A stretch of 64,000 bases of DNA from Burkholderiaceae bacterium (lineage in GTDB: Bacteria > Pseudomonadota > Gammaproteobacteria > Burkholderiales > Burkholderiaceae_C), in NCBI GenBank assembly GCA_026125795.1, contig JAHCKM010000002.1, positions 124,001 through 188,000 of the forward strand, given 5' to 3'. The notes beneath the pieces were generated by a model. That model did not search any database. It was not told the DNA's origin and saw nothing but the letters and a program-made list of their open reading frames with translations. The stretch's first letter is position 1; each line of letters begins with the position of its first letter. This document shows positions 1 through 64,000 of the stretch, one piece after another. The position numbers and the translations under genes were made by a program.

Positions 1-1255
1 CCTCGCGCGCCTTCTCGCGTGCCTCGTCTTTCTTCTCGTCGGGGCTGCCGAGGTGCTTCTCGAGGTCAGCTTCGCGCAGGCGCAGCGCGGCGAACACGTT
101 GCCGTCGGCGGTTTCGTCGAGCCACACGTCGGGCACGATGCCCTTGGCCTGGATCGAGCGGCCGCTGGGCGTGTAGTAGCGCGCGGTGGTGATCTTGAGC
201 GCCGTTTCGCCGGCCAGCGGGCGCACGGTCTGCACCGAGCCCTTGCCGAAGGTCTGCGCGCCCATCACGATGGCGCGCTTGTGGTCCTGCAGCGCGCCGG
301 CCACGATCTCGCTCGCCGAGGCCGAGCCTTCGTTGACCAGCACCACCAGCGGCACCGATTTCACGGCGGCCGGCAGGCGCTTCAGCGGGTCGGCCCCGCC
401 GCGGCGGATGTAGTACTCCGGCGCGGCCTTGAAGCTGGCCTTGGATTCGGCGATCTGGCCGTTGGTCGACACCACCGTCACGTCCGCCGGCAAGAACGCG
501 GCCGACAGCGCCACCGCGCCCTCGAGCAGTCCGCCCGGATCGTTACGCAGGTCCAGCACCAGGCCCTTGAGGTTGGCATCCTGCTTGTACAGATCGTCGA
601 GCTTCTTCACGAAGTCGTCGACCGTGCGGTCCTGGAACTGGCTCACGCGGACCCAGGCGTAACCGGGCTCGACGACCTTGGCGCGCACGCTCACCACGCG
701 GATCTCCTCGCGCGTGATGGTCACCGGGAAGCTGCGGTTCTCGGCCTTGCGGAACACGGTGAGCACGACCTTGGTCTGCGGCTCGCCGCGCATGCGCTTG
801 ACGGCCTGGTCCATCGACAGGCCCTTGACCGCGGTGTCGTCGATGCGCGTGATCAGGTCGCCGGCCTTGATGCCGGCGCGGAAGGCGGGCGAGCCCTCGA
901 TCGGCGAAACCACCTTCACCAGGCCGTCTTCCATGCCGATCTCGATGCCCACGCCGACAAAACGGCCGGTCGTGCCTTCGCGAAATTCCTTGAAGCTCTT
1001 CTTGTCGAAGTACTGCGAGTGCGGGTCGAGGCCGGCCACCATGCCCGAGATGGCGTCGGTGATCAGCTTCTTCTCGTCGACCGCCTCGACATAGTCGCTC
1101 TTGACCATGCCGAACACGGCGGCCAGTTGCTGAAGCTCATCGAGCGGCAGCGGAGCGAGCGTGTTGCGCGCAAATGCCGTCAGTTGCATCGTGGTGAGCG
1201 CACCTGCAACCGCGCCCAGCGCGATGAACCCAGCGACTTTCAGTTTGCCACCCAT
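1..1255 (-). CDS. ctpA: S41 family carboxy-terminal processing protease (CtpA-like), 3' end outside window
   Basis: Periplasmic serine protease of the Ctp/tail-specific protease family, which trims exported proteins. The start at 1255 opens MGGKLKVAGFIALGAVAG, an uncleaved-anchor or signal-like hydrophobic N-terminus. A PDZ domain follows at about residues 95-175 (GIEIGMEDGLVKVVSP near its start). The protease domain then carries the Ser motif NEGSASASE and the Lys motif FGKGSVQT, the Ser/Lys dyad of the family. About 418 codons are visible and the family usually has 450-490, so only the variable charged tail (rich in D/E/K where it leaves the window) is missing. It is not interrupted. The gene stands alone on the minus strand; 141 bp separate it from fbpC upstream. 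Confidence 0.93.
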   Translation of the reverse strand, partial: MGGKLKVAGFIALGAVAGALTTMQLTAFARNTLAPLPLDELQQLAAVFGMVKSDYVEAVDEKKLITDAISGMVAGLDPHSQYFDKKSFKEFREGTTGRFVGVGIEIGMEDGLVKVVSPIEGSPAFRAGIKAGDLITRIDDTAVKGLSMDQAVKRMRGEPQTKVVLTVFRKAENRSFPVTITREEIRVVSVRAKVVEPGYAWVRVSQFQDRTVDDFVKKLDDLYKQDANLKGLVLDLRNDPGGLLEGAVALSAAFLPADVTVVSTNGQIAESKASFKAAPEYYIRRGGADPLKRLPAAVKSVPLVVLVNEGSASASEIVAGALQDHKRAIVMGAQTFGKGSVQTVRPLAGETALKITTARYYTPSGRSIQAKGIVPDVWLDETADGNVFAALRLREADLEKHLGSPDEKKDEAREKARE

Positions 1256-1396
1256 CGTCGTCCTGCCTGGCCTCGAGGGGCCTGATGTGATGTGGAGTCC
1301 GGCCCAGTATAGGGCCAGGGTCGAATTTTGAGGGCCGGCCGGGGCGGAAGTTGCACCCCGGGGTCGCGGGCCGAGACTTCCCCAACGCACATGGCG

Positions 1397-2491
1397 TTAC
1401 GGGGCCGCCCTTTCGAAGGTCACTACGTGATCCAGTGCCGGTCGGATGCCGATCCATTCGCCCACCTGGTGGTCGTGGTGCGACGGCACGTGCGAGCGCA
1501 CCTGCTCGCCGGTGGCCAGGCGCAGCGTGTAAAGAAACTCCGAGCCGCGGAACGACTTGTGTTCGATGCGCGCCTTCACCGGCGACGCGTCGTCGTGCAC
1601 GATGTCGTCGGCGCGCAGCAGCAGGTCACACTCGCCCCCGGGGTAGGCGTCGGGCAGCGGGCATTCGGCCATGTCGCTCATGCGTCCGAACGGGGTCGTG
1701 ACCACCGGACCCGACGGTGACGGCTCGATGCGCGCCGGCGTGAACACTCCGTGGCCGATGAAGCCGGCGACGAACCGGGTCGCCGGCCGGTGGTACAGGG
1801 TGTAGGCGTCGTCCCATTGCTCCAGGCGGCCGGCATGCATCACGCCGATGCGGTCGCCGAGGGCAAACGCCTCCTGCTGGTCGTGCGTGACGAACAGCGC
1901 GGTGATTCCGGTGGTCTTGAGGATCGCGCGCACGTCCTGCGCCAGCCGCTCGCGCAGGTCGACGTCGAGGCTGGAAAACGGCTCGTCGAGCAGCAGCAAC
2001 TGCGGCCGCGGCGCCAGCGCGCGCGCCAGCGCGATGCGCTGCTGCTGGCCGCCCGAGAGCTGGTGCGGCAGCCGCTGCGCGGTGTGCGCCAGCCCCACCA
2101 GGTCGAGCAGCTCGTGCACACGCGACTCGGCCTCGCTGCGGTTGATCTGGCGCAAGCCGAACGCCACATTGGCGGCGACAGTCAGGTGCGGAAAGAGTGC
2201 GTAGTCCTGGAACACCATGCCGACACGCCGTGTCTCGGGGGGCAGATGCGCGCCGCTGGCGGCGTCCGACATCACCTGTCCGCCGAGCACGATGCGGCCA
2301 CCGGCCAGGTGCTCCAGCCCCGCGACGGCTCGCAGCACGGTGGTCTTGCCACAGCCCGACGGGCCGATCAGCACGCCGACCTGCCCGCGCGCCAGCGTCA
2401 TGGACAGGGCCTGGACGGCGGCGCGGGCGCCGGCGGCACCCGGGTAGCACACCCCCACCTGGTCGAGCTGCAACCCGGTCTGCCCACTCAT
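1397..2491 (-). CDS. fbpC: Ferric iron ABC transporter, ATP-binding subunit
   Basis: ATPase of a FbpABC/AfuABC-type importer; it hydrolyses ATP on the cytoplasmic face to drive uptake of Fe3+ from a periplasmic binding protein. The 364 residues show Walker A GPSGCGKTT (about residues 43-51), a Q-loop (VFQDYALFP), the LSGGQQQR signature, Walker B LLLLDEP and the H-loop FVTHD. An extra C-terminal TOBE-like regulatory domain of about 120 residues is typical of the FbpC/PotA/MalK group. The gene is divergent from the permease fbpB, with 68 bp between the start codons. No substrate-binding protein gene (fbpA) is in the window. Polyamine or other POT-family substrates cannot be fully excluded from the ATPase alone; the permease next door supports iron. 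Confidence 0.88.
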   Translation of the reverse strand: MSGQTGLQLDQVGVCYPGAAGARAAVQALSMTLARGQVGVLIGPSGCGKTTVLRAVAGLEHLAGGRIVLGGQVMSDAASGAHLPPETRRVGMVFQDYALFPHLTVAANVAFGLRQINRSEAESRVHELLDLVGLAHTAQRLPHQLSGGQQQRIALARALAPRPQLLLLDEPFSSLDVDLRERLAQDVRAILKTTGITALFVTHDQQEAFALGDRIGVMHAGRLEQWDDAYTLYHRPATRFVAGFIGHGVFTPARIEPSPSGPVVTTPFGRMSDMAECPLPDAYPGGECDLLLRADDIVHDDASPVKARIEHKSFRGSEFLYTLRLATGEQVRSHVPSHHDHQVGEWIGIRPALDHVVTFERAAP

Positions 2492-2511
2492 GGACGCATG
2501 ATACTGTGTGA

Positions 2512-2530
2512 CTAAATGATGCTCGTTCGC
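2512..2530. promoter_or_regulatory. Possible Fur box between fbpC and fbpB
   Basis: In the short divergent gap, AATGATGCTCGTTCGC (2515-2530) matches the core of the 19-bp Fur consensus at 11 of 16 positions. The location, shared by both divergent iron-transport genes, is what one expects for Fur. The match is weak, and the three bases that would complete the 19-mer do not fit. Treat it as a candidate only. Confidence 0.3.
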
Positions 2531-2559
2531 ATTCCCGTGACTCCCCGCGGCATTGGGTC

Positions 2560-4179
2560 ATGCGGTTCACCCTGACCGCGCTGGGCCTGCTGCTCGCACT
2601 GCCGGTGCTCGGTGTGCTGGCAGCCTGGGTGCGGTTCGATGCGGCGGCGCTGGCGACGCTGACGCACCTGTGGCACACCGTGCTGCCCGATCAGGCGCTG
2701 CAGTCGTTCCTGCTCGCCGTCGGCGTGGGCATCGGCGTGGCACTGCTCGGTGGCGCCACCGCCACCGCGGTGAGCCTGTTTCAGTTTCCCGGCCGCCGCG
2801 TGTTCGAGTGGGCGCTGCTGCTGCCCTTGGCGATGCCGGCCTATGTGCTGGCCTATGCCACCACCGACGCGCTGCAGCCGAGCGGTCCGGTGCAGGCCGG
2901 CCTGCGCGCCGCCTTCGGTTGGCAAGGTGCGCTGTGGCCCGATGTGCGCAGCCTGCCGTTTGCCATCGTGCTGTTCGTGCTGGCGCTGTACCCCTATGTC
3001 TACGTGCTGGCGCGCGCCAGCCTGGCCGAGCGTGCGGCGCCGCTGATGGAGGCGGCGCGGCTGCTGGGCGCCGGGCTGCGGCGCCGGCTGTTCGAGGTGG
3101 CGCTGCCGCTGGCGCGGCCGGCGCTGGCCGCCGGCGTGCTGCTGGCGCTGATGGAGACCCTGGCCGACTTCGGCGTCGGTGCGTACTTCGGGCTCACCAC
3201 CTTCACCACCGGGATCTACAAGGCCTGGCTGGTGATGAACGACGGCATCGCGGCGGCCCAGCTGGCCTCGTCGTTGCTGGCCGTGGTGGCGTGCCTGTTG
3301 TGGCTCGAGCGGCGCGCTCAAGCGCGCCTGCGCTTTGCCACGTCGCGCAGCGGCAGCACGCACGGCGGCGATGCCCGCCTGCTGCAACCCGGCCCGCGCG
3401 GCGCGGCCGCGCTGGTGGTGTTGTGTGCGCTGCCGATCGTGCTCGGCTTCGTGCTGCCGTGCGCGTGGCTGGCCTGGCGCGTGTGGCAGGAGTCGCAGCA
3501 GGCCGAGTTCGGGCTGCCGCTGCAGCGCTTCGTGTTCTGGGCCGGGCACAGCTTTGCGCTTGCCGCCGCGGCGGCGCTGGTGGCGGCGGTGATTGCACTG
3601 GCGTTCGGCGCGGTGCTGCGCGCCGAGCGCGGCGCCACGCTGTCACCGCTGCGCCTGGCCGCGCGCACGGTGTCGCTCGGTTATGCGTTGCCCGGTGCGG
3701 TGATCGCGGTGGGCATGCTCGCGCCGCTGGGCGCGCTGCAGGCGCGCTGGCCCGACAGCGGCGCCGGCATCTGGCTCACCGCCACGGTGCTCGGCTTGTT
3801 GTACGCGTACGTAGTGCGCTTCAGCGCGGTGGCGATGCAGTCGGTCGAGGCGGGCTACGCGCGCATCCCGGCGGCGATTGACGACAGCGCGCGCCTGCTG
3901 GGCGCCGGGCTGTGGCGCACCTGGTTCGAGGTGCACCGTCCGCTGCTGCGCCGGGCCGCAGGGGCGGCCATGCTGCTGGTGTTCGTGGACGTGATGAAGG
4001 AGCTGCCCGCCACGCTGTTGCTGCGCCCGTTCGGCGTCGACACGCTGGCCACGGTGGCCTACAACTTTGCGCGCGACGAGCGGCTGGCCGAAGCGGCGCT
4101 GCCGTCGCTGGCCATCGTCGCCGTCGGTTTGATCCCGGTGGCGCTGCTGTCGCGCACCATGCGCATCAAGACCGCTTGA
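2560..4179 (+). CDS. fbpB: Ferric iron ABC transporter, permease subunit
   Basis: Inner-membrane permease of the FbpB/AfuB/SfuB family, 539 residues, built as two fused BinhePD-type permease halves. Each half has about six hydrophobic helices and an EAA-like coupling loop (EAARLLGAGLRRRLFEVALPL near residue 165, and DSARLLGAGLWRTWFEVHRPL in the second half). The duplicated architecture separates it from single-unit permeases of the sulfate or polyamine groups and fits ferric iron importers. The start at 2560 (ATG) opens with a hydrophobic helix. It overlaps the 3' end of the convergent hybrid kinase gene by 14 nt. Confidence 0.88.
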   Translation: MRFTLTALGLLLALPVLGVLAAWVRFDAAALATLTHLWHTVLPDQALQSFLLAVGVGIGVALLGGATATAVSLFQFPGRRVFEWALLLPLAMPAYVLAYATTDALQPSGPVQAGLRAAFGWQGALWPDVRSLPFAIVLFVLALYPYVYVLARASLAERAAPLMEAARLLGAGLRRRLFEVALPLARPALAAGVLLALMETLADFGVGAYFGLTTFTTGIYKAWLVMNDGIAAAQLASSLLAVVACLLWLERRAQARLRFATSRSGSTHGGDARLLQPGPRGAAALVVLCALPIVLGFVLPCAWLAWRVWQESQQAEFGLPLQRFVFWAGHSFALAAAAALVAAVIALAFGAVLRAERGATLSPLRLAARTVSLGYALPGAVIAVGMLAPLGALQARWPDSGAGIWLTATVLGLLYAYVVRFSAVAMQSVEAGYARIPAAIDDSARLLGAGLWRTWFEVHRPLLRRAAGAAMLLVFVDVMKELPATLLLRPFGVDTLATVAYNFARDERLAEAALPSLAIVAVGLIPVALLSRTMRIKTA

Positions 4180-6295
4180 ACGCGAACAGGTTCGACGGCT
4201 TGGACTCGGTCGAATGCGGCGGCGACCAGGATTCGATCAGCTGGCGCAACTGAGCCGGATCGGCCGGCTTCAACAGGTGGTGGTCAAAACCGGCTTCGCG
4301 ACCGCGCTCGCGATCCGCCGGCATGCCGTAGCCGGTGAGGCCGATGATCAGCGCCTGCCGGGTCTGCGGCAGCTGGCGCAGTCGTCGCGCCACCTGGTAG
4401 CCGTCAAGCTCCGGCAGGCCCACGTCGAGCAGCACCACCTCGGGAGCAAAGCCCGGCGCTTCGGCGATCGCCTGTGCGCCGTCGCGCGCGCAGCGCACCG
4501 TGTGGCCGGCGATGGCCAGCATCGTCGCCGTGGTGTCCGCGATGTCCGGGTTGTCTTCCACGATCAGCAGCCGGCGGCACACTGCGCTGGCGGCCTGTGG
4601 TTCGGGGGCGTGGCTGCTGTCTCGCTGGCCGGGCGCCTGCAGGCACGGCAGGTAGACGCGAAACTCCGCGCCCTGGCCGGCGCCGGCGCTGTGCGCCTCG
4701 ACACGGCCGTCGTGCAGCCTGACCAGTCGCTGCACCAGCGTGAGACCGACGCCGAGGCCGCCCTGGTTGCGATCGAGCGCGCGCTTGCCCTGCTCGAACA
4801 GGTCGAACACGCGCGGCAGCAGCTCGGGCTCGATGCCCATGCCGTCGTCGCGCACCGTCAGCACGCAGAAGTGCTGCTCGAGCGTGATCGCCACGTGCAC
4901 GCTGCCGCCTTCGGGGGTGTATTTGTTGGCGTTGGCGAGCAGGTTGTTGATCACCTGCTGCAGGCGCGCCGCGTCGCCATGGATCCACACCGGCGTGCCG
5001 GGCATCGCCTGCGTCAGGGTCTGGCGCCGCGCGGCCAGCGCCGAGCGCTGCATGTCGAGGCACTGCGCAACCAGCGCCGTCAGCTCCAGCGCCGCGCTCT
5101 GCAGCACGATCTTGCCCTGGCCGATGCGGGCCACGTCGAGCAGCTCGTCGACCAGGCGCGTGAGCTGGCGCAGCTGGCGATCGGTGATGTCCGTGGCCCA
5201 CATCAGCTTGGCGTCGTGCCCGCCGAGGCGGCGGATGATCTCCACCGCATTGCCGATCGGCGCCAGCGGGTTGCGCAACTCGTGCGACAACATCGCGAGG
5301 AACTCGTCCTTGCGCTTGTTGGCTTCCTCCAGACGCGCCTCCGCGTGGCGGCGTTCGTGGATCTCGTCCTGCAGGCTCTGGTACAGCCGCGCGGCGGCGA
5401 ATGCGATCGCGGCGCGCACCGCGACTTCATCGAGCACGGCCAGCCCGAGCGCCGTGGGCTCGCCGTGCAGCAACAGCACGCCGAGCGCGCGCTCGCCGTC
5501 GCGCAGTGCATAGGCCTGCTGCATGGCCGCGCGGTCGGCCGGAGCCGGCTCGAGGGCTTGGCGGATGCGCGCCAGATCGGCAGGCGGCAAGGCGTCGCCG
5601 GTCTGGTGGGTGGCCGCGGAGTCGCCCGCGCGCCAGCTGGCCGCTCGCTCGACCTGCGCGCCGTCGTCGAGCAGTGCCACGGTCGCGTCCTGCGCCAGAC
5701 GCGGCACCACCATGGCCAGCAGCCGCTGCATGCCGGTGCGCACGTCGAGCAGTCCGCTCAGCTCGTGGCTCAGCTCCGACAGGAACGTGGAGCGTCGTGT
5801 CGACTCCTCGGCCACCGACAGCGCCGCCTCGGCCGCCGCATGCGCCACGCGCGCATCGGCCTGGCGTGCGATGCGCCGCTGCAGCACCTGCAGCTCGACG
5901 AACACGCGCACCTTGGAGCGCAGCACCTCGGGCACCACCGGCGACAGGATGTAGTCGACCGCACCCAGCGAGTAGCCGCGTGCGGTCTGCATCTCGTCGG
6001 CATAAGCGGTGATGAAGATGATCGGCGTGTGCGCGCTGCGCTTGTAGCGGCGGATCAGCGTGGCGGTCTCGAAGCCGTCGATGTCGGGCATGTTCACGTC
6101 GAGCAGGATCACCGCGAACTCGCGCGTCAGCACCTCGCGCAGCGCCTCGGTGCCCGAGCGCACGAACACCAGGTTCTGGTTCAGCTCCTCGAGCACCGTC
6201 TTGAAGACCAGCAGCTTCTCCTGCAGGTCGTCGACGATCAGGATGTCGACCTTCTCGGCCGGCTCCGCCGGGATCGCCTTGGTCGGCGTGATCAT
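4166..6295 (-). CDS. Soluble hybrid histidine kinase: REC-GAF-like-HisKA-HATPase-REC
   Basis: A 709-residue cytoplasmic hybrid kinase with no membrane helix. Order: receiver (about 15-135; phospho-Asp in LLDVNMPDIDG), coiled linker, GAF-like region (about 170-320), HisKA with H-box SHELRNPLAPI (near 337), HATPase (NLLANANKY, DDGMGIEPE, GVGLTL; about 440-555), and a C-terminal receiver (LLIVEDN, VVLLDVGLPELDG, LLKPAD). In the first receiver the usual conserved Lys is replaced (YILSPVV), so it may be a modified receiver. I chose ATG 6295 because GAAGGGGG lies just upstream; the reading frame stays open further 5' through repeat sequence. It follows the multi-HAMP kinase by 180 bp in the same direction, so the two probably work in one phosphorelay. 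Confidence 0.9.
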   Translation of the reverse strand: MITPTKAIPAEPAEKVDILIVDDLQEKLLVFKTVLEELNQNLVFVRSGTEALREVLTREFAVILLDVNMPDIDGFETATLIRRYKRSAHTPIIFITAYADEMQTARGYSLGAVDYILSPVVPEVLRSKVRVFVELQVLQRRIARQADARVAHAAAEAALSVAEESTRRSTFLSELSHELSGLLDVRTGMQRLLAMVVPRLAQDATVALLDDGAQVERAASWRAGDSAATHQTGDALPPADLARIRQALEPAPADRAAMQQAYALRDGERALGVLLLHGEPTALGLAVLDEVAVRAAIAFAAARLYQSLQDEIHERRHAEARLEEANKRKDEFLAMLSHELRNPLAPIGNAVEIIRRLGGHDAKLMWATDITDRQLRQLTRLVDELLDVARIGQGKIVLQSAALELTALVAQCLDMQRSALAARRQTLTQAMPGTPVWIHGDAARLQQVINNLLANANKYTPEGGSVHVAITLEQHFCVLTVRDDGMGIEPELLPRVFDLFEQGKRALDRNQGGLGVGLTLVQRLVRLHDGRVEAHSAGAGQGAEFRVYLPCLQAPGQRDSSHAPEPQAASAVCRRLLIVEDNPDIADTTATMLAIAGHTVRCARDGAQAIAEAPGFAPEVVLLDVGLPELDGYQVARRLRQLPQTRQALIIGLTGYGMPADRERGREAGFDHHLLKPADPAQLRQLIESWSPPHSTESKPSNLFAFKRS

Positions 6296-6297
6296 GC

Positions 6298-6437
6298 GGC
6301 CCCCTTCGGCCATCGGAACGGCCGTACCGCGCTCATGTGGCCCCCTTCGGCCTGCGGCCGTTCCCCCCGAGGGGGAGCGGCCCGCCGCGGGACGCGACGG
6401 GCGTTCGTGCCGTCCATGCCCGCGCAGGCGGGCATGG
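6298..6437. repeat. REP-like palindromic cluster between the two hybrid kinases
   Basis: The 180-bp gap between two same-strand kinase genes is packed with symmetry. GGCCCCCTTCGGCC occurs at 6298-6311 and again at 6340-6353. A CCCCCCGAGGGGG imperfect palindrome lies around 6363-6375, flanked by GCCGTT and AGCGGCC. A perfect 10-bp stem with a 4-nt loop (CCATGCCCGC-GCAG-GCGGGCATGG) is at 6414-6437. There is no U-run, so this is not a classical terminator. CCCTCGGGGGG/GGGCCGCTCCC sequence recurs inside tamB near 53.4 kb, which argues for a dispersed repeat family. Confidence 0.6.
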
Positions 6438-6475
6438 AGCCGCGGCACTCACCCTTCGGAGCGGCCGGGCGGCGT

Positions 6476-11401
<4,926 letters not shown>

Positions 11402-11601
11402 GACCGATCCTTTCCGAGGCGCCGCGCTGCGCACCGGGCGCAGGGGCGAGATGTGCACCTTCCGTGCCCAAGGCGCGGCACGGCGATTGCCGTTTTTCGG
11501 CGGCCCATTTCACGCGCCACCGCTCTTCGCCCGGTAGGACTTGCAGCGGCGGGTAATCCTTGCCGCAAGTTTTCGCCGCGCGCGCTGCGACGCCAGCGCG
11601 A

Positions 11602-11979
11602 CTAGACCGGTTGCACGAGGGCCAGGATGTTCCCTTCGCTGTCCTTGAACCACACGGCCTTGGCGCCGCCGGCGGTGATGGCGCCGCTCGGACTGCGCGT
11701 GCCCTCCAACGGATAGGGCTCGAACACCACGCCGCGCGCCTTGAGTTCGGCGATCTCGCGATCGACGTCGGTCACGCGCCAGAAAGCCTGGCTCGCCCGC
11801 GACGTGCCGGCATTCGGCGTGGGGTACAGAAAGCATGCGGTCTGGCCGGCAAACTGATACGTCACGCCCTGGGGTCCCGGATCTATGGGGCGCCAGCCGA
11901 GCTGCTCCTCATAGAAGCGCCGTGCACGCGCCAGGTCCGTGGCCGGCAGGTAGGCGTACATCGGAGCGTGCTGAAGCAT
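11602..11979 (-). CDS. VOC family (glyoxalase/bleomycin-resistance fold) protein
   Basis: A 125-residue single-domain VOC protein. It begins MLQHAPMYAYLPATDLARA, with the typical first beta strand and helix, and ends KDSEGNILALVQPV, where the family's last metal-ligand Glu/Asp strand lies (DSEGNILAL). The first metal-ligand position is not obviously a His, so metal dependence is uncertain. GGAGGA precedes ATG 11979. It is divergent from the TetR gene at 12076 and may be under its control. The substrate cannot be predicted. Confidence 0.82.
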   Translation of the reverse strand: MLQHAPMYAYLPATDLARARRFYEEQLGWRPIDPGPQGVTYQFAGQTACFLYPTPNAGTSRASQAFWRVTDVDREIAELKARGVVFEPYPLEGTRSPSGAITAGGAKAVWFKDSEGNILALVQPV

Positions 11980-12075
11980 GGCGTCTGTCCTCCGTGAAGA
12001 GACCACCGCTTGCAAGGCGCGGGCCCGACGTCTGGGCGCGGCAGGTCGCGCAGTGGGCGCCGCTAACATCGGCCG

Positions 12076-12696
12076 GTGACGCCGAGACCGAAGAAGACGT
12101 CGTACCACCATGGCAACCTGCGCGAGGAGCTCGTCGCCGAGGGCATCGCCATCCTGGAGACGCAAGGCGCGCAGGCGTTGACGATGCGCGAGGTGGCGCG
12201 CCGTCTGGGCGTCACGCAGACCGCGCCGCTGCACCACTTCGAGAGCAAGAGCGCGCTGCTGGCCGCGATCGCGGCACAGGGCTTTCGGCAGCTGTTCGAC
12301 CACCGCATGGCGGCTTTGAAGGGCAAGCGCGACCCCGACGAGCGCTTGATGGCGGTGCTGATGGCCTACGTCGAGTTCGCGCTCGCGCATCCGGCGCTGT
12401 ATCACCTGATGCACGGCCCCGAGATCCCCGACAAGACGCTGCACCCCGAACTCAACGACGCCGCCACGCGCTCCTACAGCCTTCTGGAGGCCGCGGTGGG
12501 CGACTACCTCATCGCGCACGAAGGCTCGATGGCGCGCAGCCGCGAGGCGACACTCGGCATCTGGACCGTCTGCCAGGGTGTGGCCACCGTGCTCACCAAT
12601 CCGCAGAACACGCCGCGCTACGTGCTGCGCAAGGATCCGATGGGCTTCTCGCGCCGCACCTTCGAGACCTTCATCCGCGGCGTCAGCGGGCGGTGA
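12076..12696 (+). CDS. TetR/AcrR family transcriptional regulator
   Basis: A 206-residue one-component repressor. The N-terminal HTH spans about residues 10-57 (REELVAEGIAILETQGAQAL, then MREVARRLGVTQTAPLHHF). This matches the TetR tetrahelical signature with a WHG-type C-terminal ligand domain (HPALYHLMHGPEI). The start is GTG 12076; no in-frame ATG fits the family N-terminus. It is divergent from the VOC gene (96 bp gap) and overlaps the convergent CoA-transferase gene by 14 nt at the 3' ends. The ligand is unknown; the surrounding acyl-CoA genes suggest a CoA ester. Confidence 0.88.
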   Translation: MTPRPKKTSYHHGNLREELVAEGIAILETQGAQALTMREVARRLGVTQTAPLHHFESKSALLAAIAAQGFRQLFDHRMAALKGKRDPDERLMAVLMAYVEFALAHPALYHLMHGPEIPDKTLHPELNDAATRSYSLLEAAVGDYLIAHEGSMARSREATLGIWTVCQGVATVLTNPQNTPRYVLRKDPMGFSRRTFETFIRGVSGR

Positions 12697-13933
12697 GGGT
12701 CGGGTCGCGCGCGGGCCCCGCGACGATGCCGGCATCGTGCAGCCGGCCCACTTCGCCGGCGGCCAGGCCGAGCACGTCGTGCAGCACCTCGTCGGTGTCG
12801 GCGCCCAGCAGCGGGGCCGGGCGCACGGGAGTGCGCGGCTCGCCGCACAGCCGCAACGCGGCGCCGGCCGCCAGGTGCTCACCGACGCCGGGCGTGGCGA
12901 TGCGCTCGAAAATCGGGTTGGACAATCCGAGCCTCGGGTCTTGGGCCAGCGCCTCGGGCGGCGTGCGGTAGGTGCCCCAGCAGACGCGGTGCGCGTCGAG
13001 CGCGCGTGCCACCTCGGCGTGCGGTCGCGCCGCGAACCAGGGCTCGAGCAGCGCCGCGATCGCGTCGCGCGCCTCGAAACGCTGTGCCTCGTCGGACAGG
13101 TCCAGCCCGGTGCTCGCCTCGAGCGCGGCCACCGCCTGGGCTGCATCGCAGGCGTCGACCAGCGCGCGCCATTGCCCGCTGGAGATGCCCACCACCATCA
13201 CGCGCCGGCCGTCGGCGGTGGCGAAGTCGCGCCCGAACGCGCCGTACACGTGGTTGCCGATCGACGGCCGCTGCTGCTGCAGCAGCTCGGCCTCGGCCAG
13301 CACGCCCAGGTGCGACAGCATCGCGTACGCCAGGTCCGACAGCGCGAGCTTCAGTTCAGCGCCGGTGCCGCAGCGACGCCGCTGTTCGACCGCGGCGGAC
13401 ACCGCGAAGGCCGCGTGGAAGGCGCAGGCGATGTCCCATGCCGGCAGCACCTGGTTGACCGGCCGCTGCGCGGTGCCGCCGCCGGTCACCGCCGGATAGC
13501 CGGTCGCGCACTGCACCGTGTAGTCCACTGCGGTGCCGCCGTCGCCATGGCCCTGGATCGTGCAGGTGACCACGTCGGGCCGGCGGGCCGCGAGCACGCG
13601 ATGCGCCAGCCAGGGCGTGCCGATGTTCGTCAGCAGCACGCCGCCTTCTTGGCCGTGGCTGTCCGGCGCGCAGATCAGCGCCTGCACCAGCTCGCGTCCC
13701 TCCGGGCGCTTCAGATCGATGGCGATCGAGCGCTTGTCCTTGTTGAGCCCGGTCCAGTAGAGGCTGCGGCCGCCGGGCATGCGCGGCAGGCGGCCGTGGT
13801 CGATGCCGCCGCCGATCATGTCCACGCGGATCACGTCGGCACCGTGCTGCGCCAGCGTCAGTCCGGCCAGCGGCGCGGCGACGAAGGCCGAGCTCTCGAC
13901 GACACGCAGACCCTGCAGCAGGCTGTAGGTCAC
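12683..13933 (-). CDS. Type III CoA-transferase (CaiB/BaiF family)
   Basis: A 416-residue family III CoA-transferase, which moves CoA between carboxylic acids. It begins LLQGLRVVESSAFVAAPLAG, followed by LAQHGADVIRVD, the conserved CoA-binding N-terminal fold, and GRSLYWTGLNKDKRSIAIDL, the classic family segment. The start is GTG 13933; a longer in-frame TTG start at 14029 would add 32 unrelated residues. A 25-codon micro-ORF (ATG 14007) ends in TGA overlapping the GTG by 4 nt, which could couple translation. It is divergent from the Bug-type binding protein gene, so its substrate may be an acid taken up by that system. Confidence 0.88.
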   Translation of the reverse strand: MTYSLLQGLRVVESSAFVAAPLAGLTLAQHGADVIRVDMIGGGIDHGRLPRMPGGRSLYWTGLNKDKRSIAIDLKRPEGRELVQALICAPDSHGQEGGVLLTNIGTPWLAHRVLAARRPDVVTCTIQGHGDGGTAVDYTVQCATGYPAVTGGGTAQRPVNQVLPAWDIACAFHAAFAVSAAVEQRRRCGTGAELKLALSDLAYAMLSHLGVLAEAELLQQQRPSIGNHVYGAFGRDFATADGRRVMVVGISSGQWRALVDACDAAQAVAALEASTGLDLSDEAQRFEARDAIAALLEPWFAARPHAEVARALDAHRVCWGTYRTPPEALAQDPRLGLSNPIFERIATPGVGEHLAAGAALRLCGEPRTPVRPAPLLGADTDEVLHDVLGLAAGEVGRLHDAGIVAGPARDPTLTAR

Positions 13934-14019
13934 AGGTGCACCCGTCGGCCTGCAGCCGGCAGCGGCGTCTCGGGCCGCAGGCCCTCGTCGCGCGCGACAA
14001 CGCTCATATCGTTCCGATG

Positions 14020-14038
14020 ATCTGATCAACGATCAGAT
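14020..14038. promoter_or_regulatory. Inverted-repeat operator candidate in the CoA-transferase/Bug divergent promoter
   Basis: ATCTGATC-AAC-GATCAGAT is a perfect 8-bp inverted repeat with a 3-bp spacer. A related core, CTGATCATCG, lies at 14106-14115 and shares CTGATCANCG with this site. That second core sits within ACGATG-N9-CATCGT (14096-14116), just upstream of the Bug gene. Two like sites in one divergent intergenic region suggest a dimeric regulator controlling both genes. Which regulator binds cannot be told. Confidence 0.5.
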
Positions 14039-14139
14039 ATTGGATCCGCGTGCGACAAGGGCGCCGTAGGTGTTCTCATGAAGTTTGGCAGGTCTACGAT
14101 GCAAACTGATCATCGTAAAGATGAAGCAGGAGACGCGCC

Positions 14140-15114
14140 ATGGTCCATCGGCTGATGACAGGTGTCCTTGCGGCGGCCTTGGCGCTCGGCACCGCATGGC
14201 CCCTCGCCGCGGCGGCCTATCCGGAGCGGCCGCTGAAGCTCGTGGTCCCGTATCCGCCGGGCGGCAGCACCGACATGCTGGGCCGCGCGCTGGCCGAGCA
14301 TCTGCGCAAGGAGTTGGGGCAGCCCGTGGTGGTGGAGAACAAGCCCGGGGCCAACAGCGGAATCGGCGCGCAGGCGGTGGCGTCAGCGCCGGCCGATGGT
14401 CATACCTTGCTGCTTGCCACCGCCGCGACGATGGTGCTGAACCCGCTGCTGCACAACAAGCTGGGCTACGACGCGACGCAGCTGCAGCCCGTGGCGCGCG
14501 TGGCGGTCACGCCGCTCGTGCTGGTGGCGCGCCCCGATGGCGAGCTGCGCACGCTGGCCGACGTGATGGCCAGGGCCAAGGCGCAACCCGGTCGCGTGAC
14601 CTTCGCCTCCACCGGTGTCGGCAGCACCCTGCACCTGGCCGGCGAGCTGCTGCAGTTGGAGACCGGCACGCAGATGATGCATGTGCCCTACAAGGGCAGC
14701 GCACCCGCGCTCACCGGGCTGATGGGTGGCGAGACCCAGTTCTTCATCGACTCCATCGCCACCTCGAGCCCGCTGGTCAAGGGCGGCAAGCTGGTGGCGC
14801 TGGCGGTGACCAGTCGCGAGCGGCTGGCACTGCTGCCCGACGTGCCCACGGTGGCCGAGTCGGGCGTGCCGCGCTTCGAGGCCAGCACCTGGTTCGGCAT
14901 CGTCGTGCCCAAGGGCACGCCCGACGCTGCGGTGACCCGCCTCAACGCCGCGATCGCGTCGGCGATGCGCGACAAGGGATTTCGCGACAGCTTCGAGGCG
15001 GTGGGCCTGATCATCCCGGAGCCGATGAGCGTGGCGGACTTTCGCGCCCTCATCACCGACGACAGTGCCAAGTGGGCCCAGATCATCAAGGCGAAGAAGA
15101 TCTCGCTCGACTGA
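14140..15114 (+). CDS. Bug/TctC family tripartite tricarboxylate transporter substrate-binding protein
   Basis: A 324-residue periplasmic binding protein. A Sec signal peptide (VLAAALALGTAWPLAAAA) is followed by YPERPLKLVVPYPPGGSTD, the hallmark Bug N-terminus that forms the carboxylate-binding loop. Further family motifs are ENKPGANSGIGAQAVA and VPYKGSAPALTGLMGGETQ. These proteins capture carboxylic or aromatic acids. No TctA/TctB membrane partner lies nearby, which is common for the expanded Bug set of Burkholderiales. GCAGGAG precedes ATG 14140. The downstream acyl-CoA genes suggest the ligand is an acid activated to a CoA ester. Confidence 0.93.
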   Translation: MVHRLMTGVLAAALALGTAWPLAAAAYPERPLKLVVPYPPGGSTDMLGRALAEHLRKELGQPVVVENKPGANSGIGAQAVASAPADGHTLLLATAATMVLNPLLHNKLGYDATQLQPVARVAVTPLVLVARPDGELRTLADVMARAKAQPGRVTFASTGVGSTLHLAGELLQLETGTQMMHVPYKGSAPALTGLMGGETQFFIDSIATSSPLVKGGKLVALAVTSRERLALLPDVPTVAESGVPRFEASTWFGIVVPKGTPDAAVTRLNAAIASAMRDKGFRDSFEAVGLIIPEPMSVADFRALITDDSAKWAQIIKAKKISLD

Positions 15115-15132
15115 AACGACACCAGGCGCATC

Positions 15133-16011
15133 TTGTTTCAGCCGGCACTCCTGCAAGGCAAGCGCATCCTCGTCACCGGCGGTGGCTCGGGGCTGGGCTT
15201 GGAGATCGCATCGAGATACGCCGAGCTTGGCGCCGAGCTGGTGCTGTGCGGCCGGCGCAAGCCGGTGCTCGACGAGGCCGCCGCTGCGTTGCACGCGCGG
15301 CACGGCGCGCGGGTTGCCACGCATGCGCTCGACATCCGCGACGCCGCTGCCGTCGACGCGATGGTGCAGCGCATCTGGGACGAGGGCGGTCCACTCGACG
15401 GCCTGGTCAACAACGCGGCCGGCAACTTCGTCAGCCGCACGCAAGACGTGTCGCCGCGCGGCTTCGACGCCGTGGCCGGTATCGTGCTGCACGGCACTTA
15501 CTACGTGACGCACCACGTGGGCCGGCGCTGGATCGCCGATGGACACAAGGGCTCGGTGATCTCGATCGTCGTGACCTGGGTGCGCACCGGCGCACCGTTC
15601 GTCGTGCCCTCGGCGATGAGCAAGGCCGGCGTCGACGTGATGACCAGGTCGCTGGCCATCGAGTGGGGGCGCTACGGCATCCGGCTGAACGCGATCGCGC
15701 CCGGCATCTTTCCCACCGAAGGCGCCAACGCGCGGCTGAGCCCCAAGGCGGCGTGGACCGACTCGAGCGTGAAGAACCCGATGAACCGCGTGGGCCGCAT
15801 GAGCGAGCTGCAGAACCTGGCGGTGTTCCTGATGGCCGACGGCGTCGAGTGGCTGACCGGCGAGACCATCGCCATCGACGGCGCGGGCCACCGCCAGAAT
15901 GGAGCCTCGTTCACCGAGCTGGCCGATCTCGACGACGCCGCCTGGCGCGAGATGCGCGAGGCGATCCGCCACCGCGACGAATCCGACAAGGCGCAAGGCG
16001 CGAGCGAGTGA
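15133..16011 (+). CDS. SDR oxidoreductase of the 2,4-dienoyl-CoA reductase (DECR) type
   Basis: A 292-residue SDR: TGGGSGLG nucleotide motif, NNAAGNF, and VVPSAMSKAG followed by SLAIEWGRYGIRLNAIAPG. This segment closely parallels mitochondrial 2,4-dienoyl-CoA reductase, where the Lys-minus-4 position is Ser rather than Tyr. From memory of human DECR1, the catalytic Tyr sits 11 residues before that Ser; here the position is Trp (TWVRTG), so activity may be altered. The start is TTG 15133, giving the family N-terminus FQPALLQGKRILVTGG. The next gene's GTG overlaps its stop by 4 nt. Likely role: reduction of an unsaturated acyl-CoA. Confidence 0.85.
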   Translation: MFQPALLQGKRILVTGGGSGLGLEIASRYAELGAELVLCGRRKPVLDEAAAALHARHGARVATHALDIRDAAAVDAMVQRIWDEGGPLDGLVNNAAGNFVSRTQDVSPRGFDAVAGIVLHGTYYVTHHVGRRWIADGHKGSVISIVVTWVRTGAPFVVPSAMSKAGVDVMTRSLAIEWGRYGIRLNAIAPGIFPTEGANARLSPKAAWTDSSVKNPMNRVGRMSELQNLAVFLMADGVEWLTGETIAIDGAGHRQNGASFTELADLDDAAWREMREAIRHRDESDKAQGASE

Positions 16012-17552
16012 GCGCCGATCGGGCCGAGCACGGCGAGGGCATCGCGCACATCGTTGAAGAAGCGGCGCACCGGCCGGGCGTGGCCGGAAAGCCGGCGCTG
16101 GTGCTCGACAGCACCCGCCTGTCATACGGCGATCTGGCGCGGCGCGTCGATGGCGCGGCGTTGGCGCTGCGCGCGGCGGGTGTGACCCCCGGCGCGCGCG
16201 TGGTGCTCGTGGGCGAGAACACCGCCGAGGTGGTCGTGCTGCTGCTCGCGGCGATGCGCGCCGGCGCCTGGGCGGTGCCGCTGAATGCGCGCATGTCGGC
16301 CGGCGAGATCGACGCGATCCTGGCTCACGCGCAGCCCCGGATGGTCTGTTATGCGAGCGATTCCTCTCCCGAGGCCCAAGCGCACGCACGGCGTGCCGGC
16401 GCGCGCCCGGCGCCGCCGTTGGCCGGGCTGCAGGGCCTGTGCGGCGTTCACCTCGCCGCGTTCGACGGCGCGGGCACCGAGGCCGAGCCGGTGGACGACG
16501 TCGCGCTGATGCTCTACACCAGCGGCAGCACCGGCACGCCCAAGGGCGTGATGCTGACGCACGCCAACCTCGGTTTCGTCACTGCGGCCTCGCTGCGGCA
16601 GCAGGTGCTGCGCGAGGACGACTTCATCTTCCACGCGCTGCCGCTGTCGCATTCGTTCGGCCTGGTCTCGGCGCTGCTGTGCGGCCTGCGCGCCGGCGCC
16701 ACGCTGCAGCTGGTCACGCGCTTCAGTGCCGAGCGGCTGGCACGCGCCATCGTCGACGACGGCATCACGGTGTTCCAGGGCGTGCCGGCCATGTACGCGC
16801 GATTGCAGGAGTGGGCGCTGCAGGGCCGGCGCAGCCTGCAGCCGAACCGGCTGCGCCTGGCCTACATCGGCGGGTCGCAGGTGGATGCCGGGCGCAAGGC
16901 GCAGGCCGAGGCGCTGCTCGGGCTGCCGCTGCACCAGGGCTACGGCCTGACCGAAGCGGCGCCCGCGGCCACGCGCACCGTCGGCCATGCGCCGCCGGCC
17001 GGTGTGTCGGCCGGCTGGCCGATCCCCGGCATCGAGGTCGAGCTGCGCGATGCGCACGGCGGCAAGGCACCGCCCGGCACGCGCGGCGAGGTCTGGGTGC
17101 GCGGCCCGAACGTGATGAAGGGCTACTTTCGCGACGCTGCGACGACGCGCGCCGCGGTGGATGCCCAAGGCTGGTTGCACACCGGCGATGTCGGCGAGTT
17201 CGGCCCGGCAGGCGACCTTGCGATCGTCGGCCGCATCAAGGAGATGATCATCCGCGGCGGCTTCAATGTGTATCCGGCGGAGATCGAGCGCGCCATCGCC
17301 GCCTATCCCGGCGTCGCGCAGTGTGCCGTGGTCGGCCGCGCAGTGCCGGGCGACGAAGAGGTGGTGGCCTTCGTCGAGCCGCTCGCGGGCCAGCGGGTCG
17401 ACGGCGAGGCGCTGCGGCGCTTTCTGCGCGATCGGCTGGCGCCGTACAAGATCCCGGCCGAGGTGGTGTGCATGACCGCGCTGCCGGCCACCGGCACCGG
17501 CAAGCTCGCCAAGGCGCGGATCAAAGCGATGGCCGCGGAGCGCACACGATGA
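16008..17552 (+). CDS. AMP-forming acyl-CoA ligase (ANL superfamily)
   Basis: A 514-residue adenylating enzyme, converting a carboxylic acid + ATP + CoA to an acyl-CoA. P-loop motif YTSGSTGTPKGVMLTH; A5 motif QGYGLTEAAP; hinge motif GRIKEMIIRGGFNVYPAEIE; C-terminal catalytic Lys in ATGTGKLAKARIK. All key elements are present. The start is GTG 16008, coupled by a GTGA overlap to the SDR; the stop overlaps the ATG of the next gene (ATGA). The order Bug protein, SDR, ligase, NDP-forming synthetase argues for catabolism of an imported acid. Chain length specificity cannot be read from the sequence. Confidence 0.93.
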   Translation: MSADRAEHGEGIAHIVEEAAHRPGVAGKPALVLDSTRLSYGDLARRVDGAALALRAAGVTPGARVVLVGENTAEVVVLLLAAMRAGAWAVPLNARMSAGEIDAILAHAQPRMVCYASDSSPEAQAHARRAGARPAPPLAGLQGLCGVHLAAFDGAGTEAEPVDDVALMLYTSGSTGTPKGVMLTHANLGFVTAASLRQQVLREDDFIFHALPLSHSFGLVSALLCGLRAGATLQLVTRFSAERLARAIVDDGITVFQGVPAMYARLQEWALQGRRSLQPNRLRLAYIGGSQVDAGRKAQAEALLGLPLHQGYGLTEAAPAATRTVGHAPPAGVSAGWPIPGIEVELRDAHGGKAPPGTRGEVWVRGPNVMKGYFRDAATTRAAVDAQGWLHTGDVGEFGPAGDLAIVGRIKEMIIRGGFNVYPAEIERAIAAYPGVAQCAVVGRAVPGDEEVVAFVEPLAGQRVDGEALRRFLRDRLAPYKIPAEVVCMTALPATGTGKLAKARIKAMAAERTR

Positions 17553-18970
17553 CGGCACTCGACACGTTGTTGGCACCGGCGTCGGTGGCCGTGGTGGGCG
17601 CGTCGGACAACCCGCACAAGGTGGGCGGGCGACCGCTGCGCTATCTGCTTGACCAAGGAAATGCCGGCCGCGTCTATGCGGTGAACCCGCGCCAGAGCGC
17701 CGTGCAAGGCCTCAAGGCCCATGCTTCGCTGGAGGCGTTGCCCGAAGTGCCCGACGTCGCCGTGTTGTGCGTGGCCGCCGAGCAGGCCGAAGAGCAGCTC
17801 GCGCTCGCCGCCCGGCTGGGCGTGCACCACGCGTTGCTGTTCGCCTCCGGTTATGCCGAGATCGGTGCCGAAGGGCTGGCGCGCCAGCAGCGGCTGCGGG
17901 CCGTGGCGCGCGACGGCGGCGTGCGGCTGCTGGGCCCCAACACCATCGGCATCGCCAGCTTCGACAGCGGCGCCGTGCTGTCGTTCGCGTCAATCTACGC
18001 CGATCACGCGCCGGCCGACGGTGCGGTGGCCATCGTGTCGCAGAGTGGCGCGTTCGGCGTCTCGGCGTACGCGCTGCTGCGCGAGCGCGGCCTTGGCGTG
18101 CGCTGCGTCGCCGCCACCGGCAACGAGGCCGACCTGAGCTGCGCCGACTTCGTCGACGCGCTGGCGCGCCGGCCGGGTGTGCGGCTCTTGTTGCTGTACC
18201 TGGAAGGGGTGCCGGACGGCGCGCGTTTGCAGCGCGCGCTGCACGCGGCGCGCGCGCACGGTGTCGTGGTGGTGGCGGTGCGGGCCGCGCATTCGGCCGC
18301 AGGCCGACGCTCGGCGCATTGGCACACCGGCTCCGGCGGCGCGGCCGACGCGCGGCTCGATGCGATGTTTGCCGCCGCCGGCTGCCGCACCGTGTCCCAT
18401 CTCGACGAGCTGGTGGCCAGCGTGCCGCTGTACCTGGACCCCGCCGCGCGCGCCCAGGCCATGCCGCCGCGCGTGGCCATCGTCAGCAACTCGGGCGCCT
18501 CTTGCGTGCTGGCGGCAGACGCGGCCGAGCGCCTGCGCCTGCCGCTGGCCGAACTCGATGCCGACACGCGAGGCATGCTCGATGCGCTGTTGCCTGCGTT
18601 CTCGCTCAACCGCAACCCGATCGACCTCACCGCGATGCTGCTTGCCGACCCTGCGCTGCTCGGCCGCGTAATGGCCGCCGTGCTGGCCGACCCGGGTGTC
18701 GATGCCGCGGTGCTCGGACTGCTGGCCATCGGCGGCCCGAGCTACGACGTGCCGCGTTTTGCGCGCGAGGCGCGCGCCGCCGCGCTGGCCCACGGCCGGC
18801 CGCTCGCGGTGCACAGCCCGCATGCCCAGGTGCGCGCCGCGTTCGCGCGCGAAGGCTGCGCCGTCTACGGCCACGAGGTCGAGGCGTTGCAGGCGCTGGC
18901 CGGTCACGCCGCGCACCGGCAGGTGTTGTTGCCCACTGCGGCATGGAACGAGGACCTGCAGGATGCCTGA
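17549..18970 (+). CDS. NDP-forming acyl-CoA synthetase alpha-type subunit (CoA-binding + ligase domains, no ATP-grasp)
   Basis: A 473-residue protein like the alpha half of ADP-forming acetyl/acyl-CoA synthetase. N-terminal Rossmann CoA-binding domain (APASVAVVGASDNPHKVGG), GPNTIGIASF, and SQSGAFGVSAYALL; a His-containing HWHTGSGGAAD matches the phospho-His loop of these enzymes. The second ligase-CoA domain runs to about residue 460. The fused ATP-grasp beta half, which makes usual bacterial forms about 700 residues, is absent and no beta subunit is adjacent. It may need a beta subunit encoded elsewhere or act as a CoA-thioester-handling partner. Translationally coupled to the ligase. Confidence 0.83.
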   Translation: MTALDTLLAPASVAVVGASDNPHKVGGRPLRYLLDQGNAGRVYAVNPRQSAVQGLKAHASLEALPEVPDVAVLCVAAEQAEEQLALAARLGVHHALLFASGYAEIGAEGLARQQRLRAVARDGGVRLLGPNTIGIASFDSGAVLSFASIYADHAPADGAVAIVSQSGAFGVSAYALLRERGLGVRCVAATGNEADLSCADFVDALARRPGVRLLLLYLEGVPDGARLQRALHAARAHGVVVVAVRAAHSAAGRRSAHWHTGSGGAADARLDAMFAAAGCRTVSHLDELVASVPLYLDPAARAQAMPPRVAIVSNSGASCVLAADAAERLRLPLAELDADTRGMLDALLPAFSLNRNPIDLTAMLLADPALLGRVMAAVLADPGVDAAVLGLLAIGGPSYDVPRFAREARAAALAHGRPLAVHSPHAQVRAAFAREGCAVYGHEVEALQALAGHAAHRQVLLPTAAWNEDLQDA

Positions 18971-19325
18971 CGTGGCCGACCCATCCGGCGCGCGACGATG
19001 AGCCCCACCCGGACATCCGCGACGCGGGGCGTGCGCCGTGCCACGGTTGCCCGGCGAGGACCAGCGCGGTGCTTCCGCGGTCAGCTCCATCGTCGTGTCT
19101 GTCAGCGACGCTAGACGAGCAGTTTGCGGGCGTTGATCGCCCCTAACCGGTGCGCGCGGCGGTGAGAGGCACCGTGATCAGGCGCGGCACCACCCGTGCA
19201 GCTGACCGCGCTCGCCGGCCAGAGCGCCGTGCAATCACCTATGACAAGGAGCGCCGGGCCGCGTGCCGCGGCGTCGCGTGGCACACAACCTGCTAGTCAT
19301 GACCTGACATAACAGGTTGCCATCG
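18971..19325. other. Intergenic region, no gene seen (355 bp)
   Basis: No ORF with convincing protein features or start context was found on either strand. A short GGGCG-TTGAT-CGCCC hairpin lies near 19131-19145 but lacks a U-run. The last 40 bp hold the palindromic elements described for the GntR gene. The acyl-CoA operon probably ends here. Confidence 0.6.
19286..19319. promoter_or_regulatory. Candidate GntR (HutC-type) autoregulatory operator
   Basis: CAACCTG (19286-19292) and CAGGTTG (19313-19319) form a perfect 7-bp inverted repeat across 20 bp. GTCATGAC lies between them as a perfect 8-bp palindrome. The stretch ends 7 bp before the GntR start codon. HutC-type repressors usually bind small palindromes at their own promoters, so autoregulation of the downstream locus is likely. 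Confidence 0.5.
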
Positions 19326-20105
19326 ATGAACGCGATTTCAAAACTCTCGCCGGCCGCCGATGCCAAGGTGGTGGCGATGTCGTCGGTGCCGATGCACGCG
19401 CAGATCCGCGAGATCATCCGCCGGCGCGTGCTCGACGGCACCTATGCGCCGCACTCGCAGATGCCGTCGGAGAGCCAGATGATGGAGGCGTTCGCGGTCA
19501 GCCGCATCACCGTGCGGCAGGCGCTGGGCGACCTGCAGAAGGAAGGTCTCATCTTCAAGGTGGCGGGCAAGGGCAGCTTCGTCGCCAAGCCCAAGGCGTT
19601 CCAGAACCTGTCGCGGCTGCAAGGCTTCGGCGAAGCGATGGCGCCGGCCGGCTATGAGACCTTTTCGCAGGTGCTGAGCATGCGCCGCGTGCCCGCCACC
19701 GAGGTGGTGGCGCAGCGGCTGCAGCTCAAGCCGCGCGCCAAGGTGTTCGAGATCCAGCGACTGCGCTACCTGAACCGCGAGCCGATCTCGGTCGACCACA
19801 GCTACTTCCCGCTCGAGATCGGCGAGCGGCTGCGCCGCGCCGATCTGCCCAGGCGCGACATCTTCGTGATCCTCGAAAACGACTACGGCCTGCCGCTGAC
19901 GCATGCCGACGTGCAGATCGAAGCCATCTCGGCCGACGAAGACCTGGCGCGCCACCTGCGCATCGACGAAGCCTCGCCGCTGCTGCGCATCGAGCGGCTC
20001 ACGTTTGCCGGCGAGCGCCCGGTCGACTTCGAGTACCTGTACTACCGCGGCGACGCCTTCCAGTACCGCCTGCGCATCGAACGCACCGAGGAGCGCCGCG
20101 CATGA
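19326..20105 (+). CDS. GntR family regulator, HutC subfamily (UTRA domain)
   Basis: A 259-residue one-component regulator. The winged helix occupies about residues 20-85 (PMHAQIREIIRRRVLDG, QMPSESQMMEAF, SRITVRQALGDLQKEG). It is followed by a UTRA ligand-sensing domain ending YLYYRGDAFQYRLRIER, the typical HutC-family C-terminus. ATG 19326 lies 7 bp after a palindrome. Its stop overlaps the ATG of the flavoprotein gene by 4 nt, so it is the first gene of the locus and almost certainly its regulator. The ligand is unknown, presumably the compound the locus imports or an intermediate. Confidence 0.9.
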   Translation: MNAISKLSPAADAKVVAMSSVPMHAQIREIIRRRVLDGTYAPHSQMPSESQMMEAFAVSRITVRQALGDLQKEGLIFKVAGKGSFVAKPKAFQNLSRLQGFGEAMAPAGYETFSQVLSMRRVPATEVVAQRLQLKPRAKVFEIQRLRYLNREPISVDHSYFPLEIGERLRRADLPRRDIFVILENDYGLPLTHADVQIEAISADEDLARHLRIDEASPLLRIERLTFAGERPVDFEYLYYRGDAFQYRLRIERTEERRA

Positions 20106-21832
20106 AGACGATCGAGATGGAGTTCGACCTCGTCGTCATCGGCGGCGGCACCGGCGGCCCGATGGCCGCGGTGAAGGCCAAGGAGCGGAACCCGAAGCTG
20201 CGTGTGCTGCTGATCGACAAGGCCAACGTCAAGCGCAGCGGCGCGATCTCGATGGGCATGGACGGGCTGAACAACGCCGTCATCCCCGGCCACGCCACGC
20301 CCGAGCAGTACGTGAAGGAGATCACCGTCGCCAATGACGGCATCGTCGACCAGCAAGCGGTGATGGCCTACGCGTCACGCAGCTTCGAGATGATCCAGGA
20401 GCTCGATCGCTGGGGCGTCAAGTTCGAGAAGGACGAGACCGGCGACTACTCGGTGCGCAAGGTGCATCACCTCGGCGCCTATGTGCTGCCGATGCCCGAA
20501 GGGCACCACATGAAGCGCATCCTCTACCGCCAGCTCAAGCGCGCGCGGGTGGAGATCACCAACCGCGTCGTCGTCACGCGCGTGCTCACCGGCGCCGACG
20601 GCGCGGTGGCCGCGGTGATGGGCTTCGACTGCCGCAGCGCCGAGCTGTACCTGATCCGCACGAAGGCGGCGGTGATCAGCACGGGCGCGGCCGGGCGCCT
20701 GGGGCTGCCGGCGTCGGGCTACCTGATGGGCACCTACGAGAACCCGACCAACTGCGGCGACGGCCATGCGATGGCCTATCACGCCGGTGCCGACCTGGCC
20801 AACCTCGAGTGTTTCCAGATCAACCCGCTGATCAAGGACTACAACGGCCCGGCCTGCGCCTACGTGACCGGGCCGCTGGGCGGCTACACCGCCAATGCGC
20901 GTGGCGAGCGCTTCATCGAGTGCGACTACTGGAGCGGTCAGATGATGCAGGAGTTCCACAAGGAACTCGTGAGCGGCAACGGCCCGGTGTTTCTCAAGCT
21001 CGATCACCTGGCCGAGGAGACGATCCAGGAGATCGAGACCATCCTGCACAGCAACGAGCGGCCGAGCCGCGGCCGCTTCCACGACAAGCGCGGCACCGAC
21101 TACCGCCAGCAGATGGTCGAGATGCATATCTCGGAGATCGGCTTCTGCAGCGGCCACAGCGCGTCGGGCATCCACATCAACGCGCGCGGCGAGACCTCGG
21201 TGAAGGGCCTGTACGCCGCCGGCGACTGCGCCAGCGTGCCGCACAACTACATGCTCGGGGCCTTCGTCTACGGCAAGCTGTGCGGCGAGAACGCCGCCGA
21301 CCACTGCAGCGGCGTTACCCACGGGGCTGCCGACGGCGATGCCATCGCGGCCGAGGCCGCGCGCATCCAGGCGCCGCTGCAGCGCAGCGGCGGGCTGACG
21401 CCGTTTCAGATCGAATACAAGACGCGCCGCCTGGTCAACGACTACCTGCAGCCGCCCAAGGTCACCAGCAAGTTCCTGATCGCGCTGCGCCGCTTCGGCG
21501 AGATCCGCGAGGACCTCGGCGCGATGTCGGCGGGCAACCCGCACGAGCTGATGCGGGCGATGGAAACGCACTCCATCCTCGACTGCGCCGAGATGGCCGC
21601 GCACGCGTCGCTGTTCCGCACCGAGAGCCGCTGGGGGCTGTACCACCATTACGTCGACCACCCCGAGCGCGACGACACGAACTGGTTCTGCCACTCGCTG
21701 CTCAGCCGCGATGCCAACGGGCGCGTGGCGCTGCGCAAGAAGCCGGTCGAGCCGTACATCGTGCCGATCGACGACCAGGAGCGCACCGCCTACCAGCGGC
21801 TGCGCGTGGCCACCGGCGCACGCGCAGCCTGA
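20102..21832 (+). CDS. AprA-like / fumarate reductase-family FAD flavoprotein subunit
   Basis: A 576-residue FAD enzyme. The dinucleotide motif is DLVVIGGGTGGPMAAVKAKE, followed by a VLLIDKANVKRSGAISMGM segment resembling the DKA-RSGA region of adenylylsulfate reductase alpha subunits. A second FAD-contact motif is GLYAAGDCASVPHNYMLGAF. It lacks succinate-dehydrogenase signatures such as the HPT catalytic loop in obvious form, so it is probably neither succinate dehydrogenase nor classic fumarate reductase. The directly following AprB-like ferredoxin gives an AprAB-like pair. Because APS reductase partners (sulfate adenylyltransferase, Qmo) are absent, the substrate is probably different. Coupled to gntR by a 4-nt overlap. 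Confidence 0.85.
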   Translation: MKTIEMEFDLVVIGGGTGGPMAAVKAKERNPKLRVLLIDKANVKRSGAISMGMDGLNNAVIPGHATPEQYVKEITVANDGIVDQQAVMAYASRSFEMIQELDRWGVKFEKDETGDYSVRKVHHLGAYVLPMPEGHHMKRILYRQLKRARVEITNRVVVTRVLTGADGAVAAVMGFDCRSAELYLIRTKAAVISTGAAGRLGLPASGYLMGTYENPTNCGDGHAMAYHAGADLANLECFQINPLIKDYNGPACAYVTGPLGGYTANARGERFIECDYWSGQMMQEFHKELVSGNGPVFLKLDHLAEETIQEIETILHSNERPSRGRFHDKRGTDYRQQMVEMHISEIGFCSGHSASGIHINARGETSVKGLYAAGDCASVPHNYMLGAFVYGKLCGENAADHCSGVTHGAADGDAIAAEAARIQAPLQRSGGLTPFQIEYKTRRLVNDYLQPPKVTSKFLIALRRFGEIREDLGAMSAGNPHELMRAMETHSILDCAEMAAHASLFRTESRWGLYHHYVDHPERDDTNWFCHSLLSRDANGRVALRKKPVEPYIVPIDDQERTAYQRLRVATGARAA

Positions 21833-21874
21833 AGCGCGGCGCGCCCGCATCCCATCCCGATCCCGGAGCTCCGC

Positions 21875-22108
21875 ATGACCCTTGCCGCCACCCTCACCCA
21901 AGTGCCGGTCCGCGTCGACGAATCCAAGTGCATCGCCGAGAAGGGCTGCACCGTCTGCGTCGACGTGTGTCCGCTCGACGTGCTCGCGATCGACCTGGTG
22001 AGCAAGAAGGCGCACATGAAGTTCGACGAGTGCTGGTACTGCCTGCCGTGCGAGCAGGACTGCCCCACCGGCGCGATCACCGTCGACATTCCCTATCTGC
22101 TGCGCTGA
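21875..22108 (+). CDS. AprB-like 2[4Fe-4S] ferredoxin
   Basis: A 77-residue dicluster ferredoxin. Cys motif 1 is CIAEKGCTVCVDVCP (an extended first spacing as in AprB) and motif 2 is CWYCLPCEQDCP (CxxCxxCxxxCP). The aromatic CWYC resembles the AprB CWEC motif. The C-terminus stops soon after (DIPYLLR), without the long tail of true AprB. It sits 42 bp after the flavoprotein gene and 13 bp before the HEAT-repeat gene, and is most likely the electron-transfer subunit of the flavoprotein. Confidence 0.9.
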   Translation: MTLAATLTQVPVRVDESKCIAEKGCTVCVDVCPLDVLAIDLVSKKAHMKFDECWYCLPCEQDCPTGAITVDIPYLLR

Positions 22109-22121
22109 GTCGAGGGCTGCG

Positions 22122-23093
22122 ATGCAAACCGATGCCCCCATGCTGCCGCGCCGCCTCGTCGATCCCGACGCCGCCGTGCGGCGGCTCGCGGTGATGGAGC
22201 TGCCGTACAGCGATGTCGACGACATCGTCGAGTTGCTGCTGCCGCGCCTGGCCGATGACGATGCGCTGGTGCGTGCCGAGGCCGTGCGCGCGCTCGAGGG
22301 GCTCGAGGAGCCGCGTGTGGTGCAGGCGCTCGCGCCGATGTTGCTCGATGCCGATACGGCAGTGCGCGAGGCCGCCGCCGGCGTGCTGGCCGAGCTGAAG
22401 GAGACGGCATCCGCGGGCCCGCTGCTGCCGCTGTTGGCGCAAGGCCCCGCCGAGGTGCGCGCGCACGCCTTCCGTGCCGTGCGCGCACTGCGTTGCACGC
22501 AGGCGTTCGAGCCGGCGCTGCGCTCGCTGCGCGATCCCGATGCGGCCGTGCGCCGCGAGGCGGTGGGCGTGCTCGGCTACCTGAAGGACGCGGCGGCGAT
22601 CGGCGAGCTGGCCGAGGTCGCGGCCAACGATCCCGACACCGAGGTGCGCCGCATCGCGGTGGGCGCACTCGGTTATGCCAGCAGCGTCAGCGTGCTGCCG
22701 GCGCTCACGCGGGCGCTCGACGACAGCGGCTGGATGGTGCGCGAGGAGGCTGCGCAGACCATCGGCAAGCTGCGGCTCGCGCGCGCGATTCCCGATCTGG
22801 TGAAGGCGATGCACGACGAGTACTGGCAGGTGCGCGTCAAGGCGGCGCGCAGCCTCGGACTGCTGAAGGCAGAGGCCGGGCTGCCGTCCCTGGTGGAGTC
22901 GCTCGCACACGGCATCAGCAACCTGCGCAAGGAAGCCGCGATCGCGCTCGGCGAGATCGGCGACACCCGCGCGATAGCGCCGCTGGAGCAGGCGCTGGCC
23001 GATCCGGACCCCGACGTGCGCAAGCTCGCCCGGCTGGCGCTCACGGCCATCGGCCAGGCGCAGCGGGCGCGCGCGCAAGGAGACCCGGCATGA
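22122..23093 (+). CDS. HEAT-repeat (PBS lyase-type) protein
   Basis: A 323-residue all-helical protein made of about nine to ten HEAT/PBS-lyase-type repeats from residue 10 to the C-terminus. Units have the form [17 protein letters not shown], each about 31 residues. No signal peptide, Cys motifs or membrane helix. Such repeats serve as protein-binding scaffolds or in cofactor-lyase and maturation factors. It is sandwiched between two ferredoxin genes, its stop overlapping the next ATG by 4 nt, so it probably docks ferredoxin to the flavoprotein or helps assemble the complex. That role is inference. Confidence 0.85.
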
Positions 23094-23419
23094 CCTTCGT
23101 CGTGACGGAAGCCTGCATCCGCTGCAAGTACACCGATTGTGTGTCGGTGTGCCCGGTCGACTGTTTCCACGAGGGGCCGAACTTCCTGGTGATCGATCCC
23201 CAGGCATGCATCGACTGTGCGGTGTGCGTGCCGGAGTGCCCGGTGGGCGCGATCGTGGCCGACACCGATCTGCCGTCGCAGCACAGCGAGTTCCTCGAGA
23301 TCAACGCCCGTCTGGCCACGCAGTGGCCGGTGATCAACCAGGCACGCGAGCCGCTGCCCGACGCCGAGCTGTGGGCCGGTGCCAGCGGCAAGCGCGCCGA
23401 ACTGCTCGAGAGCGCCTGA
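23090..23419 (+). CDS. FdxA-type [3Fe-4S]/[4Fe-4S] ferredoxin
   Basis: A 109-residue seven-iron-type ferredoxin. The N-terminus [20 protein letters not shown] is followed by [11 protein letters not shown] and [16 protein letters not shown]. The first motif has the spacing of Azotobacter-type FdI, and the C-terminal extension of about 45 residues is typical of FdxA. It is coupled to the HEAT gene by an ATGA overlap. With ferredoxin-NADP reductase encoded 3.8 kb downstream, it probably relays electrons between NADP(H) and the flavoprotein/AprB-like pair. Confidence 0.93.
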
Positions 23420-23449
23420 GGCGGCCTCGCGCACCAACTGGGAACCTGC

Positions 23450-23575
23450 ATGTCCGACAAGGCGACCGCGCACGCCACGCGCCGGCAGACCACGACAGTG
23501 GCACTCGTCTTGCGTCAGGAGGAGACGAAGCCCACCGCCACCGTTTTTCACCTCCGAGGGGGAACCTGTTCATGA
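23450..23575 (+). CDS. Candidate 41-residue ORF overlapping the binding-protein start
   Basis: ATG 23450 opens a 41-codon frame (MSDKATAHATRRQTTT at the start, ending HLRGGTCS) whose TGA overlaps the ATG of the solute-binding protein by 4 nt. The purine-rich end of the ORF (GAGGGGGA) is also the likely ribosome-binding site of the next gene. No homology is recognised. It may be a real coupled small gene or only an open leader, and the supporting evidence is weak. Confidence 0.25.
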   Translation: MSDKATAHATRRQTTTVALVLRQEETKPTATVFHLRGGTCS

Positions 23576-24996
23576 TGCATCTCGTCTCGCGGGCGGCCAT
23601 CGCGCTGTCCCTGGCGTGCGCGGCCGCCTTCGCCGCGCAAGCACGCGAAGAGCTGGTGATCGGCATCGGCACGCAAAACACCACGACCAACACCGTGACC
23701 GGCGGCGTGGTGGTCAAGGAGCTGAAGCTGCTGGAGAAGCACCTGCCCAAGACCGGCAAGTACAAGGACATCCAGTTCAAGCTCGACTGGCAGAACTTCA
23801 CCTCCGGCCCGCCGATCACCAACGGCATGATGGCCAAGAAGCTGCACATCGGCATGATGGGTGACTACCCATTGCTGGTGGCCGGCGCCACCGGCCAGTC
23901 GCAGCCGGGCAACGAGACGCAGCTCGTGGCGATCATTGCCTACAACGCGTTCGGCTCCGGCAACGGCGTGGTGGTGCACAAGGACTCGCCGTACTACGAG
24001 TTCTCGGATCTCAAGGGCAAGCTGGTGTCGGTGCCGTTCGGCTCGGCCGCGCACGGCATGGTGCTGCAGGCGCTGCAGTCGCGCGGGCTGCCGCCGGACT
24101 TCTTCAACCTGGTGAGCCAGAGCCCCGAGGTCGGGACCACCAACCTGCAGGAAAAGAAGATCGACGCCCACGCCGACTTCGTACCGTTTGCCGACCTTCT
24201 GCCGTACCGCGGCTTCGCGCGCAAGATCTTCGACGGCGTGCAGACCGGCGTGCCCACCTTTCACGGCGTGGTGGTGCGTAAGGACTTCGCGAGCCAGTAT
24301 CCAGAAGTGGTGGTGGCCTACATCACTGCGCTGATGGAGGCCAACGCCTGGCTGAAGGCCGATCCGGTGCGCGCCGCCACCAAGATCGAGGAGTGGACCA
24401 AGATCGAGAAGGAGGTGGCCTACCTCTATCTCGGCCCCGGCGGCATCCACACGCTCGACCCCACGATCAAGCCACGCTGGCTCGACACCATCAAGACCGG
24501 CCACGGCGTGCTGACCAGCCTGAACCGTGTCAAGCCGCTGGACATCAACGCCTGGGTCAACGAGACCTACGTGCGCGAGGCGTTCAAGCTGGCCAAGCTC
24601 GACTACGACGCGCAGAAGCAGACCCTGGGCGGCTTCGACATCGGCGGCCAGGACAAGCTGTGCAAGGTGCCGGTGGGCCGTCCCAAGGAGGCGGGCGAGG
24701 TGTGGGTCGATGGCGCCGGCGTCGAGCCGTACGCCTCGCCGCTGTGCACGCTCGGTGCCATCGCTAAGGCAGAGGCATCGGGCAAGAAGGTGCGCGTGGC
24801 CTACCTGATCGACAAGTCGCTGGGCATCAAGATGTTTGCCGACAAGGCGTTCTACGCCGTGCACACCGCCGATGCGAAGAAGCCGGTGATCGTGCCGTTC
24901 CTGCTGAAGAAGGATGCGCAGGACCATGCCGCGCGCATCGGCGGCCGGCTCGCCACCTACAGCGAGGCCCTGGCGGCCGCCGCCGTGCCGTTCTGA
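23572..24996 (+). CDS. SsuA/TauA/NMT1-type ABC substrate-binding protein with NosL-like C-terminal domain
   Basis: A 474-residue exported protein. Signal peptide MMHLVSRAAIALSLACAAAF ending near AQA. Residues about 25-345 form an SsuA/TauA-like periplasmic binding fold (MMAKKLHIGMMGDYPLLV, DLKGKLVSVPFGSAAHGM, VVVRKDFASQYPEVVVAYI). Ordinary family members end there, at 310-340 residues. The extra ~120 residues (EPYASPLCTLGAIAKAEASG, FADKAFYAVHTADAKKPVIV, then HAARIGGRLATYSEAL) follow the pattern of NosL, a copper/metallochaperone-like domain of N2O reductase maturation. The fusion is the oddest feature of the locus. It is the ligand receptor for the permease and ATPase genes that follow. Confidence 0.85.
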   Translation: MMHLVSRAAIALSLACAAAFAAQAREELVIGIGTQNTTTNTVTGGVVVKELKLLEKHLPKTGKYKDIQFKLDWQNFTSGPPITNGMMAKKLHIGMMGDYPLLVAGATGQSQPGNETQLVAIIAYNAFGSGNGVVVHKDSPYYEFSDLKGKLVSVPFGSAAHGMVLQALQSRGLPPDFFNLVSQSPEVGTTNLQEKKIDAHADFVPFADLLPYRGFARKIFDGVQTGVPTFHGVVVRKDFASQYPEVVVAYITALMEANAWLKADPVRAATKIEEWTKIEKEVAYLYLGPGGIHTLDPTIKPRWLDTIKTGHGVLTSLNRVKPLDINAWVNETYVREAFKLAKLDYDAQKQTLGGFDIGGQDKLCKVPVGRPKEAGEVWVDGAGVEPYASPLCTLGAIAKAEASGKKVRVAYLIDKSLGIKMFADKAFYAVHTADAKKPVIVPFLLKKDAQDHAARIGGRLATYSEALAAAAVPF

Positions 24997-25020
24997 ACGC
25001 CGGCCAACCGGAGCTGACGA

Positions 25021-26013
25021 ATGTCGATCGCCCCGCTGCGCCGCGTCGAGGACGCGGACCTGCCCGACACGCAAGCGCTTGCCGCGGCCGTGCCCGCGGC
25101 GCGGCACCGGCTGGCCGAGGTGGTGGAAGTGCCGCGCGAGCCGCACGCGGCTCGTGCCGCGGCGCCTGCGCCGGAGGACCCGAGCGACCTGCGTTCAAGG
25201 TTCGCGAGCGCGGTGACCGGCTGGTTAGAGCGTTATGGCATCGCGGCCGCGCTGGCCGTCTGCTCGCTCGGCGGCCTGGTGCTGTTCTGGTACCTCGCTA
25301 CGCGCTGGCGCGTCGACCTGTACGTGCGCTTCACCAACATCCCCACGCCGGCCGAGGTGTGGCAGTCGGTGCTGCAGGCCGGCAGCAACGGCAAGTTCCT
25401 CACCAACATCGGCTTCAGCCTGCGCCGCATCGTGCTCGGCTTCGCGTTGGCCACGCTGCTCGGCGTGTCGATCGGCCTGCTGATCGGACGCTACCGGCGG
25501 CTGCGCGAGCTGCTGTTTCCGGCCGCGGAGGCGCTGCGCCCGATCCCGGCGATCGCGTGGGTGCCGATCTCGGTCATGCTGTGGCCCGACAACGAGGTGA
25601 GCATCGTCTTCATCACCTTCGTCGGCGCGTTCTTCCCGATCCTGCTCAACACCATCAGCGGCGTGCAGGCGGTCGACGCGGTGCTGCTGCGCGCCGGCCA
25701 GTGCCTCGGCGCCGACGAGCGGCGGCTGATGTGGCACGTGGTGCTGCCCGGCGCGGCGCCGCAGATCTTCACCGGCCTGGCGGTGGGCATGGGGGTCGCG
25801 TGGGTGTCGCTGATCGCTGCCGAGATGATCTCGGGACAGTTCGGCATCGGCTACTTCACCTGGGAAGCCTACTCGCTGATCGCCTATGCCGACATCGTGC
25901 TCGGGATGATCACGATCGGCGTGCTCGGCCTGCTGTGCAGCTGGCTGATCCGCCTGGCCGGCCAGATGCTGATGCCGTGGCTGGAGTTTTCAAAGCAGGG
26001 GGTGCGGACGTGA
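25021..26013 (+). CDS. SsuC/TauC-type ABC transporter permease
   Basis: A 330-residue inner-membrane permease. A long charged cytoplasmic N-terminus (about 65 residues) precedes six hydrophobic helices, with the coupling motif GQCLGADERRLMWHVVLPGAAPQIFTGL, split here as LGADERRLMWHVVLPGAA. This is the BPD permease fold of the sulfonate/taurine/nitrate importers. It lies 24 bp after the binding protein gene and overlaps the ATPase start (GTGA). The extended N-terminus is longer than in SsuC. Confidence 0.92.
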   Translation: MSIAPLRRVEDADLPDTQALAAAVPAARHRLAEVVEVPREPHAARAAAPAPEDPSDLRSRFASAVTGWLERYGIAAALAVCSLGGLVLFWYLATRWRVDLYVRFTNIPTPAEVWQSVLQAGSNGKFLTNIGFSLRRIVLGFALATLLGVSIGLLIGRYRRLRELLFPAAEALRPIPAIAWVPISVMLWPDNEVSIVFITFVGAFFPILLNTISGVQAVDAVLLRAGQCLGADERRLMWHVVLPGAAPQIFTGLAVGMGVAWVSLIAAEMISGQFGIGYFTWEAYSLIAYADIVLGMITIGVLGLLCSWLIRLAGQMLMPWLEFSKQGVRT

Positions 26014-26873
26014 GCGACAAACATGACGGCGGTCGCATCGAGGTGCGCGGGCTCAGCATGGTGTTCGGCAGCCCGCGCCAGCGCGTGCAGGCGGTGAATG
26101 ACGTCTCGCTGCAGGTGGAGCCCGGCGAGTTCGTCACCATCGTCGGGCCGTCGGGTTGCGGCAAGTCGACGCTGCTCAACGTGGTGGCCGGCTTCCTGCG
26201 CGCCACACAAGGCGAGGCGCTGATCGACGGCCGACCGATCGAGGGCCCCGGCGCCGATCGCGGCGTGGTGTTCCAGCAGTACTCGCTGTTCCCGTGGATG
26301 TCGGTGCGCCGCAACGTGGAGTTCGGGCTGCGCATGCAGGGCATGGCCGCGACGCAGCGCGAGACCACCGCGCGCACCTTGCTCGGGCTGGCCGGCCTGC
26401 TGGCGTTCGAGAACCACTACCCCGACCAGCTCTCCGGCGGCATGAAGCAGCGCGTGGGCATCGTGCGCGCCCTGGCCACCAGCCCGCAGGTGATGCTGAT
26501 GGACGAGCCGTTCGGCGCGCTCGATTCGCAGACGCGCGTCGTGATGCAGCAGATCCTCACCAACATGTGGCAGCGGCTGCGCCTGTCGGTGTTGTTCATC
26601 ACGCACGACATCGAGGAGGCGATCTTCCTCAGCGACCGCGTCTACGTGATGACGGCGCGTCCGGGGCGCATCAAGGCCGAGATCCAGATTCCGCTGCCGC
26701 GACCGCGCACCGCCGAGATGACGTCGTCCGTGGTGTTTGCGCAGATCCTGCACAAGCTGCGCAACCTGATCCGCGAGGAGAGCCTTGTGGCGATGGGCAG
26801 CGAGCTGGGCAGCGGCGGGCTCGAAGGCTTTGCGGTCGACGTGGGCGAGCAGCGCGTCGGCGACCTCATCTGA
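26010..26873 (+). CDS. SsuB/TauB-type ABC transporter ATP-binding protein
   Basis: A 287-residue ATPase: Walker A GPSGCGKST (about residues 44-52), VFQQYSLFPWMSV Q-loop, signature LSGGMKQRVGI, Walker B MLMDEPFGALD, and H-loop FITHDIEEA. The PW after the Q-loop phenylalanine and the LPRPR tail mark the SsuB/TauB/NrtD group. The start is GTG 26010 overlapping the permease stop. It energises uptake of the ligand bound by the NosL-tailed receptor. Confidence 0.95.
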   Translation: MSDKHDGGRIEVRGLSMVFGSPRQRVQAVNDVSLQVEPGEFVTIVGPSGCGKSTLLNVVAGFLRATQGEALIDGRPIEGPGADRGVVFQQYSLFPWMSVRRNVEFGLRMQGMAATQRETTARTLLGLAGLLAFENHYPDQLSGGMKQRVGIVRALATSPQVMLMDEPFGALDSQTRVVMQQILTNMWQRLRLSVLFITHDIEEAIFLSDRVYVMTARPGRIKAEIQIPLPRPRTAEMTSSVVFAQILHKLRNLIREESLVAMGSELGSGGLEGFAVDVGEQRVGDLI

Positions 26874-26890
26874 GCAAGCCGCCGGCCGCC

Positions 26891-27241
26891 ATGAATTCAC
26901 CCACACCGGTCGACATCGTCGACCACCAAGGCAGCGGCGTGCTCGAGATCGGCTGGGCCGACGGCGCGACGAGCCGCCTGCCGCATCGGCTGCTGCGCAT
27001 GCACTGCCGTTGCGCGGCCTGCGAACAGCAGCGGCGCCGCGGCGCCGGCCCGCGCGACGCCGGCGCGGGGCTGCGCCTGGTGCGCATCGACCCCGTCGGC
27101 GGACATGCACTGAACCTGGCCTTCAGCGACGGCCATGACCGCGGCATCTATCCGTGGGCGCTGCTGCGCCAGCTCGGCGCCTCTTCACCCACCCAACAAC
27201 CCGATTCCCCATGTCCAACACCGGCATCGAGCGCGTGCTGA
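26891..27241 (+). CDS. DUF971 (GBBH-like N-terminal) domain protein
   Basis: A 116-residue DUF971 protein: HQGSGVLEIGWADGATSRLP, LLRMHCRCAAC, and SDGHDRGIYPWALLRQLG are the family hallmarks, with the HCRCAAC cluster likely to bind metal. DUF971 resembles the N-terminal zinc-binding domain of gamma-butyrobetaine hydroxylase and is often found beside Fe-S assembly genes such as apbC/mrp. The C-terminal tail overlaps the next gene by 31 nt. In this locus it may help deliver or sense iron-sulfur clusters for the two ferredoxins. That is inference. Confidence 0.85.
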   Translation: MNSPTPVDIVDHQGSGVLEIGWADGATSRLPHRLLRMHCRCAACEQQRRRGAGPRDAGAGLRLVRIDPVGGHALNLAFSDGHDRGIYPWALLRQLGASSPTQQPDSPCPTPASSAC

Positions 27242-27987
27242 GCGTGCACCACTGGAACGACAGCCTCTTCACGTTCCGCACCACGCGCGATCCGGCGCTG
27301 CGCTTCCGCAACGGCCACTTCCTGATGCTGGGGCTGCCGGTCGACGGCAAGCCGCTGCTGCGCGCCTACAGCGTGGCTAGCGCCAACCACGACGAGCACC
27401 TGGAGTTCTTCAGCATCAAGGTGCCCCACGGGCCGCTCACATCGCGGCTGCAGCACCTGAAACCAGGCGACGAGTTGATCGTCGGGCGCAAGCCGGTCGG
27501 CAGCCTGGTGCTCGACGACCTGCGCCCCGGCCAGCACCTGTACCTGCTTTCCACCGGCACCGGGCTGGCGCCGTTCATGAGCATCATCCAGGATCCCGAG
27601 ACCTACGAGCGCTTTGAGAAGGTGGTGCTGGTGCACGGCGTGCGCCAGGTGAGCGAGCTGGCCTATGCCGACTTCATCGGGCAGCGGCTGCCGCAACACG
27701 AGTTCCTCGGCGAGCTGCTGCGCGACAAGCTCGTCTACTACCCCACCGTCACGCGCGAGCCGTTCCGCAACCGCGGCCGGCTGACCGACGTCATCGAGTC
27801 GGGCCGGCTCTTCAGCGACATCGGGTTGCCGCCGCTCGACCCGGGCGTGGACCGCGCGATGATCTGCGGCAGCGCCGCGATGCTCGCCGACTGCTGCCGT
27901 CTCCTGGATGCGCGCGGCTTTCGCATCAGCCCGCGCCAGGGCGAGCTGGGCGACTACGTGATCGAGCGCGCGTTCGTCGAGAAGTAG
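27211..27987 (+). CDS. fpr: Ferredoxin--NADP+ reductase (Fpr type)
   Basis: A 258-residue FAD enzyme exchanging electrons between NADP(H) and ferredoxin. FAD motif RAYSVAS (about residues 51-57), the LSTGTGLAPF nucleotide-binding loop, MICGSAAML, and C-terminal YVIERAFVEK with the terminal aromatic/basic end typical of bacterial subclass I Fpr. ATG 27211 lies inside the 3' end of the DUF971 gene. Its place in the locus completes an NADPH-Fpr-ferredoxin-flavoprotein electron chain. It could also serve general redox balance. Confidence 0.93.
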   Translation: MSNTGIERVLSVHHWNDSLFTFRTTRDPALRFRNGHFLMLGLPVDGKPLLRAYSVASANHDEHLEFFSIKVPHGPLTSRLQHLKPGDELIVGRKPVGSLVLDDLRPGQHLYLLSTGTGLAPFMSIIQDPETYERFEKVVLVHGVRQVSELAYADFIGQRLPQHEFLGELLRDKLVYYPTVTREPFRNRGRLTDVIESGRLFSDIGLPPLDPGVDRAMICGSAAMLADCCRLLDARGFRISPRQGELGDYVIERAFVEK

Positions 27988-27998
27988 GCGGAACCGGC

Positions 27999-29066
27999 AT
28001 GTCGGTCGATCGGCCGGCTGCCGAGCCGGCGCCGCGGCCCCTGGTGCACGCCGGCTCGCACCGCCGACGCCTGGCCGGCGCGTTGCACGCCCATTGGCCC
28101 GGCCTGCTGCTGTGCGCCGTGATCGCGTTGGCGGCCAGCTTCATCGCGCGTGTGCATGGCGGGCCGCAACTGCTGTACGCGTTGCTGTTCGGTGTGGCGT
28201 TTCACTTCCTGCATGCCGACGGCCGCATCCGGCCGGGCATCGAGCTGTGCACCGGCATCGTCCTGCGGATGGGCGTGGCACTGCTCGGTGCGCGCATCAC
28301 GCTGGAACAGATCGCGTCGCTCGGTTGGGCCGCGGCGCTGACCGTGGTGGCCTGCGTGGTCAGCACGGTCGTCGTGGGCATCGGGCTCGCGCGCCGTCTC
28401 GGGTTGAACACGGCGCAAGGCGTGCTATCCGGCGGCGCCACCGCGATCTGCGGCGCGTCGGCGGCGCTGGCCATCGCGGCGGTGCTGCCGCGCACCCGCG
28501 AGCAGGAGCGCTTCACGCTGCTGGTGGTGGTCACGGTGACCGCGTTGTCGACGATCGCGATGCTGCTGTACCCGCTGCTCGCGCATGCGCTGCAGCTGTC
28601 GCCGGCCCAGGCCGGCCTGTTCCTGGGCGGGTCGATCCACGACGTGGCGCAGGTGGTGGGATCGGGCTATCTGATGGGCCCGGCCACCGGCGACAACGCC
28701 ACGGTGGTGAAGCTGTTTCGCGTGTCGATGCTGGCACTGGTCGTGCTCGCCGCGGCCGCCGGGTTCCGCGGCGCGGGCATGGCCCCCGGCGGCGCGATGG
28801 CGCGTCCGCTCGCGCTGGTGCCGTGGTTCCTGTGGGTCTTCATGGCTCTGGTGTTGCTGCAAGCGCTGCGCCTCATGCCGTCCGTTGCACCCCTTTGGGC
28901 GAGCGAGCTGTCGCGCGGCTGCCTGGTGCTGGCGATCGCCGGGCTCGGGGTCAAGACCTCGTTCCAAGCGTTGTTCCAGACGGGCTGGCGGCCGTTCGTG
29001 CTGCTGCTGGCCGAGACCGTCTGGCTTGCTGCCGCGCTGCTGATCGCCGTCTTGCTGACACGTTGA
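27999..29066 (+). CDS. YeiH/TauZ family (UPF0324, COG2855) putative sulfate/sulfite exporter
   Basis: A 355-residue membrane protein with about ten hydrophobic helices. Family motifs include GIVLRMGVALLGARITLEQI, GGATAICGASAALAI and GGSIHDVAQVVGSGY. Members of this family, including the TauZ genes of taurine dissimilation clusters, are proposed to export sulfate or sulfite released from organosulfonates. It lies 11 bp after fpr on the same strand. Its presence is the best single hint that the locus handles a sulfur compound. The transported anion has not been proven for most members. Confidence 0.88.
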   Translation: MSVDRPAAEPAPRPLVHAGSHRRRLAGALHAHWPGLLLCAVIALAASFIARVHGGPQLLYALLFGVAFHFLHADGRIRPGIELCTGIVLRMGVALLGARITLEQIASLGWAAALTVVACVVSTVVVGIGLARRLGLNTAQGVLSGGATAICGASAALAIAAVLPRTREQERFTLLVVVTVTALSTIAMLLYPLLAHALQLSPAQAGLFLGGSIHDVAQVVGSGYLMGPATGDNATVVKLFRVSMLALVVLAAAAGFRGAGMAPGGAMARPLALVPWFLWVFMALVLLQALRLMPSVAPLWASELSRGCLVLAIAGLGVKTSFQALFQTGWRPFVLLLAETVWLAAALLIAVLLTR

Positions 29067-29078
29067 AGGCCGGGTAGA

Positions 29079-29106
29079 GCCGTTTGCGCCGACGGGAACG
29101 GCCTTT
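29079..29106 (+). terminator. Weak hairpin after the exporter gene
   Basis: GCCGTT (29079-29084) and AACGGC (29097-29102) form a 6-bp stem with a 12-nt loop, followed only by CTTTG. It could attenuate transcription between the exporter and the FMN reductase gene. The short U-run makes it a poor intrinsic terminator. Confidence 0.3.
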
Positions 29107-29138
29107 GCCGCGCGAACACATCGCCCCGGAGAAGTCGC

Positions 29139-29690
29139 ATGAGCACGATCCAGATCGCCGTCATCGTCGGCAGCCTGCGTAAGGACTCGTTCAACCGCCG
29201 GCTGGCCGCAGCGCTGGCGCATCTGGCGCCCGCCGACGTGACGCTGAAGACACTGCCGATCGATGACCTGCCGCCGTACAACCAGGACGACGACGCCCGC
29301 CAGGCCGAACCGGTCAAGCGATTGAAGGCCGACATCGTCGCCAGCCAGGGTCTGTTGTTCGTGACGCCGGAGTACAACCGATCGATCCCCGGCGTGCTGA
29401 AGAACGCCATCGACCATGCGTCGCGGCCGTACGGCAAGAACGCGTTCGCCGGCAAGCCGGCCGGAGTCATCGGCGTATCGGTCGGTGCGGTCGGCACGGC
29501 GGTGGCGCAGCAGCACCTGCGCACGGTGCTGGCCTACCTGGACGTTCCCACACTTGGCCAGCCCGAGGTGTTCCTGCAGGCCAAGGAAGGCCTGTTCACC
29601 GCCGACGGACGCATCGGACCGGACAGCCAGTCGTTCCTGCAGGGGTGGATGGATCGCTTCATCCAGTGGGTGAAGCAGCACGCGGGTTGA
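29139..29690 (+). CDS. NADPH-dependent FMN reductase / quinone reductase (ChrR-like)
   Basis: A 183-residue flavodoxin-fold reductase. Phosphate-binding loop VGSLRKDSFNRRLA (about residues 9-22), PEYNRSIPGVLKNAIDHASR, and GVSVGAVGTAVAQQHLR are the motifs of the NADPH-dependent FMN reductase family (ChrR/SsuE relatives). It may reduce quinones, FMN or chromate. GGAGAAG precedes ATG 29139. It is the last plus-strand gene of the stretch and could supply reduced FMN to the sulfur locus, or be an independent quinone reductase. Confidence 0.9.
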   Translation: MSTIQIAVIVGSLRKDSFNRRLAAALAHLAPADVTLKTLPIDDLPPYNQDDDARQAEPVKRLKADIVASQGLLFVTPEYNRSIPGVLKNAIDHASRPYGKNAFAGKPAGVIGVSVGAVGTAVAQQHLRTVLAYLDVPTLGQPEVFLQAKEGLFTADGRIGPDSQSFLQGWMDRFIQWVKQHAG

Positions 29691-29699
29691 GTTCGCGCG

Positions 29700-30911
29700 T
29701 CAATCGCCGTCGTCGCCCTCATCGTCGCGGTCGTCATCGTCATCGTTCGCGAACTCGATCTCGCGCGCCTCCAGCAGCGTGCCGTCGGCCGACAGCGTGC
29801 CCTTGACTTTGACGCGGCGGCCCACCACCAGCATGTCGAGCGTGCCGTCCTTGATCTCGAGGTCACCGCGGGCAAAGCTCACGCGCCCACGGTTGCCTTG
29901 AAGATCGAAGAAACGCGCCACCGGATCGATCGCCACGATGCGGCCGCTGGTCTCGTAGTCGTCATCACCGTCCGGTGCGACCACTTCCACCTTGTCGGCG
30001 ATCACCACGCTGCCGCGCAATCGGCCTTGGAGCTTGACCCGCTGTCCCAATGAAAGCGTGCCGCCTTCGACCTCGGCGGTCGACGCGTCCACGGTCCAGC
30101 GACCGACCCGGAAGCTGGCTGCCGACTCAAAGTGCGTGATCAGCCCTTCGGTCTTCACGTCCTGGCCGTCGACGAGCTGTGGCGCGGTGCCGTTGATCGA
30201 CAGCACGATCCAGCGCTGCATCGCGTCGCGCTCCTGCTGGACCGCGATGCGCACGAGCGCCCCGTCAGACAACTGATCGCGCCCGGGCGTTTGTGCCGAA
30301 TACACCATGACCTGGGAGCCGATGCGGAACGTGCGCGCCTGCGTGTCCAGCGCCGACACGGTGCCGCGGAACTTGAACGCGCTGGCACCCGGTCTGGGCT
30401 CCACGCGGGTGGCCACCACGTGGCCTGTGGCACCGTCGGTCAGCCCATACACCTCGACCACCATGCCCACGGCGACGCCCGACAGGCCACCGACCAAGGT
30501 GCCATCGAAGACGGTGCCCGCGTTGGTGCGTACCGTCAGGCCGTTCACCACCAGCGAGTCAGGACCCACGGCGTCGACGCGGCCGATCAGCTCGCTGACG
30601 ATGAGCACGCGTTGCGCCGTGGCCGTCTGCCCGCGCACGGCATCGCTGTCGATCTCCACGACCATGCCCAGCCGGAGGTCGGAGCGGCTGCGTCCGCCGC
30701 CATCGTCGCTCTCGATGCGTGCCGACGAGTCGTCGTAGCGCACGTTGTTGACGATGATCGAGCCGAAGCCGCTGATCGGGCCCGATGCGAACGCGCCGGT
30801 GCCGCCGGTGCCCACGCCGCCGCCGCAGGCCGCGAGCAAGCCGATGCACATGGTCAAGGTGATCCACAGGCGGCGCATCCAGCTGGCGCGAGCGGCTTCG
30901 TGGCGCTTCAC
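29700..30911 (-). CDS. DUF5666 domain lipoprotein
   Basis: A 403-residue secreted protein with a lipoprotein signal (ITLTMCIGLLAACGGG, lipobox LAAC near residue 29) and a glycine-rich linker (GTGGTGAFASGPISGFGS). Repeated beta modules follow, such as RVDAVGPDSLVVNGLTVR and GTLSLGQRVKLQGRL (DUF5666). The C-terminus is an acidic run of D/E. It sits in an operon with the DUF6502 gene upstream (4-nt overlap), a pairing common in Burkholderiales. Function unknown; probably an outer-membrane-attached beta-rich protein. Confidence 0.85.
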   Translation of the reverse strand: MKRHEAARASWMRRLWITLTMCIGLLAACGGGVGTGGTGAFASGPISGFGSIIVNNVRYDDSSARIESDDGGGRSRSDLRLGMVVEIDSDAVRGQTATAQRVLIVSELIGRVDAVGPDSLVVNGLTVRTNAGTVFDGTLVGGLSGVAVGMVVEVYGLTDGATGHVVATRVEPRPGASAFKFRGTVSALDTQARTFRIGSQVMVYSAQTPGRDQLSDGALVRIAVQQERDAMQRWIVLSINGTAPQLVDGQDVKTEGLITHFESAASFRVGRWTVDASTAEVEGGTLSLGQRVKLQGRLRGSVVIADKVEVVAPDGDDDYETSGRIVAIDPVARFFDLQGNRGRVSFARGDLEIKDGTLDMLVVGRRVKVKGTLSADGTLLEAREIEFANDDDDDRDDEGDDGD

Positions 30912-31804
30912 CGTCGTCTCCCGGTCCGGGCCGGCGCCGGGGCCGGCGCCGCGGCGGCCTCATCGGCATCGAACGTGTACAGGCCCACGCGCAGGCGCCT
31001 CGTGGCGCCGTCGGCCAGGCTGTCCGCGTGCACCTTCTGCTCGAGCAGCGGCACCAGCGTGGCCAGCAGCGTCTTCCACAGCGGACCGATCTGCGCCCAC
31101 ACTTCCTGCACGGACGCCTCGGTGAGCCCGTCGGCAAACACCGCCTGCTCGTAGTGGCGGCTGCCGTCGGTGAGCACGTTGGTCACCGCGCCGGCCAGGT
31201 GATCGCCGACGTTGTCGCCCAGGAACTGCAGCATGCGCACGCGGTCCTCGCTGGGCACGAACGCATCGCGCACCAGCTCCACGGTGTCGCTGTCGACGTG
31301 GTGCACCGCCAGCTTCAGGCGCAACAGCTCGTCGAGCAGGCTGCGCGGGTGCACGTCGCGCGTGATCGCCTGGGCCAGCGATTCGAAGCTCGGCGCGCGG
31401 CCTTGCCGGCGCAGCACGCGCGGCCCGCCGTGGCGGTCGCGGTAGCGCCCGTCGGTCACCCAGTGCGCGAACAACTCGCTGGTCACGGAGCGCCGGGGCA
31501 ACTGTTGTGCCGCTTGCGCATCGCGGATCACCGCCAACAGGCGCGACACCTCGCGCCGGTTGATGCCGGTGCTGGTGCTGATGCGGCTGACCTTGCGGTG
31601 CGGCAGCAGATCGGGGTGAGCCGCGTCGGCGGCGCCGACGAAGGCACGGCGCACCAGCTCTTCGACCGGCGCGTACGGCAGTCCGCGCTGCACCGCCAGC
31701 TCCGCCAGCGGCTCGAGCACCTGCCGCAGCGCCGCCAGCAAGGCTTCCTGCTCATCCAAACGATCCGACGTGTCGCGATCCGCCACGGCCTGAGCTCCGT
31801 TCAA
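30908..31804 (-). CDS. DUF6502 family protein
   Basis: A 298-residue soluble protein without signal or membrane segments. The N-terminal half looks regulatory: LVRRAFVGAADAAH and SRISTSTGINRREVSRLLAV form a helix-turn-helix-like stretch at about residues 70-95. The C-terminal part is helical and ends in an A/P-rich tail. DUF6502 proteins typically precede DUF5666 lipoproteins, as here (ATGA overlap). A regulator of the lipoprotein is possible but untested. Confidence 0.82.
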   Translation of the reverse strand: MNGAQAVADRDTSDRLDEQEALLAALRQVLEPLAELAVQRGLPYAPVEELVRRAFVGAADAAHPDLLPHRKVSRISTSTGINRREVSRLLAVIRDAQAAQQLPRRSVTSELFAHWVTDGRYRDRHGGPRVLRRQGRAPSFESLAQAITRDVHPRSLLDELLRLKLAVHHVDSDTVELVRDAFVPSEDRVRMLQFLGDNVGDHLAGAVTNVLTDGSRHYEQAVFADGLTEASVQEVWAQIGPLWKTLLATLVPLLEQKVHADSLADGATRRLRVGLYTFDADEAAAAPAPAPARTGRRR

Positions 31805-32031
31805 CTGGCCTTCACTGCCTGGGCTCGATGCTGCAACTGCACCGTGAGGTGAAGAGCTCAGGCCGGACGCCCCCGATGGCAGGCGAAATGCCCAGCGCGG
31901 GTGTCACCAGGCCGGCGCCCTTGCGCAGCGCCGATCGACGCGAACACATCCTGCGGATCCATGGCAACAAGCCGATCAAACGGTTCGGGAATAGTACTTG
32001 CCAATGTGCTGTCAACCCATTTGAGATCACC

Positions 32032-32262
32032 ATGACCTGGACCGAGCTTCTTCAATTGGCCGGCGGCGAACGAGAGCTGCGTGTGCTCGACCTGTGCGTG
32101 TGCGCCTTGAGCGACAGTGGAGACGAGAGGCTGCACGCGGAGGTGGCGGCCGCTGTGCCGACCCTCGCCGAGCTCTGCGCGCTCCTCGATCAGCACGGCG
32201 TGCCGGTGCCGCGCGGCGCCGAGCCGGAGATCGTCATCCAACCCCAGTTTGTGCATGCATAG
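32032..32262 (+). CDS. Small hypothetical protein (76 residues)
   Basis: Begins MTWTELLQLAGGERELRVLD and ends EIVIQPQFVHA; mildly acidic, soluble, no recognised domain. It is divergent from the DUF6502 gene. The upstream sequence holds the lowest-GC stretch of the area (around 31975-32030), consistent with a promoter, including a TTGCCA hexamer near 31999. The frame is open further upstream but lacks family support. I do not recognise it. Confidence 0.45.
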   Translation: MTWTELLQLAGGERELRVLDLCVCALSDSGDERLHAEVAAAVPTLAELCALLDQHGVPVPRGAEPEIVIQPQFVHA

Positions 32263-32576
32263 CGGGCTTGCCAAACAAAAGGTGCTGCGGCGTGCGGCAA
32301 GCCTTGCCGTCAGGTGAATCGTGTCGGGGCTGTGCGGGCACGCGGTGGCTTTCCAGCCGGCTGCATTTGAGTTCTCCTTTTCCGGATGTAGCCGGCCGGC
32401 CCGGTGGCGCGACGCGTCGGCCGCCGGGCCGCTTTGCCTGACCGCGTGAGCGGAGCAAGAGCCCAGCCGCAGGCCGGCAAACAAGGGGCCGGGCCGTGTG
32501 GCAGGCGCGCGTGCTGGTCGGCCTAAGCCGGCCTTAATGTGCGGACCAGACCATGGCGACTCCAAAAGGAGTTGCC
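32263..32576. other. Intergenic region with two hairpins (314 bp)
   Basis: No gene is supported. GGCTTGCC (32265-32272) and GGCAAGCC (32296-32303) make an 8-bp stem with a 23-nt loop right after the small gene's stop. A stronger stem is formed by GGCCCGGTGGC (32398-32408) and GCCGCCGGGCC (32420-32430). Just before the cytochrome operon the sequence GCCTAAGCCGGCCTTAATG (32521-32539) contains two similar half-sites, possibly a response-regulator box. Confidence 0.5.
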
Positions 32577-32990
32577 ATGACTAGCACCCTTGGTCGTGCG
32601 CTGCGGCGCATCGCCGTGCTCACCTTTCCCGCCCACGTGGGCCTCGCGGTCGGCGCTGCGACTTCGCCCGCGCAGTGGCTTGCCGATCAGCAGCGGATCG
32701 CCGCCGCCCAGCCCGATGCCGCGCGCGGACAGAAGTTTTTCACGTCGAAGCATGGCCGCGACTGGAGCTGTTCCAGCTGCCACGGCGACGCTCCGACCGC
32801 CCCGGGGAGGCACGCATCCACCGGCAAGACCATCGCGCCGTTGGCGCCGGGGTTCAACGCCGAGCGCTTCAGCGACACGGCCAAGATCGAAAAGTGGTTT
32901 CGCCGCAACTGCAACGACGTGCTCGGCCGCGAGTGCAGCGCCGGGGAGAAGGCCGATGTCGTCGCGTACTTGATGGCGCTCAAGCCCTGA
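32577..32990 (+). CDS. DUF1924 monohaem c-type cytochrome
   Basis: A 137-residue exported cytochrome. N-terminal hydrophobic signal (about residues 8-28), haem motif CSSCHGD, and the DUF1924 C-terminal pattern RRNCNDVLGRECSAGEKADV. ATG 32577 has AAAAGGAG 6 nt upstream; an in-frame ATG at 32553 lacks a ribosome-binding site. First gene of an operon with a dihaem cytochrome, a b561-type cytochrome and a two-component system. Likely an electron carrier in the periplasm. Confidence 0.9.
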   Translation: MTSTLGRALRRIAVLTFPAHVGLAVGAATSPAQWLADQQRIAAAQPDAARGQKFFTSKHGRDWSCSSCHGDAPTAPGRHASTGKTIAPLAPGFNAERFSDTAKIEKWFRRNCNDVLGRECSAGEKADVVAYLMALKP

Positions 32991-33001
32991 GGAGCCCGGA
33001 G

Positions 33002-33469
33002 ATGAAACAACACCTCCATGCGCTGGTCGCGATGGCATTGGCGGCAGGGTCCGGGTGGGCCCAGGCCGATGAGCGGGGCCACCTGCGCACGCCCATGAGC
33101 CCCGACTACTCGAACGAATGCGCGTCTTGCCACGTGGCCTATGCCCCGGGCCTGTTGCCGGCGCCATCGTGGCAGCGGCTGATGGATTCGCTGTCGAACC
33201 ACTTTGGCACCGATGCGTCGCTCGAGCCGGCGACGCAGGCGTCGCTGACCGCCTGGCTGACGGCAAACGCCGGCAGCGGGCGCCGCACCGGCGCGGCTCC
33301 GCCGCAAGACCGCATCACCCGCAGCGCGTGGTTCGAGCGCGAGCACCGCCGCATCGCGGCTTCGGTGTGGCAGCGCCCGTCGATCAAGGGTGCGTCGAAC
33401 TGCAGCGCCTGCCACCGCGACGCGGCGGCCGGCGACTTCGAGGACGACAGGGTCGTCATTCCACGCTGA
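33002..33469 (+). CDS. Dihaem cytochrome c (Dhc family)
   Basis: A 155-residue periplasmic protein with a signal peptide (LHALVAMALAAGSGWAQA) and two haem sites, CASCH (about residue 41) and CSACH near the C-terminus. SPDYSNECASCHVAYAPGLL is typical of the dihaem cytochrome c family that pairs with cytochrome b561 proteins. 11 bp after the DUF1924 gene and 17 bp before the cytochrome b gene, so the three likely form one electron-transfer unit. Confidence 0.9.
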   Translation: MKQHLHALVAMALAAGSGWAQADERGHLRTPMSPDYSNECASCHVAYAPGLLPAPSWQRLMDSLSNHFGTDASLEPATQASLTAWLTANAGSGRRTGAAPPQDRITRSAWFEREHRRIAASVWQRPSIKGASNCSACHRDAAAGDFEDDRVVIPR

Positions 33470-33486
33470 GAAGGCAGGCACACACG

Positions 33487-34203
33487 ATGAACGAGGCATA
33501 CACGATGCGGACAACGAACGACCGTGGCGTGCTGGTGTGGGATGCGCCGGTGCGCGTGTTCCACTGGCTGCTGGTGGCGAGCTTTGCCGGTGCATGGCTG
33601 ACCGCCGAGAGCGAACGCTGGCGTCTGGTGCACGTGACGCTCGGCTATACGATGGCGGCGCTGGTGGTGTTTCGCGTCGTCTGGGGTTTCGTCGGCACCC
33701 GCCACGCGCGCTTTGCCGACTTTGTGCGCGGTCCGGTCCGCGCCTGGCAGTACGTGCGCGCGCTGGTCCAGGGCCGGCCGCAGCACCACGCGGGCCACAA
33801 CCCCGCCGGCGCACTCGCAATCGTGGCCCTGCTCGGGCTGATCGCGGTGACCGCGCTCTCGGGGTTCGCCACCTACAACGAGCTCGGCGGCGAATGGCTC
33901 GAGGAGCTGCACGAGGCCAGCGCCAACACGCTGCTGGCCGTGGCGGGCGTGCACGTGATCGGCGTGCTGGTGGGCAGCTTCGCGCACCGCGAGAACCTTG
34001 TGCGCGCGATGGTCACCGGACGCAAACACGTGCCGCCGTCCGAGGGCATCCGCCGCGCCTGGCGCAGCGTGGCCGCTCTGATGCTCGTGGCCACGGTGGG
34101 TTTCTGGACCTGGCAATGGCGCAGCGCGCCGGCGGACGTCGACGCCCAGAGCGCTGCTGCGGCCTCCCGTGCCCATCGCGGCGAGCACCACGATCGCGAT
34201 TGA
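33487..34203 (+). CDS. Cytochrome b561-type membrane protein
   Basis: A 238-residue membrane cytochrome b. It opens VLVWDAPVRVFHWLLVASF and has four main hydrophobic helices. His ligands are visible in FHWLL, VHVTLGY, HEASANTLL and GVHVIGVL. The C-terminus is hydrophilic and His/Asp-rich (HRGEHHDRD). It belongs to the b561 family that passes electrons between quinone and periplasmic cytochromes. Chosen start is ATG 33487; an internal ATG at 33505 is also possible. Confidence 0.9.
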   Translation: MNEAYTMRTTNDRGVLVWDAPVRVFHWLLVASFAGAWLTAESERWRLVHVTLGYTMAALVVFRVVWGFVGTRHARFADFVRGPVRAWQYVRALVQGRPQHHAGHNPAGALAIVALLGLIAVTALSGFATYNELGGEWLEELHEASANTLLAVAGVHVIGVLVGSFAHRENLVRAMVTGRKHVPPSEGIRRAWRSVAALMLVATVGFWTWQWRSAPADVDAQSAAAASRAHRGEHHDRD

Positions 34204-34204
34204 C

Positions 34205-34870
34205 ATGCGGATCCTGGTGGCCGAGGACGACCCGCTGCTCGGCGACGCGCTGCGCGCCGGGCTGCGCCAGCGCGGGTTCCAGGTGGACTGGGTGCGCGAC
34301 GGCCACGCCGCCGAGCGTGAGCTGCGCAGCGACGTGCATGCCGCCGCGGTGCTCGACCTCGGCCTGCCGCGCATCGACGGGCTCGACGTGCTGCATGCGG
34401 TGCGCGCCGCGGGTGTGCGCCTGCCGGTGCTGGTGTTGACCGCGCGCGATGCGGTGCCCGAGCGCGTGCGCGGGCTCGACCTCGGCGCCGACGACTACGT
34501 GGTCAAGCCGATCGACCTCGACGAGCTGGCCGCGCGCCTGCGCGCGCTGGTGCGGCGCGCGAACGGCCAGCCGCAGCAGCGGCTCGAGGTGCAGGGCGTG
34601 GTGCTGGAACCGGCATCGCGTCGCGTCACGATGAGCGGACGCGAGGTGGCGCTGTCGACGCGCGAGTTCGATCTGCTGCAGGCGCTGATGCTGGCAGAGG
34701 GGCGGGTGCTGTCGCGCGAGCAACTCGAGCAGCAGCTCTATGGCTGGGGCCAGGAGGTGGACAGCAACACGATCGAGGTGCACGTGCACCACCTGCGCCG
34801 CAAGCTGGGTGCCGGAGTGGTCGTCACCGTGCGCGGCATCGGCTATGCGGTGGCGCGCGCCGGCCCATGA
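34205..34870 (+). CDS. OmpR/PhoB-family response regulator (QseB/PmrA-like)
   Basis: A 221-residue regulator. Receiver: LVAEDDPLLGDAL, phospho-Asp in AVLDLGLPRIDG, Lys in VVKPIDL. C-terminal winged helix: LSTREFDLLQALM, TIEVHVHHLRRKLG, VRGIGYAV. It starts one base after the stop of the cytochrome b gene and overlaps the kinase start by 4 nt. The operon layout implies that the system monitors or controls the cytochrome genes ahead of it. Confidence 0.93.
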   Translation: MRILVAEDDPLLGDALRAGLRQRGFQVDWVRDGHAAERELRSDVHAAAVLDLGLPRIDGLDVLHAVRAAGVRLPVLVLTARDAVPERVRGLDLGADDYVVKPIDLDELAARLRALVRRANGQPQQRLEVQGVVLEPASRRVTMSGREVALSTREFDLLQALMLAEGRVLSREQLEQQLYGWGQEVDSNTIEVHVHHLRRKLGAGVVVTVRGIGYAVARAGP

Positions 34871-36252
34871 AGCCGGTCTCGTTGCAGGGCCGGCTGCTCG
34901 TGCTCGCCCTCGCGGTGACGGCCGCGGTCTGGACGCTGGCGGCGCTGTGGATCTGGCGCGACGCGAGTCATGAGCTCGACGAACTGCTCGACGGACACCT
35001 CGCACAAGCGGCGGCGTTGCTCGTCGCGCAGCAGGCGGGCGAGATCGAACACGGTGACCACGATGAGCGCGACGACATGCCGATCGACGCGCCGATGCTG
35101 CACCGCTATGCACCGCGTGTCGCGTTCCAGGTCTGGCACGAGGGGCAGCTGGTGCTGCGCTCGACGCGGGTGTCGTCGCAGCCGCTGGCCGAACACGCGG
35201 CCGGCTTCGCCACCCGCACGGTCGACGGCATCGAATGGCGCGTGTTCGCCGCGCGCGGTGCCGAACACGACATTCAGGTGTACGTCGGCGAACAGATGCG
35301 CTCGCGAGCCAGCATCCTGCGCTCGGTGCTGCGCGGCAGCCTGGGGCCGCTGCTGCTGGCGCTGCCGCTGCTCGGCGCCGTGTTGTGGGCAGCCGTCCGC
35401 TGGGGATTGGAGCCGCTGCGCCGTCTGGGGCAGGCCGTGGCCCAGCGCGATCCGCAGGCGCTTCAACCGATCGAGCTGGCACCGGCCGGGGCCGAGCTGC
35501 CCGCGGAGGTGGCTCCGCTGGTGGCGGCGTTGAACACGCTGTTCGAGCGCATCGCCGGGCTGATCGAGTCGGAGCGCCGGTTCACCGCCGACGCCGCGCA
35601 CGAACTGCGCACGCCGATCGCGGCGATCCGCGCGCAGGCCCAGGTGGCGCTGGGCGCCGGCGGCGACGCCGCGACACAGAACGCGGCGCTGCAGAACACG
35701 CTGACCGGATGCGACCGCGCCGCTCGCCTGGTCGACCAATTGCTGACGCTCGCGCGGCTGGAGACGAATGGGGCTCCCGCGCCGGAGCCGGTGGACCTCG
35801 TGCGGGTCGTCCGCGAGGTGCTCGCCGAGCTGGCGCCGCAGGCGCTCGCGCGGGGACAGGAGATTTCCTTCGACGGCGTCGCACAGGCCACCATGCACGG
35901 CACGCCGCCGCTGCTTGCGGTGCTGGTGCGCAACCTGGTGGACAACGCGTTGCGCTACAGCCCGGAGGGTGCGCGGGTGCTGGTCGAAGTCCACAGCAGC
36001 GGGCGCGCGGCGACCTTGCGGGTGCAGGACAGCGGCCCTGGACTGGACGAGGCCCAGCTCGCACGCCTGGGCGAGCGCTTCTTCCGCGTGCTGGGCACCA
36101 ACGAGTCGGGCAGCGGGCTCGGCTGGTCGATCGTGCGCCGCATCGCGCAAGCGCAGGGCGCGCAGATCATCGTCCGGCGATCGGAAGTTCTCGCCGGCCT
36201 GGATGTCGTCGTGACGTGGCCGGCCGGGCTTGCGCGACCCCCGGCACGGTGA
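34867..36252 (+). CDS. Sensor histidine kinase (QseC-like)
   Basis: A 461-residue membrane kinase: helix 1 (about residues 10-32), periplasmic sensor domain of about 130 residues containing an acidic/His-rich patch (HGDHDERDD), helix 2 (about 160-180), HisKA with AAHELRTPIAAI, and HATPase with NLVDNALRY, DSGPGLDE and GSGLGWSIV. The HGDHDERDD patch could bind a metal cation. Partner of the preceding regulator. Its last 86 nt overlap the 3' end of the convergent marR gene. Confidence 0.92.
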   Translation: MKPVSLQGRLLVLALAVTAAVWTLAALWIWRDASHELDELLDGHLAQAAALLVAQQAGEIEHGDHDERDDMPIDAPMLHRYAPRVAFQVWHEGQLVLRSTRVSSQPLAEHAAGFATRTVDGIEWRVFAARGAEHDIQVYVGEQMRSRASILRSVLRGSLGPLLLALPLLGAVLWAAVRWGLEPLRRLGQAVAQRDPQALQPIELAPAGAELPAEVAPLVAALNTLFERIAGLIESERRFTADAAHELRTPIAAIRAQAQVALGAGGDAATQNAALQNTLTGCDRAARLVDQLLTLARLETNGAPAPEPVDLVRVVREVLAELAPQALARGQEISFDGVAQATMHGTPPLLAVLVRNLVDNALRYSPEGARVLVEVHSSGRAATLRVQDSGPGLDEAQLARLGERFFRVLGTNESGSGLGWSIVRRIAQAQGAQIIVRRSEVLAGLDVVVTWPAGLARPPAR

Positions 36253-36640
36253 AGCCCAGCTTCACCGTGCGCAGCTCGTCGCGATGCAGGCGGCCGAGGC
36301 GCTCCAGGCACTTCAGACCGCTGGCCGTCAGGGTCACCTCGACGCGACGCTGATCACTACGGCTCGCGCTGCGCCGCACCAGCCCCGCTGCCTCGCACCT
36401 GGAGATCAATGCCACCACGCCGTGGTGCTTGGCCTGCAGGCGCTCTGCAAGCTCGGCGACACCCGCCCACTCCCGCCCGGGAAACCCTCTGATCTGCAGC
36501 ATCAACTGGTACTGCAGCGGCGTGATGCCGCTGCGGCGCGTCAGCTCCTCGCTGAAGCGGAGGAACCGGCGCAGCTGGTAGCGGAAGTTCGCCAGCGCCT
36601 CGAAATCGGTCTTCGACATCTTGCGGGCGGGCATGGTCAT
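36167..36640 (-). CDS. MarR family transcriptional regulator
   Basis: A 157-residue winged-helix repressor. Core: SGITPLQYQLMLQIRGFPG, VAELAERLQAKHHGVVALIS, and wing SRSDQRRVEVTLTASG, a standard MarR fold. The final 25 residues lie in the overlap with the convergent kinase gene and are not conserved in the family. Divergent from the flavin reductase/sigma factor operon, with a perfect palindrome in between (36662-36678) that is the obvious operator. MarR proteins of this kind commonly respond to oxidants or phenolics. Confidence 0.9.
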   Translation of the reverse strand: MTMPARKMSKTDFEALANFRYQLRRFLRFSEELTRRSGITPLQYQLMLQIRGFPGREWAGVAELAERLQAKHHGVVALISRCEAAGLVRRSASRSDQRRVEVTLTASGLKCLERLGRLHRDELRTVKLGFTVPGVAQARPATSRRHPGRRELPIAGR

Positions 36641-36661
36641 TCAACCCTGGACGGCCTGCTT

Positions 36662-36678
36662 ATATCACGTCGTGATAT
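36662..36678. promoter_or_regulatory. Palindromic MarR operator
   Basis: ATATCACG-T-CGTGATAT is a perfect 8-bp inverted repeat with a 1-bp centre, AT-rich in an otherwise GC-rich region. It lies 22 bp from the marR start and 105 bp from the reductase start. Size, symmetry and position are those of a MarR dimer site, suggesting autoregulation and control of the divergent operon. Confidence 0.75.
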
Positions 36679-36782
36679 GTTTTGGCGCAGCGCCGGCGCT
36701 CTGCGCGTGGTCATTCGCAGTCGGGGAATGCGACGCCGGCACGGCGCATCCAACGGCGCATGGGACACCGGAGATGCGCACC

Positions 36783-37505
36783 ATGACTCGCCACGAAACC
36801 CGCCTGCAGCGGCGCGAAGAAGTCGCGACCGGCACGATGGCGTTTCACTTCGAGAAGCCGGCCGGTTTCGACTTCAAGCCCGGCCAGGCCATCGATGTAT
36901 TGCTGCCTTCGCCGATCGGCACCGACCCCCACGGCTTGCGCCACACCTTCTCGATCGTCAGCGCACCCTACGAGGGCGAGCTGGTCGTCGCGACCCGCCT
37001 GCGCGACACGGCCTTCAAGCGTTCCCTCAAAGCGTTGCCGCTCGGGTCTCGTGTCGAGATCGAAGGTCCCTTCGGCTCGTTCACGCTGCACAACGCCCGC
37101 GTGCGGCCGGCCGTCTTCATCGCCGGCGGTATCGGCATCACGCCGTTCATCAGCATGCTGCGGCAAGCGACACGCGATCGGTCGCCGCAGCAACGGCTGC
37201 TGCTCTACACCAACCGTCGGCCGGACGACGCTGCGTACATCGACGAACTGAAGGTACTCGAGCGCCGGAGCGAGACCTTTCGGCTCGTCGCCACGACGAC
37301 GGAGCCCGTTGACCGGGGCGGTTCCGGCGGTCTGCAGCCGCGACGGATCGATGGGCCGTTCATCCAGCGCGCGGTCGCGCACCTGGCGGAGCCCGTCTAT
37401 TACGTGGCCGGCCCCCCGGGGCTGGTCGAAGGGATGCGGCGGACCCTGAACGATGCGGGAGTCGATGACGACGACATCCGCAGCGAGGACTTTCACGGCT
37501 ATTGA
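36783..37505 (+). CDS. FAD/NAD(P)-binding ferredoxin-reductase-like oxidoreductase
   Basis: A 240-residue flavoenzyme of the ferredoxin-NADP reductase superfamily without a fused ferredoxin. FAD motif RHTFSIVSAP (about residues 52-61), NAD(P)-binding GGIGITPFISM, and C-terminal YYVAGPPGLVEGM with EDFHGY at the end. ATG 36783 is preceded by GGAG; ATG 36774 has no spacing to it. First gene after the MarR operator, so probably induced when MarR is released. Its electron acceptor may be one of the cytochromes encoded downstream. Confidence 0.88.
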   Translation: MTRHETRLQRREEVATGTMAFHFEKPAGFDFKPGQAIDVLLPSPIGTDPHGLRHTFSIVSAPYEGELVVATRLRDTAFKRSLKALPLGSRVEIEGPFGSFTLHNARVRPAVFIAGGIGITPFISMLRQATRDRSPQQRLLLYTNRRPDDAAYIDELKVLERRSETFRLVATTTEPVDRGGSGGLQPRRIDGPFIQRAVAHLAEPVYYVAGPPGLVEGMRRTLNDAGVDDDDIRSEDFHGY

Positions 37506-37556
37506 CCCACGGGAACGCGGCTCGGCGCCGCTCCATCCGATGAGCAGGAGTGCACC

Positions 37557-38285
37557 ATGCAAGCAGAAGCAGCAACGTCCACCCGCCTTCGCGGGCGCCC
37601 CCTGGTTTCGAGCGCCGCGAGCGACGATGAACTGGCCCGGCGCGCTTCGGCGGGCGACGAAGCGGCCTTCGAGGTCATCATGCGCCGTCACAACCGGCTG
37701 CTGTTCCGCACGGCCCGCAGCATCCTGAAGATCGACGCCGAAGCGGAAGACGCTCTGCAGGAGGCGTACCTGCGCGCCTGGCGCGCGCTCTCGACGTTTC
37801 GCGCCGAATCCAAGCTCTCGACCTGGCTGGTGCGCATCGTCAGCAACGAGGCGCTCGGACGGCTGCGGCAACGCGGCGCGAGCGTGATCCCATTCGATTC
37901 CACGATGGACACGACCGGCTCTGAAGCGGAGCAATCGATGGACGACGACCCTGACCAACGTCCCGAGTGCATCGCGATGCGTGCGGACGTACGCCGCCTG
38001 GTGGAGGCGCGGATCGACGCGCTGCCGCAAGGGTTCCGCACCGTCTTCGTGCTGCGCGCGGTCGAGGAGTGGAGCGTCGAGGAGATCGCCCAGGCGCTGC
38101 AGCTGCCCGAGGCGACGGTCCGAACCCGCTACTTTCGCGCCCGCGGTCTGTTGCGCGAGGGCTTGTCGCGCGACATCGATCTCGCGTTGGGCGACGCGTT
38201 CTCGTTCGCCGGTGCGCGCTGCGATCGGATCGTGGCAGGTGTGCTGGCCGAACTGGCCAAGGACCGGTGCCGCCACCGGTCGTGA
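37557..38285 (+). CDS. ECF-type RNA polymerase sigma factor
   Basis: A 242-residue sigma-70 family factor: region 2 (AAFEVIMRRHNRLLFRTAR, EDALQEAYLRAWRAL), linker, region 4 (LPQGFRTVFVLRAVEEWSVE, EIAQALQLPEATVRTRYFRA). A C-terminal extension of about 35 residues follows. No anti-sigma gene is adjacent, which is unusual; regulation may be transcriptional through MarR. The next genes encode a ferritin-like protein and cytochrome c, so the regulon may concern oxidative or iron stress. Confidence 0.93.
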   Translation: MQAEAATSTRLRGRPLVSSAASDDELARRASAGDEAAFEVIMRRHNRLLFRTARSILKIDAEAEDALQEAYLRAWRALSTFRAESKLSTWLVRIVSNEALGRLRQRGASVIPFDSTMDTTGSEAEQSMDDDPDQRPECIAMRADVRRLVEARIDALPQGFRTVFVLRAVEEWSVEEIAQALQLPEATVRTRYFRARGLLREGLSRDIDLALGDAFSFAGARCDRIVAGVLAELAKDRCRHRS

Positions 38286-38310
38286 ATCAACCCCTCACAG
38301 GAGAAATGCC

Positions 38311-38880
38311 ATGTCGTTCCTGCAGATGCCCGGTTCGCTCGCCGCCCGCCGCTTCTTCATCGGTCAGTCGAGCTTGATCCTCTCCGGCGCCGCGGTTGCC
38401 CTGCTTGCCGGCAAACCCGCACTGGCCGCCCGAGCCGGTGCGGCCACCGAGGGCGATGCCCGCATCCTCAACACCGCACTGGCCGCCGAACTTGAGGCGA
38501 TCGCGGCGTACCAACTCGGTGCCGAAAGCCGGCTGCTGGACAAACCCGCGCTCGATCTGGCCGTGGCGTTCCAGGGCCATCACAAGGCGCATGCCGAGCT
38601 GCTGGCCACGACGGTGGAAAGGCTCGGCGGCAAGCCGGTGGTCGCCAAGCCGGAATACAACTTTCCGGTCGATCGGCTGAAGTCGCAGGCCGACGTGCTC
38701 GGCTTCGCGGCCAAGCTGGAGCAGGGTGCCGTCAGCGCCTATCTGGGTGCCGTGCCGCTGTTCGGCCATCGCGACCTGGCCAAGGCGGCCGCCAGCATCC
38801 TCGGTGACGAAGCGATGCACTGGGCCATCCTGCGCCAGGCGCTGGGCCAGGTGCCGGTGCCTTCGGCTTTCGTGTCGTGA
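38311..38880 (+). CDS. Exported ferritin-like domain protein
   Basis: A 189-residue protein with a Tat-type N-terminus (ARRFFIGQSSLILSGAAVAL, cleavage near ALA). A ferritin-like four-helix bundle follows, with possible metal ligands in TALAAELEAIAAYQ, FQGHHKAHAELLATT and LGDEAMHWAILRQ. This is the DUF4439/ferritin-like group secreted by Proteobacteria. AGGAGAAATGCC precedes ATG 38311. Its stop overlaps the GTG of the cytochrome gene. Possibly periplasmic iron or peroxide handling. Confidence 0.88.
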   Translation: MSFLQMPGSLAARRFFIGQSSLILSGAAVALLAGKPALAARAGAATEGDARILNTALAAELEAIAAYQLGAESRLLDKPALDLAVAFQGHHKAHAELLATTVERLGGKPVVAKPEYNFPVDRLKSQADVLGFAAKLEQGAVSAYLGAVPLFGHRDLAKAAASILGDEAMHWAILRQALGQVPVPSAFVS

Positions 38881-39263
38881 CCCTGCCATGGATGGCCGTG
38901 GCCGGTGCGCTGTGCATCGGCGCGGCCGCGCCGGCAGCCGCTGCTGCCGACGCGTCGCGCGGCGAGCAGATCTACAACCGCTGTCTCGCCTGCCATGCCC
39001 TTGCGGGCGACCGCGTGGGCCCGCGCCACTGCGGCTTGTTTGGTCGTCGCGCCGGCAGCGTGCCGGGGTTCGACTATTCGCCCGCGTTGAAGAACTCGGG
39101 AATCGTCTGGAATGACGAGACGCTCGAGCGCTTTCTGGCCAAGCCGCTGGCCGTCGTACCGGGTACCACGATGACCTACGACGGCGTGGCCGATGCAAGG
39201 GATCGCCGCGATCTCATCGCCTACCTGAAGATGGCCGGCGCATCTGCACCCTGTGCGAAGTGA
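38877..39263 (+). CDS. Class I cytochrome c (c2/c550-like)
   Basis: A 128-residue exported cytochrome: signal peptide (WMAVAGALCIGAAAPAAAAA), haem motif CLACH, VGPRHCGLFGRRAGSVPGFDY typical of mitochondrial-type class I cytochromes, and the axial Met in VPGTTMTYDG. The start is GTG 38877, overlapping the ferritin-like gene (GTGA). Likely the electron partner of this MarR-controlled operon. Confidence 0.92.
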   Translation: MTLPWMAVAGALCIGAAAPAAAAADASRGEQIYNRCLACHALAGDRVGPRHCGLFGRRAGSVPGFDYSPALKNSGIVWNDETLERFLAKPLAVVPGTTMTYDGVADARDRRDLIAYLKMAGASAPCAK

Positions 39264-39309
39264 CTGCCATGAACGCGGTCTGCGGCGCACACGTGATGCC
39301 AGGGCCGCG

Positions 39310-40599
39310 TCAAGCCCGACCGTGCTTGGTCTCGAACAAGATGCCGATCTTCTGCAGCAGGGGCGTGGGCAGCAGCCCGCCCGCGCAGACGACGACGGCG
39401 TGGTTGCGCAAACGGGTCACTCCGGCGGCCGTCTTCAGTTGCACGCTGTCCGGCTCGATGGCCTCGACGGTGGATTCGAGCTCGACCCGCAGGCGCTTGC
39501 CTCGCTGAGCCTGCTCCAGCGCCTCGCGGTTCTTCTGCTTGACACGCGCGAACGCGGCGCTGCGGTACGAGAGCGTCACGGTCGTGCCGGGCCGCTCGGC
39601 CAGCGCCAGAGCGGCCTCGAGCGCGCTGTCGCCGCCGCCCACGACCAGCACGGCCTGTCCGTCGTACTGCGCCGGGTCGATCAGGCGGTACACGACCTTG
39701 GGCGACTCTTCGCCCGGCACCTCCAGCTTGCGCGGCGTGCCGCGGCGGCCCATGGCTAGCAGCACACTGCGCGTGCGATGGCGGCCCTGGTTGGTGCGCA
39801 CGATGAAGCCGTCGCCATCGCGCTCGACCGCTTCCATGCATTCGCGAAACTGGATTGCGAGGCCGGTCTTGCGGACCACGCCGTTCCAGAAGTCGAGCAG
39901 CTTCTCCTTCTGCACCTCGCCGAATCGCACCTTGCCGACCAGCGCCAGCTTGACCGGCGCGGTCATCGCGATCTTGTTGCGCGGGTAGTGGAACACCGCG
40001 CCGCCGAGCGACGACTCCTGCTCGATCAGCCGGTAGCGCAACCGGTGTTGCAGCGCGGCCAGGCCCGCCGAAAGGCCGGCAGGACCGCAGCCGACGATGA
40101 CCACGTCATGCTCGAAGTCGCCGCGCTTGCGCGCACGCAGGTGCTCGATTGCCTGCCGACCCTGCTCGGCGGCCTTGCGGATCAAGCCCATGCCGCCGAG
40201 CTCGCCTGCAATGAAGATGCCGGGCACGTTGCTCTCGAACGTGGGGCTCACCTGCGGGATGTCGATGCCGCGCTTGGCGGTGCCGAACACCAGCGTGATG
40301 CCATCCACCGGGCAGGCCGCCTTGCAGGCACCGTGTCCGATGCATGCGGCCCCGTTGACCAGCACCGCCTTGCCGTCGACGATGCCCAACGCCTGCTCGG
40401 GGCAGGCCTTGACGCACGACGCGGATCCAAGGCAGCGCTGCGGGTCGACCACCGGGTGCAGCGACGCCGGTTCGGCCAGGCCGGCCGCCACCGTCTGCTG
40501 CAACTGCTGCGCATGAGCGCGCTGCATGCGACGCTGGCGGCTGACGTAGAGCCACCAAACCGCGACCAGCAGCCCGAGATAGAGCCCGATGTATTGCAT
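39310..40599 (-). CDS. Membrane-anchored 2[4Fe-4S] FAD/NAD(P) oxidoreductase
   Basis: A 429-residue protein with an N-terminal membrane helix (YIGLYLGLLVAVWWLYV), two ferredoxin clusters (CLGSASCVKACP and CIGHGACKAACP, about residues 57-105), then a pyridine-nucleotide/FAD oxidoreductase domain (VVIVGCGPAGLSAGLAAL, VLVVGGGDSALEAALALAE). The C-terminal part resembles thioredoxin-reductase/YpdA-like enzymes but lacks a CxxC redox disulfide. The start ATG 40599 gives the anchor directly; longer frames are basic and spurious. Convergent with the cytochrome c gene. Possibly transfers electrons from NAD(P)H to a membrane or periplasmic acceptor. Confidence 0.85.
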   Translation of the reverse strand: MQYIGLYLGLLVAVWWLYVSRQRRMQRAHAQQLQQTVAAGLAEPASLHPVVDPQRCLGSASCVKACPEQALGIVDGKAVLVNGAACIGHGACKAACPVDGITLVFGTAKRGIDIPQVSPTFESNVPGIFIAGELGGMGLIRKAAEQGRQAIEHLRARKRGDFEHDVVIVGCGPAGLSAGLAALQHRLRYRLIEQESSLGGAVFHYPRNKIAMTAPVKLALVGKVRFGEVQKEKLLDFWNGVVRKTGLAIQFRECMEAVERDGDGFIVRTNQGRHRTRSVLLAMGRRGTPRKLEVPGEESPKVVYRLIDPAQYDGQAVLVVGGGDSALEAALALAERPGTTVTLSYRSAAFARVKQKNREALEQAQRGKRLRVELESTVEAIEPDSVQLKTAAGVTRLRNHAVVVCAGGLLPTPLLQKIGILFETKHGRA

Positions 40600-40924
40600 G
40601 CGCGCGTTGCGTTCGACCGATCCGGTCAGCTTGCCAATCCCATCTGGACGGCGGTGTGCAAAGGTAGCCGCGCGCACGATCGGCGGAGGCGGGCGGCTGC
40701 CGCAGCGCAATGGCGACGCCGCGCCGCGCCGCACAGGTCGGTCGGGCTGTGCGTGCCAGGTTGTCGAGTCGCGGGCCGGGCACTCGAGGGAGCACTTGGT
40801 TTCGAACCTGAAGCGCGCCTCAAGCGGGTTCTGCGCAAAACGCCACGACCGTCGGTGCAGTGATTGCAGGATGTGAAGTCATGCCCGCGGGCGCTACGTG
40901 CTTGCGCCGGATCCTGGCCCGTGA
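40600..40924. other. Intergenic region, no gene seen (325 bp)
   Basis: Lies between two minus-strand genes, downstream of the TPR gene and upstream of the Fe-S flavoprotein. It should contain the flavoprotein promoter. I find no convincing -10/-35 pair, terminator or small gene. Confidence 0.5.
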
Positions 40925-41605
40925 CTATCTGTCGCCGCGCACCTTGGCCAGCAGCGCACGCGCTTCGTCGCGTCGCCCTGAGTCGGCCAATGAGCGGCCG
41001 ACCCGCGGCGGCGCCTGCATGGCGCGTTCGAGATAGGTCGCCGCCTCGGCGGGACGGCGCGTCTCGATCAGGTACTCGCCGTAGAAGAAATTGGCGTCGA
41101 TGCCCTGCGGATTGATCGCGAGCGCCTTTTGCAGCAGCTCCTGCGCCTTGGCCTTGTCGCCGAAGGCGAGCGGCCAGCCCGGCACCTTGTAGTAGAGGAC
41201 CCCGAGGCTGCTGTACGCGGAGCCGTCGAGCACGTTGCCGTCGAGCTGGATCGCCGCCTCGTACAGCGCCTTGGCCTGCTTGACGAGGCCCAGCGCCCCG
41301 AGCCCGCCTTTTTCGCCGGCCCAGCTGCTGACGATGATGCCTTCCCAGACCAGCGGTTCGCTGCGATCGGCAAACGAGGTGCTGACCGTGTGTGCCTTCG
41401 CGGCGAGCGCCTCGAAGCGCTTCTCGCGCTCGGCGGCGGGCGCCTGATAGCGGATCAGCTCCCAGTCGCGTTGCAGCTCGGCGACGGCGCTTTCGACGGT
41501 GTTGGCGCTCGCGGGCAGCCAGGTGGCGAGAACGCAGGCCGTGGTCAGGGTCAGCAGGGTGCGGCGCGTCGAGCGCTGCGAGTCGATGCGTGGGGTGGTC
41601 TTCAT
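40925..41605 (-). CDS. Exported TPR-repeat protein
   Basis: A 226-residue protein with a signal peptide (TLLTLTTACVLATWLPASA) and helical repeats. A TPR-like unit is clear at KAKAQELLQKALAINPQGID and FYGEYLIETRRPAEAATYL. Last gene of a five-gene operon, overlapping the SDR stop by 4 nt. It may act as a periplasmic adaptor for whatever the operon makes or exports; no enzyme motif is visible. Confidence 0.82.
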   Translation of the reverse strand: MKTTPRIDSQRSTRRTLLTLTTACVLATWLPASANTVESAVAELQRDWELIRYQAPAAEREKRFEALAAKAHTVSTSFADRSEPLVWEGIIVSSWAGEKGGLGALGLVKQAKALYEAAIQLDGNVLDGSAYSSLGVLYYKVPGWPLAFGDKAKAQELLQKALAINPQGIDANFFYGEYLIETRRPAEAATYLERAMQAPPRVGRSLADSGRRDEARALLAKVRGDR

Positions 41606-42432
41606 GGTGTGGTGCGAAGCGGTGGTGGTGATGCAGCGCCGGCCTGCGGCGGCAGGCTGCGACGATGGCGCTTGAACGCCGCATCGAGCCAGGATGGCAC
41701 GAGGGCATTCAGGCGCACGGCAAATTTCTCGGGCCAACCGATGAAACGCTCGGCGCAATGGTCGTCACGCAGCAGGCGCACCAATGTGTCGGCCACGGTC
41801 TGCGGGTGGTCCATGGCGGTGCCGGTGGATCGGTTGTAGGCCGCGACGGCGGCATCATTGAACCCGGTGTGCGTGCTGCGCGGCCCGAGGTATTGCACCC
41901 GCACCGAGCTGTCGCCCAGCTCGCGCCGCAGCGCCTCGGCGAAGCCGCGCAATCCGAACTTGCTGGCGCTGTAGGCGCTGAAGCCCGGCAGTCCGAGCCG
42001 GCCGAGCGCGGATCCGATGAACAGCACCTGCGCGTCGGGCAGGCCGCGCAGATGAGGCAACAGCGCCTGGGTCAGCCGCATCGGCGCCAGCAGGTTGGTG
42101 TGCACGACACGATGCAGATCGGCCGCCGCCAGCGACTCCAGGCGCCCGAAAGAGGGCACGCCGGCGCCATGCACCACCACGTTGGCACCGAACGACCCTG
42201 CGGCCGACACCAAAGGGGCGAGCGCAGCCTCGCTCGCCAGATCGGCGGCGTGCCACGCGACGCGGGCTGCGCCGTGTGCACGCGCTAGTTCCCGTGCCTG
42301 CGATTGCAGGCGTGCCTCCGAGCGGCCCACCAGCATCACGGCGGCGCCGGCGTGCAACAGCGCCGGCACGGCGCAGCGCCCGATGCCGCCGCCGGCACCG
42401 GTGTACAGCACGCGGGCTCGCTCGAGCCTCAT
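41602..42432 (-). CDS. SDR family oxidoreductase (operon member 4)
   Basis: A 276-residue short-chain dehydrogenase. Nucleotide loop YTGAGGGIGRCAVPAL; NNAG-equivalent HGAGVPSFG; Ser in FIGSALGRLG; catalytic Tyr/Lys in SAYSASKFGLRGFAEALRRE, all canonical. It overlaps the genes on both sides by 4 nt. Probably reduces a keto or oxidises a hydroxy intermediate of the operon's product. Confidence 0.9.
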   Translation of the reverse strand: MRLERARVLYTGAGGGIGRCAVPALLHAGAAVMLVGRSEARLQSQARELARAHGAARVAWHAADLASEAALAPLVSAAGSFGANVVVHGAGVPSFGRLESLAAADLHRVVHTNLLAPMRLTQALLPHLRGLPDAQVLFIGSALGRLGLPGFSAYSASKFGLRGFAEALRRELGDSSVRVQYLGPRSTHTGFNDAAVAAYNRSTGTAMDHPQTVADTLVRLLRDDHCAERFIGWPEKFAVRLNALVPSWLDAAFKRHRRSLPPQAGAASPPPLRTTP

Positions 42433-43118
42433 GCCGCGACCCTGGCAGCTTGAGCCGGCGCCGCCGCCAGCGGCATCGGGAGGCTGCGAAACACGTCGCC
42501 GTACAGGCGGTAGAACACGCGCGCGGCGTGCACGATGGCGCCCTGGTCCTGCGCGTCGTCGATGCGCTCCATCAGCCGTGCGAAGTCGGCGGTGTGCTTC
42601 TGGTCCAGCGTGCCGTGCGAGCGCAGGTAGCTGAAAGCCGTGTCGGGCAAACGCAGCGGCCGCTGGATGGCATCGGCGGCGAGCAGCGCGATCGAGACGC
42701 TGGTGCCCTCGAGCACGTGCACCATGCCGAAGAAGCCGAGCGGATTGCCGCGCGCGATGGTGTCGTACGCATAGGCCACCATCACCTCGGTGGCGATGGC
42801 CGGCCGGGCGTGGCGAACGCCTTGCGCATCACCGCCGCACGCCCGCACGTCGTCAAGGATCCACTCGTCGTGCCCGCGCTCCTCGTCGATGTACTCGTCC
42901 AGCGGCGCGCGCAGCCAGGCGTGGCGCGCCGGCAGTGCGGCCTTGCATGCGGCCAGCAACGGCACCGTGTGCCGCACGTGGTGATAGGCCTCGCGCAGGA
43001 AGGCCAGGTAGCTCGGTAGCGACACCTCGCCGCGCAGGCAGGATTCGATGATCGGTGTGCGCAGCAGCTCGCTGCGCGAGTCGGATGTCTGCTCGACCAG
43101 TCGGTTATGGAAGTTCAT
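42429..43118 (-). CDS. Haem-oxygenase-fold diiron protein (TenA/UndA/CADD-like, iron-containing redox enzyme family)
   Basis: A 229-residue all-helical protein. Candidate metal ligands match the haem-oxygenase-like diiron oxidase pattern: LREAYHHVRHT (Glu and His), DEERGHDEW (Glu/His) and a later LDQKHTADF (Asp-x3-His). Relatives include UndA (alkene-forming fatty-acid oxidase) and CADD. Thiaminase TenA is less likely because of the extra iron-ligand set and the acyl-activating partner. It lies 4 nt after the ligase gene. I infer an O2-dependent step on the tethered or released acyl product. Confidence 0.82.
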   Translation of the reverse strand: MNFHNRLVEQTSDSRSELLRTPIIESCLRGEVSLPSYLAFLREAYHHVRHTVPLLAACKAALPARHAWLRAPLDEYIDEERGHDEWILDDVRACGGDAQGVRHARPAIATEVMVAYAYDTIARGNPLGFFGMVHVLEGTSVSIALLAADAIQRPLRLPDTAFSYLRSHGTLDQKHTADFARLMERIDDAQDQGAIVHAARVFYRLYGDVFRSLPMPLAAAPAQAARVAA

Positions 43119-43122
43119 GCGA

Positions 43123-44583
43123 TCAGGCTCGCGACAGTTGAGGGAAGGCTTCGTCGGACAGGGCCAGCGCGTCGGCGTGACGCCGCCGGATGGCCGCGCG
43201 CTGCGGCCGTCCGTTGGGCGTGGCCAGTCCGGACTGGGGGCTGAAATCGGCGCGTGCACGCACCCAGCGCTGCACGCGCGCGTAATCGGGCAGCGTTGCG
43301 TTGGCCGATTGCACCGCGGCCTGCAGCGCCGCATCGGGCAGCGCCGCATGTTGCGGCCACAGCACCGCGCTCAGCGCGGGCTCGCCGTCGCCGAACACCA
43401 CGGCCTGCGCCACGGCGGGTTCGCTGCGCAGCGCCGTCTCGACCCACTCGGGGCTGATGTTGCGGCCGTATGCGGTGATGAGCACGTGCTTCTTGCGGCC
43501 GAGCACGTGCACGAATCCGTTGTCGTCGATGCGCCCGAGGTCGCCGGTGGGCCACCAGGGCGGCGGCGCATCGTGTTCGCCCAGATAACCGGCGAACAAC
43601 GCGCCGGCGACCAGCAGCTCGCCATCGTCGGCCACGCGCAGCTGCGCATGCGGCAGCGCGCGGCCGACGCTGCCCGGCCGGTCGGCGCCCGGCAAGTTCA
43701 AGGTCTGCACCGACGCACCTTCCGAGAGTCCGTAACCTTCGTACGCGGGCAGGCCGACGGCGCGCGCTGCGGCGATGACGCGCGCGCCGACCGCGGCGCC
43801 GCCCACGGCTACCAACTTGAGGCTGCCGGGTGCGCGCAGGCCTTGCTGCTGCAGCCAGGCGGACCAGCCGCGCAGCATCTGCGGCAGCACGATCACGCTG
43901 TGCGGCTGCTCGCCGCGCACCGCCGCGTCGAAGCGCGCCATGTCCAGTTGAGACGAGCCGGACCAGCCCAGCCGGTGCAGCGGCCAGACGGTGCAGCATG
44001 CGCCGTGCGCCAACGCGGATGCGAGCCCGGCCACGTTCTCGAGCAGCACCGCCAGCGGCAGCGCACACAGGTGGCTGCGCAGCTGCAGCGGTGCGAGTGC
44101 CTCGAGCAAGCCTTGCGTCACCGCATGGAGCGCGTCGGCGCGCAGGCAGACCCCCTTGGGCGTGCCGGTGGTGCCCGACGTGAAGGTCACCTTGGCCGTG
44201 CCTGCCGGCATCGTCACCGGTGCGGCACGCAGGCGCAGCATCACGAGCGACGCGCCGGCCAGCGGCAGCGGTGTGGCCGTTGCATCGGGCCATGGGTTCG
44301 CCAGCATCTGCGGCGCCAGCAGCATGTCGACGCCGGCCGCCCGCAACGCGTGCATGACCTGCGCCGGCGTGAAGAACAGCGGCAGCGGCACGTGCACCAC
44401 GCCGGCCTCGGCGGCGGCGGCGTCGGCGATGACCCATGCCGGTCCGTTGTCCAGCCATGTGGCGAGCACGCGCACGCCGTCGGCCACCAGGCCACGGGCC
44501 AGCGCGTGCACCGCGTCCTGCAAGCGAGCGCGCGACCAGGTTTCCTCCACGCCGCGCAAGGCGATCGCGTTCGGCATGCTCAT
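43123..44583 (-). CDS. AMP-binding acyl-activating enzyme (operon member 2)
   Basis: A 486-residue ANL protein: TFTSGTTGTPKGVCLRAD (P-loop), EGYGLSEGAS (A5), PTGDLGRIDD, and GRKKHVLITAYGRNISPEWVE (hinge). The C-terminal A10 position, usually a catalytic Lys in a NGK-like motif, reads TPNGRPQRAAI, so Lys appears to be Arg; adenylation might be weakened or use another residue. It overlaps the hemolysin-family gene by 4 nt. Substrate probably a fatty or aryl acid. Confidence 0.88.
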   Translation of the reverse strand: MSMPNAIALRGVEETWSRARLQDAVHALARGLVADGVRVLATWLDNGPAWVIADAAAAEAGVVHVPLPLFFTPAQVMHALRAAGVDMLLAPQMLANPWPDATATPLPLAGASLVMLRLRAAPVTMPAGTAKVTFTSGTTGTPKGVCLRADALHAVTQGLLEALAPLQLRSHLCALPLAVLLENVAGLASALAHGACCTVWPLHRLGWSGSSQLDMARFDAAVRGEQPHSVIVLPQMLRGWSAWLQQQGLRAPGSLKLVAVGGAAVGARVIAAARAVGLPAYEGYGLSEGASVQTLNLPGADRPGSVGRALPHAQLRVADDGELLVAGALFAGYLGEHDAPPPWWPTGDLGRIDDNGFVHVLGRKKHVLITAYGRNISPEWVETALRSEPAVAQAVVFGDGEPALSAVLWPQHAALPDAALQAAVQSANATLPDYARVQRWVRARADFSPQSGLATPNGRPQRAAIRRRHADALALSDEAFPQLSRA

Positions 44584-45200
44584 GGCGCCTCCGAGCGCGC
44601 GGTGCGTGCAGCCAGTTGCTGCAGGGCGTTCGGCAGATGACCGGCGAGCACCATGGGACGGTGTTCGTAGTACCGTCCCCAGCGCTGCGCGTGATCACCC
44701 AATGCGGCCGGATCGGCCCGACCGAGCACGATCGGCGCCACGCCGAGTCGCTTGAACAAGTGCCGCAACTCCTCGGTCAGCGTGCACACCACCCAATGAA
44801 AGCCCTGTGCCGCAAGGTGCGGTCCGAGCAGCCGCACCAGGCGCAGGCCCTCGCCGGCGCGTGCGCCCGCAAGGTGGCCCACTTCAACGACACGCGCGCG
44901 CGATGGCGCCGTGCCCTGGTGCGCCGCCAGCACCTGCTCGATCGGCGCGTCCAGGTACGTTTCCAGAAACAGGCGGCCCGTGTCGGCGCTGCGATAGCCG
45001 GCCGCGGCGATCACGCCTTGCCGGTCGCGCAGGCTGACCAGGGTGGGCGCAAAGTGAAGCAGGTCGGCGCCGAAGTGCCTGGCATACACGCCACGGATGA
45101 AGGCCTCGACCGCCGGTCGCATGCGATCGCCGAGGGTATGCATCGACAGACCGGTTTGCTCCCGATCGACGACGCTGCGTGAGACCTGCAACAACAACAT
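44580..45200 (-). CDS. Thermostable hemolysin family protein (PF12261; GNAT/LuxI-like fold)
   Basis: A 206-residue protein with the family pattern FIRGVYARHFGADLLHFAPT, RLFLETYLDAPIEQVLAA, RARVVEVGHLAGARAG, FHWVVCTLTEELRHLFKRLG and WGRYYEHRPMVLAG. The family is named from a Vibrio delta-VPH hemolysin, but the fold is predicted to be acyltransferase-like (GNAT/autoinducer-synthase class), and no signal peptide is present. First gene of a coupled operon with an acyl-activating enzyme, diiron protein and SDR, which fits an acyltransferase better than a toxin. ATG 45200 lies 61 bp from a PmrA-like box. Confidence 0.85.
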   Translation of the reverse strand: MLLLQVSRSVVDREQTGLSMHTLGDRMRPAVEAFIRGVYARHFGADLLHFAPTLVSLRDRQGVIAAAGYRSADTGRLFLETYLDAPIEQVLAAHQGTAPSRARVVEVGHLAGARAGEGLRLVRLLGPHLAAQGFHWVVCTLTEELRHLFKRLGVAPIVLGRADPAALGDHAQRWGRYYEHRPMVLAGHLPNALQQLAARTARSEAP

Positions 45201-45260
45201 CCGCGACTCCGAACTTCCGACCCGTGCGTCGGATCGTGAGCCGCATGATCGCCAGTGAAC

Positions 45261-45277
45261 CTAAAGCTGGACTGAAG
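45261..45277 (-). promoter_or_regulatory. PmrA/QseB-like direct-repeat box upstream of the hemolysin-family operon
   Basis: On the minus strand: CTTCAG-TCCAG-CTTTAG, two half-sites 11 bp apart. It matches 15 of 17 positions of the box between eptA and the response regulator gene (47368-47384). Direct repeats with an 11-bp period are the OmpR-family binding mode, and the half-site resembles the CTTAAT/CTTAAG of PmrA/QseB. Confidence 0.6.
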
Positions 45278-45367
45278 GCCACCGGCTGAGCCGACACCAA
45301 CATGTATCGGGCTGCACCATTCGAAACCGATGCGCATGTCGTGCGCATTCGGTCACTGCGCCAAACG

Positions 45368-46657
45368 TCAATGTCGGGGTGCCAGCGACAGCTCGACGGC
45401 GAAGCCGCGGCCGCTCCTGGGCTCCACCAACTTCAGGCGCCCGCCGTGCGCGCGCGCCACCAGGTCGGCCAGCGTGAGGCCGAGGCCCGGGGCTGCGTCG
45501 TAGGCCTGCTCGTCGAGGGCCGTCGTCAGCGCCTGTCGGCGCTCGGCAGGGATGCCGGGACCGTCGTCGTCGAGTCGCAGCGTGTGGGGCGCGGGCGTCG
45601 AGACATCGATGCGGCTTGCGCCGTGGCGCTGTGCGTTGTCCAGCAGGTTCGCCAGTGCGGCGGCCAGCAGGTCGGCGTCGGCGCGCAGCGGCAACCCGGC
45701 GTTCACGGCGACCTGCACGCGCTCGAGCGGGAACTGACGCAACAACCGATCCAGATCGACGGTTTCGTATTCGAGCTCGCCGTCGCTGCGAAACAGCGTC
45801 AGCAGCGCCGCCACGACGCGTTGCAGCCGGCCCGCCGCCTCGCGTGCACGCTGCAGCCGCGGCCGCAGCGCTTCGGGGCACTCGCGCAAGCTCACCGCCA
45901 GCTGCGCGTCGATGCCCGCCAGCGGCGTGCGCAGCGCATGGGCGGCATGCGCGGTGAAGGCGCGTTCCTGCGCGAGCCGTTTCGACAGGCGCTGACCGAG
46001 CTGGTCGATCGCCAGGTGCACCGGCTGCAGCTCGGAGCGCTCCGCGGGCCCGAGCGACGCATCGGGTGCCAGCGGCTCGTGCTCGAGCAGGCGCTGCGAC
46101 AGGCGCTGCAGCGGCGCGAGCTCGTGGCGCAGCCGTGCGCGCAGCCAGAAGTAGCCGAGCAGGCTCACCGCCAGCGCCGCCAGCACCGAATTGGTCGCCA
46201 CTTCGGTCTGCGCCTCGGCGCGCTCGGCACGCGTTTGTGCCACGTACAGCGTGCGGCCGTCTGCGCCGAGCGCGCTGCCGAACACGCGCCAGCCGGCCGC
46301 GTCGAAGAAGCCGGCAACGGGTGTGGGCGACAGCGGCGCCTCGGGTGCGCGGCTCGAACGGGCCACGACGTGCTGCGACGCATCGACCACCTGCCACGCG
46401 AATCGGCTGCTCGTCTGGGTCTGGCCGCTGCCAGGCGTCGTCTGGGCGTGATGGTCGCGCAGCAGACCACCCAACACCTCGGCCGAGGTCTGCAGCGTGT
46501 CGTCGAGCAGTTCGTCGACCTCTTCCTCGATGGCGAGCCACACGCCGACCGACACGGCGAGGGCGCAGGCCAGCGAGCCGATCCAGACCGCCCGCGCCAG
46601 GCGGCGGCGCATCGACGGCGGGGCAGGCAGGTTCAGATGCGGCGGGGCGAGATTCAT
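45368..46657 (-). CDS. pmrB: Sensor histidine kinase (PmrB-like)
   Basis: A 429-residue membrane kinase: helix 1 (about residues 20-42), periplasmic domain of about 110 residues, helix 2 (near 155-175), H-box AAHALRTPLAGI (Glu of HELRTP replaced by Ala), HATPase with LLDNAQRHG, LDDDGPGIPAE and GLGLTLADLV. It overlaps the response regulator by 4 nt. With divergent eptA, this is the PmrAB/BasSR arrangement, which in enterics senses Fe3+, Al3+ or mild acid. The actual signal here is unknown. Confidence 0.88.
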   Translation of the reverse strand: MNLAPPHLNLPAPPSMRRRLARAVWIGSLACALAVSVGVWLAIEEEVDELLDDTLQTSAEVLGGLLRDHHAQTTPGSGQTQTSSRFAWQVVDASQHVVARSSRAPEAPLSPTPVAGFFDAAGWRVFGSALGADGRTLYVAQTRAERAEAQTEVATNSVLAALAVSLLGYFWLRARLRHELAPLQRLSQRLLEHEPLAPDASLGPAERSELQPVHLAIDQLGQRLSKRLAQERAFTAHAAHALRTPLAGIDAQLAVSLRECPEALRPRLQRAREAAGRLQRVVAALLTLFRSDGELEYETVDLDRLLRQFPLERVQVAVNAGLPLRADADLLAAALANLLDNAQRHGASRIDVSTPAPHTLRLDDDGPGIPAERRQALTTALDEQAYDAAPGLGLTLADLVARAHGGRLKLVEPRSGRGFAVELSLAPRH

Positions 46658-47310
46658 GTCGGTTCGAAGCGATACCCCAGACCCCGCACCGTCTCGATCA
46701 GGTCGCGCCCGAGCTTGCGGCGCAGGCTCGAGATGTGAACCTCGAGCGCGTTGCTGCTGATCTCGCTGTCGAAGCCGTGCACCAGGCGTTCCAGATCGCC
46801 CTTGGGCACGATGCGGCCGGCGCGCAGCGTGAGCGCCTCCAGCACCGTCCATTCGCGCGCCGTGAGGTCCACGCGCTGCTCGTCGCGGTAGGCGGCGCGT
46901 GCGTGCAGATCGATCGTCACGGCACCGGCCGTCACGCGTGCCGCCGGCGCGCCGGCCCCACGCCGGCAGATCGCACGCAGCCGCGCCGCCAGCTCCTCGG
47001 GCGCGAACGGCTTGACCAGGTAGTCATCGGCCCCGCTGTCGAGCCCTTGCACGCGGTCGACCAGCCGATCGCGCGCCGTCAGCATCAGCGCCGGTGTGGA
47101 GTCGCCGTGCGCGCGTCGCGCGCGCAGCCAGTCGAGGCCCGAGCCGTCGGGCAACTGCCAGTCGACGAGCAAGGCATCGAACGGCTCGTTGCGTGCCGCG
47201 TCCGCGGCCTTCAGGCAACGAAACCAATCGACGCCATGTCCTTCGGCCCGCAGGTAGTCGCGCAGGCCTTCGCCGAGGATGTCGTCGTCTTCGATCAGCA
47301 GCAATCGCAT
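46654..47310 (-). CDS. pmrA: OmpR-family response regulator (PmrA-like)
   Basis: A 218-residue regulator. Receiver: LLIEDDDILGEGL, phospho-Asp in ALLVDWQLPDGSG, Lys in YLVKPFAPEE. DNA-binding winged helix: LTAREWTVLEALT, ALEVHISSLRRKLG, VRGLGYRFEPT. Divergent from eptA with 96 bp between starts. The direct-repeat box CTTCAG-N5-CTTCAG in that gap is the probable binding site, and a near-identical copy precedes the hemolysin-family operon. Confidence 0.88.
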   Translation of the reverse strand: MRLLLIEDDDILGEGLRDYLRAEGHGVDWFRCLKAADAARNEPFDALLVDWQLPDGSGLDWLRARRAHGDSTPALMLTARDRLVDRVQGLDSGADDYLVKPFAPEELAARLRAICRRGAGAPAARVTAGAVTIDLHARAAYRDEQRVDLTAREWTVLEALTLRAGRIVPKGDLERLVHGFDSEISSNALEVHISSLRRKLGRDLIETVRGLGYRFEPT

Positions 47311-47367
47311 GGGCAGGCCCGGGTGGCGCCGCGACGTTACCACCGCGCGCTGCGCCGTTGGGCCGGG

Positions 47368-47384
47368 CTTCAGTCCTGCTTCAG
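47368..47384 (+). promoter_or_regulatory. PmrA/QseB-like direct-repeat box in the eptA/pmrA divergent promoter
   Basis: CTTCAG-TCCTG-CTTCAG, half-sites 11 bp apart. It lies 57 bp upstream of the pmrA-like start and 22 bp upstream of the eptA start used here. The short distance to eptA suggests either a very short leader or a downstream start (for example TTG 47455). Confidence 0.6.
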
Positions 47385-47406
47385 CCAACCACGCTGCAAT
47401 ACGGTC

Positions 47407-49080
47407 ATGCGGCTGAGCACGATCCACCCTGGGCCCGTCTCCACCAACGGGCCGTTGACGATCACCACCACGGTGGAGCCGGTGTTGCTCGTGTCGAGCG
47501 CGTTCTTCGCGCTGGCGGCCAACCGGCCGTTCTTCGCGGCGGCGCTGCGCGGGCACGAGGCCGGCAGCCCGGCCACCTGGGGCTTTCTGCTCGGCGTCTC
47601 GGTGCTGCTGGTGGCGCTGCACTTCGTGCTGCTGGCGCTGGTGTGCAACCGCTGGACATTGAAGCCGGTGCTGGCGATGCTGATCGTGATCAGCGCGCTG
47701 GCCAGCTATTTCACGGCGCGCTACAGCGTGTACTTCGATGCGACCATGGTGCGCAACGTGCTGCACACGCATCCGGCCGAAGCGCGCGAGCTGCTGTCAC
47801 CGGCGCTGTTGCCGCACCTGGCGCTGTATGCCGCTGCGCCGCTCGTGCTGTTGTGGCGCGTGCGCATCGAGCGCACAGCGCCGCTGCGCGCCGGCCTGAT
47901 CCGCGCGGCCTGGCTGCTGGCCGCGCTGGCGGTGGGCGTGGCGGCGTTGCTGGCCGTGTTCCAGCCGTTCGCGTCGCTGATGCGCAACCATCGCGAGGTG
48001 CGCTATCTGATCACCCCGGGCAACGTGGTGGCCTCGCTGGTCAGGGTGCTCGGGCGCGAGACCCGCGCCGCGGCGGCGCCGCGCCAGCCGATCGGCCTCG
48101 ACGCCAAGCCCGGCACGGCCCTTCGACGCAAGCCGCTGGTCGTTGTGCTGGTGGTCGGCGAGACCGCGCGGGCGGCCAGCTGGGGTCTCAACGGCTATGC
48201 GCGGCAGACCACGCCGCAATTGACGGCCTTGCCGGTGATCAACTTCCCGCAGGTCACCAGCTGCGGCACCAACACCGAGGTTTCGTTGCCGTGCATGTTC
48301 GCGCCCGTCGGACGGCGCGACTACGACGAGGCGCGCATTCGCGGCAGCGAGAGCCTGCTGCACGTGCTGGCGCGCGCCGGCGTGGCGGTGCACTGGCGCG
48401 ACAACCAGTCGGGCTGCAAGGGCGTCTGTGACGGCCTGCCCCACGACAACGTGCAGGCGCTCAACGCCACCGGCCTGTGCAGCGCGGGCCAGTGCCTGGA
48501 CGAAGGATTGCTGCATGGGCTGGAGCGCCGCCTGGCCGCCGCTGAGGGCGCCCAGCTGCTGGTGCTGCACCAGCTGGGCAACCACGGGCCTGCGTATTTC
48601 AGGCGCTACCCGCCGCCGTTTGCGCGCTTCATGCCGGCGTGCAACAACGACGACCTGTCGTTGTGCACGCGGCAGGAGATCGTCAACGCGTACGACAACG
48701 CGCTGCTCTACACCGATCACGTGCTGGCGCAATTGATCACGCAGCTGGCTGCGCACGCCGAGCACGTGGACTCGGCGCTGATCTACGTGTCCGACCACGG
48801 CGAGTCGCTGGGCGAGGGCGGTCTGTTCCTGCACGGCATGCCGTACGCGATTGCGCCCGATGTGCAGACACACGTGCCGATGATGATGTGGCTGTCCGCC
48901 GGCGCGCCGAGCAGCCTGGGCCTGGACACGGCCTGTCTGCGCCGGCAGGCCCGCACGGCGCTCACCCACGACAACCTGTTCCACACCCTGCTCGGCGTGT
49001 TCGACGTGCGCACGCGGCTGTATGAGGCCGGGCTCGACTTCGGCGCCAGATGTCGTGGCGTCGACGCCGCGCTGTCGTGA
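47407..49080 (+). CDS. eptA: Phosphoethanolamine--lipid A transferase
   Basis: A 557-residue inner-membrane sulfatase-fold enzyme that adds phosphoethanolamine to lipid A and gives resistance to cationic peptides. Five N-terminal hydrophobic helices (to about residue 180) precede the periplasmic domain. VVGETARAASWGLNGY holds a metal-binding Glu, the nucleophilic Thr is in CGTNTEVSLPCMF, and SDHGESLGE holds further metal ligands. Several Cys pairs (DNQSGCKGVCDG, FMPACNNDDLSLC) form the usual disulfides. Start ATG 47407 lacks a clear ribosome-binding site. Divergent from pmrAB, which probably controls it. Confidence 0.93.
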   Translation: MRLSTIHPGPVSTNGPLTITTTVEPVLLVSSAFFALAANRPFFAAALRGHEAGSPATWGFLLGVSVLLVALHFVLLALVCNRWTLKPVLAMLIVISALASYFTARYSVYFDATMVRNVLHTHPAEARELLSPALLPHLALYAAAPLVLLWRVRIERTAPLRAGLIRAAWLLAALAVGVAALLAVFQPFASLMRNHREVRYLITPGNVVASLVRVLGRETRAAAAPRQPIGLDAKPGTALRRKPLVVVLVVGETARAASWGLNGYARQTTPQLTALPVINFPQVTSCGTNTEVSLPCMFAPVGRRDYDEARIRGSESLLHVLARAGVAVHWRDNQSGCKGVCDGLPHDNVQALNATGLCSAGQCLDEGLLHGLERRLAAAEGAQLLVLHQLGNHGPAYFRRYPPPFARFMPACNNDDLSLCTRQEIVNAYDNALLYTDHVLAQLITQLAAHAEHVDSALIYVSDHGESLGEGGLFLHGMPYAIAPDVQTHVPMMMWLSAGAPSSLGLDTACLRRQARTALTHDNLFHTLLGVFDVRTRLYEAGLDFGARCRGVDAALS

Positions 49081-49745
49081 ACCGGGTGCTGCGCTGGGAG
49101 GCCGCGGCCGCGGTCGCCGGCCTGTTCGCGCTGTTGTTGTGGGAATGGTCCGGCTTGGACATGGCGCTGACGCGCGCCTACGGATCGCCGGGCGGTTTCG
49201 CCTGGCGCGACGCATGGCTCACGCGCACGCTGCTGCACGATGGTGGCCGGGCGCTGGCCTGGGCCGTGATGGCGCTGTGGCTCCTCTCCTCGTCGATCGA
49301 TCGAAGCGCCGAACGCGCGCGCCGGCTGCGCTGGATCGGCGTGTCGCTGTTGTGCCTTCTGCTGGTGCCGACGTTGAAGCAGTTCGCCGCCAGCAGCTGC
49401 CCCTGGGAGTTGCGCGAGTTCGGCGGCCGCGTGGCGGCCTACGTGCCGCACTGGATGCTCGGCGTGTACGACGGCGGACCGGGCCGCTGCTTTCCTTCAG
49501 GCCATGCGGTGGCGGCGTTCGCCTTCTTCGCGCTTTACTTCGACCGGCGCGAGAGCCGCCCGCGTGCCGCGCGCTGGTGGCTTGCCGGCGTGTGCGCGGC
49601 CGGGGCGCTGTTCGGCTGGGCCCAGTTGGCGCGCGGCGCGCACTTTCTCAGCCACACGCTGTGGTCGGCGTGGCTGTGCTGGGTGGTTTGTGTGCTCGCA
49701 CAAACCCGGCTGCGCTGGCGCCCGGCGTCGCCGGTCACCGGGTGA
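49077..49745 (+). CDS. PAP2-family membrane phosphatase
   Basis: A 222-residue protein with about six hydrophobic helices. PAP2 motifs appear as KQFAASSCPWEL, CFPSGHAVAAFAF and ARGAHFLSHTLWS (the catalytic His lies in the last). It resembles lipid phosphatases such as LpxE/PgpB relatives. GTG 49077 overlaps the eptA stop (GTGA), so the two are co-translated and the protein probably removes a phosphate from lipid A or an undecaprenyl/phosphatidate lipid in the same remodelling step. Confidence 0.9.
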   Translation: MNRVLRWEAAAAVAGLFALLLWEWSGLDMALTRAYGSPGGFAWRDAWLTRTLLHDGGRALAWAVMALWLLSSSIDRSAERARRLRWIGVSLLCLLLVPTLKQFAASSCPWELREFGGRVAAYVPHWMLGVYDGGPGRCFPSGHAVAAFAFFALYFDRRESRPRAARWWLAGVCAAGALFGWAQLARGAHFLSHTLWSAWLCWVVCVLAQTRLRWRPASPVTG

Positions 49746-49753
49746 CCTCGCAC

Positions 49754-49828
49754 TGGCCCCCCCGGCAGGAATCGAACCTGCATCTAGCGCTTAGGAGGCG
49801 CTCGTTCTATCCATTGAACTACGGCGGG
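49754..49828 (-). tRNA. tRNA-Arg (anticodon CCT)
   Basis: The minus strand folds as a complete cloverleaf. D-stem GTTC/GAAC; anticodon stem AGCGC/GCGCT with loop CTCCTAA; T-stem GCAGG/CCTGC with loop TTCGATT; acceptor CCCGCCG/CGGGGGG; discriminator G and an encoded CCA (49754-49756). The acceptor stem has one G-G mismatch (positions 4:69). It lies between the convergent PAP2 gene and tamB. Confidence 0.93.
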
Positions 49829-49841
49829 TGCTCGGATTCTC

Positions 49842-52800
49842 TCACCAGCGCCACGACCAGATCAGGTCGAGCGCGTTCTCCTCGCCGGACTGCGCGCGCA
49901 CGGTGAACCGCTGCGCGATGCGGTACACCAGCTGCCAGCTGCCGGCGGTGGCGTTGACGCTGCGCTCGTAGCCCACGTACCAGCGCTGCGACAGCTGTTT
50001 GCCGAGCGAGACGATGGTCTCGCGCACCTGTCCCTCGCTCTCCTGTCGCACCGAGAAGTCGGTCAGGCCCAGCCGGCTCAGCAGCTGATCGGTGGGCCCC
50101 TGGTCGTCGCCGGCCAGCAGCGCCAGCGCCGCGCGCTGCAGCAGCGCGGTGTCATCGCGCCCCAGGCCCTCGCTGGCACGCCCGAGCATCAGCCACGACA
50201 GCTTGTCCATCTCGCTCATCACGGGTTCGCTGAACAGCTGCACGCGCGGATTGGCCAGCGGTCCCGTCACCGCGACACCGACGCGCACGTCGAGGTTGGG
50301 CCGGATCGCCAGGATGTCGAGTCGCGGGTTCTCGGCGTTGCCGGTGAACACCAGCTCGCCACGCTCGATCACCAGCTTCTGCGCATAGGCGACATAGGTG
50401 CCCTTGTCGGTGCGCACGGTGCCGTTGACGGCCATCCGTCCTGCCGGCGACGTGATGCGCAGATCGCCGCGCAACGACGCATCGAGGCCGCGCCCGCGCA
50501 CCTGCAGTTTTTCACCCAGGCCGAGCACGAGGTCCACTTGCGCATTGCGCAGCGGCGCGGGCAGCGGCGGGTCCTTGCGCGGGTCGCGCACGGTGGTGAC
50601 GGAGTAGATCGGTGCCGAGGCGCCTTGCGGCGCCGACGCGGCGCGCACGACCACCACGTCGTCGTCGAGGCCGCCGACGCCGCGATTGCTCACGTCGATC
50701 AGGCCTTCGTCGACCACGAACCGGCCGTCGAGCTTGAGCGCGTTGCGGGTGAGCTGCAGGTCGGCGCCGCCGCTGGCGACGAGCCGCCGGTCGATGCGCG
50801 CCAGCAGGCGGAACTGCTCGGCGGCCACGCGCAGGCGCGCGCTCGGCGATGCGCCGAGCGAGGCTTCGCCGCTCACCCGCAAGTGGCCATCGCCGCCTTT
50901 GAAGTCCATGCGCTGCACGCGGGCCACCGCGCCATCGAGCGACGCCGCCAGTTCGCCCTCTGTGACGTTGACGCCGAGCAGCACGTTGCGCACCGACAGG
51001 TCGTCGCCGCGCATCTGGCCGCGCAGCTCGGGCGCGCCGAAGCGTCCGCCCATCTCGGCCGTCACCTGCAGACTGCCGCCGAGGCGCCAGCCCGGCGGCA
51101 CCCACACGCCCCACGCGGCGAGATTGGCCACGCGCATCTGCAGCACGCCCTCGAGCGGCGCATCGGCCGCGGGCCAGCGCGCCTGCGCGTTCGTGCGCAC
51201 GGTCTGCGCGCCGCCCATCTCGCCGAAACGGCTCCCCGCCACGCCTTGCGCGAAGCGCCACACGCCGTTGTGCGCCTGGAACGCGAGCTGCAGCTCGCCG
51301 ATGTCCAGCGACTGCGGACGGCCGCTTTCGTCGGCCACGCGCAGGTCGCCGCCGGAACGCGCCAGCAGGATGTCGGCATCGAAGCGTTCGGCCGCATGGA
51401 CCTCGATGCGGCCGGCGAGCCGCAGGTCTCCGCCCCAGCCCAGCTCCGGTTGCAGCCGCGCCAGCACCGGCGCCACCGCAAACGGCTCGAGCTCGCTGCT
51501 CAGATCGAAGCGCCGGCCTTCGGCGCGCCAAGCCGCCTGCGTCCAGCGCAGCGCAGCGCCACCGGGGAGCGTGACGCGGCCGGGCGCGAGCTCGGCGCGT
51601 GTCACGTCGCGCGCCGCGTTCAGCTGCACGCTCAGGTCCAGCTCCGATGCCGCGACCCACGCGTCGTTGGCGCCGTTGCGGTTGCGCGCGCCGATGCGCA
51701 GCGTGGTGCCCTCGGCCCGCCAGGTGCCGCCGCCATCACCGGCGGCGCGCCAGGCGGCGCGGCCGTCGAGCGAGAGCCGCGTGCCGCCGGCCGTGGAGCC
51801 GAGCAGGTTCTCGGTCCATGCCGGCGGACGCACCGGGCTGGTGGCCGAGAGGCTCAGCTGGTGGGCGCGCAGGCTGCCCGACACGCGCGCCTGCAGCTCG
51901 TCGAGGCGCTGCTCGCCCTGGCTCAACGACTGGAGCGCCGCGGTCAGCTCGATCGACGGGTCAGCGCCGGGCGTGAAGCGCGCTTCGGCCTGGCCGTCCT
52001 GCAACACGGCTTCAGCGATCTGCAGACCCTGGGTGCGCAGCATCGCGCGGCCGCCGAGCGCCGGCCAGCGGCCCTCGATCACTCCCTGCAGCTGCGCGGC
52101 ACCGGCAACCGGCCAGACGGCCGGCGGCAGCGCCGGCGACAACAGGGCGATCGGCTTCAGCGCCGCCAGCGCCGGCCACGCGGCATCCACCTTCCAGCGG
52201 TCGGCGGCCGGCTCGGCAGCCAAGGCGCCGTCGATCGCCAGCTGGTTGTCGGCCGCGCCGAAACGGCCGTTGAGCGCCAGCGCCCGGCCGTCTCCGCGTG
52301 CGGCGACACTGGCCGCGATCGGCACGCCGGCCAGCTGGCTGTCGGCGATGTCGAGCTGCGCCTGGCCGCGCATCGACGCGAGCGCCGAGCCCACGTCCTG
52401 GCGCAGTTGATCGGCGAGCGTCTCGGGCAGTTGCGCATCGAGCTGCCACCGACCGCTGAACCGGTGCGGGCCGCGACTCCAGGCGGATTCGGGCGTACCC
52501 GGCCACCACACCAGCGGATCGAAGCGCGCCAGCTCTCCCTGGCTCTGGAGTTGCCACGCGCGGGCGCGACCTTGGTTGGAGCGCACCGCTTTCAGCGTGG
52601 CCTGTGCGCTGGCGTCGGCCGACGTGGCCCGCAGCCGCGTCAGCTCCACGGTGTCGGCCGACAGCGCGAGCTGCAGCTCGGCGCGCACCGGCTTGCCGGC
52701 ACCGCTGAGCAACGTGCCCTCCAGCGCGCCGTCGATGCGCGCCGACCACGGCGGCGCCGTGCCCACTGGCGGCGCAGGGGCGGCTGCCGTGGGCAACGGC

Positions 52801-54107
52801 ACGCCGCGGAGCTGAAGGGCCAGCTTGCCGTGGGTACGCATCGGCGCGGCCGCGCGGTGCAGGCGTGCAGGCTCCACGTTGCTCAGCTGCAGGTCGAGCC
52901 GCAGGTCGGATCCGCTCCATTGGCCGCTGCCCTGCAAGCGACCGGCCGCGGCCTTGTCGTCGGCCAGCAGCGCCTGCCATTGGGTGATGTCGATGCGATC
53001 GAGCTGTGCCGGCGTGCCGGCGAGCTGTAGCCGCAACTCGCGCACCGGCAAGCGGTTGGCATCGAGGCGCCCGGGCAGCTGGTTGTGCACGGTGATCGAG
53101 GCCTGCGCCGGGCGGTCGAGCCCGGAGGTCTGCACCTGCGCCTGTGCATCGAGCCGCGTCTGCGGCGCGGCGCTGCTGAAGGCGGCGAGGTCGATGGCAC
53201 GCGTCGACAGCTGCAGCTCGGCGAGCGGCCATGCGGCGAACGTCTGGATGCGCGCCTGCGCGTCGAGCGACGGCGCGGCGGCATCGCGCACATCGCTGCG
53301 CAGCGTGGCGCGCGCATTGAAGTTGGCCAGCGGCCCGTCGGCCTGCACCTGGGCCTGCCATGGCGTGCCGCCAAGCAACGATGGGCCGCTCCCGAGTTCC
53401 TTGACCCCCTCGGGGGGCGGGCCGGGCACTTGCCCGGACCTGGGGGCACGTACCGGCTCGGCGCGCAGCTGCAGCGCCAGCGGCAGCGGGGCCGCGCTGC
53501 CCAGTCGCGCGTCGGCGCCGATCCGGAGCCTGTCGTTGCGCATCGACAGCGCGCTGATGCGGTGCTCGGTGCCGTCGGCGCCACCGATGTGCAGGCCGGC
53601 GCGCAGGTCGAGCCAGGGCGCTTGCGCGTCGAGCTGCAGCTGCGCCACCTGCAACGCATCGATCTGCAGCGCGAACGGCAGGCGCAGCTGCGTCGGCGGC
53701 GCGCCGGCGGGGCCGCTTTCGCGCGGCGACTGCCAGGCCACGCGCTCGGCCGTGAGCGAGGGCGCGGTCAGCATCAGCCATGCCCCCGCATGCGGCAGCC
53801 AGCGCCAGCGCGGCTGCGCAAGCTCGATGCGATGCACTTCGATCGTCGGCTGTTGCGCGCCGCCTTGCCACAACAGGCGTTCGATCGAGAGCCCGTCGCT
53901 CCACAACGCGCCGCGCACGCCTTGCACTTGCAGTCCGGGGACTCGCGCCAACAACCACCGCGTGCCGGCTTCGCTGCGCAGCACCTGCGTGATGCCCAGG
54001 CCCGTTGTCAGCAGCAGCGCAAGCAGTGCCAGCAGCAGCGCGAAACCGATCCACGGACGGCGACGGGGCGCCGGGTTGGCGGGAGAGGGTGCTTGTGCAG
54101 CGCTCAC
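49842..54107 (-). CDS. tamB: Translocation and assembly module protein TamB
   Basis: A 1421-residue inner-membrane-anchored AsmA-like protein spanning the periplasm and working with TamA in outer-membrane protein assembly and lipid transport. N-terminal helix FALLLALLALLLTTGLGI, then long beta-repeat tracts, ending with the conserved DUF490 domain (DLRITSPAGRMAVNGTVRTD, LSWLMLGRASEGLGRDD, QRWYVGYERSVN). GTG 54107 is 2 bp after the tamA stop. A 29-residue segment near residues 218-246 (RAPRSGQVPGPPPEGVKELG and following) is encoded by a REP-like palindromic element and is foreign to the beta-repeat pattern. Confidence 0.93.
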   Translation of the reverse strand: MSAAQAPSPANPAPRRRPWIGFALLLALLALLLTTGLGITQVLRSEAGTRWLLARVPGLQVQGVRGALWSDGLSIERLLWQGGAQQPTIEVHRIELAQPRWRWLPHAGAWLMLTAPSLTAERVAWQSPRESGPAGAPPTQLRLPFALQIDALQVAQLQLDAQAPWLDLRAGLHIGGADGTEHRISALSMRNDRLRIGADARLGSAAPLPLALQLRAEPVRAPRSGQVPGPPPEGVKELGSGPSLLGGTPWQAQVQADGPLANFNARATLRSDVRDAAAPSLDAQARIQTFAAWPLAELQLSTRAIDLAAFSSAAPQTRLDAQAQVQTSGLDRPAQASITVHNQLPGRLDANRLPVRELRLQLAGTPAQLDRIDITQWQALLADDKAAAGRLQGSGQWSGSDLRLDLQLSNVEPARLHRAAAPMRTHGKLALQLRGVPLPTAAAPAPPVGTAPPWSARIDGALEGTLLSGAGKPVRAELQLALSADTVELTRLRATSADASAQATLKAVRSNQGRARAWQLQSQGELARFDPLVWWPGTPESAWSRGPHRFSGRWQLDAQLPETLADQLRQDVGSALASMRGQAQLDIADSQLAGVPIAASVAARGDGRALALNGRFGAADNQLAIDGALAAEPAADRWKVDAAWPALAALKPIALLSPALPPAVWPVAGAAQLQGVIEGRWPALGGRAMLRTQGLQIAEAVLQDGQAEARFTPGADPSIELTAALQSLSQGEQRLDELQARVSGSLRAHQLSLSATSPVRPPAWTENLLGSTAGGTRLSLDGRAAWRAAGDGGGTWRAEGTTLRIGARNRNGANDAWVAASELDLSVQLNAARDVTRAELAPGRVTLPGGAALRWTQAAWRAEGRRFDLSSELEPFAVAPVLARLQPELGWGGDLRLAGRIEVHAAERFDADILLARSGGDLRVADESGRPQSLDIGELQLAFQAHNGVWRFAQGVAGSRFGEMGGAQTVRTNAQARWPAADAPLEGVLQMRVANLAAWGVWVPPGWRLGGSLQVTAEMGGRFGAPELRGQMRGDDLSVRNVLLGVNVTEGELAASLDGAVARVQRMDFKGGDGHLRVSGEASLGASPSARLRVAAEQFRLLARIDRRLVASGGADLQLTRNALKLDGRFVVDEGLIDVSNRGVGGLDDDVVVVRAASAPQGASAPIYSVTTVRDPRKDPPLPAPLRNAQVDLVLGLGEKLQVRGRGLDASLRGDLRITSPAGRMAVNGTVRTDKGTYVAYAQKLVIERGELVFTGNAENPRLDILAIRPNLDVRVGVAVTGPLANPRVQLFSEPVMSEMDKLSWLMLGRASEGLGRDDTALLQRAALALLAGDDQGPTDQLLSRLGLTDFSVRQESEGQVRETIVSLGKQLSQRWYVGYERSVNATAGSWQLVYRIAQRFTVRAQSGEENALDLIWSWRW
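53374..53455. repeat. REP-like palindromic element inserted in tamB
   Basis: The element includes CCCCCTCGGGGGG (near 53405-53417) and a perfect CCGGGCA-CT-TGCCCGG stem (53422-53437), next to GGGCCGCTCCC (53384-53394). GGGCCGCTCCC and CCCTCGGGGGG also occur, closer together, in the 6.3-6.4 kb repeat cluster. The insertion keeps the tamB frame and adds about 27-29 codons. Confidence 0.65.
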
Positions 54108-54109
54108 GA

Positions 54110-55981
54110 CTAGAACGCGATGCCCACCGACAGATGCAGGCGCCACTTGCGCAGCTGCTCGCCGTACGCCATGTCGACGCGCAGCGGCCCCACCGGGCTG
54201 CGCCAGCGCAGACCCACGCCGTAGCCGCGCGCGGCCCTGAACTCGGTCCAGTTCTCGGCGGCGTTGCCGGCATCGATGAACACCGCGCCCCACAGGGCTG
54301 GATATCGCGGGATCGGGCGCGCGATCTCGAAGCTGACGGTGCCGAGCACGTTGCCGCCGATGATGGTGCCGGTGGCCGGATCGATCGGTGCCAGCGTGCG
54401 GTATTCATAACCGCGCACCGATTCGTCGCCGCCGGCGCGAAACGTCAGCGCATCGGGGATCACCACCGAGTCGCGCTTGAAGATCTGGCCCACCTCGAGG
54501 CGGCCGGTGGTGTACCACGATTGGCCGAGCGGCAGATAACCGGTGAAGCGTGCGTACGCCAGCGTGAACGCGCCGGCGTCGCCGACGTTGCTGAACGCCC
54601 AGCCGACGCCGCCCTGGCCCGAGATGGAGACGCCGCGCGTGGGCAGCAGGATGCTGTCGAGCTCGCGCCAGACGCCGTGGTACTGCAGGCTCCAGGCGCG
54701 TGCGTCGCGCCGGTTCACCGCGGTGGTCTGCACCGACCGGTCGAAGCCGATGAAATAGAGCCGGTCGATGCGCGTGCCGTCCTGCGTGCGGCCGGTGCGC
54801 AGGCGCTGCGACACCACCTCGTCGAGGTCGGTGCGCAGCCGCTCGAGCTGCAGACCGATCATCTTGCGATAGAAACTCTCGCGCGGGTGCGAGCTCAGCT
54901 CGCCCTCGTAGGCCTCGCGCAGGCGGCCGAGCTCGATCTTGTTGTGCAGCGTGGCGCGGTAGCCAAAGATGCGCCGGTGCGTGTGTTCGGCGGTGACGCG
55001 CTCGCCGGTCTTGGCGCTCACGCCCAGCCCGAGCGTGAGCGACTGCAGCGGCACCTCGTGCACCTGCACCGTGACCGGCGCGGCGCCGGCGTGTGCCGGA
55101 TCGCTGTCGAAGCTGACCGTGGCGGCGTCGAACAGGCCGCTCTTGCGCAGCCGGTCCTGGTAGTCGAGCAGCGTGGCTTCGGTCAGCGGCGCACCGGGGC
55201 CGAAGCCGGCGAGGTTGCGCACCACGACTTCGTCGTGCTTGTCGAGTCCTTCGATGCGCATGGGTCCGGCCACGAACAACGGCCCGCTGTCGAGCGCGAG
55301 CGTGAGCTTGGCCTCCTGCGTGTCGGCATCGATTTCGGCGCCGCTGTCGGCCACGGTGGCGCTGGCGTAGCCGGCGGCGCGCAGCCGTGCCGCGGCTCCG
55401 GTCTTGGCCGCGCTCCACTCGCCGTTGCGAAAGGGTCCCCCGGGCGGCACGGGCCACCACGCGTGCAGCTCGCGGATCGCCTGCAGCGCCTGCTGGTCAC
55501 CGGCGTCGGCGCGTTCGCGCAACGCGCCGCGCACCACGAGCGTCACCTCCATCACGCGCACACGCGGCCCCGGACGCACGCTCATGTGCACGGTGGGCGG
55601 GGGCCCCGGATCGCGTCGCACATCGACCTCGGCATTGAAGTAACCCTCGGTCTGCAGCAACTGGCGCGCCTGCGCCGGCGCCGCGCCGACCAGCCGCAGC
55701 CATTCGACCTCGTCGAGTTCTTCCTGGGCGCTCAGCGTGGCCAGGCGTGCGAGGTCAAGATTGCGTTGCAGCAGCTCGCGCAACGGCCCCGGCGCATCGA
55801 TGACCAGCGTGGTGGCGTCGGCGCGCGGTGCCGACGCGGCGGCTGCCGGTGTGGCCGGGTCCGTGCTTTTGTTGTTGCTGCCGAACAGGCCGGCACAGCC
55901 GGCGAGCATCCACAACGGGACCAGCAGCGCGAAAACGCGGGAAACCGGCAGCGCGCGAGCGCGCTGCGGGCCAACGCTCAC
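54110..55981 (-). CDS. tamA: Outer membrane protein assembly factor TamA (BamA family)
   Basis: A 623-residue Omp85-family protein. A short hydrophobic N-terminus with a lipobox-like LAGC (FALLVPLWMLAGCAGLFG) suggests a lipoprotein-like signal. Three POTRA domains occupy about residues 50-290, and a 16-strand barrel follows (FSNVGDAGAFTLAYARFTGY, FRAGGDESVRGYEY, with the RGY motif) ending in RLHLSVGIAF with a terminal Phe. The GTG start 55981 overlaps the VWA gene's stop by 4 nt. Pairs with tamB directly downstream. Confidence 0.92.
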   Translation of the reverse strand: MSVGPQRARALPVSRVFALLVPLWMLAGCAGLFGSNNKSTDPATPAAAASAPRADATTLVIDAPGPLRELLQRNLDLARLATLSAQEELDEVEWLRLVGAAPAQARQLLQTEGYFNAEVDVRRDPGPPPTVHMSVRPGPRVRVMEVTLVVRGALRERADAGDQQALQAIRELHAWWPVPPGGPFRNGEWSAAKTGAAARLRAAGYASATVADSGAEIDADTQEAKLTLALDSGPLFVAGPMRIEGLDKHDEVVVRNLAGFGPGAPLTEATLLDYQDRLRKSGLFDAATVSFDSDPAHAGAAPVTVQVHEVPLQSLTLGLGVSAKTGERVTAEHTHRRIFGYRATLHNKIELGRLREAYEGELSSHPRESFYRKMIGLQLERLRTDLDEVVSQRLRTGRTQDGTRIDRLYFIGFDRSVQTTAVNRRDARAWSLQYHGVWRELDSILLPTRGVSISGQGGVGWAFSNVGDAGAFTLAYARFTGYLPLGQSWYTTGRLEVGQIFKRDSVVIPDALTFRAGGDESVRGYEYRTLAPIDPATGTIIGGNVLGTVSFEIARPIPRYPALWGAVFIDAGNAAENWTEFRAARGYGVGLRWRSPVGPLRVDMAYGEQLRKWRLHLSVGIAF

Positions 55982-57150
55982 TTGCTGAGCAGGCGCATCG
56001 CCGATTCGAGCCCGAGCAGCGTGAGCGGGAACATGCGCTGGTGCATCAGCTGCTGGATGATCGCGATGCTCTGGCGGTATTGCCATACGCCTTGCGGTTC
56101 CGGGTTGATCCAGGCGTACTTGGGAAAGGCGTGGGTCAGGCGCTGCAGCCATTCGGCGCCGGGCTCTTCGTTGTTGTATTCGACGCTGCCGCCCGGCTGC
56201 AGGATCTCATAGGGGCTCATCGTCGCATCGCCGACGAAGATCAGCTTGTAATCCTTGTTGTACTTGTGGATCAGGTCCCACGTGGACGTCTTCTCGGAGA
56301 AGCGACGCCGGTTGTTCTTCCACACAAAGTCGTACAGGCAGTTGTGGAAGTAGAAGAACTCCAGGTGCTTGAACTCGGTCTTGGCGGCCGAGAACAGCTC
56401 CTCCACGCGATGGATGTGCTCGTCCATCGTGCCGCCCACGTCCATCAGCAGCAGCACCTTCACCTTGTTGTGCCGCTCGGGGATCATCTTGATGTCGAGC
56501 AGGCCGGCGTTGGCCGCGGTGCAATGGATCGTGTCGTCGAGGTCGAGCTCGAGATCCGAGCCTTCGCGCGCAAAGCGACGCAACCGGCGCAGCGCGACCT
56601 TGATGTTGCGCGTGCCCAGCTCGAGCGTGTCGTCGTAGTCCTTGTAGGCGCGCTGGTCCCACACCTTCACCGCCGAGCGGTTGCGGCCCTTGTCCTGTCC
56701 GATGCGGATTCCCTGCGGGTTGTAGCCATAGGCGCCGAACGGGCTGGTGCCGCCGGTGCCGATCATCTTGTTGCCGCCCTCGTGGCGCTCCTTCTGCTCC
56801 TCGAAGCGCTCCTTGAGCTTGTTCATCAGCTCGTCCCAGCCCATCTTCTCGATCGCCGCTTTCTCCTCGGGCGAGAGCTCGAGCTCCAGGGTCTTGCGCA
56901 GCCACTCGAGCGGAATGTCCTGGCTGAAGTCGGTGAGCAGCTCCACGCCTTTGAAGTAGGCCGAGAAGGCACGGTCGAACTTGTCGAACTGCGACTCGTC
57001 CTTGACCAGCGACGCGCGTGCGAGGTAGTAGAACTCGTCGACCGATGGCCCGATCACGTCGGCCTTGATCGCCTCGAGCAGCGTCAGGTACTCCTTGACC
57101 GAGACCTTCAGCTTGGCCGCGCGCAGCGTGTAGAAGAAGTTGATCAGCAT
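55978..57150 (-). CDS. VWA-domain protein (CoxE/YeaD-like)
   Basis: A 390-residue cytoplasmic protein beginning MLINFFYTLRAAKLKVS. The N-terminal helical part contains VGPSVDEFYYLARASLVKD-like family sequence (PSVDEFYYLARASLVKDE). The C-terminal VWA domain has a MIDAS-like motif LLLMDVGGTMDEH, with DVGGT in place of DxSxS, and a later VGDATMSPYE. Such proteins pair with MoxR AAA ATPases; a moxR gene lies 4.8 kb upstream on the same strand. ATG 57150 is preferred to 57165 because of the GGGG upstream. Confidence 0.88.
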   Translation of the reverse strand: MLINFFYTLRAAKLKVSVKEYLTLLEAIKADVIGPSVDEFYYLARASLVKDESQFDKFDRAFSAYFKGVELLTDFSQDIPLEWLRKTLELELSPEEKAAIEKMGWDELMNKLKERFEEQKERHEGGNKMIGTGGTSPFGAYGYNPQGIRIGQDKGRNRSAVKVWDQRAYKDYDDTLELGTRNIKVALRRLRRFAREGSDLELDLDDTIHCTAANAGLLDIKMIPERHNKVKVLLLMDVGGTMDEHIHRVEELFSAAKTEFKHLEFFYFHNCLYDFVWKNNRRRFSEKTSTWDLIHKYNKDYKLIFVGDATMSPYEILQPGGSVEYNNEEPGAEWLQRLTHAFPKYAWINPEPQGVWQYRQSIAIIQQLMHQRMFPLTLLGLESAMRLLSK

Positions 57151-57215
57151 CGCGGCCCCAAGCATAGCCGGGCTTGGGGCGGCGTGCCGGGGCCGCGGGC
57201 GAAGGCCCGCCCGTG

Positions 57216-58763
57216 TCAGCGCAGCGGCTTGCGGGCGTTGCGGTTGGTCAGCGGGGCCGGCTTGATCACGGCCGCCGGCACTTCGGAGCCGTGCACCGAC
57301 AGCGGCGACGCACGGCTGCTGCCGAGCGCCACCGCCATGCAGTTGCCGCTGGCGCGGTGGAACAGGGCCTGTGCCAGCTGGCCCTCGGCCGGGTCGCCGA
57401 GCGCATGGTCGAGGTCGTCGTTGGCCGTGCAGCCGGGCACGCCGGCCGCGCCGCTGCCCGCCGGGACAAAGCCGTCGGCATAGGCGCCGAAGTTCTTGGC
57501 GTTGATGCCCTGGAACTCGATCGGGAAATAGGTGACGCCGCAGTTGTCCTGGCCGAAGAAGCCGTACGGCTTGCCGCAGGTGGTGCGGCCGATCAGGCGC
57601 ACCTCGACGTCGACGCCGCGCAGCCCGTTGACGATGGCCTCGCTGGCCGAGCAGGTGCTGCCGCTGGTCAGCACGAACACGCGCGGAAGGTCCAGCGTGG
57701 GCAGCGGCGTGTTGGTGGTGCAGGTGAAGTTGTTGTTCGGGTCGGGCAGGCAGGCGATGTCGAGGAACCCGGTGTCGGCGTTCTCGCTGGAGCGCTTGCT
57801 GTTGAAGACCGTGCGTTCGAACACCCGGTTGTTGATGCGCGTGGGCCCGGCGATCATGTACGCCACCTGGCTCGCGATGTAGAGGTAGCCGCCGCCGTTG
57901 TAGCGCAGGTCGAGCACCAGGTCGGTGACGCCGGCGCTCTGGAAAGCGGTAAAGGCGTCGACCAGCGGCTGCTCGGCGGTGAGCACATGGTCGTTGAACA
58001 GCAGGTAGCCCACGTTCTGACCGCCGACGTTGAGCACCTGGTGTTGAGTCGGCGTCAGTGTCACGGCGCCGGCGGCCAGGTTGATGTCGGGGCGTGTCAT
58101 ACCGGCGCGCGAGAAGCGGAACGTGTGGCTGCCGGCCACGCCGGGGAACAGCGCGTTGTTCAACGTGGTCACGCCGGGGTTGTTGGGCTCGTCGGCCGAC
58201 ACGCCGTCGGCCAGCACCAGCGTGTCGCCGCGCAGCACGCCGGCGCTTGCGGCCGGCGAACCGGGGTGCACGTAGGCCACGCGGATGCCGCGCGGCGGCG
58301 TCGACGACGCGATGTGCCACTCGATGCCGTAGCCCACCGAGGAGCCGCTGTTGATCAGCGCATCCCACGCCGCGGTGGGATAGGTGAAGCTGAACCGGTC
58401 CTGCGGCAGCGCGGTCAAGGCGTTGAAGTAGTTGTCGAGCGACGTGTACACGTCGCTCTCGTTGCTGTAGTTGAGGATCGACGGATTGACGTTGGGAACC
58501 TGCGAGAACCACAGGTACTGGCTGTCGACGTAGCCGCGCACCCAGTTCTTCTCGATCGTCAGGCTGCCCACCGTCGTGGCGCCGGTGGCGTCGTTGCGAA
58601 ACGGATTGTTGGGCGAGCACGCCTGCGCGTTGGCGAAAATCGGGCTGTCGGGGCCGTTGGCATTGCTCGCCCCGCCGCACGAGGTCAGCACGGTGGCCGC
58701 AAGCGCAGCCGCCCCAACCAGCGCACCGCGCAATCCCCCTCCCAGACCAACGATCTTCCGCAT
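57216..58763 (-). CDS. S41 family peptidase, lipoprotein
   Basis: A 515-residue exported peptidase with a lipobox (LAATVLTSCGGASN) near residue 29. A PDZ-like region (GSPAASAGVLRGDTLVLADG) is followed by the S41 core: LVLDLRYNGGGYLYIAS, nucleophile region TSGSTCSASEAIVNGL, and GKPYGFFG supplying the Lys-like position. C-terminal extension with paired Cys. Distinct from the CtpA at the window start; this group degrades periplasmic or extracellular polypeptides. It follows the S9 peptidase on the minus strand. Confidence 0.9.
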   Translation of the reverse strand: MRKIVGLGGGLRGALVGAAALAATVLTSCGGASNANGPDSPIFANAQACSPNNPFRNDATGATTVGSLTIEKNWVRGYVDSQYLWFSQVPNVNPSILNYSNESDVYTSLDNYFNALTALPQDRFSFTYPTAAWDALINSGSSVGYGIEWHIASSTPPRGIRVAYVHPGSPAASAGVLRGDTLVLADGVSADEPNNPGVTTLNNALFPGVAGSHTFRFSRAGMTRPDINLAAGAVTLTPTQHQVLNVGGQNVGYLLFNDHVLTAEQPLVDAFTAFQSAGVTDLVLDLRYNGGGYLYIASQVAYMIAGPTRINNRVFERTVFNSKRSSENADTGFLDIACLPDPNNNFTCTTNTPLPTLDLPRVFVLTSGSTCSASEAIVNGLRGVDVEVRLIGRTTCGKPYGFFGQDNCGVTYFPIEFQGINAKNFGAYADGFVPAGSGAAGVPGCTANDDLDHALGDPAEGQLAQALFHRASGNCMAVALGSSRASPLSVHGSEVPAAVIKPAPLTNRNARKPLR

Positions 58764-58817
58764 GCAGGCCTCGTCTATTTTTGGACCGGCGGATTCTAGG
58801 GCGCGATCAACGGCCAG

Positions 58818-60872
58818 TTAACCGCTCGCTCGCGTGGACGCCCTGCGCTTGCCCGGGGTGGTGTCCTTTGTGCGACCTTTTGCCGCGGGCGCGTCGTGCC
58901 GCTGCAACCACGCCAGGAACTCGCCGTACCACTGCTTGCTGTTGCGCGGCTTCAAGACCCAGTGGTTCTCGTCGGCAAACCACAGCAGCCGCGCGTCGAC
59001 ACCGCGTGCCTTCAGGGTGTTGTAGTAAGCCAGGCCCTGGGCATCGGGTACGCGATAGTCGAGCGCGCCGTGCACCACCAGCGTGGGCGTTTGCATGGCG
59101 CCGGCAAAGGCGTGCGGGCTCTGCGCATGCACCTTGGCCATGTCGTCCCAATAGGCCGCACCCAGTTCCTTGGGGAACCAGGTGTAGGCGTCCTCGGCGA
59201 ACATGCCCACCCAGTCAAAGCAGCCGGCATGGCACACATAGGCGGCGTAACGGCCCGGCTTCACGTGGCCGTTCATCCACGCCACCATGAACCCGCCGTA
59301 GCTGCCGCCGGCGGCGTAGACCCGGCGCGCATCGACCCACGGCTTCTTGAGCAGCCAGTCGGTCGCGGCCTCGACATCCTGCAACTCCAGCTCGCCCCAG
59401 CGGTGCGTGATGGAGTCGGCAAACGCATAGCCGAAGCTCGACGAGCCGTGGTAGTTGACGGCGGCCACGACATAGCCCTGTGCCGCGAACACCTTGTGGT
59501 TCCAGCGGTAGTGCCAGCTGTCGCCGAACGCGGTGTGCGGGCCGCCGTGGATCGTGTGCAGCACCGGATGGCGCTTCCTGGCATCGAACCCCGGCGGGTA
59601 GCTGAGCCACATCTGCACGCGGTCGCCCAGCGCGCCGGTGACCCACACCTCTTCGTGCCGGCCGAGGTCGATGCCGGCCAGCAGCTTGTCGTTGAAGCGT
59701 TCGATGCGCCGCGGCTCGCTGCCCGGCACGCACGCGGTGGCGCGCGCCGGGTGGTCGATCGCGTCGGCCAGCGTGACCAGCGTGCCGGCGCACTTGTCGA
59801 ACGCGTGCACCGTGCCGCCCTGCACGATCACCTCGGCGCGCCGATCGGGCCGGTCAAAGCGCCACAGGTGCGAGCGGCCCTTCTGCTCGGCGGCGAACAG
59901 CAGCGCCTGGCCGTCGTCCTCCCACAGCAGCGGCGCCTGCACCTCGTGGTCCCACTCGGCGCTTTCCACCTCCCATCGGCGCGTGGCGCGCTGCCACACC
60001 GCGAGCTGGTACGGCATCGTGTGCTTCAGTCCGTCGTGCTTGGCGCGAAAGGCGATCTCCGAGCCGTCGGGGCTGTAGCGCGGCGCGTGGCAGGTCCAGT
60101 TGGCGTCGCGCACGATGACGTCGAAGCGGCCGCTCTTCAGATCGAGCTCGGCCAGCGCGTAGCGGTTGTCGAGCCGCTTCTCGTCGAACGGATCGAATGC
60201 GAACACGATGCGCCGGCCATCGGGCGAGATGTCGAAGGTGTGGGTGTCGGGTTCGGCGCGCTCGAGCTCGTAGCCGCTGCCTTCGAACAGATTGCGCACG
60301 CGCCCGGAACTGACGTCCATCAGGTGCAGCTGCGGCACGCGCCCCGCGGGCAGCGAATGGTCCCAGTAGCGGTACAGCGCCTCGCTGGTGGCCAAGCCGG
60401 TCTCTTTTCGTTGCTGCCACGCCTTCAGGCGCTTGGCCTGCGCGGACTCGCCCTTCGCATCGGGCCACACCCACGACACGAACGCGATGCGCTGGCCGTC
60501 GGGAAACCAACGGAACGCGTCGATGCCGGTGGCCACTTGCCCCACGCGCCGGGCCTCGCCGCCATCGGGCGCGATCACGTAGAACTGCGGCTCTTCGTCC
60601 TTGTGGCCCTGCTGCTCGCGCTTGGCGAGGAAGCCCACCAGATCACCGCGTGGACTGAACGCGGGCTGGCCGTCCTTGTCGCCGCACTGCGTCAGCGCGC
60701 GCGGCTCGCCGCCGAGCGTGGACAACAGCCAGATCGATGCATGGCTCTTGTTGTCCTGCATTGAGTAGCGCGTGACGGCCGCCGCGGCCTGCGCGCCGTC
60801 GGGTGAGAGCGACACGCTGCCCAGCCGCTCGATTTTCCACAAGGTGTCGACGTCGATCTTCTTCTTCGCCAT
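58818..60872 (-). CDS. S9 family prolyl oligopeptidase-type peptidase
   Basis: A 684-residue enzyme with an N-terminal beta-propeller (to about residue 410; WD40-like blades such as FDISPDGRRIVFAFD and YSPDGSEIAFRAKHD) and a C-terminal alpha/beta hydrolase. Catalytic Ser in AAGGSYGGFMVAW, Asp in ALDYRVPDAQ, His in DENHWVLKP. No signal peptide, so cytoplasmic acylaminoacyl-peptidase/dipeptidyl-peptidase type. ATG 60872 (MAKKKIDVDTLWKIERLG). Cleaves short peptides. Confidence 0.93.
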   Translation of the reverse strand: MAKKKIDVDTLWKIERLGSVSLSPDGAQAAAAVTRYSMQDNKSHASIWLLSTLGGEPRALTQCGDKDGQPAFSPRGDLVGFLAKREQQGHKDEEPQFYVIAPDGGEARRVGQVATGIDAFRWFPDGQRIAFVSWVWPDAKGESAQAKRLKAWQQRKETGLATSEALYRYWDHSLPAGRVPQLHLMDVSSGRVRNLFEGSGYELERAEPDTHTFDISPDGRRIVFAFDPFDEKRLDNRYALAELDLKSGRFDVIVRDANWTCHAPRYSPDGSEIAFRAKHDGLKHTMPYQLAVWQRATRRWEVESAEWDHEVQAPLLWEDDGQALLFAAEQKGRSHLWRFDRPDRRAEVIVQGGTVHAFDKCAGTLVTLADAIDHPARATACVPGSEPRRIERFNDKLLAGIDLGRHEEVWVTGALGDRVQMWLSYPPGFDARKRHPVLHTIHGGPHTAFGDSWHYRWNHKVFAAQGYVVAAVNYHGSSSFGYAFADSITHRWGELELQDVEAATDWLLKKPWVDARRVYAAGGSYGGFMVAWMNGHVKPGRYAAYVCHAGCFDWVGMFAEDAYTWFPKELGAAYWDDMAKVHAQSPHAFAGAMQTPTLVVHGALDYRVPDAQGLAYYNTLKARGVDARLLWFADENHWVLKPRNSKQWYGEFLAWLQRHDAPAAKGRTKDTTPGKRRASTRASG

Positions 60873-60920
60873 GGCAACGGCTCAGCCTCGACAAGGTGGT
60901 CTGCACAAACGTCGCAAGAG

Positions 60921-61511
60921 TCAGCGCGGTTTCTCGAGCTGCCAGTTCAAATGCGAGCGCACGGTGGGCCACTCGGCCGCGACGATGCTGTACACGGCGG
61001 TATCGCGCAACGTACCGTCGGGGCTCACCTGGTGCGAACGCAGGATGCCGTCGAGCTGCGCGCCCAGCCGCTCGATGGCACGCCGGCTCTGGGTGTTGAA
61101 GCGATGCGTGCGGAACTCCACCGCGATGCAATTGAGCGTGTCGAACGCATGCGCCAGCAGCAGTTTCTTGCACTCGGTGTTCAGCGGCGAGCGCTGCACG
61201 CGCCGCGCATACCAGGTGGAGCCGATCTCCACGCGCTTGTTCACCGCATCGACGTTCATGTAGGTGGTCATGCCGGCGATGTGGCCCTCGGCGTCGAACA
61301 CGGTGAAGGGGCACATCGAGCCCTTGGCCTGCAGATCGAGCCGGCGCGCGATCTCGGCGGCCATCTTCTCCGGCTTGGGAACGGCCGTGTACCAGAGGCG
61401 CCAGAGCTCACCGTCTTTCACGGCTTCGATCAGGCCGGGCTCGTGTTGGGGCGAGAGCGGCTCGACGCGGACGTGTTCGCCGCCCAGCGTAACGGGATCG
61501 GGCCAGGTCAT
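60921..61511 (-). CDS. GNAT family N-acetyltransferase (RimJ/RimL-like)
   Basis: A 196-residue acetyltransferase: VTLGGEHVRVEPLSPQHEP, a central IGSTWYARRVQRSPLNTECK with the acetyl-CoA contact region, and FRTHRFNTQSRRAIERLGA, the hallmark of the RimJ/L-type GNAT group. ATG 61511 is preceded by a frame ending at the overlapping TGA, but that upstream frame lies in repeat sequence and is not convincing. Acts on protein N-termini or small amines; the target is unknown. Confidence 0.88.
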   Translation of the reverse strand: MTWPDPVTLGGEHVRVEPLSPQHEPGLIEAVKDGELWRLWYTAVPKPEKMAAEIARRLDLQAKGSMCPFTVFDAEGHIAGMTTYMNVDAVNKRVEIGSTWYARRVQRSPLNTECKKLLLAHAFDTLNCIAVEFRTHRFNTQSRRAIERLGAQLDGILRSHQVSPDGTLRDTAVYSIVAAEWPTVRSHLNWQLEKPR

Positions 61512-61911
61512 GTCGATGCTTCGGTCAGCGGTTTGATGTGCATGCCTGCAGCGAGCGAGCAAAGCCGCAGCCGAGCGCCGGCGCACACCCGGCCACGGCT
61601 TTGCCGCACCACCGTGGCATGCGTCGTCCAACCCCACGAGCGGTGCTGCGCTGTGGGCGGTACCCGGGGTGGGCGACTTGTGGGGCGGCGAGGAGCGCAG
61701 TGGCACAAGGGGAAGTCCGGCGCCGCAGGCGACGGACCGGCGAGAAGCCATGAGGCAGTGGCCCGTTCAGGGCCGCTGCGAGCGGCATCGCAGCCGCCCT
61801 CGTGACGGGAGCACCGCAGCGCAGTCGACGCGCAGCGCCGACCGACCCAGTAGGAGCCCGCCCCGGGTACCGCCCGCCGCGCCACGCTAAGCCACGCATA
61901 AGCTCACCGTG
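61512..61911. other. Intergenic region carrying an inverted-repeat element (400 bp)
   Basis: Between moxR and the GNAT gene, both on the minus strand. I see no gene with credible start and conserved sequence. The region holds the terminal-repeat element listed separately. Open frames across it are arginine/proline/alanine-rich and lack family features. Confidence 0.6.
61646..61882. repeat. Element bounded by 15-bp perfect inverted repeats
   Basis: GGGCGGTACCCGGGG (61655-61669) and CCCCGGGTACCGCCC (61861-61875) are perfect inverted copies. With flanks, about 26 bp match with four mismatches. About 190 bp lie between them, too little for a transposase. The size and structure fit a MITE-like or REP-derived non-autonomous element. 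No clear target-site duplication was found by eye. Confidence 0.55.
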
Positions 61912-62766
61912 TCAGCGGTTGTGCCTCTGCATGAACACCAGCTTCTCGAACAGCGTCACGTCCTGCTCGTTCTTCAGCAGCGCGCCCACCAGCGGCGGCA
62001 CCGAGACCTTTTCGTCCTTGCTGTGCAGCGCCTCGAGCGGGATGTCTTCGGCCACCAGCAGCTTGAGCCAATCGAGCAGCTCGGAAGTCGAGGGCTTCTT
62101 CTTCAGACCGGGCAGGTTGCGCACGTCGTAGAACGTCTTCAGCGCCGCGCCGAGCAGCTCCTTCTTCAGCGAAGGGAAGTGCACGTCGACGATGCGCTTC
62201 ATCGTATCGGCGTCGGGGAACTTGATGTAGTGGAAGAAACAGCGGCGCAAGAACGCGTCGGGCAGTTCCTTCTCGTTGTTGGACGTGATGAACACCACCG
62301 GCCGGTGCCTGGCCTTGATCAGCTCGCGCGTCTCGTAGACGTAGAACTCCATGCGGTCGAGCTCGCGCAGGAGGTCGTTGGGGAATTCGATGTCGGCCTT
62401 GTCGATCTCGTCGATCAGCAGCGCGACCGGCTGCTCGGCGGTGAAGGCCTGCCACAGCGTGCCGCGCACGATGTAGTTTCGGATGTCCTTGACCTTCTCA
62501 GAACCTGACACGTCAGCGAGCTGGCTGTCGCGCAGCCGGCTCACCGCGTCGTACTCGTACAGGCCTTGCTGCGCCTTGGTGGTGCTCTTGATGTGCCATT
62601 GCAGCAGCGGCATGCCAATGGCGCGCGCCACTTCTTCGGCCAACATCGTCTTGCCGGTGCCCGGCTCACCCTTGACCAGCAGTGGACGCTTCAGCGTGAT
62701 GGCCGCGTTGACCGCCAGCATCAGGTCTTGTGTGGCGACGTAGCTGTCGGAACCGTTGAATTTCAT
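61912..62766 (-). CDS. moxR: MoxR-type AAA+ ATPase
   Basis: A 284-residue AAA+ ATPase: Walker A VKGEPGTGKTMLAEEVA (about residues 30-46), Walker B ALLIDEIDKAD, sensor FITSNNEKELPDAFLRRCFF. The C-terminal lid is helical. MoxR proteins act as chaperones with VWA partners; the probable partner is encoded at 55978-57150 in the same transcription direction, separated by peptidase genes. ATG 62766. Transcription probably starts at the divergent promoter at 62795-62815. Confidence 0.92.
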   Translation of the reverse strand: MKFNGSDSYVATQDLMLAVNAAITLKRPLLVKGEPGTGKTMLAEEVARAIGMPLLQWHIKSTTKAQQGLYEYDAVSRLRDSQLADVSGSEKVKDIRNYIVRGTLWQAFTAEQPVALLIDEIDKADIEFPNDLLRELDRMEFYVYETRELIKARHRPVVFITSNNEKELPDAFLRRCFFHYIKFPDADTMKRIVDVHFPSLKKELLGAALKTFYDVRNLPGLKKKPSTSELLDWLKLLVAEDIPLEALHSKDEKVSVPPLVGALLKNEQDVTLFEKLVFMQRHNR

Positions 62767-62794
62767 GGGACGCGGGCGGGAGGTGTTCGGGGCA

Positions 62795-62815
62795 GTATAA
62801 GGGCGCCCCTATAAT
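62795..62815. promoter_or_regulatory. Divergent overlapping promoters of moxR and the cytochrome c4-like gene
   Basis: TATAAT (62810-62815) is a perfect -10 hexamer reading towards the cytochrome gene, and TTATAC on the minus strand (62795-62800) reads towards moxR. The two lie in a nearly perfect palindrome (TATAAGGGC/GCCCCTATA). Good -35 elements are not evident. The symmetry may also be an operator. Confidence 0.6.
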
Positions 62816-62904
62816 CGCCCGCCGTGCGCGCCGGCACTGCACGCCTCTCGATCTCGCAGCGCGCAGCGCCCAACCGTCCCACTCTCCAAGCCTGTCGTTC
62901 GCCC

Positions 62905-63594
62905 ATGAAAAATTCGCTGTTGCTGTGCATGGCCTTGATCGCTGCGCCGCTGACGTCGATGGCCCAGGAGGTCAAGGGCGATGCGGGCGCCGGCGCCAAG
63001 AAGGTGGCCATGTGCATCGGCTGCCACGGCCTGCCGGGCTACCAGTCGAGTTTTCCCACGGTGTACAAGGTGCCCAAGATCGCCGGGCAGAACGCCAAGT
63101 ACATCGTCGCGGCGCTCAACGGCTACAAGAGCGGCGACCGCAAGCATCCGTCGATGCGCGGCGTCGCCGGTTCGATGTCCGACCAGGACATGGCCGATGT
63201 CGCGGCCTACTATGAAAACCTCGGCAAGGAGGCCGGCGCCGCTGCCGTGCCCGAGACGCCCGCGGCCGCGCCGGCTGCGCTGAAGGACAAGGTGGCCGTT
63301 TGTGTGGCCTGCCATGGCAAGAACTTCAACAACACCGCCGATCCGGCCAATCCGCGGCTGGCCGGCCAATACGCCGACTATCTGCTGGTCTCGCTCAAGG
63401 CCTATATGACCGACAACAACCCCCGTGTCGGGCGCACCAACGCCACGATGCGCGGCATGCTGATCCAGGAGGCCGAGGGCAAGAAGAAGCCGGTCTTCAC
63501 CAATGCCGAGCTGAAGCTCCTGTCCGAGTACCTCGCCGAACTGCCCGGTGAGCTGAAGACGGTGCCGCAGTCGCGCTTCCACAACTCGCACTGA
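62905..63594 (+). CDS. Dihaem cytochrome c4-like protein
   Basis: A 229-residue periplasmic cytochrome: signal peptide LLLCMALIAAPLTSMA, haem 1 CIGCHGLPGYQ with axial Met in HPSMRGVAGSMSDQD, haem 2 CVACHGKNFNN with Met in NATMRGMLIQE. The two-domain layout, joined by an Ala/Pro linker near residue 115, is that of cytochrome c4, an electron donor to terminal oxidases. It is followed by a strong terminator. Confidence 0.93.
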   Translation: MKNSLLLCMALIAAPLTSMAQEVKGDAGAGAKKVAMCIGCHGLPGYQSSFPTVYKVPKIAGQNAKYIVAALNGYKSGDRKHPSMRGVAGSMSDQDMADVAAYYENLGKEAGAAAVPETPAAAPAALKDKVAVCVACHGKNFNNTADPANPRLAGQYADYLLVSLKAYMTDNNPRVGRTNATMRGMLIQEAEGKKKPVFTNAELKLLSEYLAELPGELKTVPQSRFHNSH

Positions 63595-63612
63595 GGCGCA
63601 TCGGTTCGAGAC

Positions 63613-63642
63613 AAAGGCCGCTTTCAGCGGCCTTTTGTTTTT
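63613..63642 (+). terminator. Rho-independent terminator (bidirectional)
   Basis: AAAGGCCGC-TTTCA-GCGGCCTTT is a perfect 9-bp stem with a 5-nt loop, followed by TGTTTTT. It ends the cytochrome transcript. The A-run on the other side lets it serve the convergent MerR gene as well, whose stop codon lies in the loop. Confidence 0.9.
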
Positions 63643-64000
63643 GACCCGGGCGGTCCTGCGGTCGCGTCCTCCCGCGCCAGATCGTCGAGGATCGGACACT
63701 CGGGGCGCTCGTTGCCCTGGCAGCAGTGCGCCAGATGCCCCAGCGCGCGCTGCATCGCCTGCATCTCGTCGATGCGGCGCTGCAGGTCAGCCACATGCGC
63801 CAGCGCGATGCGCTTGACATCGGCGCTGGCACGCCGGCGGTTGCGCCACAGGCCGAGCAGCGCCTCGATCTCCTTGATCGAGAAGCCGAGATCGCGCGCA
63901 CGGCGGATGAAGCGCAGCGTGTGCACCGTGGCGTCGTCGTACTGTCGATAGCCCGCCTGGGTGCGCGGCACTTTGGGCAGCAGGCCCAGCGCCTCGTAGT
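63624..64000 (-). CDS. CueR-like MerR family regulator, 5' end outside window
   Basis: The N-terminus is cut off by the window edge. Visible: YEALGLLPKVPRTQAGYRQY (end of the winged helix), FIRRARDLGFSIKEIEALLGL, dimerisation helix, and the metal-binding loop HCCQGNERPECPILDDL. The two Cys groups before CPIL match the Cu(I)/Ag(I)-binding loop of CueR/HmrR. It would activate copper-export genes, which should lie just beyond the window. Copper control fits the neighbouring cytochrome genes only loosely. Confidence 0.88.
   Translation of the reverse strand, partial: YEALGLLPKVPRTQAGYRQYDDATVHTLRFIRRARDLGFSIKEIEALLGLWRNRRRASADVKRIALAHVADLQRRIDEMQAMQRALGHLAHCCQGNERPECPILDDLAREDATAGPPGSKTKGR

Follow-up and report, generated by a model that had tools for sequence, protein, structure and literature searches.

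A self-contained gene module with an AprA-like flavoprotein, a ferredoxin and a TauA/SsuA-like importer that probably releases sulfite from sulfonate-like compounds

Aerobic bacteria remove sulfonate groups mainly with oxygenases (SsuD, TauD, aromatic dioxygenases) or with lyases. The locus described here has a binding protein, permease and ATPase related to those of SsuEADCB and TauABCD. Unlike those systems, it is without SsuD or TauD, and a NosL tail and a likely sulfite exporter are added. A second likeness is to AprAB, the dissimilatory APS reductase, and to the PAPS reductase of methanogens (8a8o). In these enzymes the FAD-containing subunit is a member of the fumarate-reductase superfamily and its ferredoxin partner carries two clusters; they share the N-terminal FAD region and the RSGA...N motif with our flavoprotein. 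In contrast to AprAB, the residues of the nucleotide pocket are replaced here, a HEAT partner, importer and exporter are added, and sat is not nearby. The third system, AsfRABC, functions in arylsulfonate desulfonation and also combines a flavoprotein, a ferredoxin and a sulfonate ABC importer. The asf cluster has a LysR regulator and complements ssu, and in Pseudomonas putida S-313 asfRABC was proposed to pass electrons to a separate oxygenase (PMC4267179, in excerpt). AsfAB, absent from the earlier note on this DNA, is the nearest functional cousin by plan. It is not orthologous: the flavoproteins lie on opposite sides of the tree, and the regulator is of the LysR type there and the GntR type here.

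We found that the window (the whole stretch of 64,000 nucleotides analysed) contains what we judge, with slightly better than even confidence, to be a self-contained, GntR-controlled system that would release sulfite from an imported sulfonate-like compound. The reaction would be driven by ferredoxin and would probably be reductive, with FAD-sulfite chemistry. The features are as follows.

19303..19316, no strand: putative operator CCTGACATAACAGG, an inverted repeat directly 5' of gntR that fits CYYGWYATRWCRRG
19326..20105, + strand: GntR-family regulator with a UTRA domain (Pfam UTRA 135 bits, GntR 63 bits)
20102..21832, + strand: AprA-like FAD flavoprotein, NF006131/PRK08275 (NF006131 1058.4 bits, cut-off 587)
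21875..22108, + strand: 2x[4Fe-4S] ferredoxin (Fd1), AprB/AsfB-like (Fer4 domains)
22122..23093, + strand: HEAT-repeat partner protein (HEAT_2 170 bits)
23090..23419, + strand: FdxA-type ferredoxin (NF045490 164 bits, cut-off 135)
23572..24996, + strand: periplasmic binding protein, TauA/SsuA-like, with a NosL-like C-terminal domain (profile matches)
25021..26013, + strand: ABC permease (BPD_transp_1 81 bits)
26010..26873, + strand: ABC ATPase (ABC_tran 116 bits)
26891..27241, + strand: DUF971 (GBBH-like_N) protein, possibly Fe-S related (PF06155 82.7 bits)
27211..27987, + strand: Fpr-like ferredoxin-NADP reductase (NF008178 151 bits, below the cut-off of 390)
27999..29066, + strand: YeiH-family membrane exporter, likely for sulfite (PF03601 216 bits)
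29139..29690, + strand: FMN-reductase-like protein, probably outside the conserved module

The earlier note had described a cluster running in one direction, packed with 4-nt overlaps. All 12 genes are on the + strand. Three of the 11 junctions (20102, 23090 and 26010) have such an overlap; among the others are one 31-nt overlap and gaps that measure 152 and 72 nt. The cluster contains no sat, qmo, dsr, tauD or ssuD, as that note had said; sat, aprB and aprA are present in the same genome on another contig. A scan for promoters gave no promoter-like site. A scan for terminators gave 5 terminator-like sites, compared to 4.4 in shuffles, all 5 on the other strand. The FMN-reductase-like gene, though among the queries, had no match above 30% identity at any of 80 loci, and the unit is thus better given as 19303-29066.

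In other genomes, too, the genes travel together. The core (flavoprotein, AprB-like ferredoxin, HEAT protein, NosL-tailed TauA/SsuA-like importer and usually DUF971) is conserved in 80 other loci, which rules out a chance grouping. Distribution is patchy over three phyla, and the module also occurs on plasmids. One plasmid with the core belongs to Acidithiobacillus caldus, which we take to live on inorganic sulfur, a lifestyle that fits poorly with sulfur scavenging. For the counts we relied on tblastn, HMMs and Pfam; our own gene caller was noisy in high-GC DNA, and at four loci (L013, L029, L037 and L058) it shows no flavoprotein where tblastn does. The system had been put forward as a candidate undescribed one. 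That is right in that searches of the open literature found no paper describing this gene set, and a search of PMC8557817 for these genes in a desulfurizing Rhodococcus gave nothing pertinent. It is not right for the flavoprotein family, which is already in NCBIfam under a generic fumarate-reductase name. Both NF006131 (PRK08275) and NF010374 (PRK13800) are named only in this way, as succinate dehydrogenase/fumarate reductase.

The flavoprotein scores far above the cut-off of NF006131 and belongs to this uncharacterised family. The family rows that we compared share 55-90% identity and range from Burkholderiales to a cyanobacterium, plus an actinobacterium in which the protein is fused to HEAT. 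Its best match in the PDB is the FAD-containing alpha subunit of PAPS reductase (8a8o, E 3.7e-59). It does not group with aspartate oxidase or with SdhA/FrdA. Scores were 102.6 bits to TIGR00551 (L-aspartate oxidase NadB, cut-off 452.75) and 171 bits to TIGR01812 (fumarate reductase/succinate dehydrogenase, cut-off 567). The tree places the flavoprotein on the AprA side and NadB on the other, and splits it from SdhA and FrdA with 98/99 support. AsfA, AprAlike_L110, NadB and FrdA are on long branches, so we used the broad split alone; row L123 was left out. Phylogenetic placement and co-occurrence were the two points on which the earlier note had said that its reading could fall, and we found nothing against it on either.

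The flavoprotein is not a dissimilatory AprA. It scored 150.3 bits to TIGR02061 (cut-off 641.75), compared to 1087.1 for the true AprA of this genome, which is encoded by a separate aprA on another contig and is 25% identical. Identity with that AprA was rejected. The RSGA...N motif is kept, and Asn57, the counterpart of Asn74 of AprA, a presumed flavin-site residue, is present in 9 of 9 family rows aligned. The residues that we take to form the APS pocket, Arg265, Glu141 and Trp234 (A. fulgidus numbering), align with Leu243, Lys120 and Tyr212. Leu243 and Tyr212 are kept in 9 of 9 rows, and Lys120 in the 7 proteobacterial rows; at this position Pseudanabaena has Gln and Tsukamurella has Arg. 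With all three replaced, this is not just an AprA pocket. His352 is kept within the family and lies one alignment column away from AprA His398, which we assume to be a flavin-site residue.

The partner proteins were compared in the same way. Fd1 matched AprB (3gyx, E 2.9e-10; 1jnr, E 1.9e-6) and the beta subunit of PAPS reductase (E 2.9e-5), and other ferredoxins matched it equally well or better. The HEAT protein matches positions 612-896 of NF010374 and the flavoprotein positions 9-568. Based on these separate parts, and on length, NF010374 is a fusion of the two. Tsukamurella has one long gene and no separate HEAT gene. The set of HEAT frames numbered 81, and the 10-aa frame at L045 is a mis-call. 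In Pseudanabaena, an Mrp/NBP35 Fe-S carrier follows the HEAT gene, in line with a possible Fe-S role for the DUF971 protein.

The nearest solved relatives of the binding-protein family profile are TauA (6ssy, E 1.8e-24) and SsuA (E 1e-19), and the best reading of this similarity is that the importer would take up a sulfonate-like compound. The NosL tail claimed previously is supported in the family: Pfam NosL was found in 28 of 34 binding proteins at E ≤1 (best E 3.7e-6), and a search with the family profile brought up the NosL structure 7og7 (E 0.0037). The window's own protein reached only E 0.19, and the cysteines of the tail are not conserved. We also considered the SAO system, a proposed organometal system (PMC13188914, in part), and dropped it because of the unconserved tail cysteines and scores under the cut-offs (SaoX 18.3 of 300 bits, SaoP, the permease, 135.4 of 295, and SaoA, the ATPase, 271.5 of 360).

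Export of sulfite or sulfate had been proposed, and two unrelated exporter families (YeiH and TauE/SafE), together with the shared operator described below, support export of sulfite. YeiH confers sulfite resistance in other bacteria, where YeiH and TauE are regarded as sulfite exporters (PMC12880088 and PMC12423496, both in excerpt). The exporter in the window is a YeiH by PF03601 (cut-off 24.5 bits) and scored 132.5 bits to TIGR00698, under its cut-off of 232.6; we found a single PF03601 copy in the genome, at this locus. We counted exporters in the 71 of 97 loci that had at least 3.5 kb upstream and at least 8.5 kb downstream of the flavoprotein, leaving out 26 with short flanks. On the same strand there were YeiH in 25, TauE in 12 and either in 30; on the opposite strand there were none of either. 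The other 41 had no exporter within range. Pseudanabaena has YeiH and TauE both in line with the core, and TauE is on the opposite strand at one short-flanked locus (L025). Of 11 genomes with the flavoprotein taken regardless of flanks, including that of the window, 3 had YeiH within ~8 kb and none had TauE there; some of the contigs (G381, G356) end near the module. Adjacency of TauE is lineage-bound.

The regulation of these genes appears to be shared. Most of the 80 loci have a GntR orthologue upstream of the flavoprotein gene, and at 62 of 97 loci the candidate GntR operator CYYGWYATRWCRRG precedes either gntR or the flavoprotein gene. There were 74 such sites in the 1.88 Mb searched, these 62 and 12 elsewhere, and 9 of the 12 were no more than 220 nt upstream of tauE, compared to 0.03 expected at the background rate and 0 for a reversed control pattern. 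Since the nine are from related genera, they do not count as independent cases, and 10 of 19 tauE genes lack a site. At L012, an SsuA-family binding-protein gene is downstream of an operator-like site. In the window's genome CCTGACATAACAGG is the sole match to CYYGWYATRWCRRG, and the backwards control pattern likewise matches once. Our operator matrix was fitted and scored on the same regions, so we preferred the plain-pattern count, which was itself drawn from these loci. In some lineages the shared putative operator covers the sulfite exporter.

The ferredoxin-linked part of the module is not the same in all lineages: it can be Fpr, a GltD-like protein (a NAD(P)H flavoprotein resembling PRK06567) or rnfABCDGE, and sometimes there is ETF (9 of 71 loci). 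The Fpr, GltD-like and Rnf modules are on the same strand as the core wherever found. At many loci, Pseudomonas, Burkholderia and rhizobia among them, no electron module is linked to the core. The replacement of Fpr by other such modules in some lineages supports the NAD(P)H-ferredoxin coupling suggested before.

Based on these results we infer the following pathway. The NosL-tailed binding protein and its ABC transporter would bring in a sulfonate-like compound. NAD(P)H would supply electrons, and Fpr and FdxA would carry them to the AprA-like flavoprotein, which would act with the AprB-like ferredoxin and the HEAT protein. The flavoprotein would then free sulfite. The most likely route is a reductive one by way of an FAD-N5-sulfite adduct, the mechanism proposed for APS and PAPS reductases. 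YeiH (TauE/SafE in other lineages) would pump the sulfite out.

It is also conceivable, at perhaps one chance in five, that the flavoprotein oxidises an imported sulfur compound (e.g., a sulfinate or thiol) and passes electrons to ferredoxin and then to NAD(P)+ or Rnf, with sulfite still exported. Rnf, Fpr and ETF can each run in either direction, ETF normally collects electrons, and sat, aprB and aprA in this genome have a large molybdoenzyme close by, as in sulfur oxidisers. Against this, Fpr and GltD-like proteins normally supply electrons to ferredoxin, and in aerobes Rnf, too, usually works to reduce it; the several different routes to reduced ferredoxin suggest a demand for low-potential electrons.

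We consider it somewhat less probable again that the flavoprotein and ferredoxin only relay electrons to a separate desulfonating oxygenase, as AsfAB may. The shared plan of flavoprotein, 2x[4Fe-4S] ferredoxin and sulfonate importer (PMC4267179, excerpt) favors this, as do four Pseudomonas loci with TauD-like dioxygenases upstream and some plasmid copies with FMN monooxygenases nearby. But the most widespread group of related frames outside the module is present at no more than 10 of 86 loci, and the TauD group at 4. In addition, asf complements ssu (same excerpt), yet SsuD (TIGR03565) had 0 matches in this 98.9% complete genome, whereas E. coli and other controls matched. We also dropped the notion that the flavoprotein is AsfA: it is 28% identical locally, and 24% over the alignment, to an AsfA of C. 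metallidurans CH34 that was inferred from position and neighbour rather than from a locus tag and that scored 56 bits to NF006131. Its position was interpolated from locus tags in PMC2864759 (in part) between TauD copies, which put Rmet_4334 near 923 kb. The 549-aa flavoprotein found at 928-930 kb has an adjoining ferredoxin frame; a second CH34 match is at 895 kb.

A non-sulfur or detoxification system (e.g., for an organometal or other anion), with incidental sulfite exporters, seems improbable: the SaoA and SaoP scores, the metal-linked NosL fold and the patchy, plasmid-borne distribution suiting an accessory trait count for it, but every Sao score is under its cut-off (SaoX by far), the tail cysteines are not conserved, and operator sites are in front of tauE.

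Returning to reductive release of sulfite, a bolder version is possible, though we hold it only tentatively and think it rather unlikely. The module could encode a new O2-independent reductive desulfonase. Driven by ferredoxin that NAD(P)H has reduced, an FAD enzyme of the AprA type would act straight on the sulfur atom of a C-S or N-S sulfonate, and an FAD-sulfite adduct and the desulfonated product would result. It would be a mobile module, in three phyla, that brings along an importer, a regulator and a sulfite pump of its own. Annotation pipelines label the flavoprotein succinate dehydrogenase or fumarate reductase, and such labels should be read with caution. The carriers are common soil, rhizosphere and freshwater genera, plus plasmids. 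If this version is true, a ferredoxin-driven flavoenzyme of the APS-reductase type would represent a different chemistry for sulfonate cleavage.

All twelve genes that the earlier note had assigned to this operon were present, in the order it gave and on a single strand, in a source genome of 6.57 Mb that is 98.9% complete (the window is G000:C2:124001-188000). The 4-nt overlaps it had described between genes occurred at three of the 11 junctions. In a profile search, the flavoprotein scored 1058 bits against NF006131 (cut-off 587), a family that bears merely a generic fumarate reductase/succinate dehydrogenase name. Its closest solved structure was 8a8o (E 3.7e-59), the FAD-binding subunit of PAPS reductase from a methanogen; the paper on that enzyme (PMC10322725) proposes that flavin N5 attacks the sulfur, with an FAD-sulfite intermediate. 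Matches to the small ferredoxin included AprB, PAPS reductase beta chains and other ferredoxins; the binding protein was nearest to TauA. A NosL tail on the binding protein is supported; the cysteines of this tail are not conserved.

We found that the operon genes co-occur elsewhere. A scan of genome contigs gave 175 encoding stretches, and in the best 80 loci kept from it the genes for GntR, flavoprotein, ferredoxin, HEAT protein, binding protein, permease, ATPase and DUF971 recurred codirectionally; FdxA and Fpr recurred with the module in only part of the same best 80. Usable frames in 86 loci, several of which end early, numbered 85 for the flavoprotein, 84 for the ferredoxin, 81 for the HEAT protein (one mis-call) and 71 for the binding protein. 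There were no conserved flanking genes; that is, no non-module group of related frames exceeded 10 of the 86 loci. A cyanobacterial flavoprotein (60% identical) was found together with an importer, ferredoxin, HEAT protein, Mrp/NBP35 protein, YeiH and TauE/SafE, and an actinobacterial member (55% identical) was a single long flavoprotein-HEAT gene beside GntR, ferredoxin and importer genes.

The distribution of the flavoprotein family is patchy. Counting the source genome, it was over the cut-off in 6 of 60 relatives and was found in 6 of 370 genomes of the class. It was over the cut-off in one of six genomes of the genus (three of the six <90% complete) and in none of 14 control genomes in both the relative and class surveys. 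Plasmid records matching the flavoprotein numbered 213 at any level and 52 at >=60% identity. A search of the open literature by gene names, judged from titles, found no description of the operon; a prior description in subscription journals, mostly outside the scope of that search, is possible.

The source genome also has a true apr locus on a different contig (L112, G000:C4:145000-160000), with these features in locus coordinates:

3197-4390, sat (497 bits, cut-off 387)
5013-5840, membrane protein between sat and AprB, read as AprM-like and named by no profile model
5886-6365, AprB (208 bits, cut-off 135.65)
6365-8299, AprA (TIGR02061, 1087 bits)
10627-13575, large molybdoenzyme (no model over its cut-off)

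A TauE match lies just past this locus, at C4:160534. The window flavoprotein was 25% identical to this AprA. The two share the Asn of the RSGA...N motif, but Arg265, Glu141 and Trp234 of AprA, which we take to be APS pocket residues, are replaced in the window flavoprotein by Leu243, Lys120 and Tyr212. The family members from the cyanobacterium and the actinobacterium lack Lys120. A family loop ending in YVLPMPEG follows in the alignment. A 561-aa flavoprotein (L110/L124, G045:C19), which has ~31% identity to the window flavoprotein and falls on the same side of the tree, is perhaps a third AprA-like family.

AsfAB, which P. putida S-313 requires to desulfonate arylsulfonates according to a review (PMC4267179), has the same two-protein plan as the window operon. 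We rejected the identification of the flavoprotein as AsfA: the AsfA of CH34 (inferred from position) was 24% identical and on the opposite side of the tree, grouping with SdhA, FrdA and NadB across a 98/99 split, the finer order being unsure because of long branches. SsuD was not found in the source genome (98.9% complete assembly searched). In four Pseudomonas loci (L074 6903-8936, checked with Pfam, and L066, L076 and L084), gntR is immediately preceded by two genes for TauD-family dioxygenases, and these in turn by a large frame reading like a TonB receptor.

We searched 97 loci for putative sulfite exporters with custom HMMs built from Pfam-checked seeds, and counted those between -4.5 and +11.5 kb from the flavoprotein in the 71 loci with enough flank. 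YeiH was on the flavoprotein strand in 25 of the 71 and TauE/SafE in 12; neither was on the opposite strand in any of them. Thirty loci had YeiH or TauE/SafE, 7 had both and 41 had neither. One locus outside the 71 (L025) had TauE on the opposite strand. There were three main arrangements. YeiH follows Fpr in the window and in many Burkholderiales; it precedes gntR, alone or together with TauE, mostly in Azoarcus, Thauera, Methyloversatilis and their relatives; and in Massilia and its relatives TauE follows etfBA. Among the 60 relatives, YeiH occurred at 29 places in 25 genomes, yet of the 6 genomes with the flavoprotein, 3 had YeiH within ~8 kb of it (~0.01 expected by hand estimate). In eleven flavoprotein genomes reached regardless of flanks, YeiH was nearby in three and TauE in none. 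In Salmonella, resistance to sulfite depends mainly on YeiH (PMC12880088), and in Hyphomicrobium both YeiH and TauE are taken to export sulfite (PMC12423496). One YeiH gene adjoining the module (G038:C15:77113-78021) has one in-frame TAG.

An inverted repeat upstream of gntR was common beyond chance: 71 of 89 upstream regions scored above the 99% level of shuffles, a count favoured by the matrix having been fitted to the same regions. The plain pattern CYYGWYATRWCRRG gave 74 sites in the 97 loci (1.88 Mb), and its reverse gave none. Sixty-two sites, in 62 loci, were before gntR or the flavoprotein and 12 were elsewhere. Nine of these 12 were <=220 nt upstream of tauE, representing few independent events because they come from related genera. 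The other three lay near a second gntR-like frame (L049, L052) and before an apparent binding-protein gene that is truncated where the locus ends (L010 21466). Ten of 19 tauE genes had no pattern site; weaker sites preceded three of these (L033, L040, L044), a PRK06567-like gene (L130) and an SsuA-family gene (L012 21044; 151 bits over the part present). In both L010 and L012 the ATPase gene is closely followed by a gene for an additional NMT1-type binding protein. In the source genome the pattern occurred once, at 19303-19316 of the window, and a backwards control also once, elsewhere, so the window match is telling by its place and not by number. Because gntR or the flavoprotein and tauE share operator sites, one regulator seems to govern the importer, the flavoenzyme and, in several lineages, a sulfite exporter as a separate unit.

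The linked electron-transfer genes varied among loci. Fpr was replaced by a PRK06567-like NAD(P)H flavoprotein in 7 of the 71 loci, and etfBA was beside the module in 9, some also with Fpr. In two genomes of one genus (L132, L133), rnf genes are embedded after FdxA: in one, rnfA, B, C, D, G and E are codirectional with FdxA and every one of them exceeds the cut-off of at least one Rnf model, and in the second, rnfC, G and E were confirmed. Many loci had no such gene nearby. We read this exchange of electron modules as a likely demand for reduced ferredoxin. It is possible that electrons flow in the reverse direction. At 32553-34203 of the window, three frames in a row, read from the sequence as a small c-type cytochrome, another cytochrome-like protein and a membrane protein similar to cytochrome b561, resemble an SHP cluster.

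The best-supported account is that the binding protein and ABC importer would bring in a sulfonate-like compound, that the flavoprotein complex would release sulfite from it with electrons from ferredoxin, and that the sulfite would be exported from the cell. Because export of sulfite goes beyond mere assimilation, this suggests that the imported compound may be a source of carbon, nitrogen or energy, or may be being detoxified.
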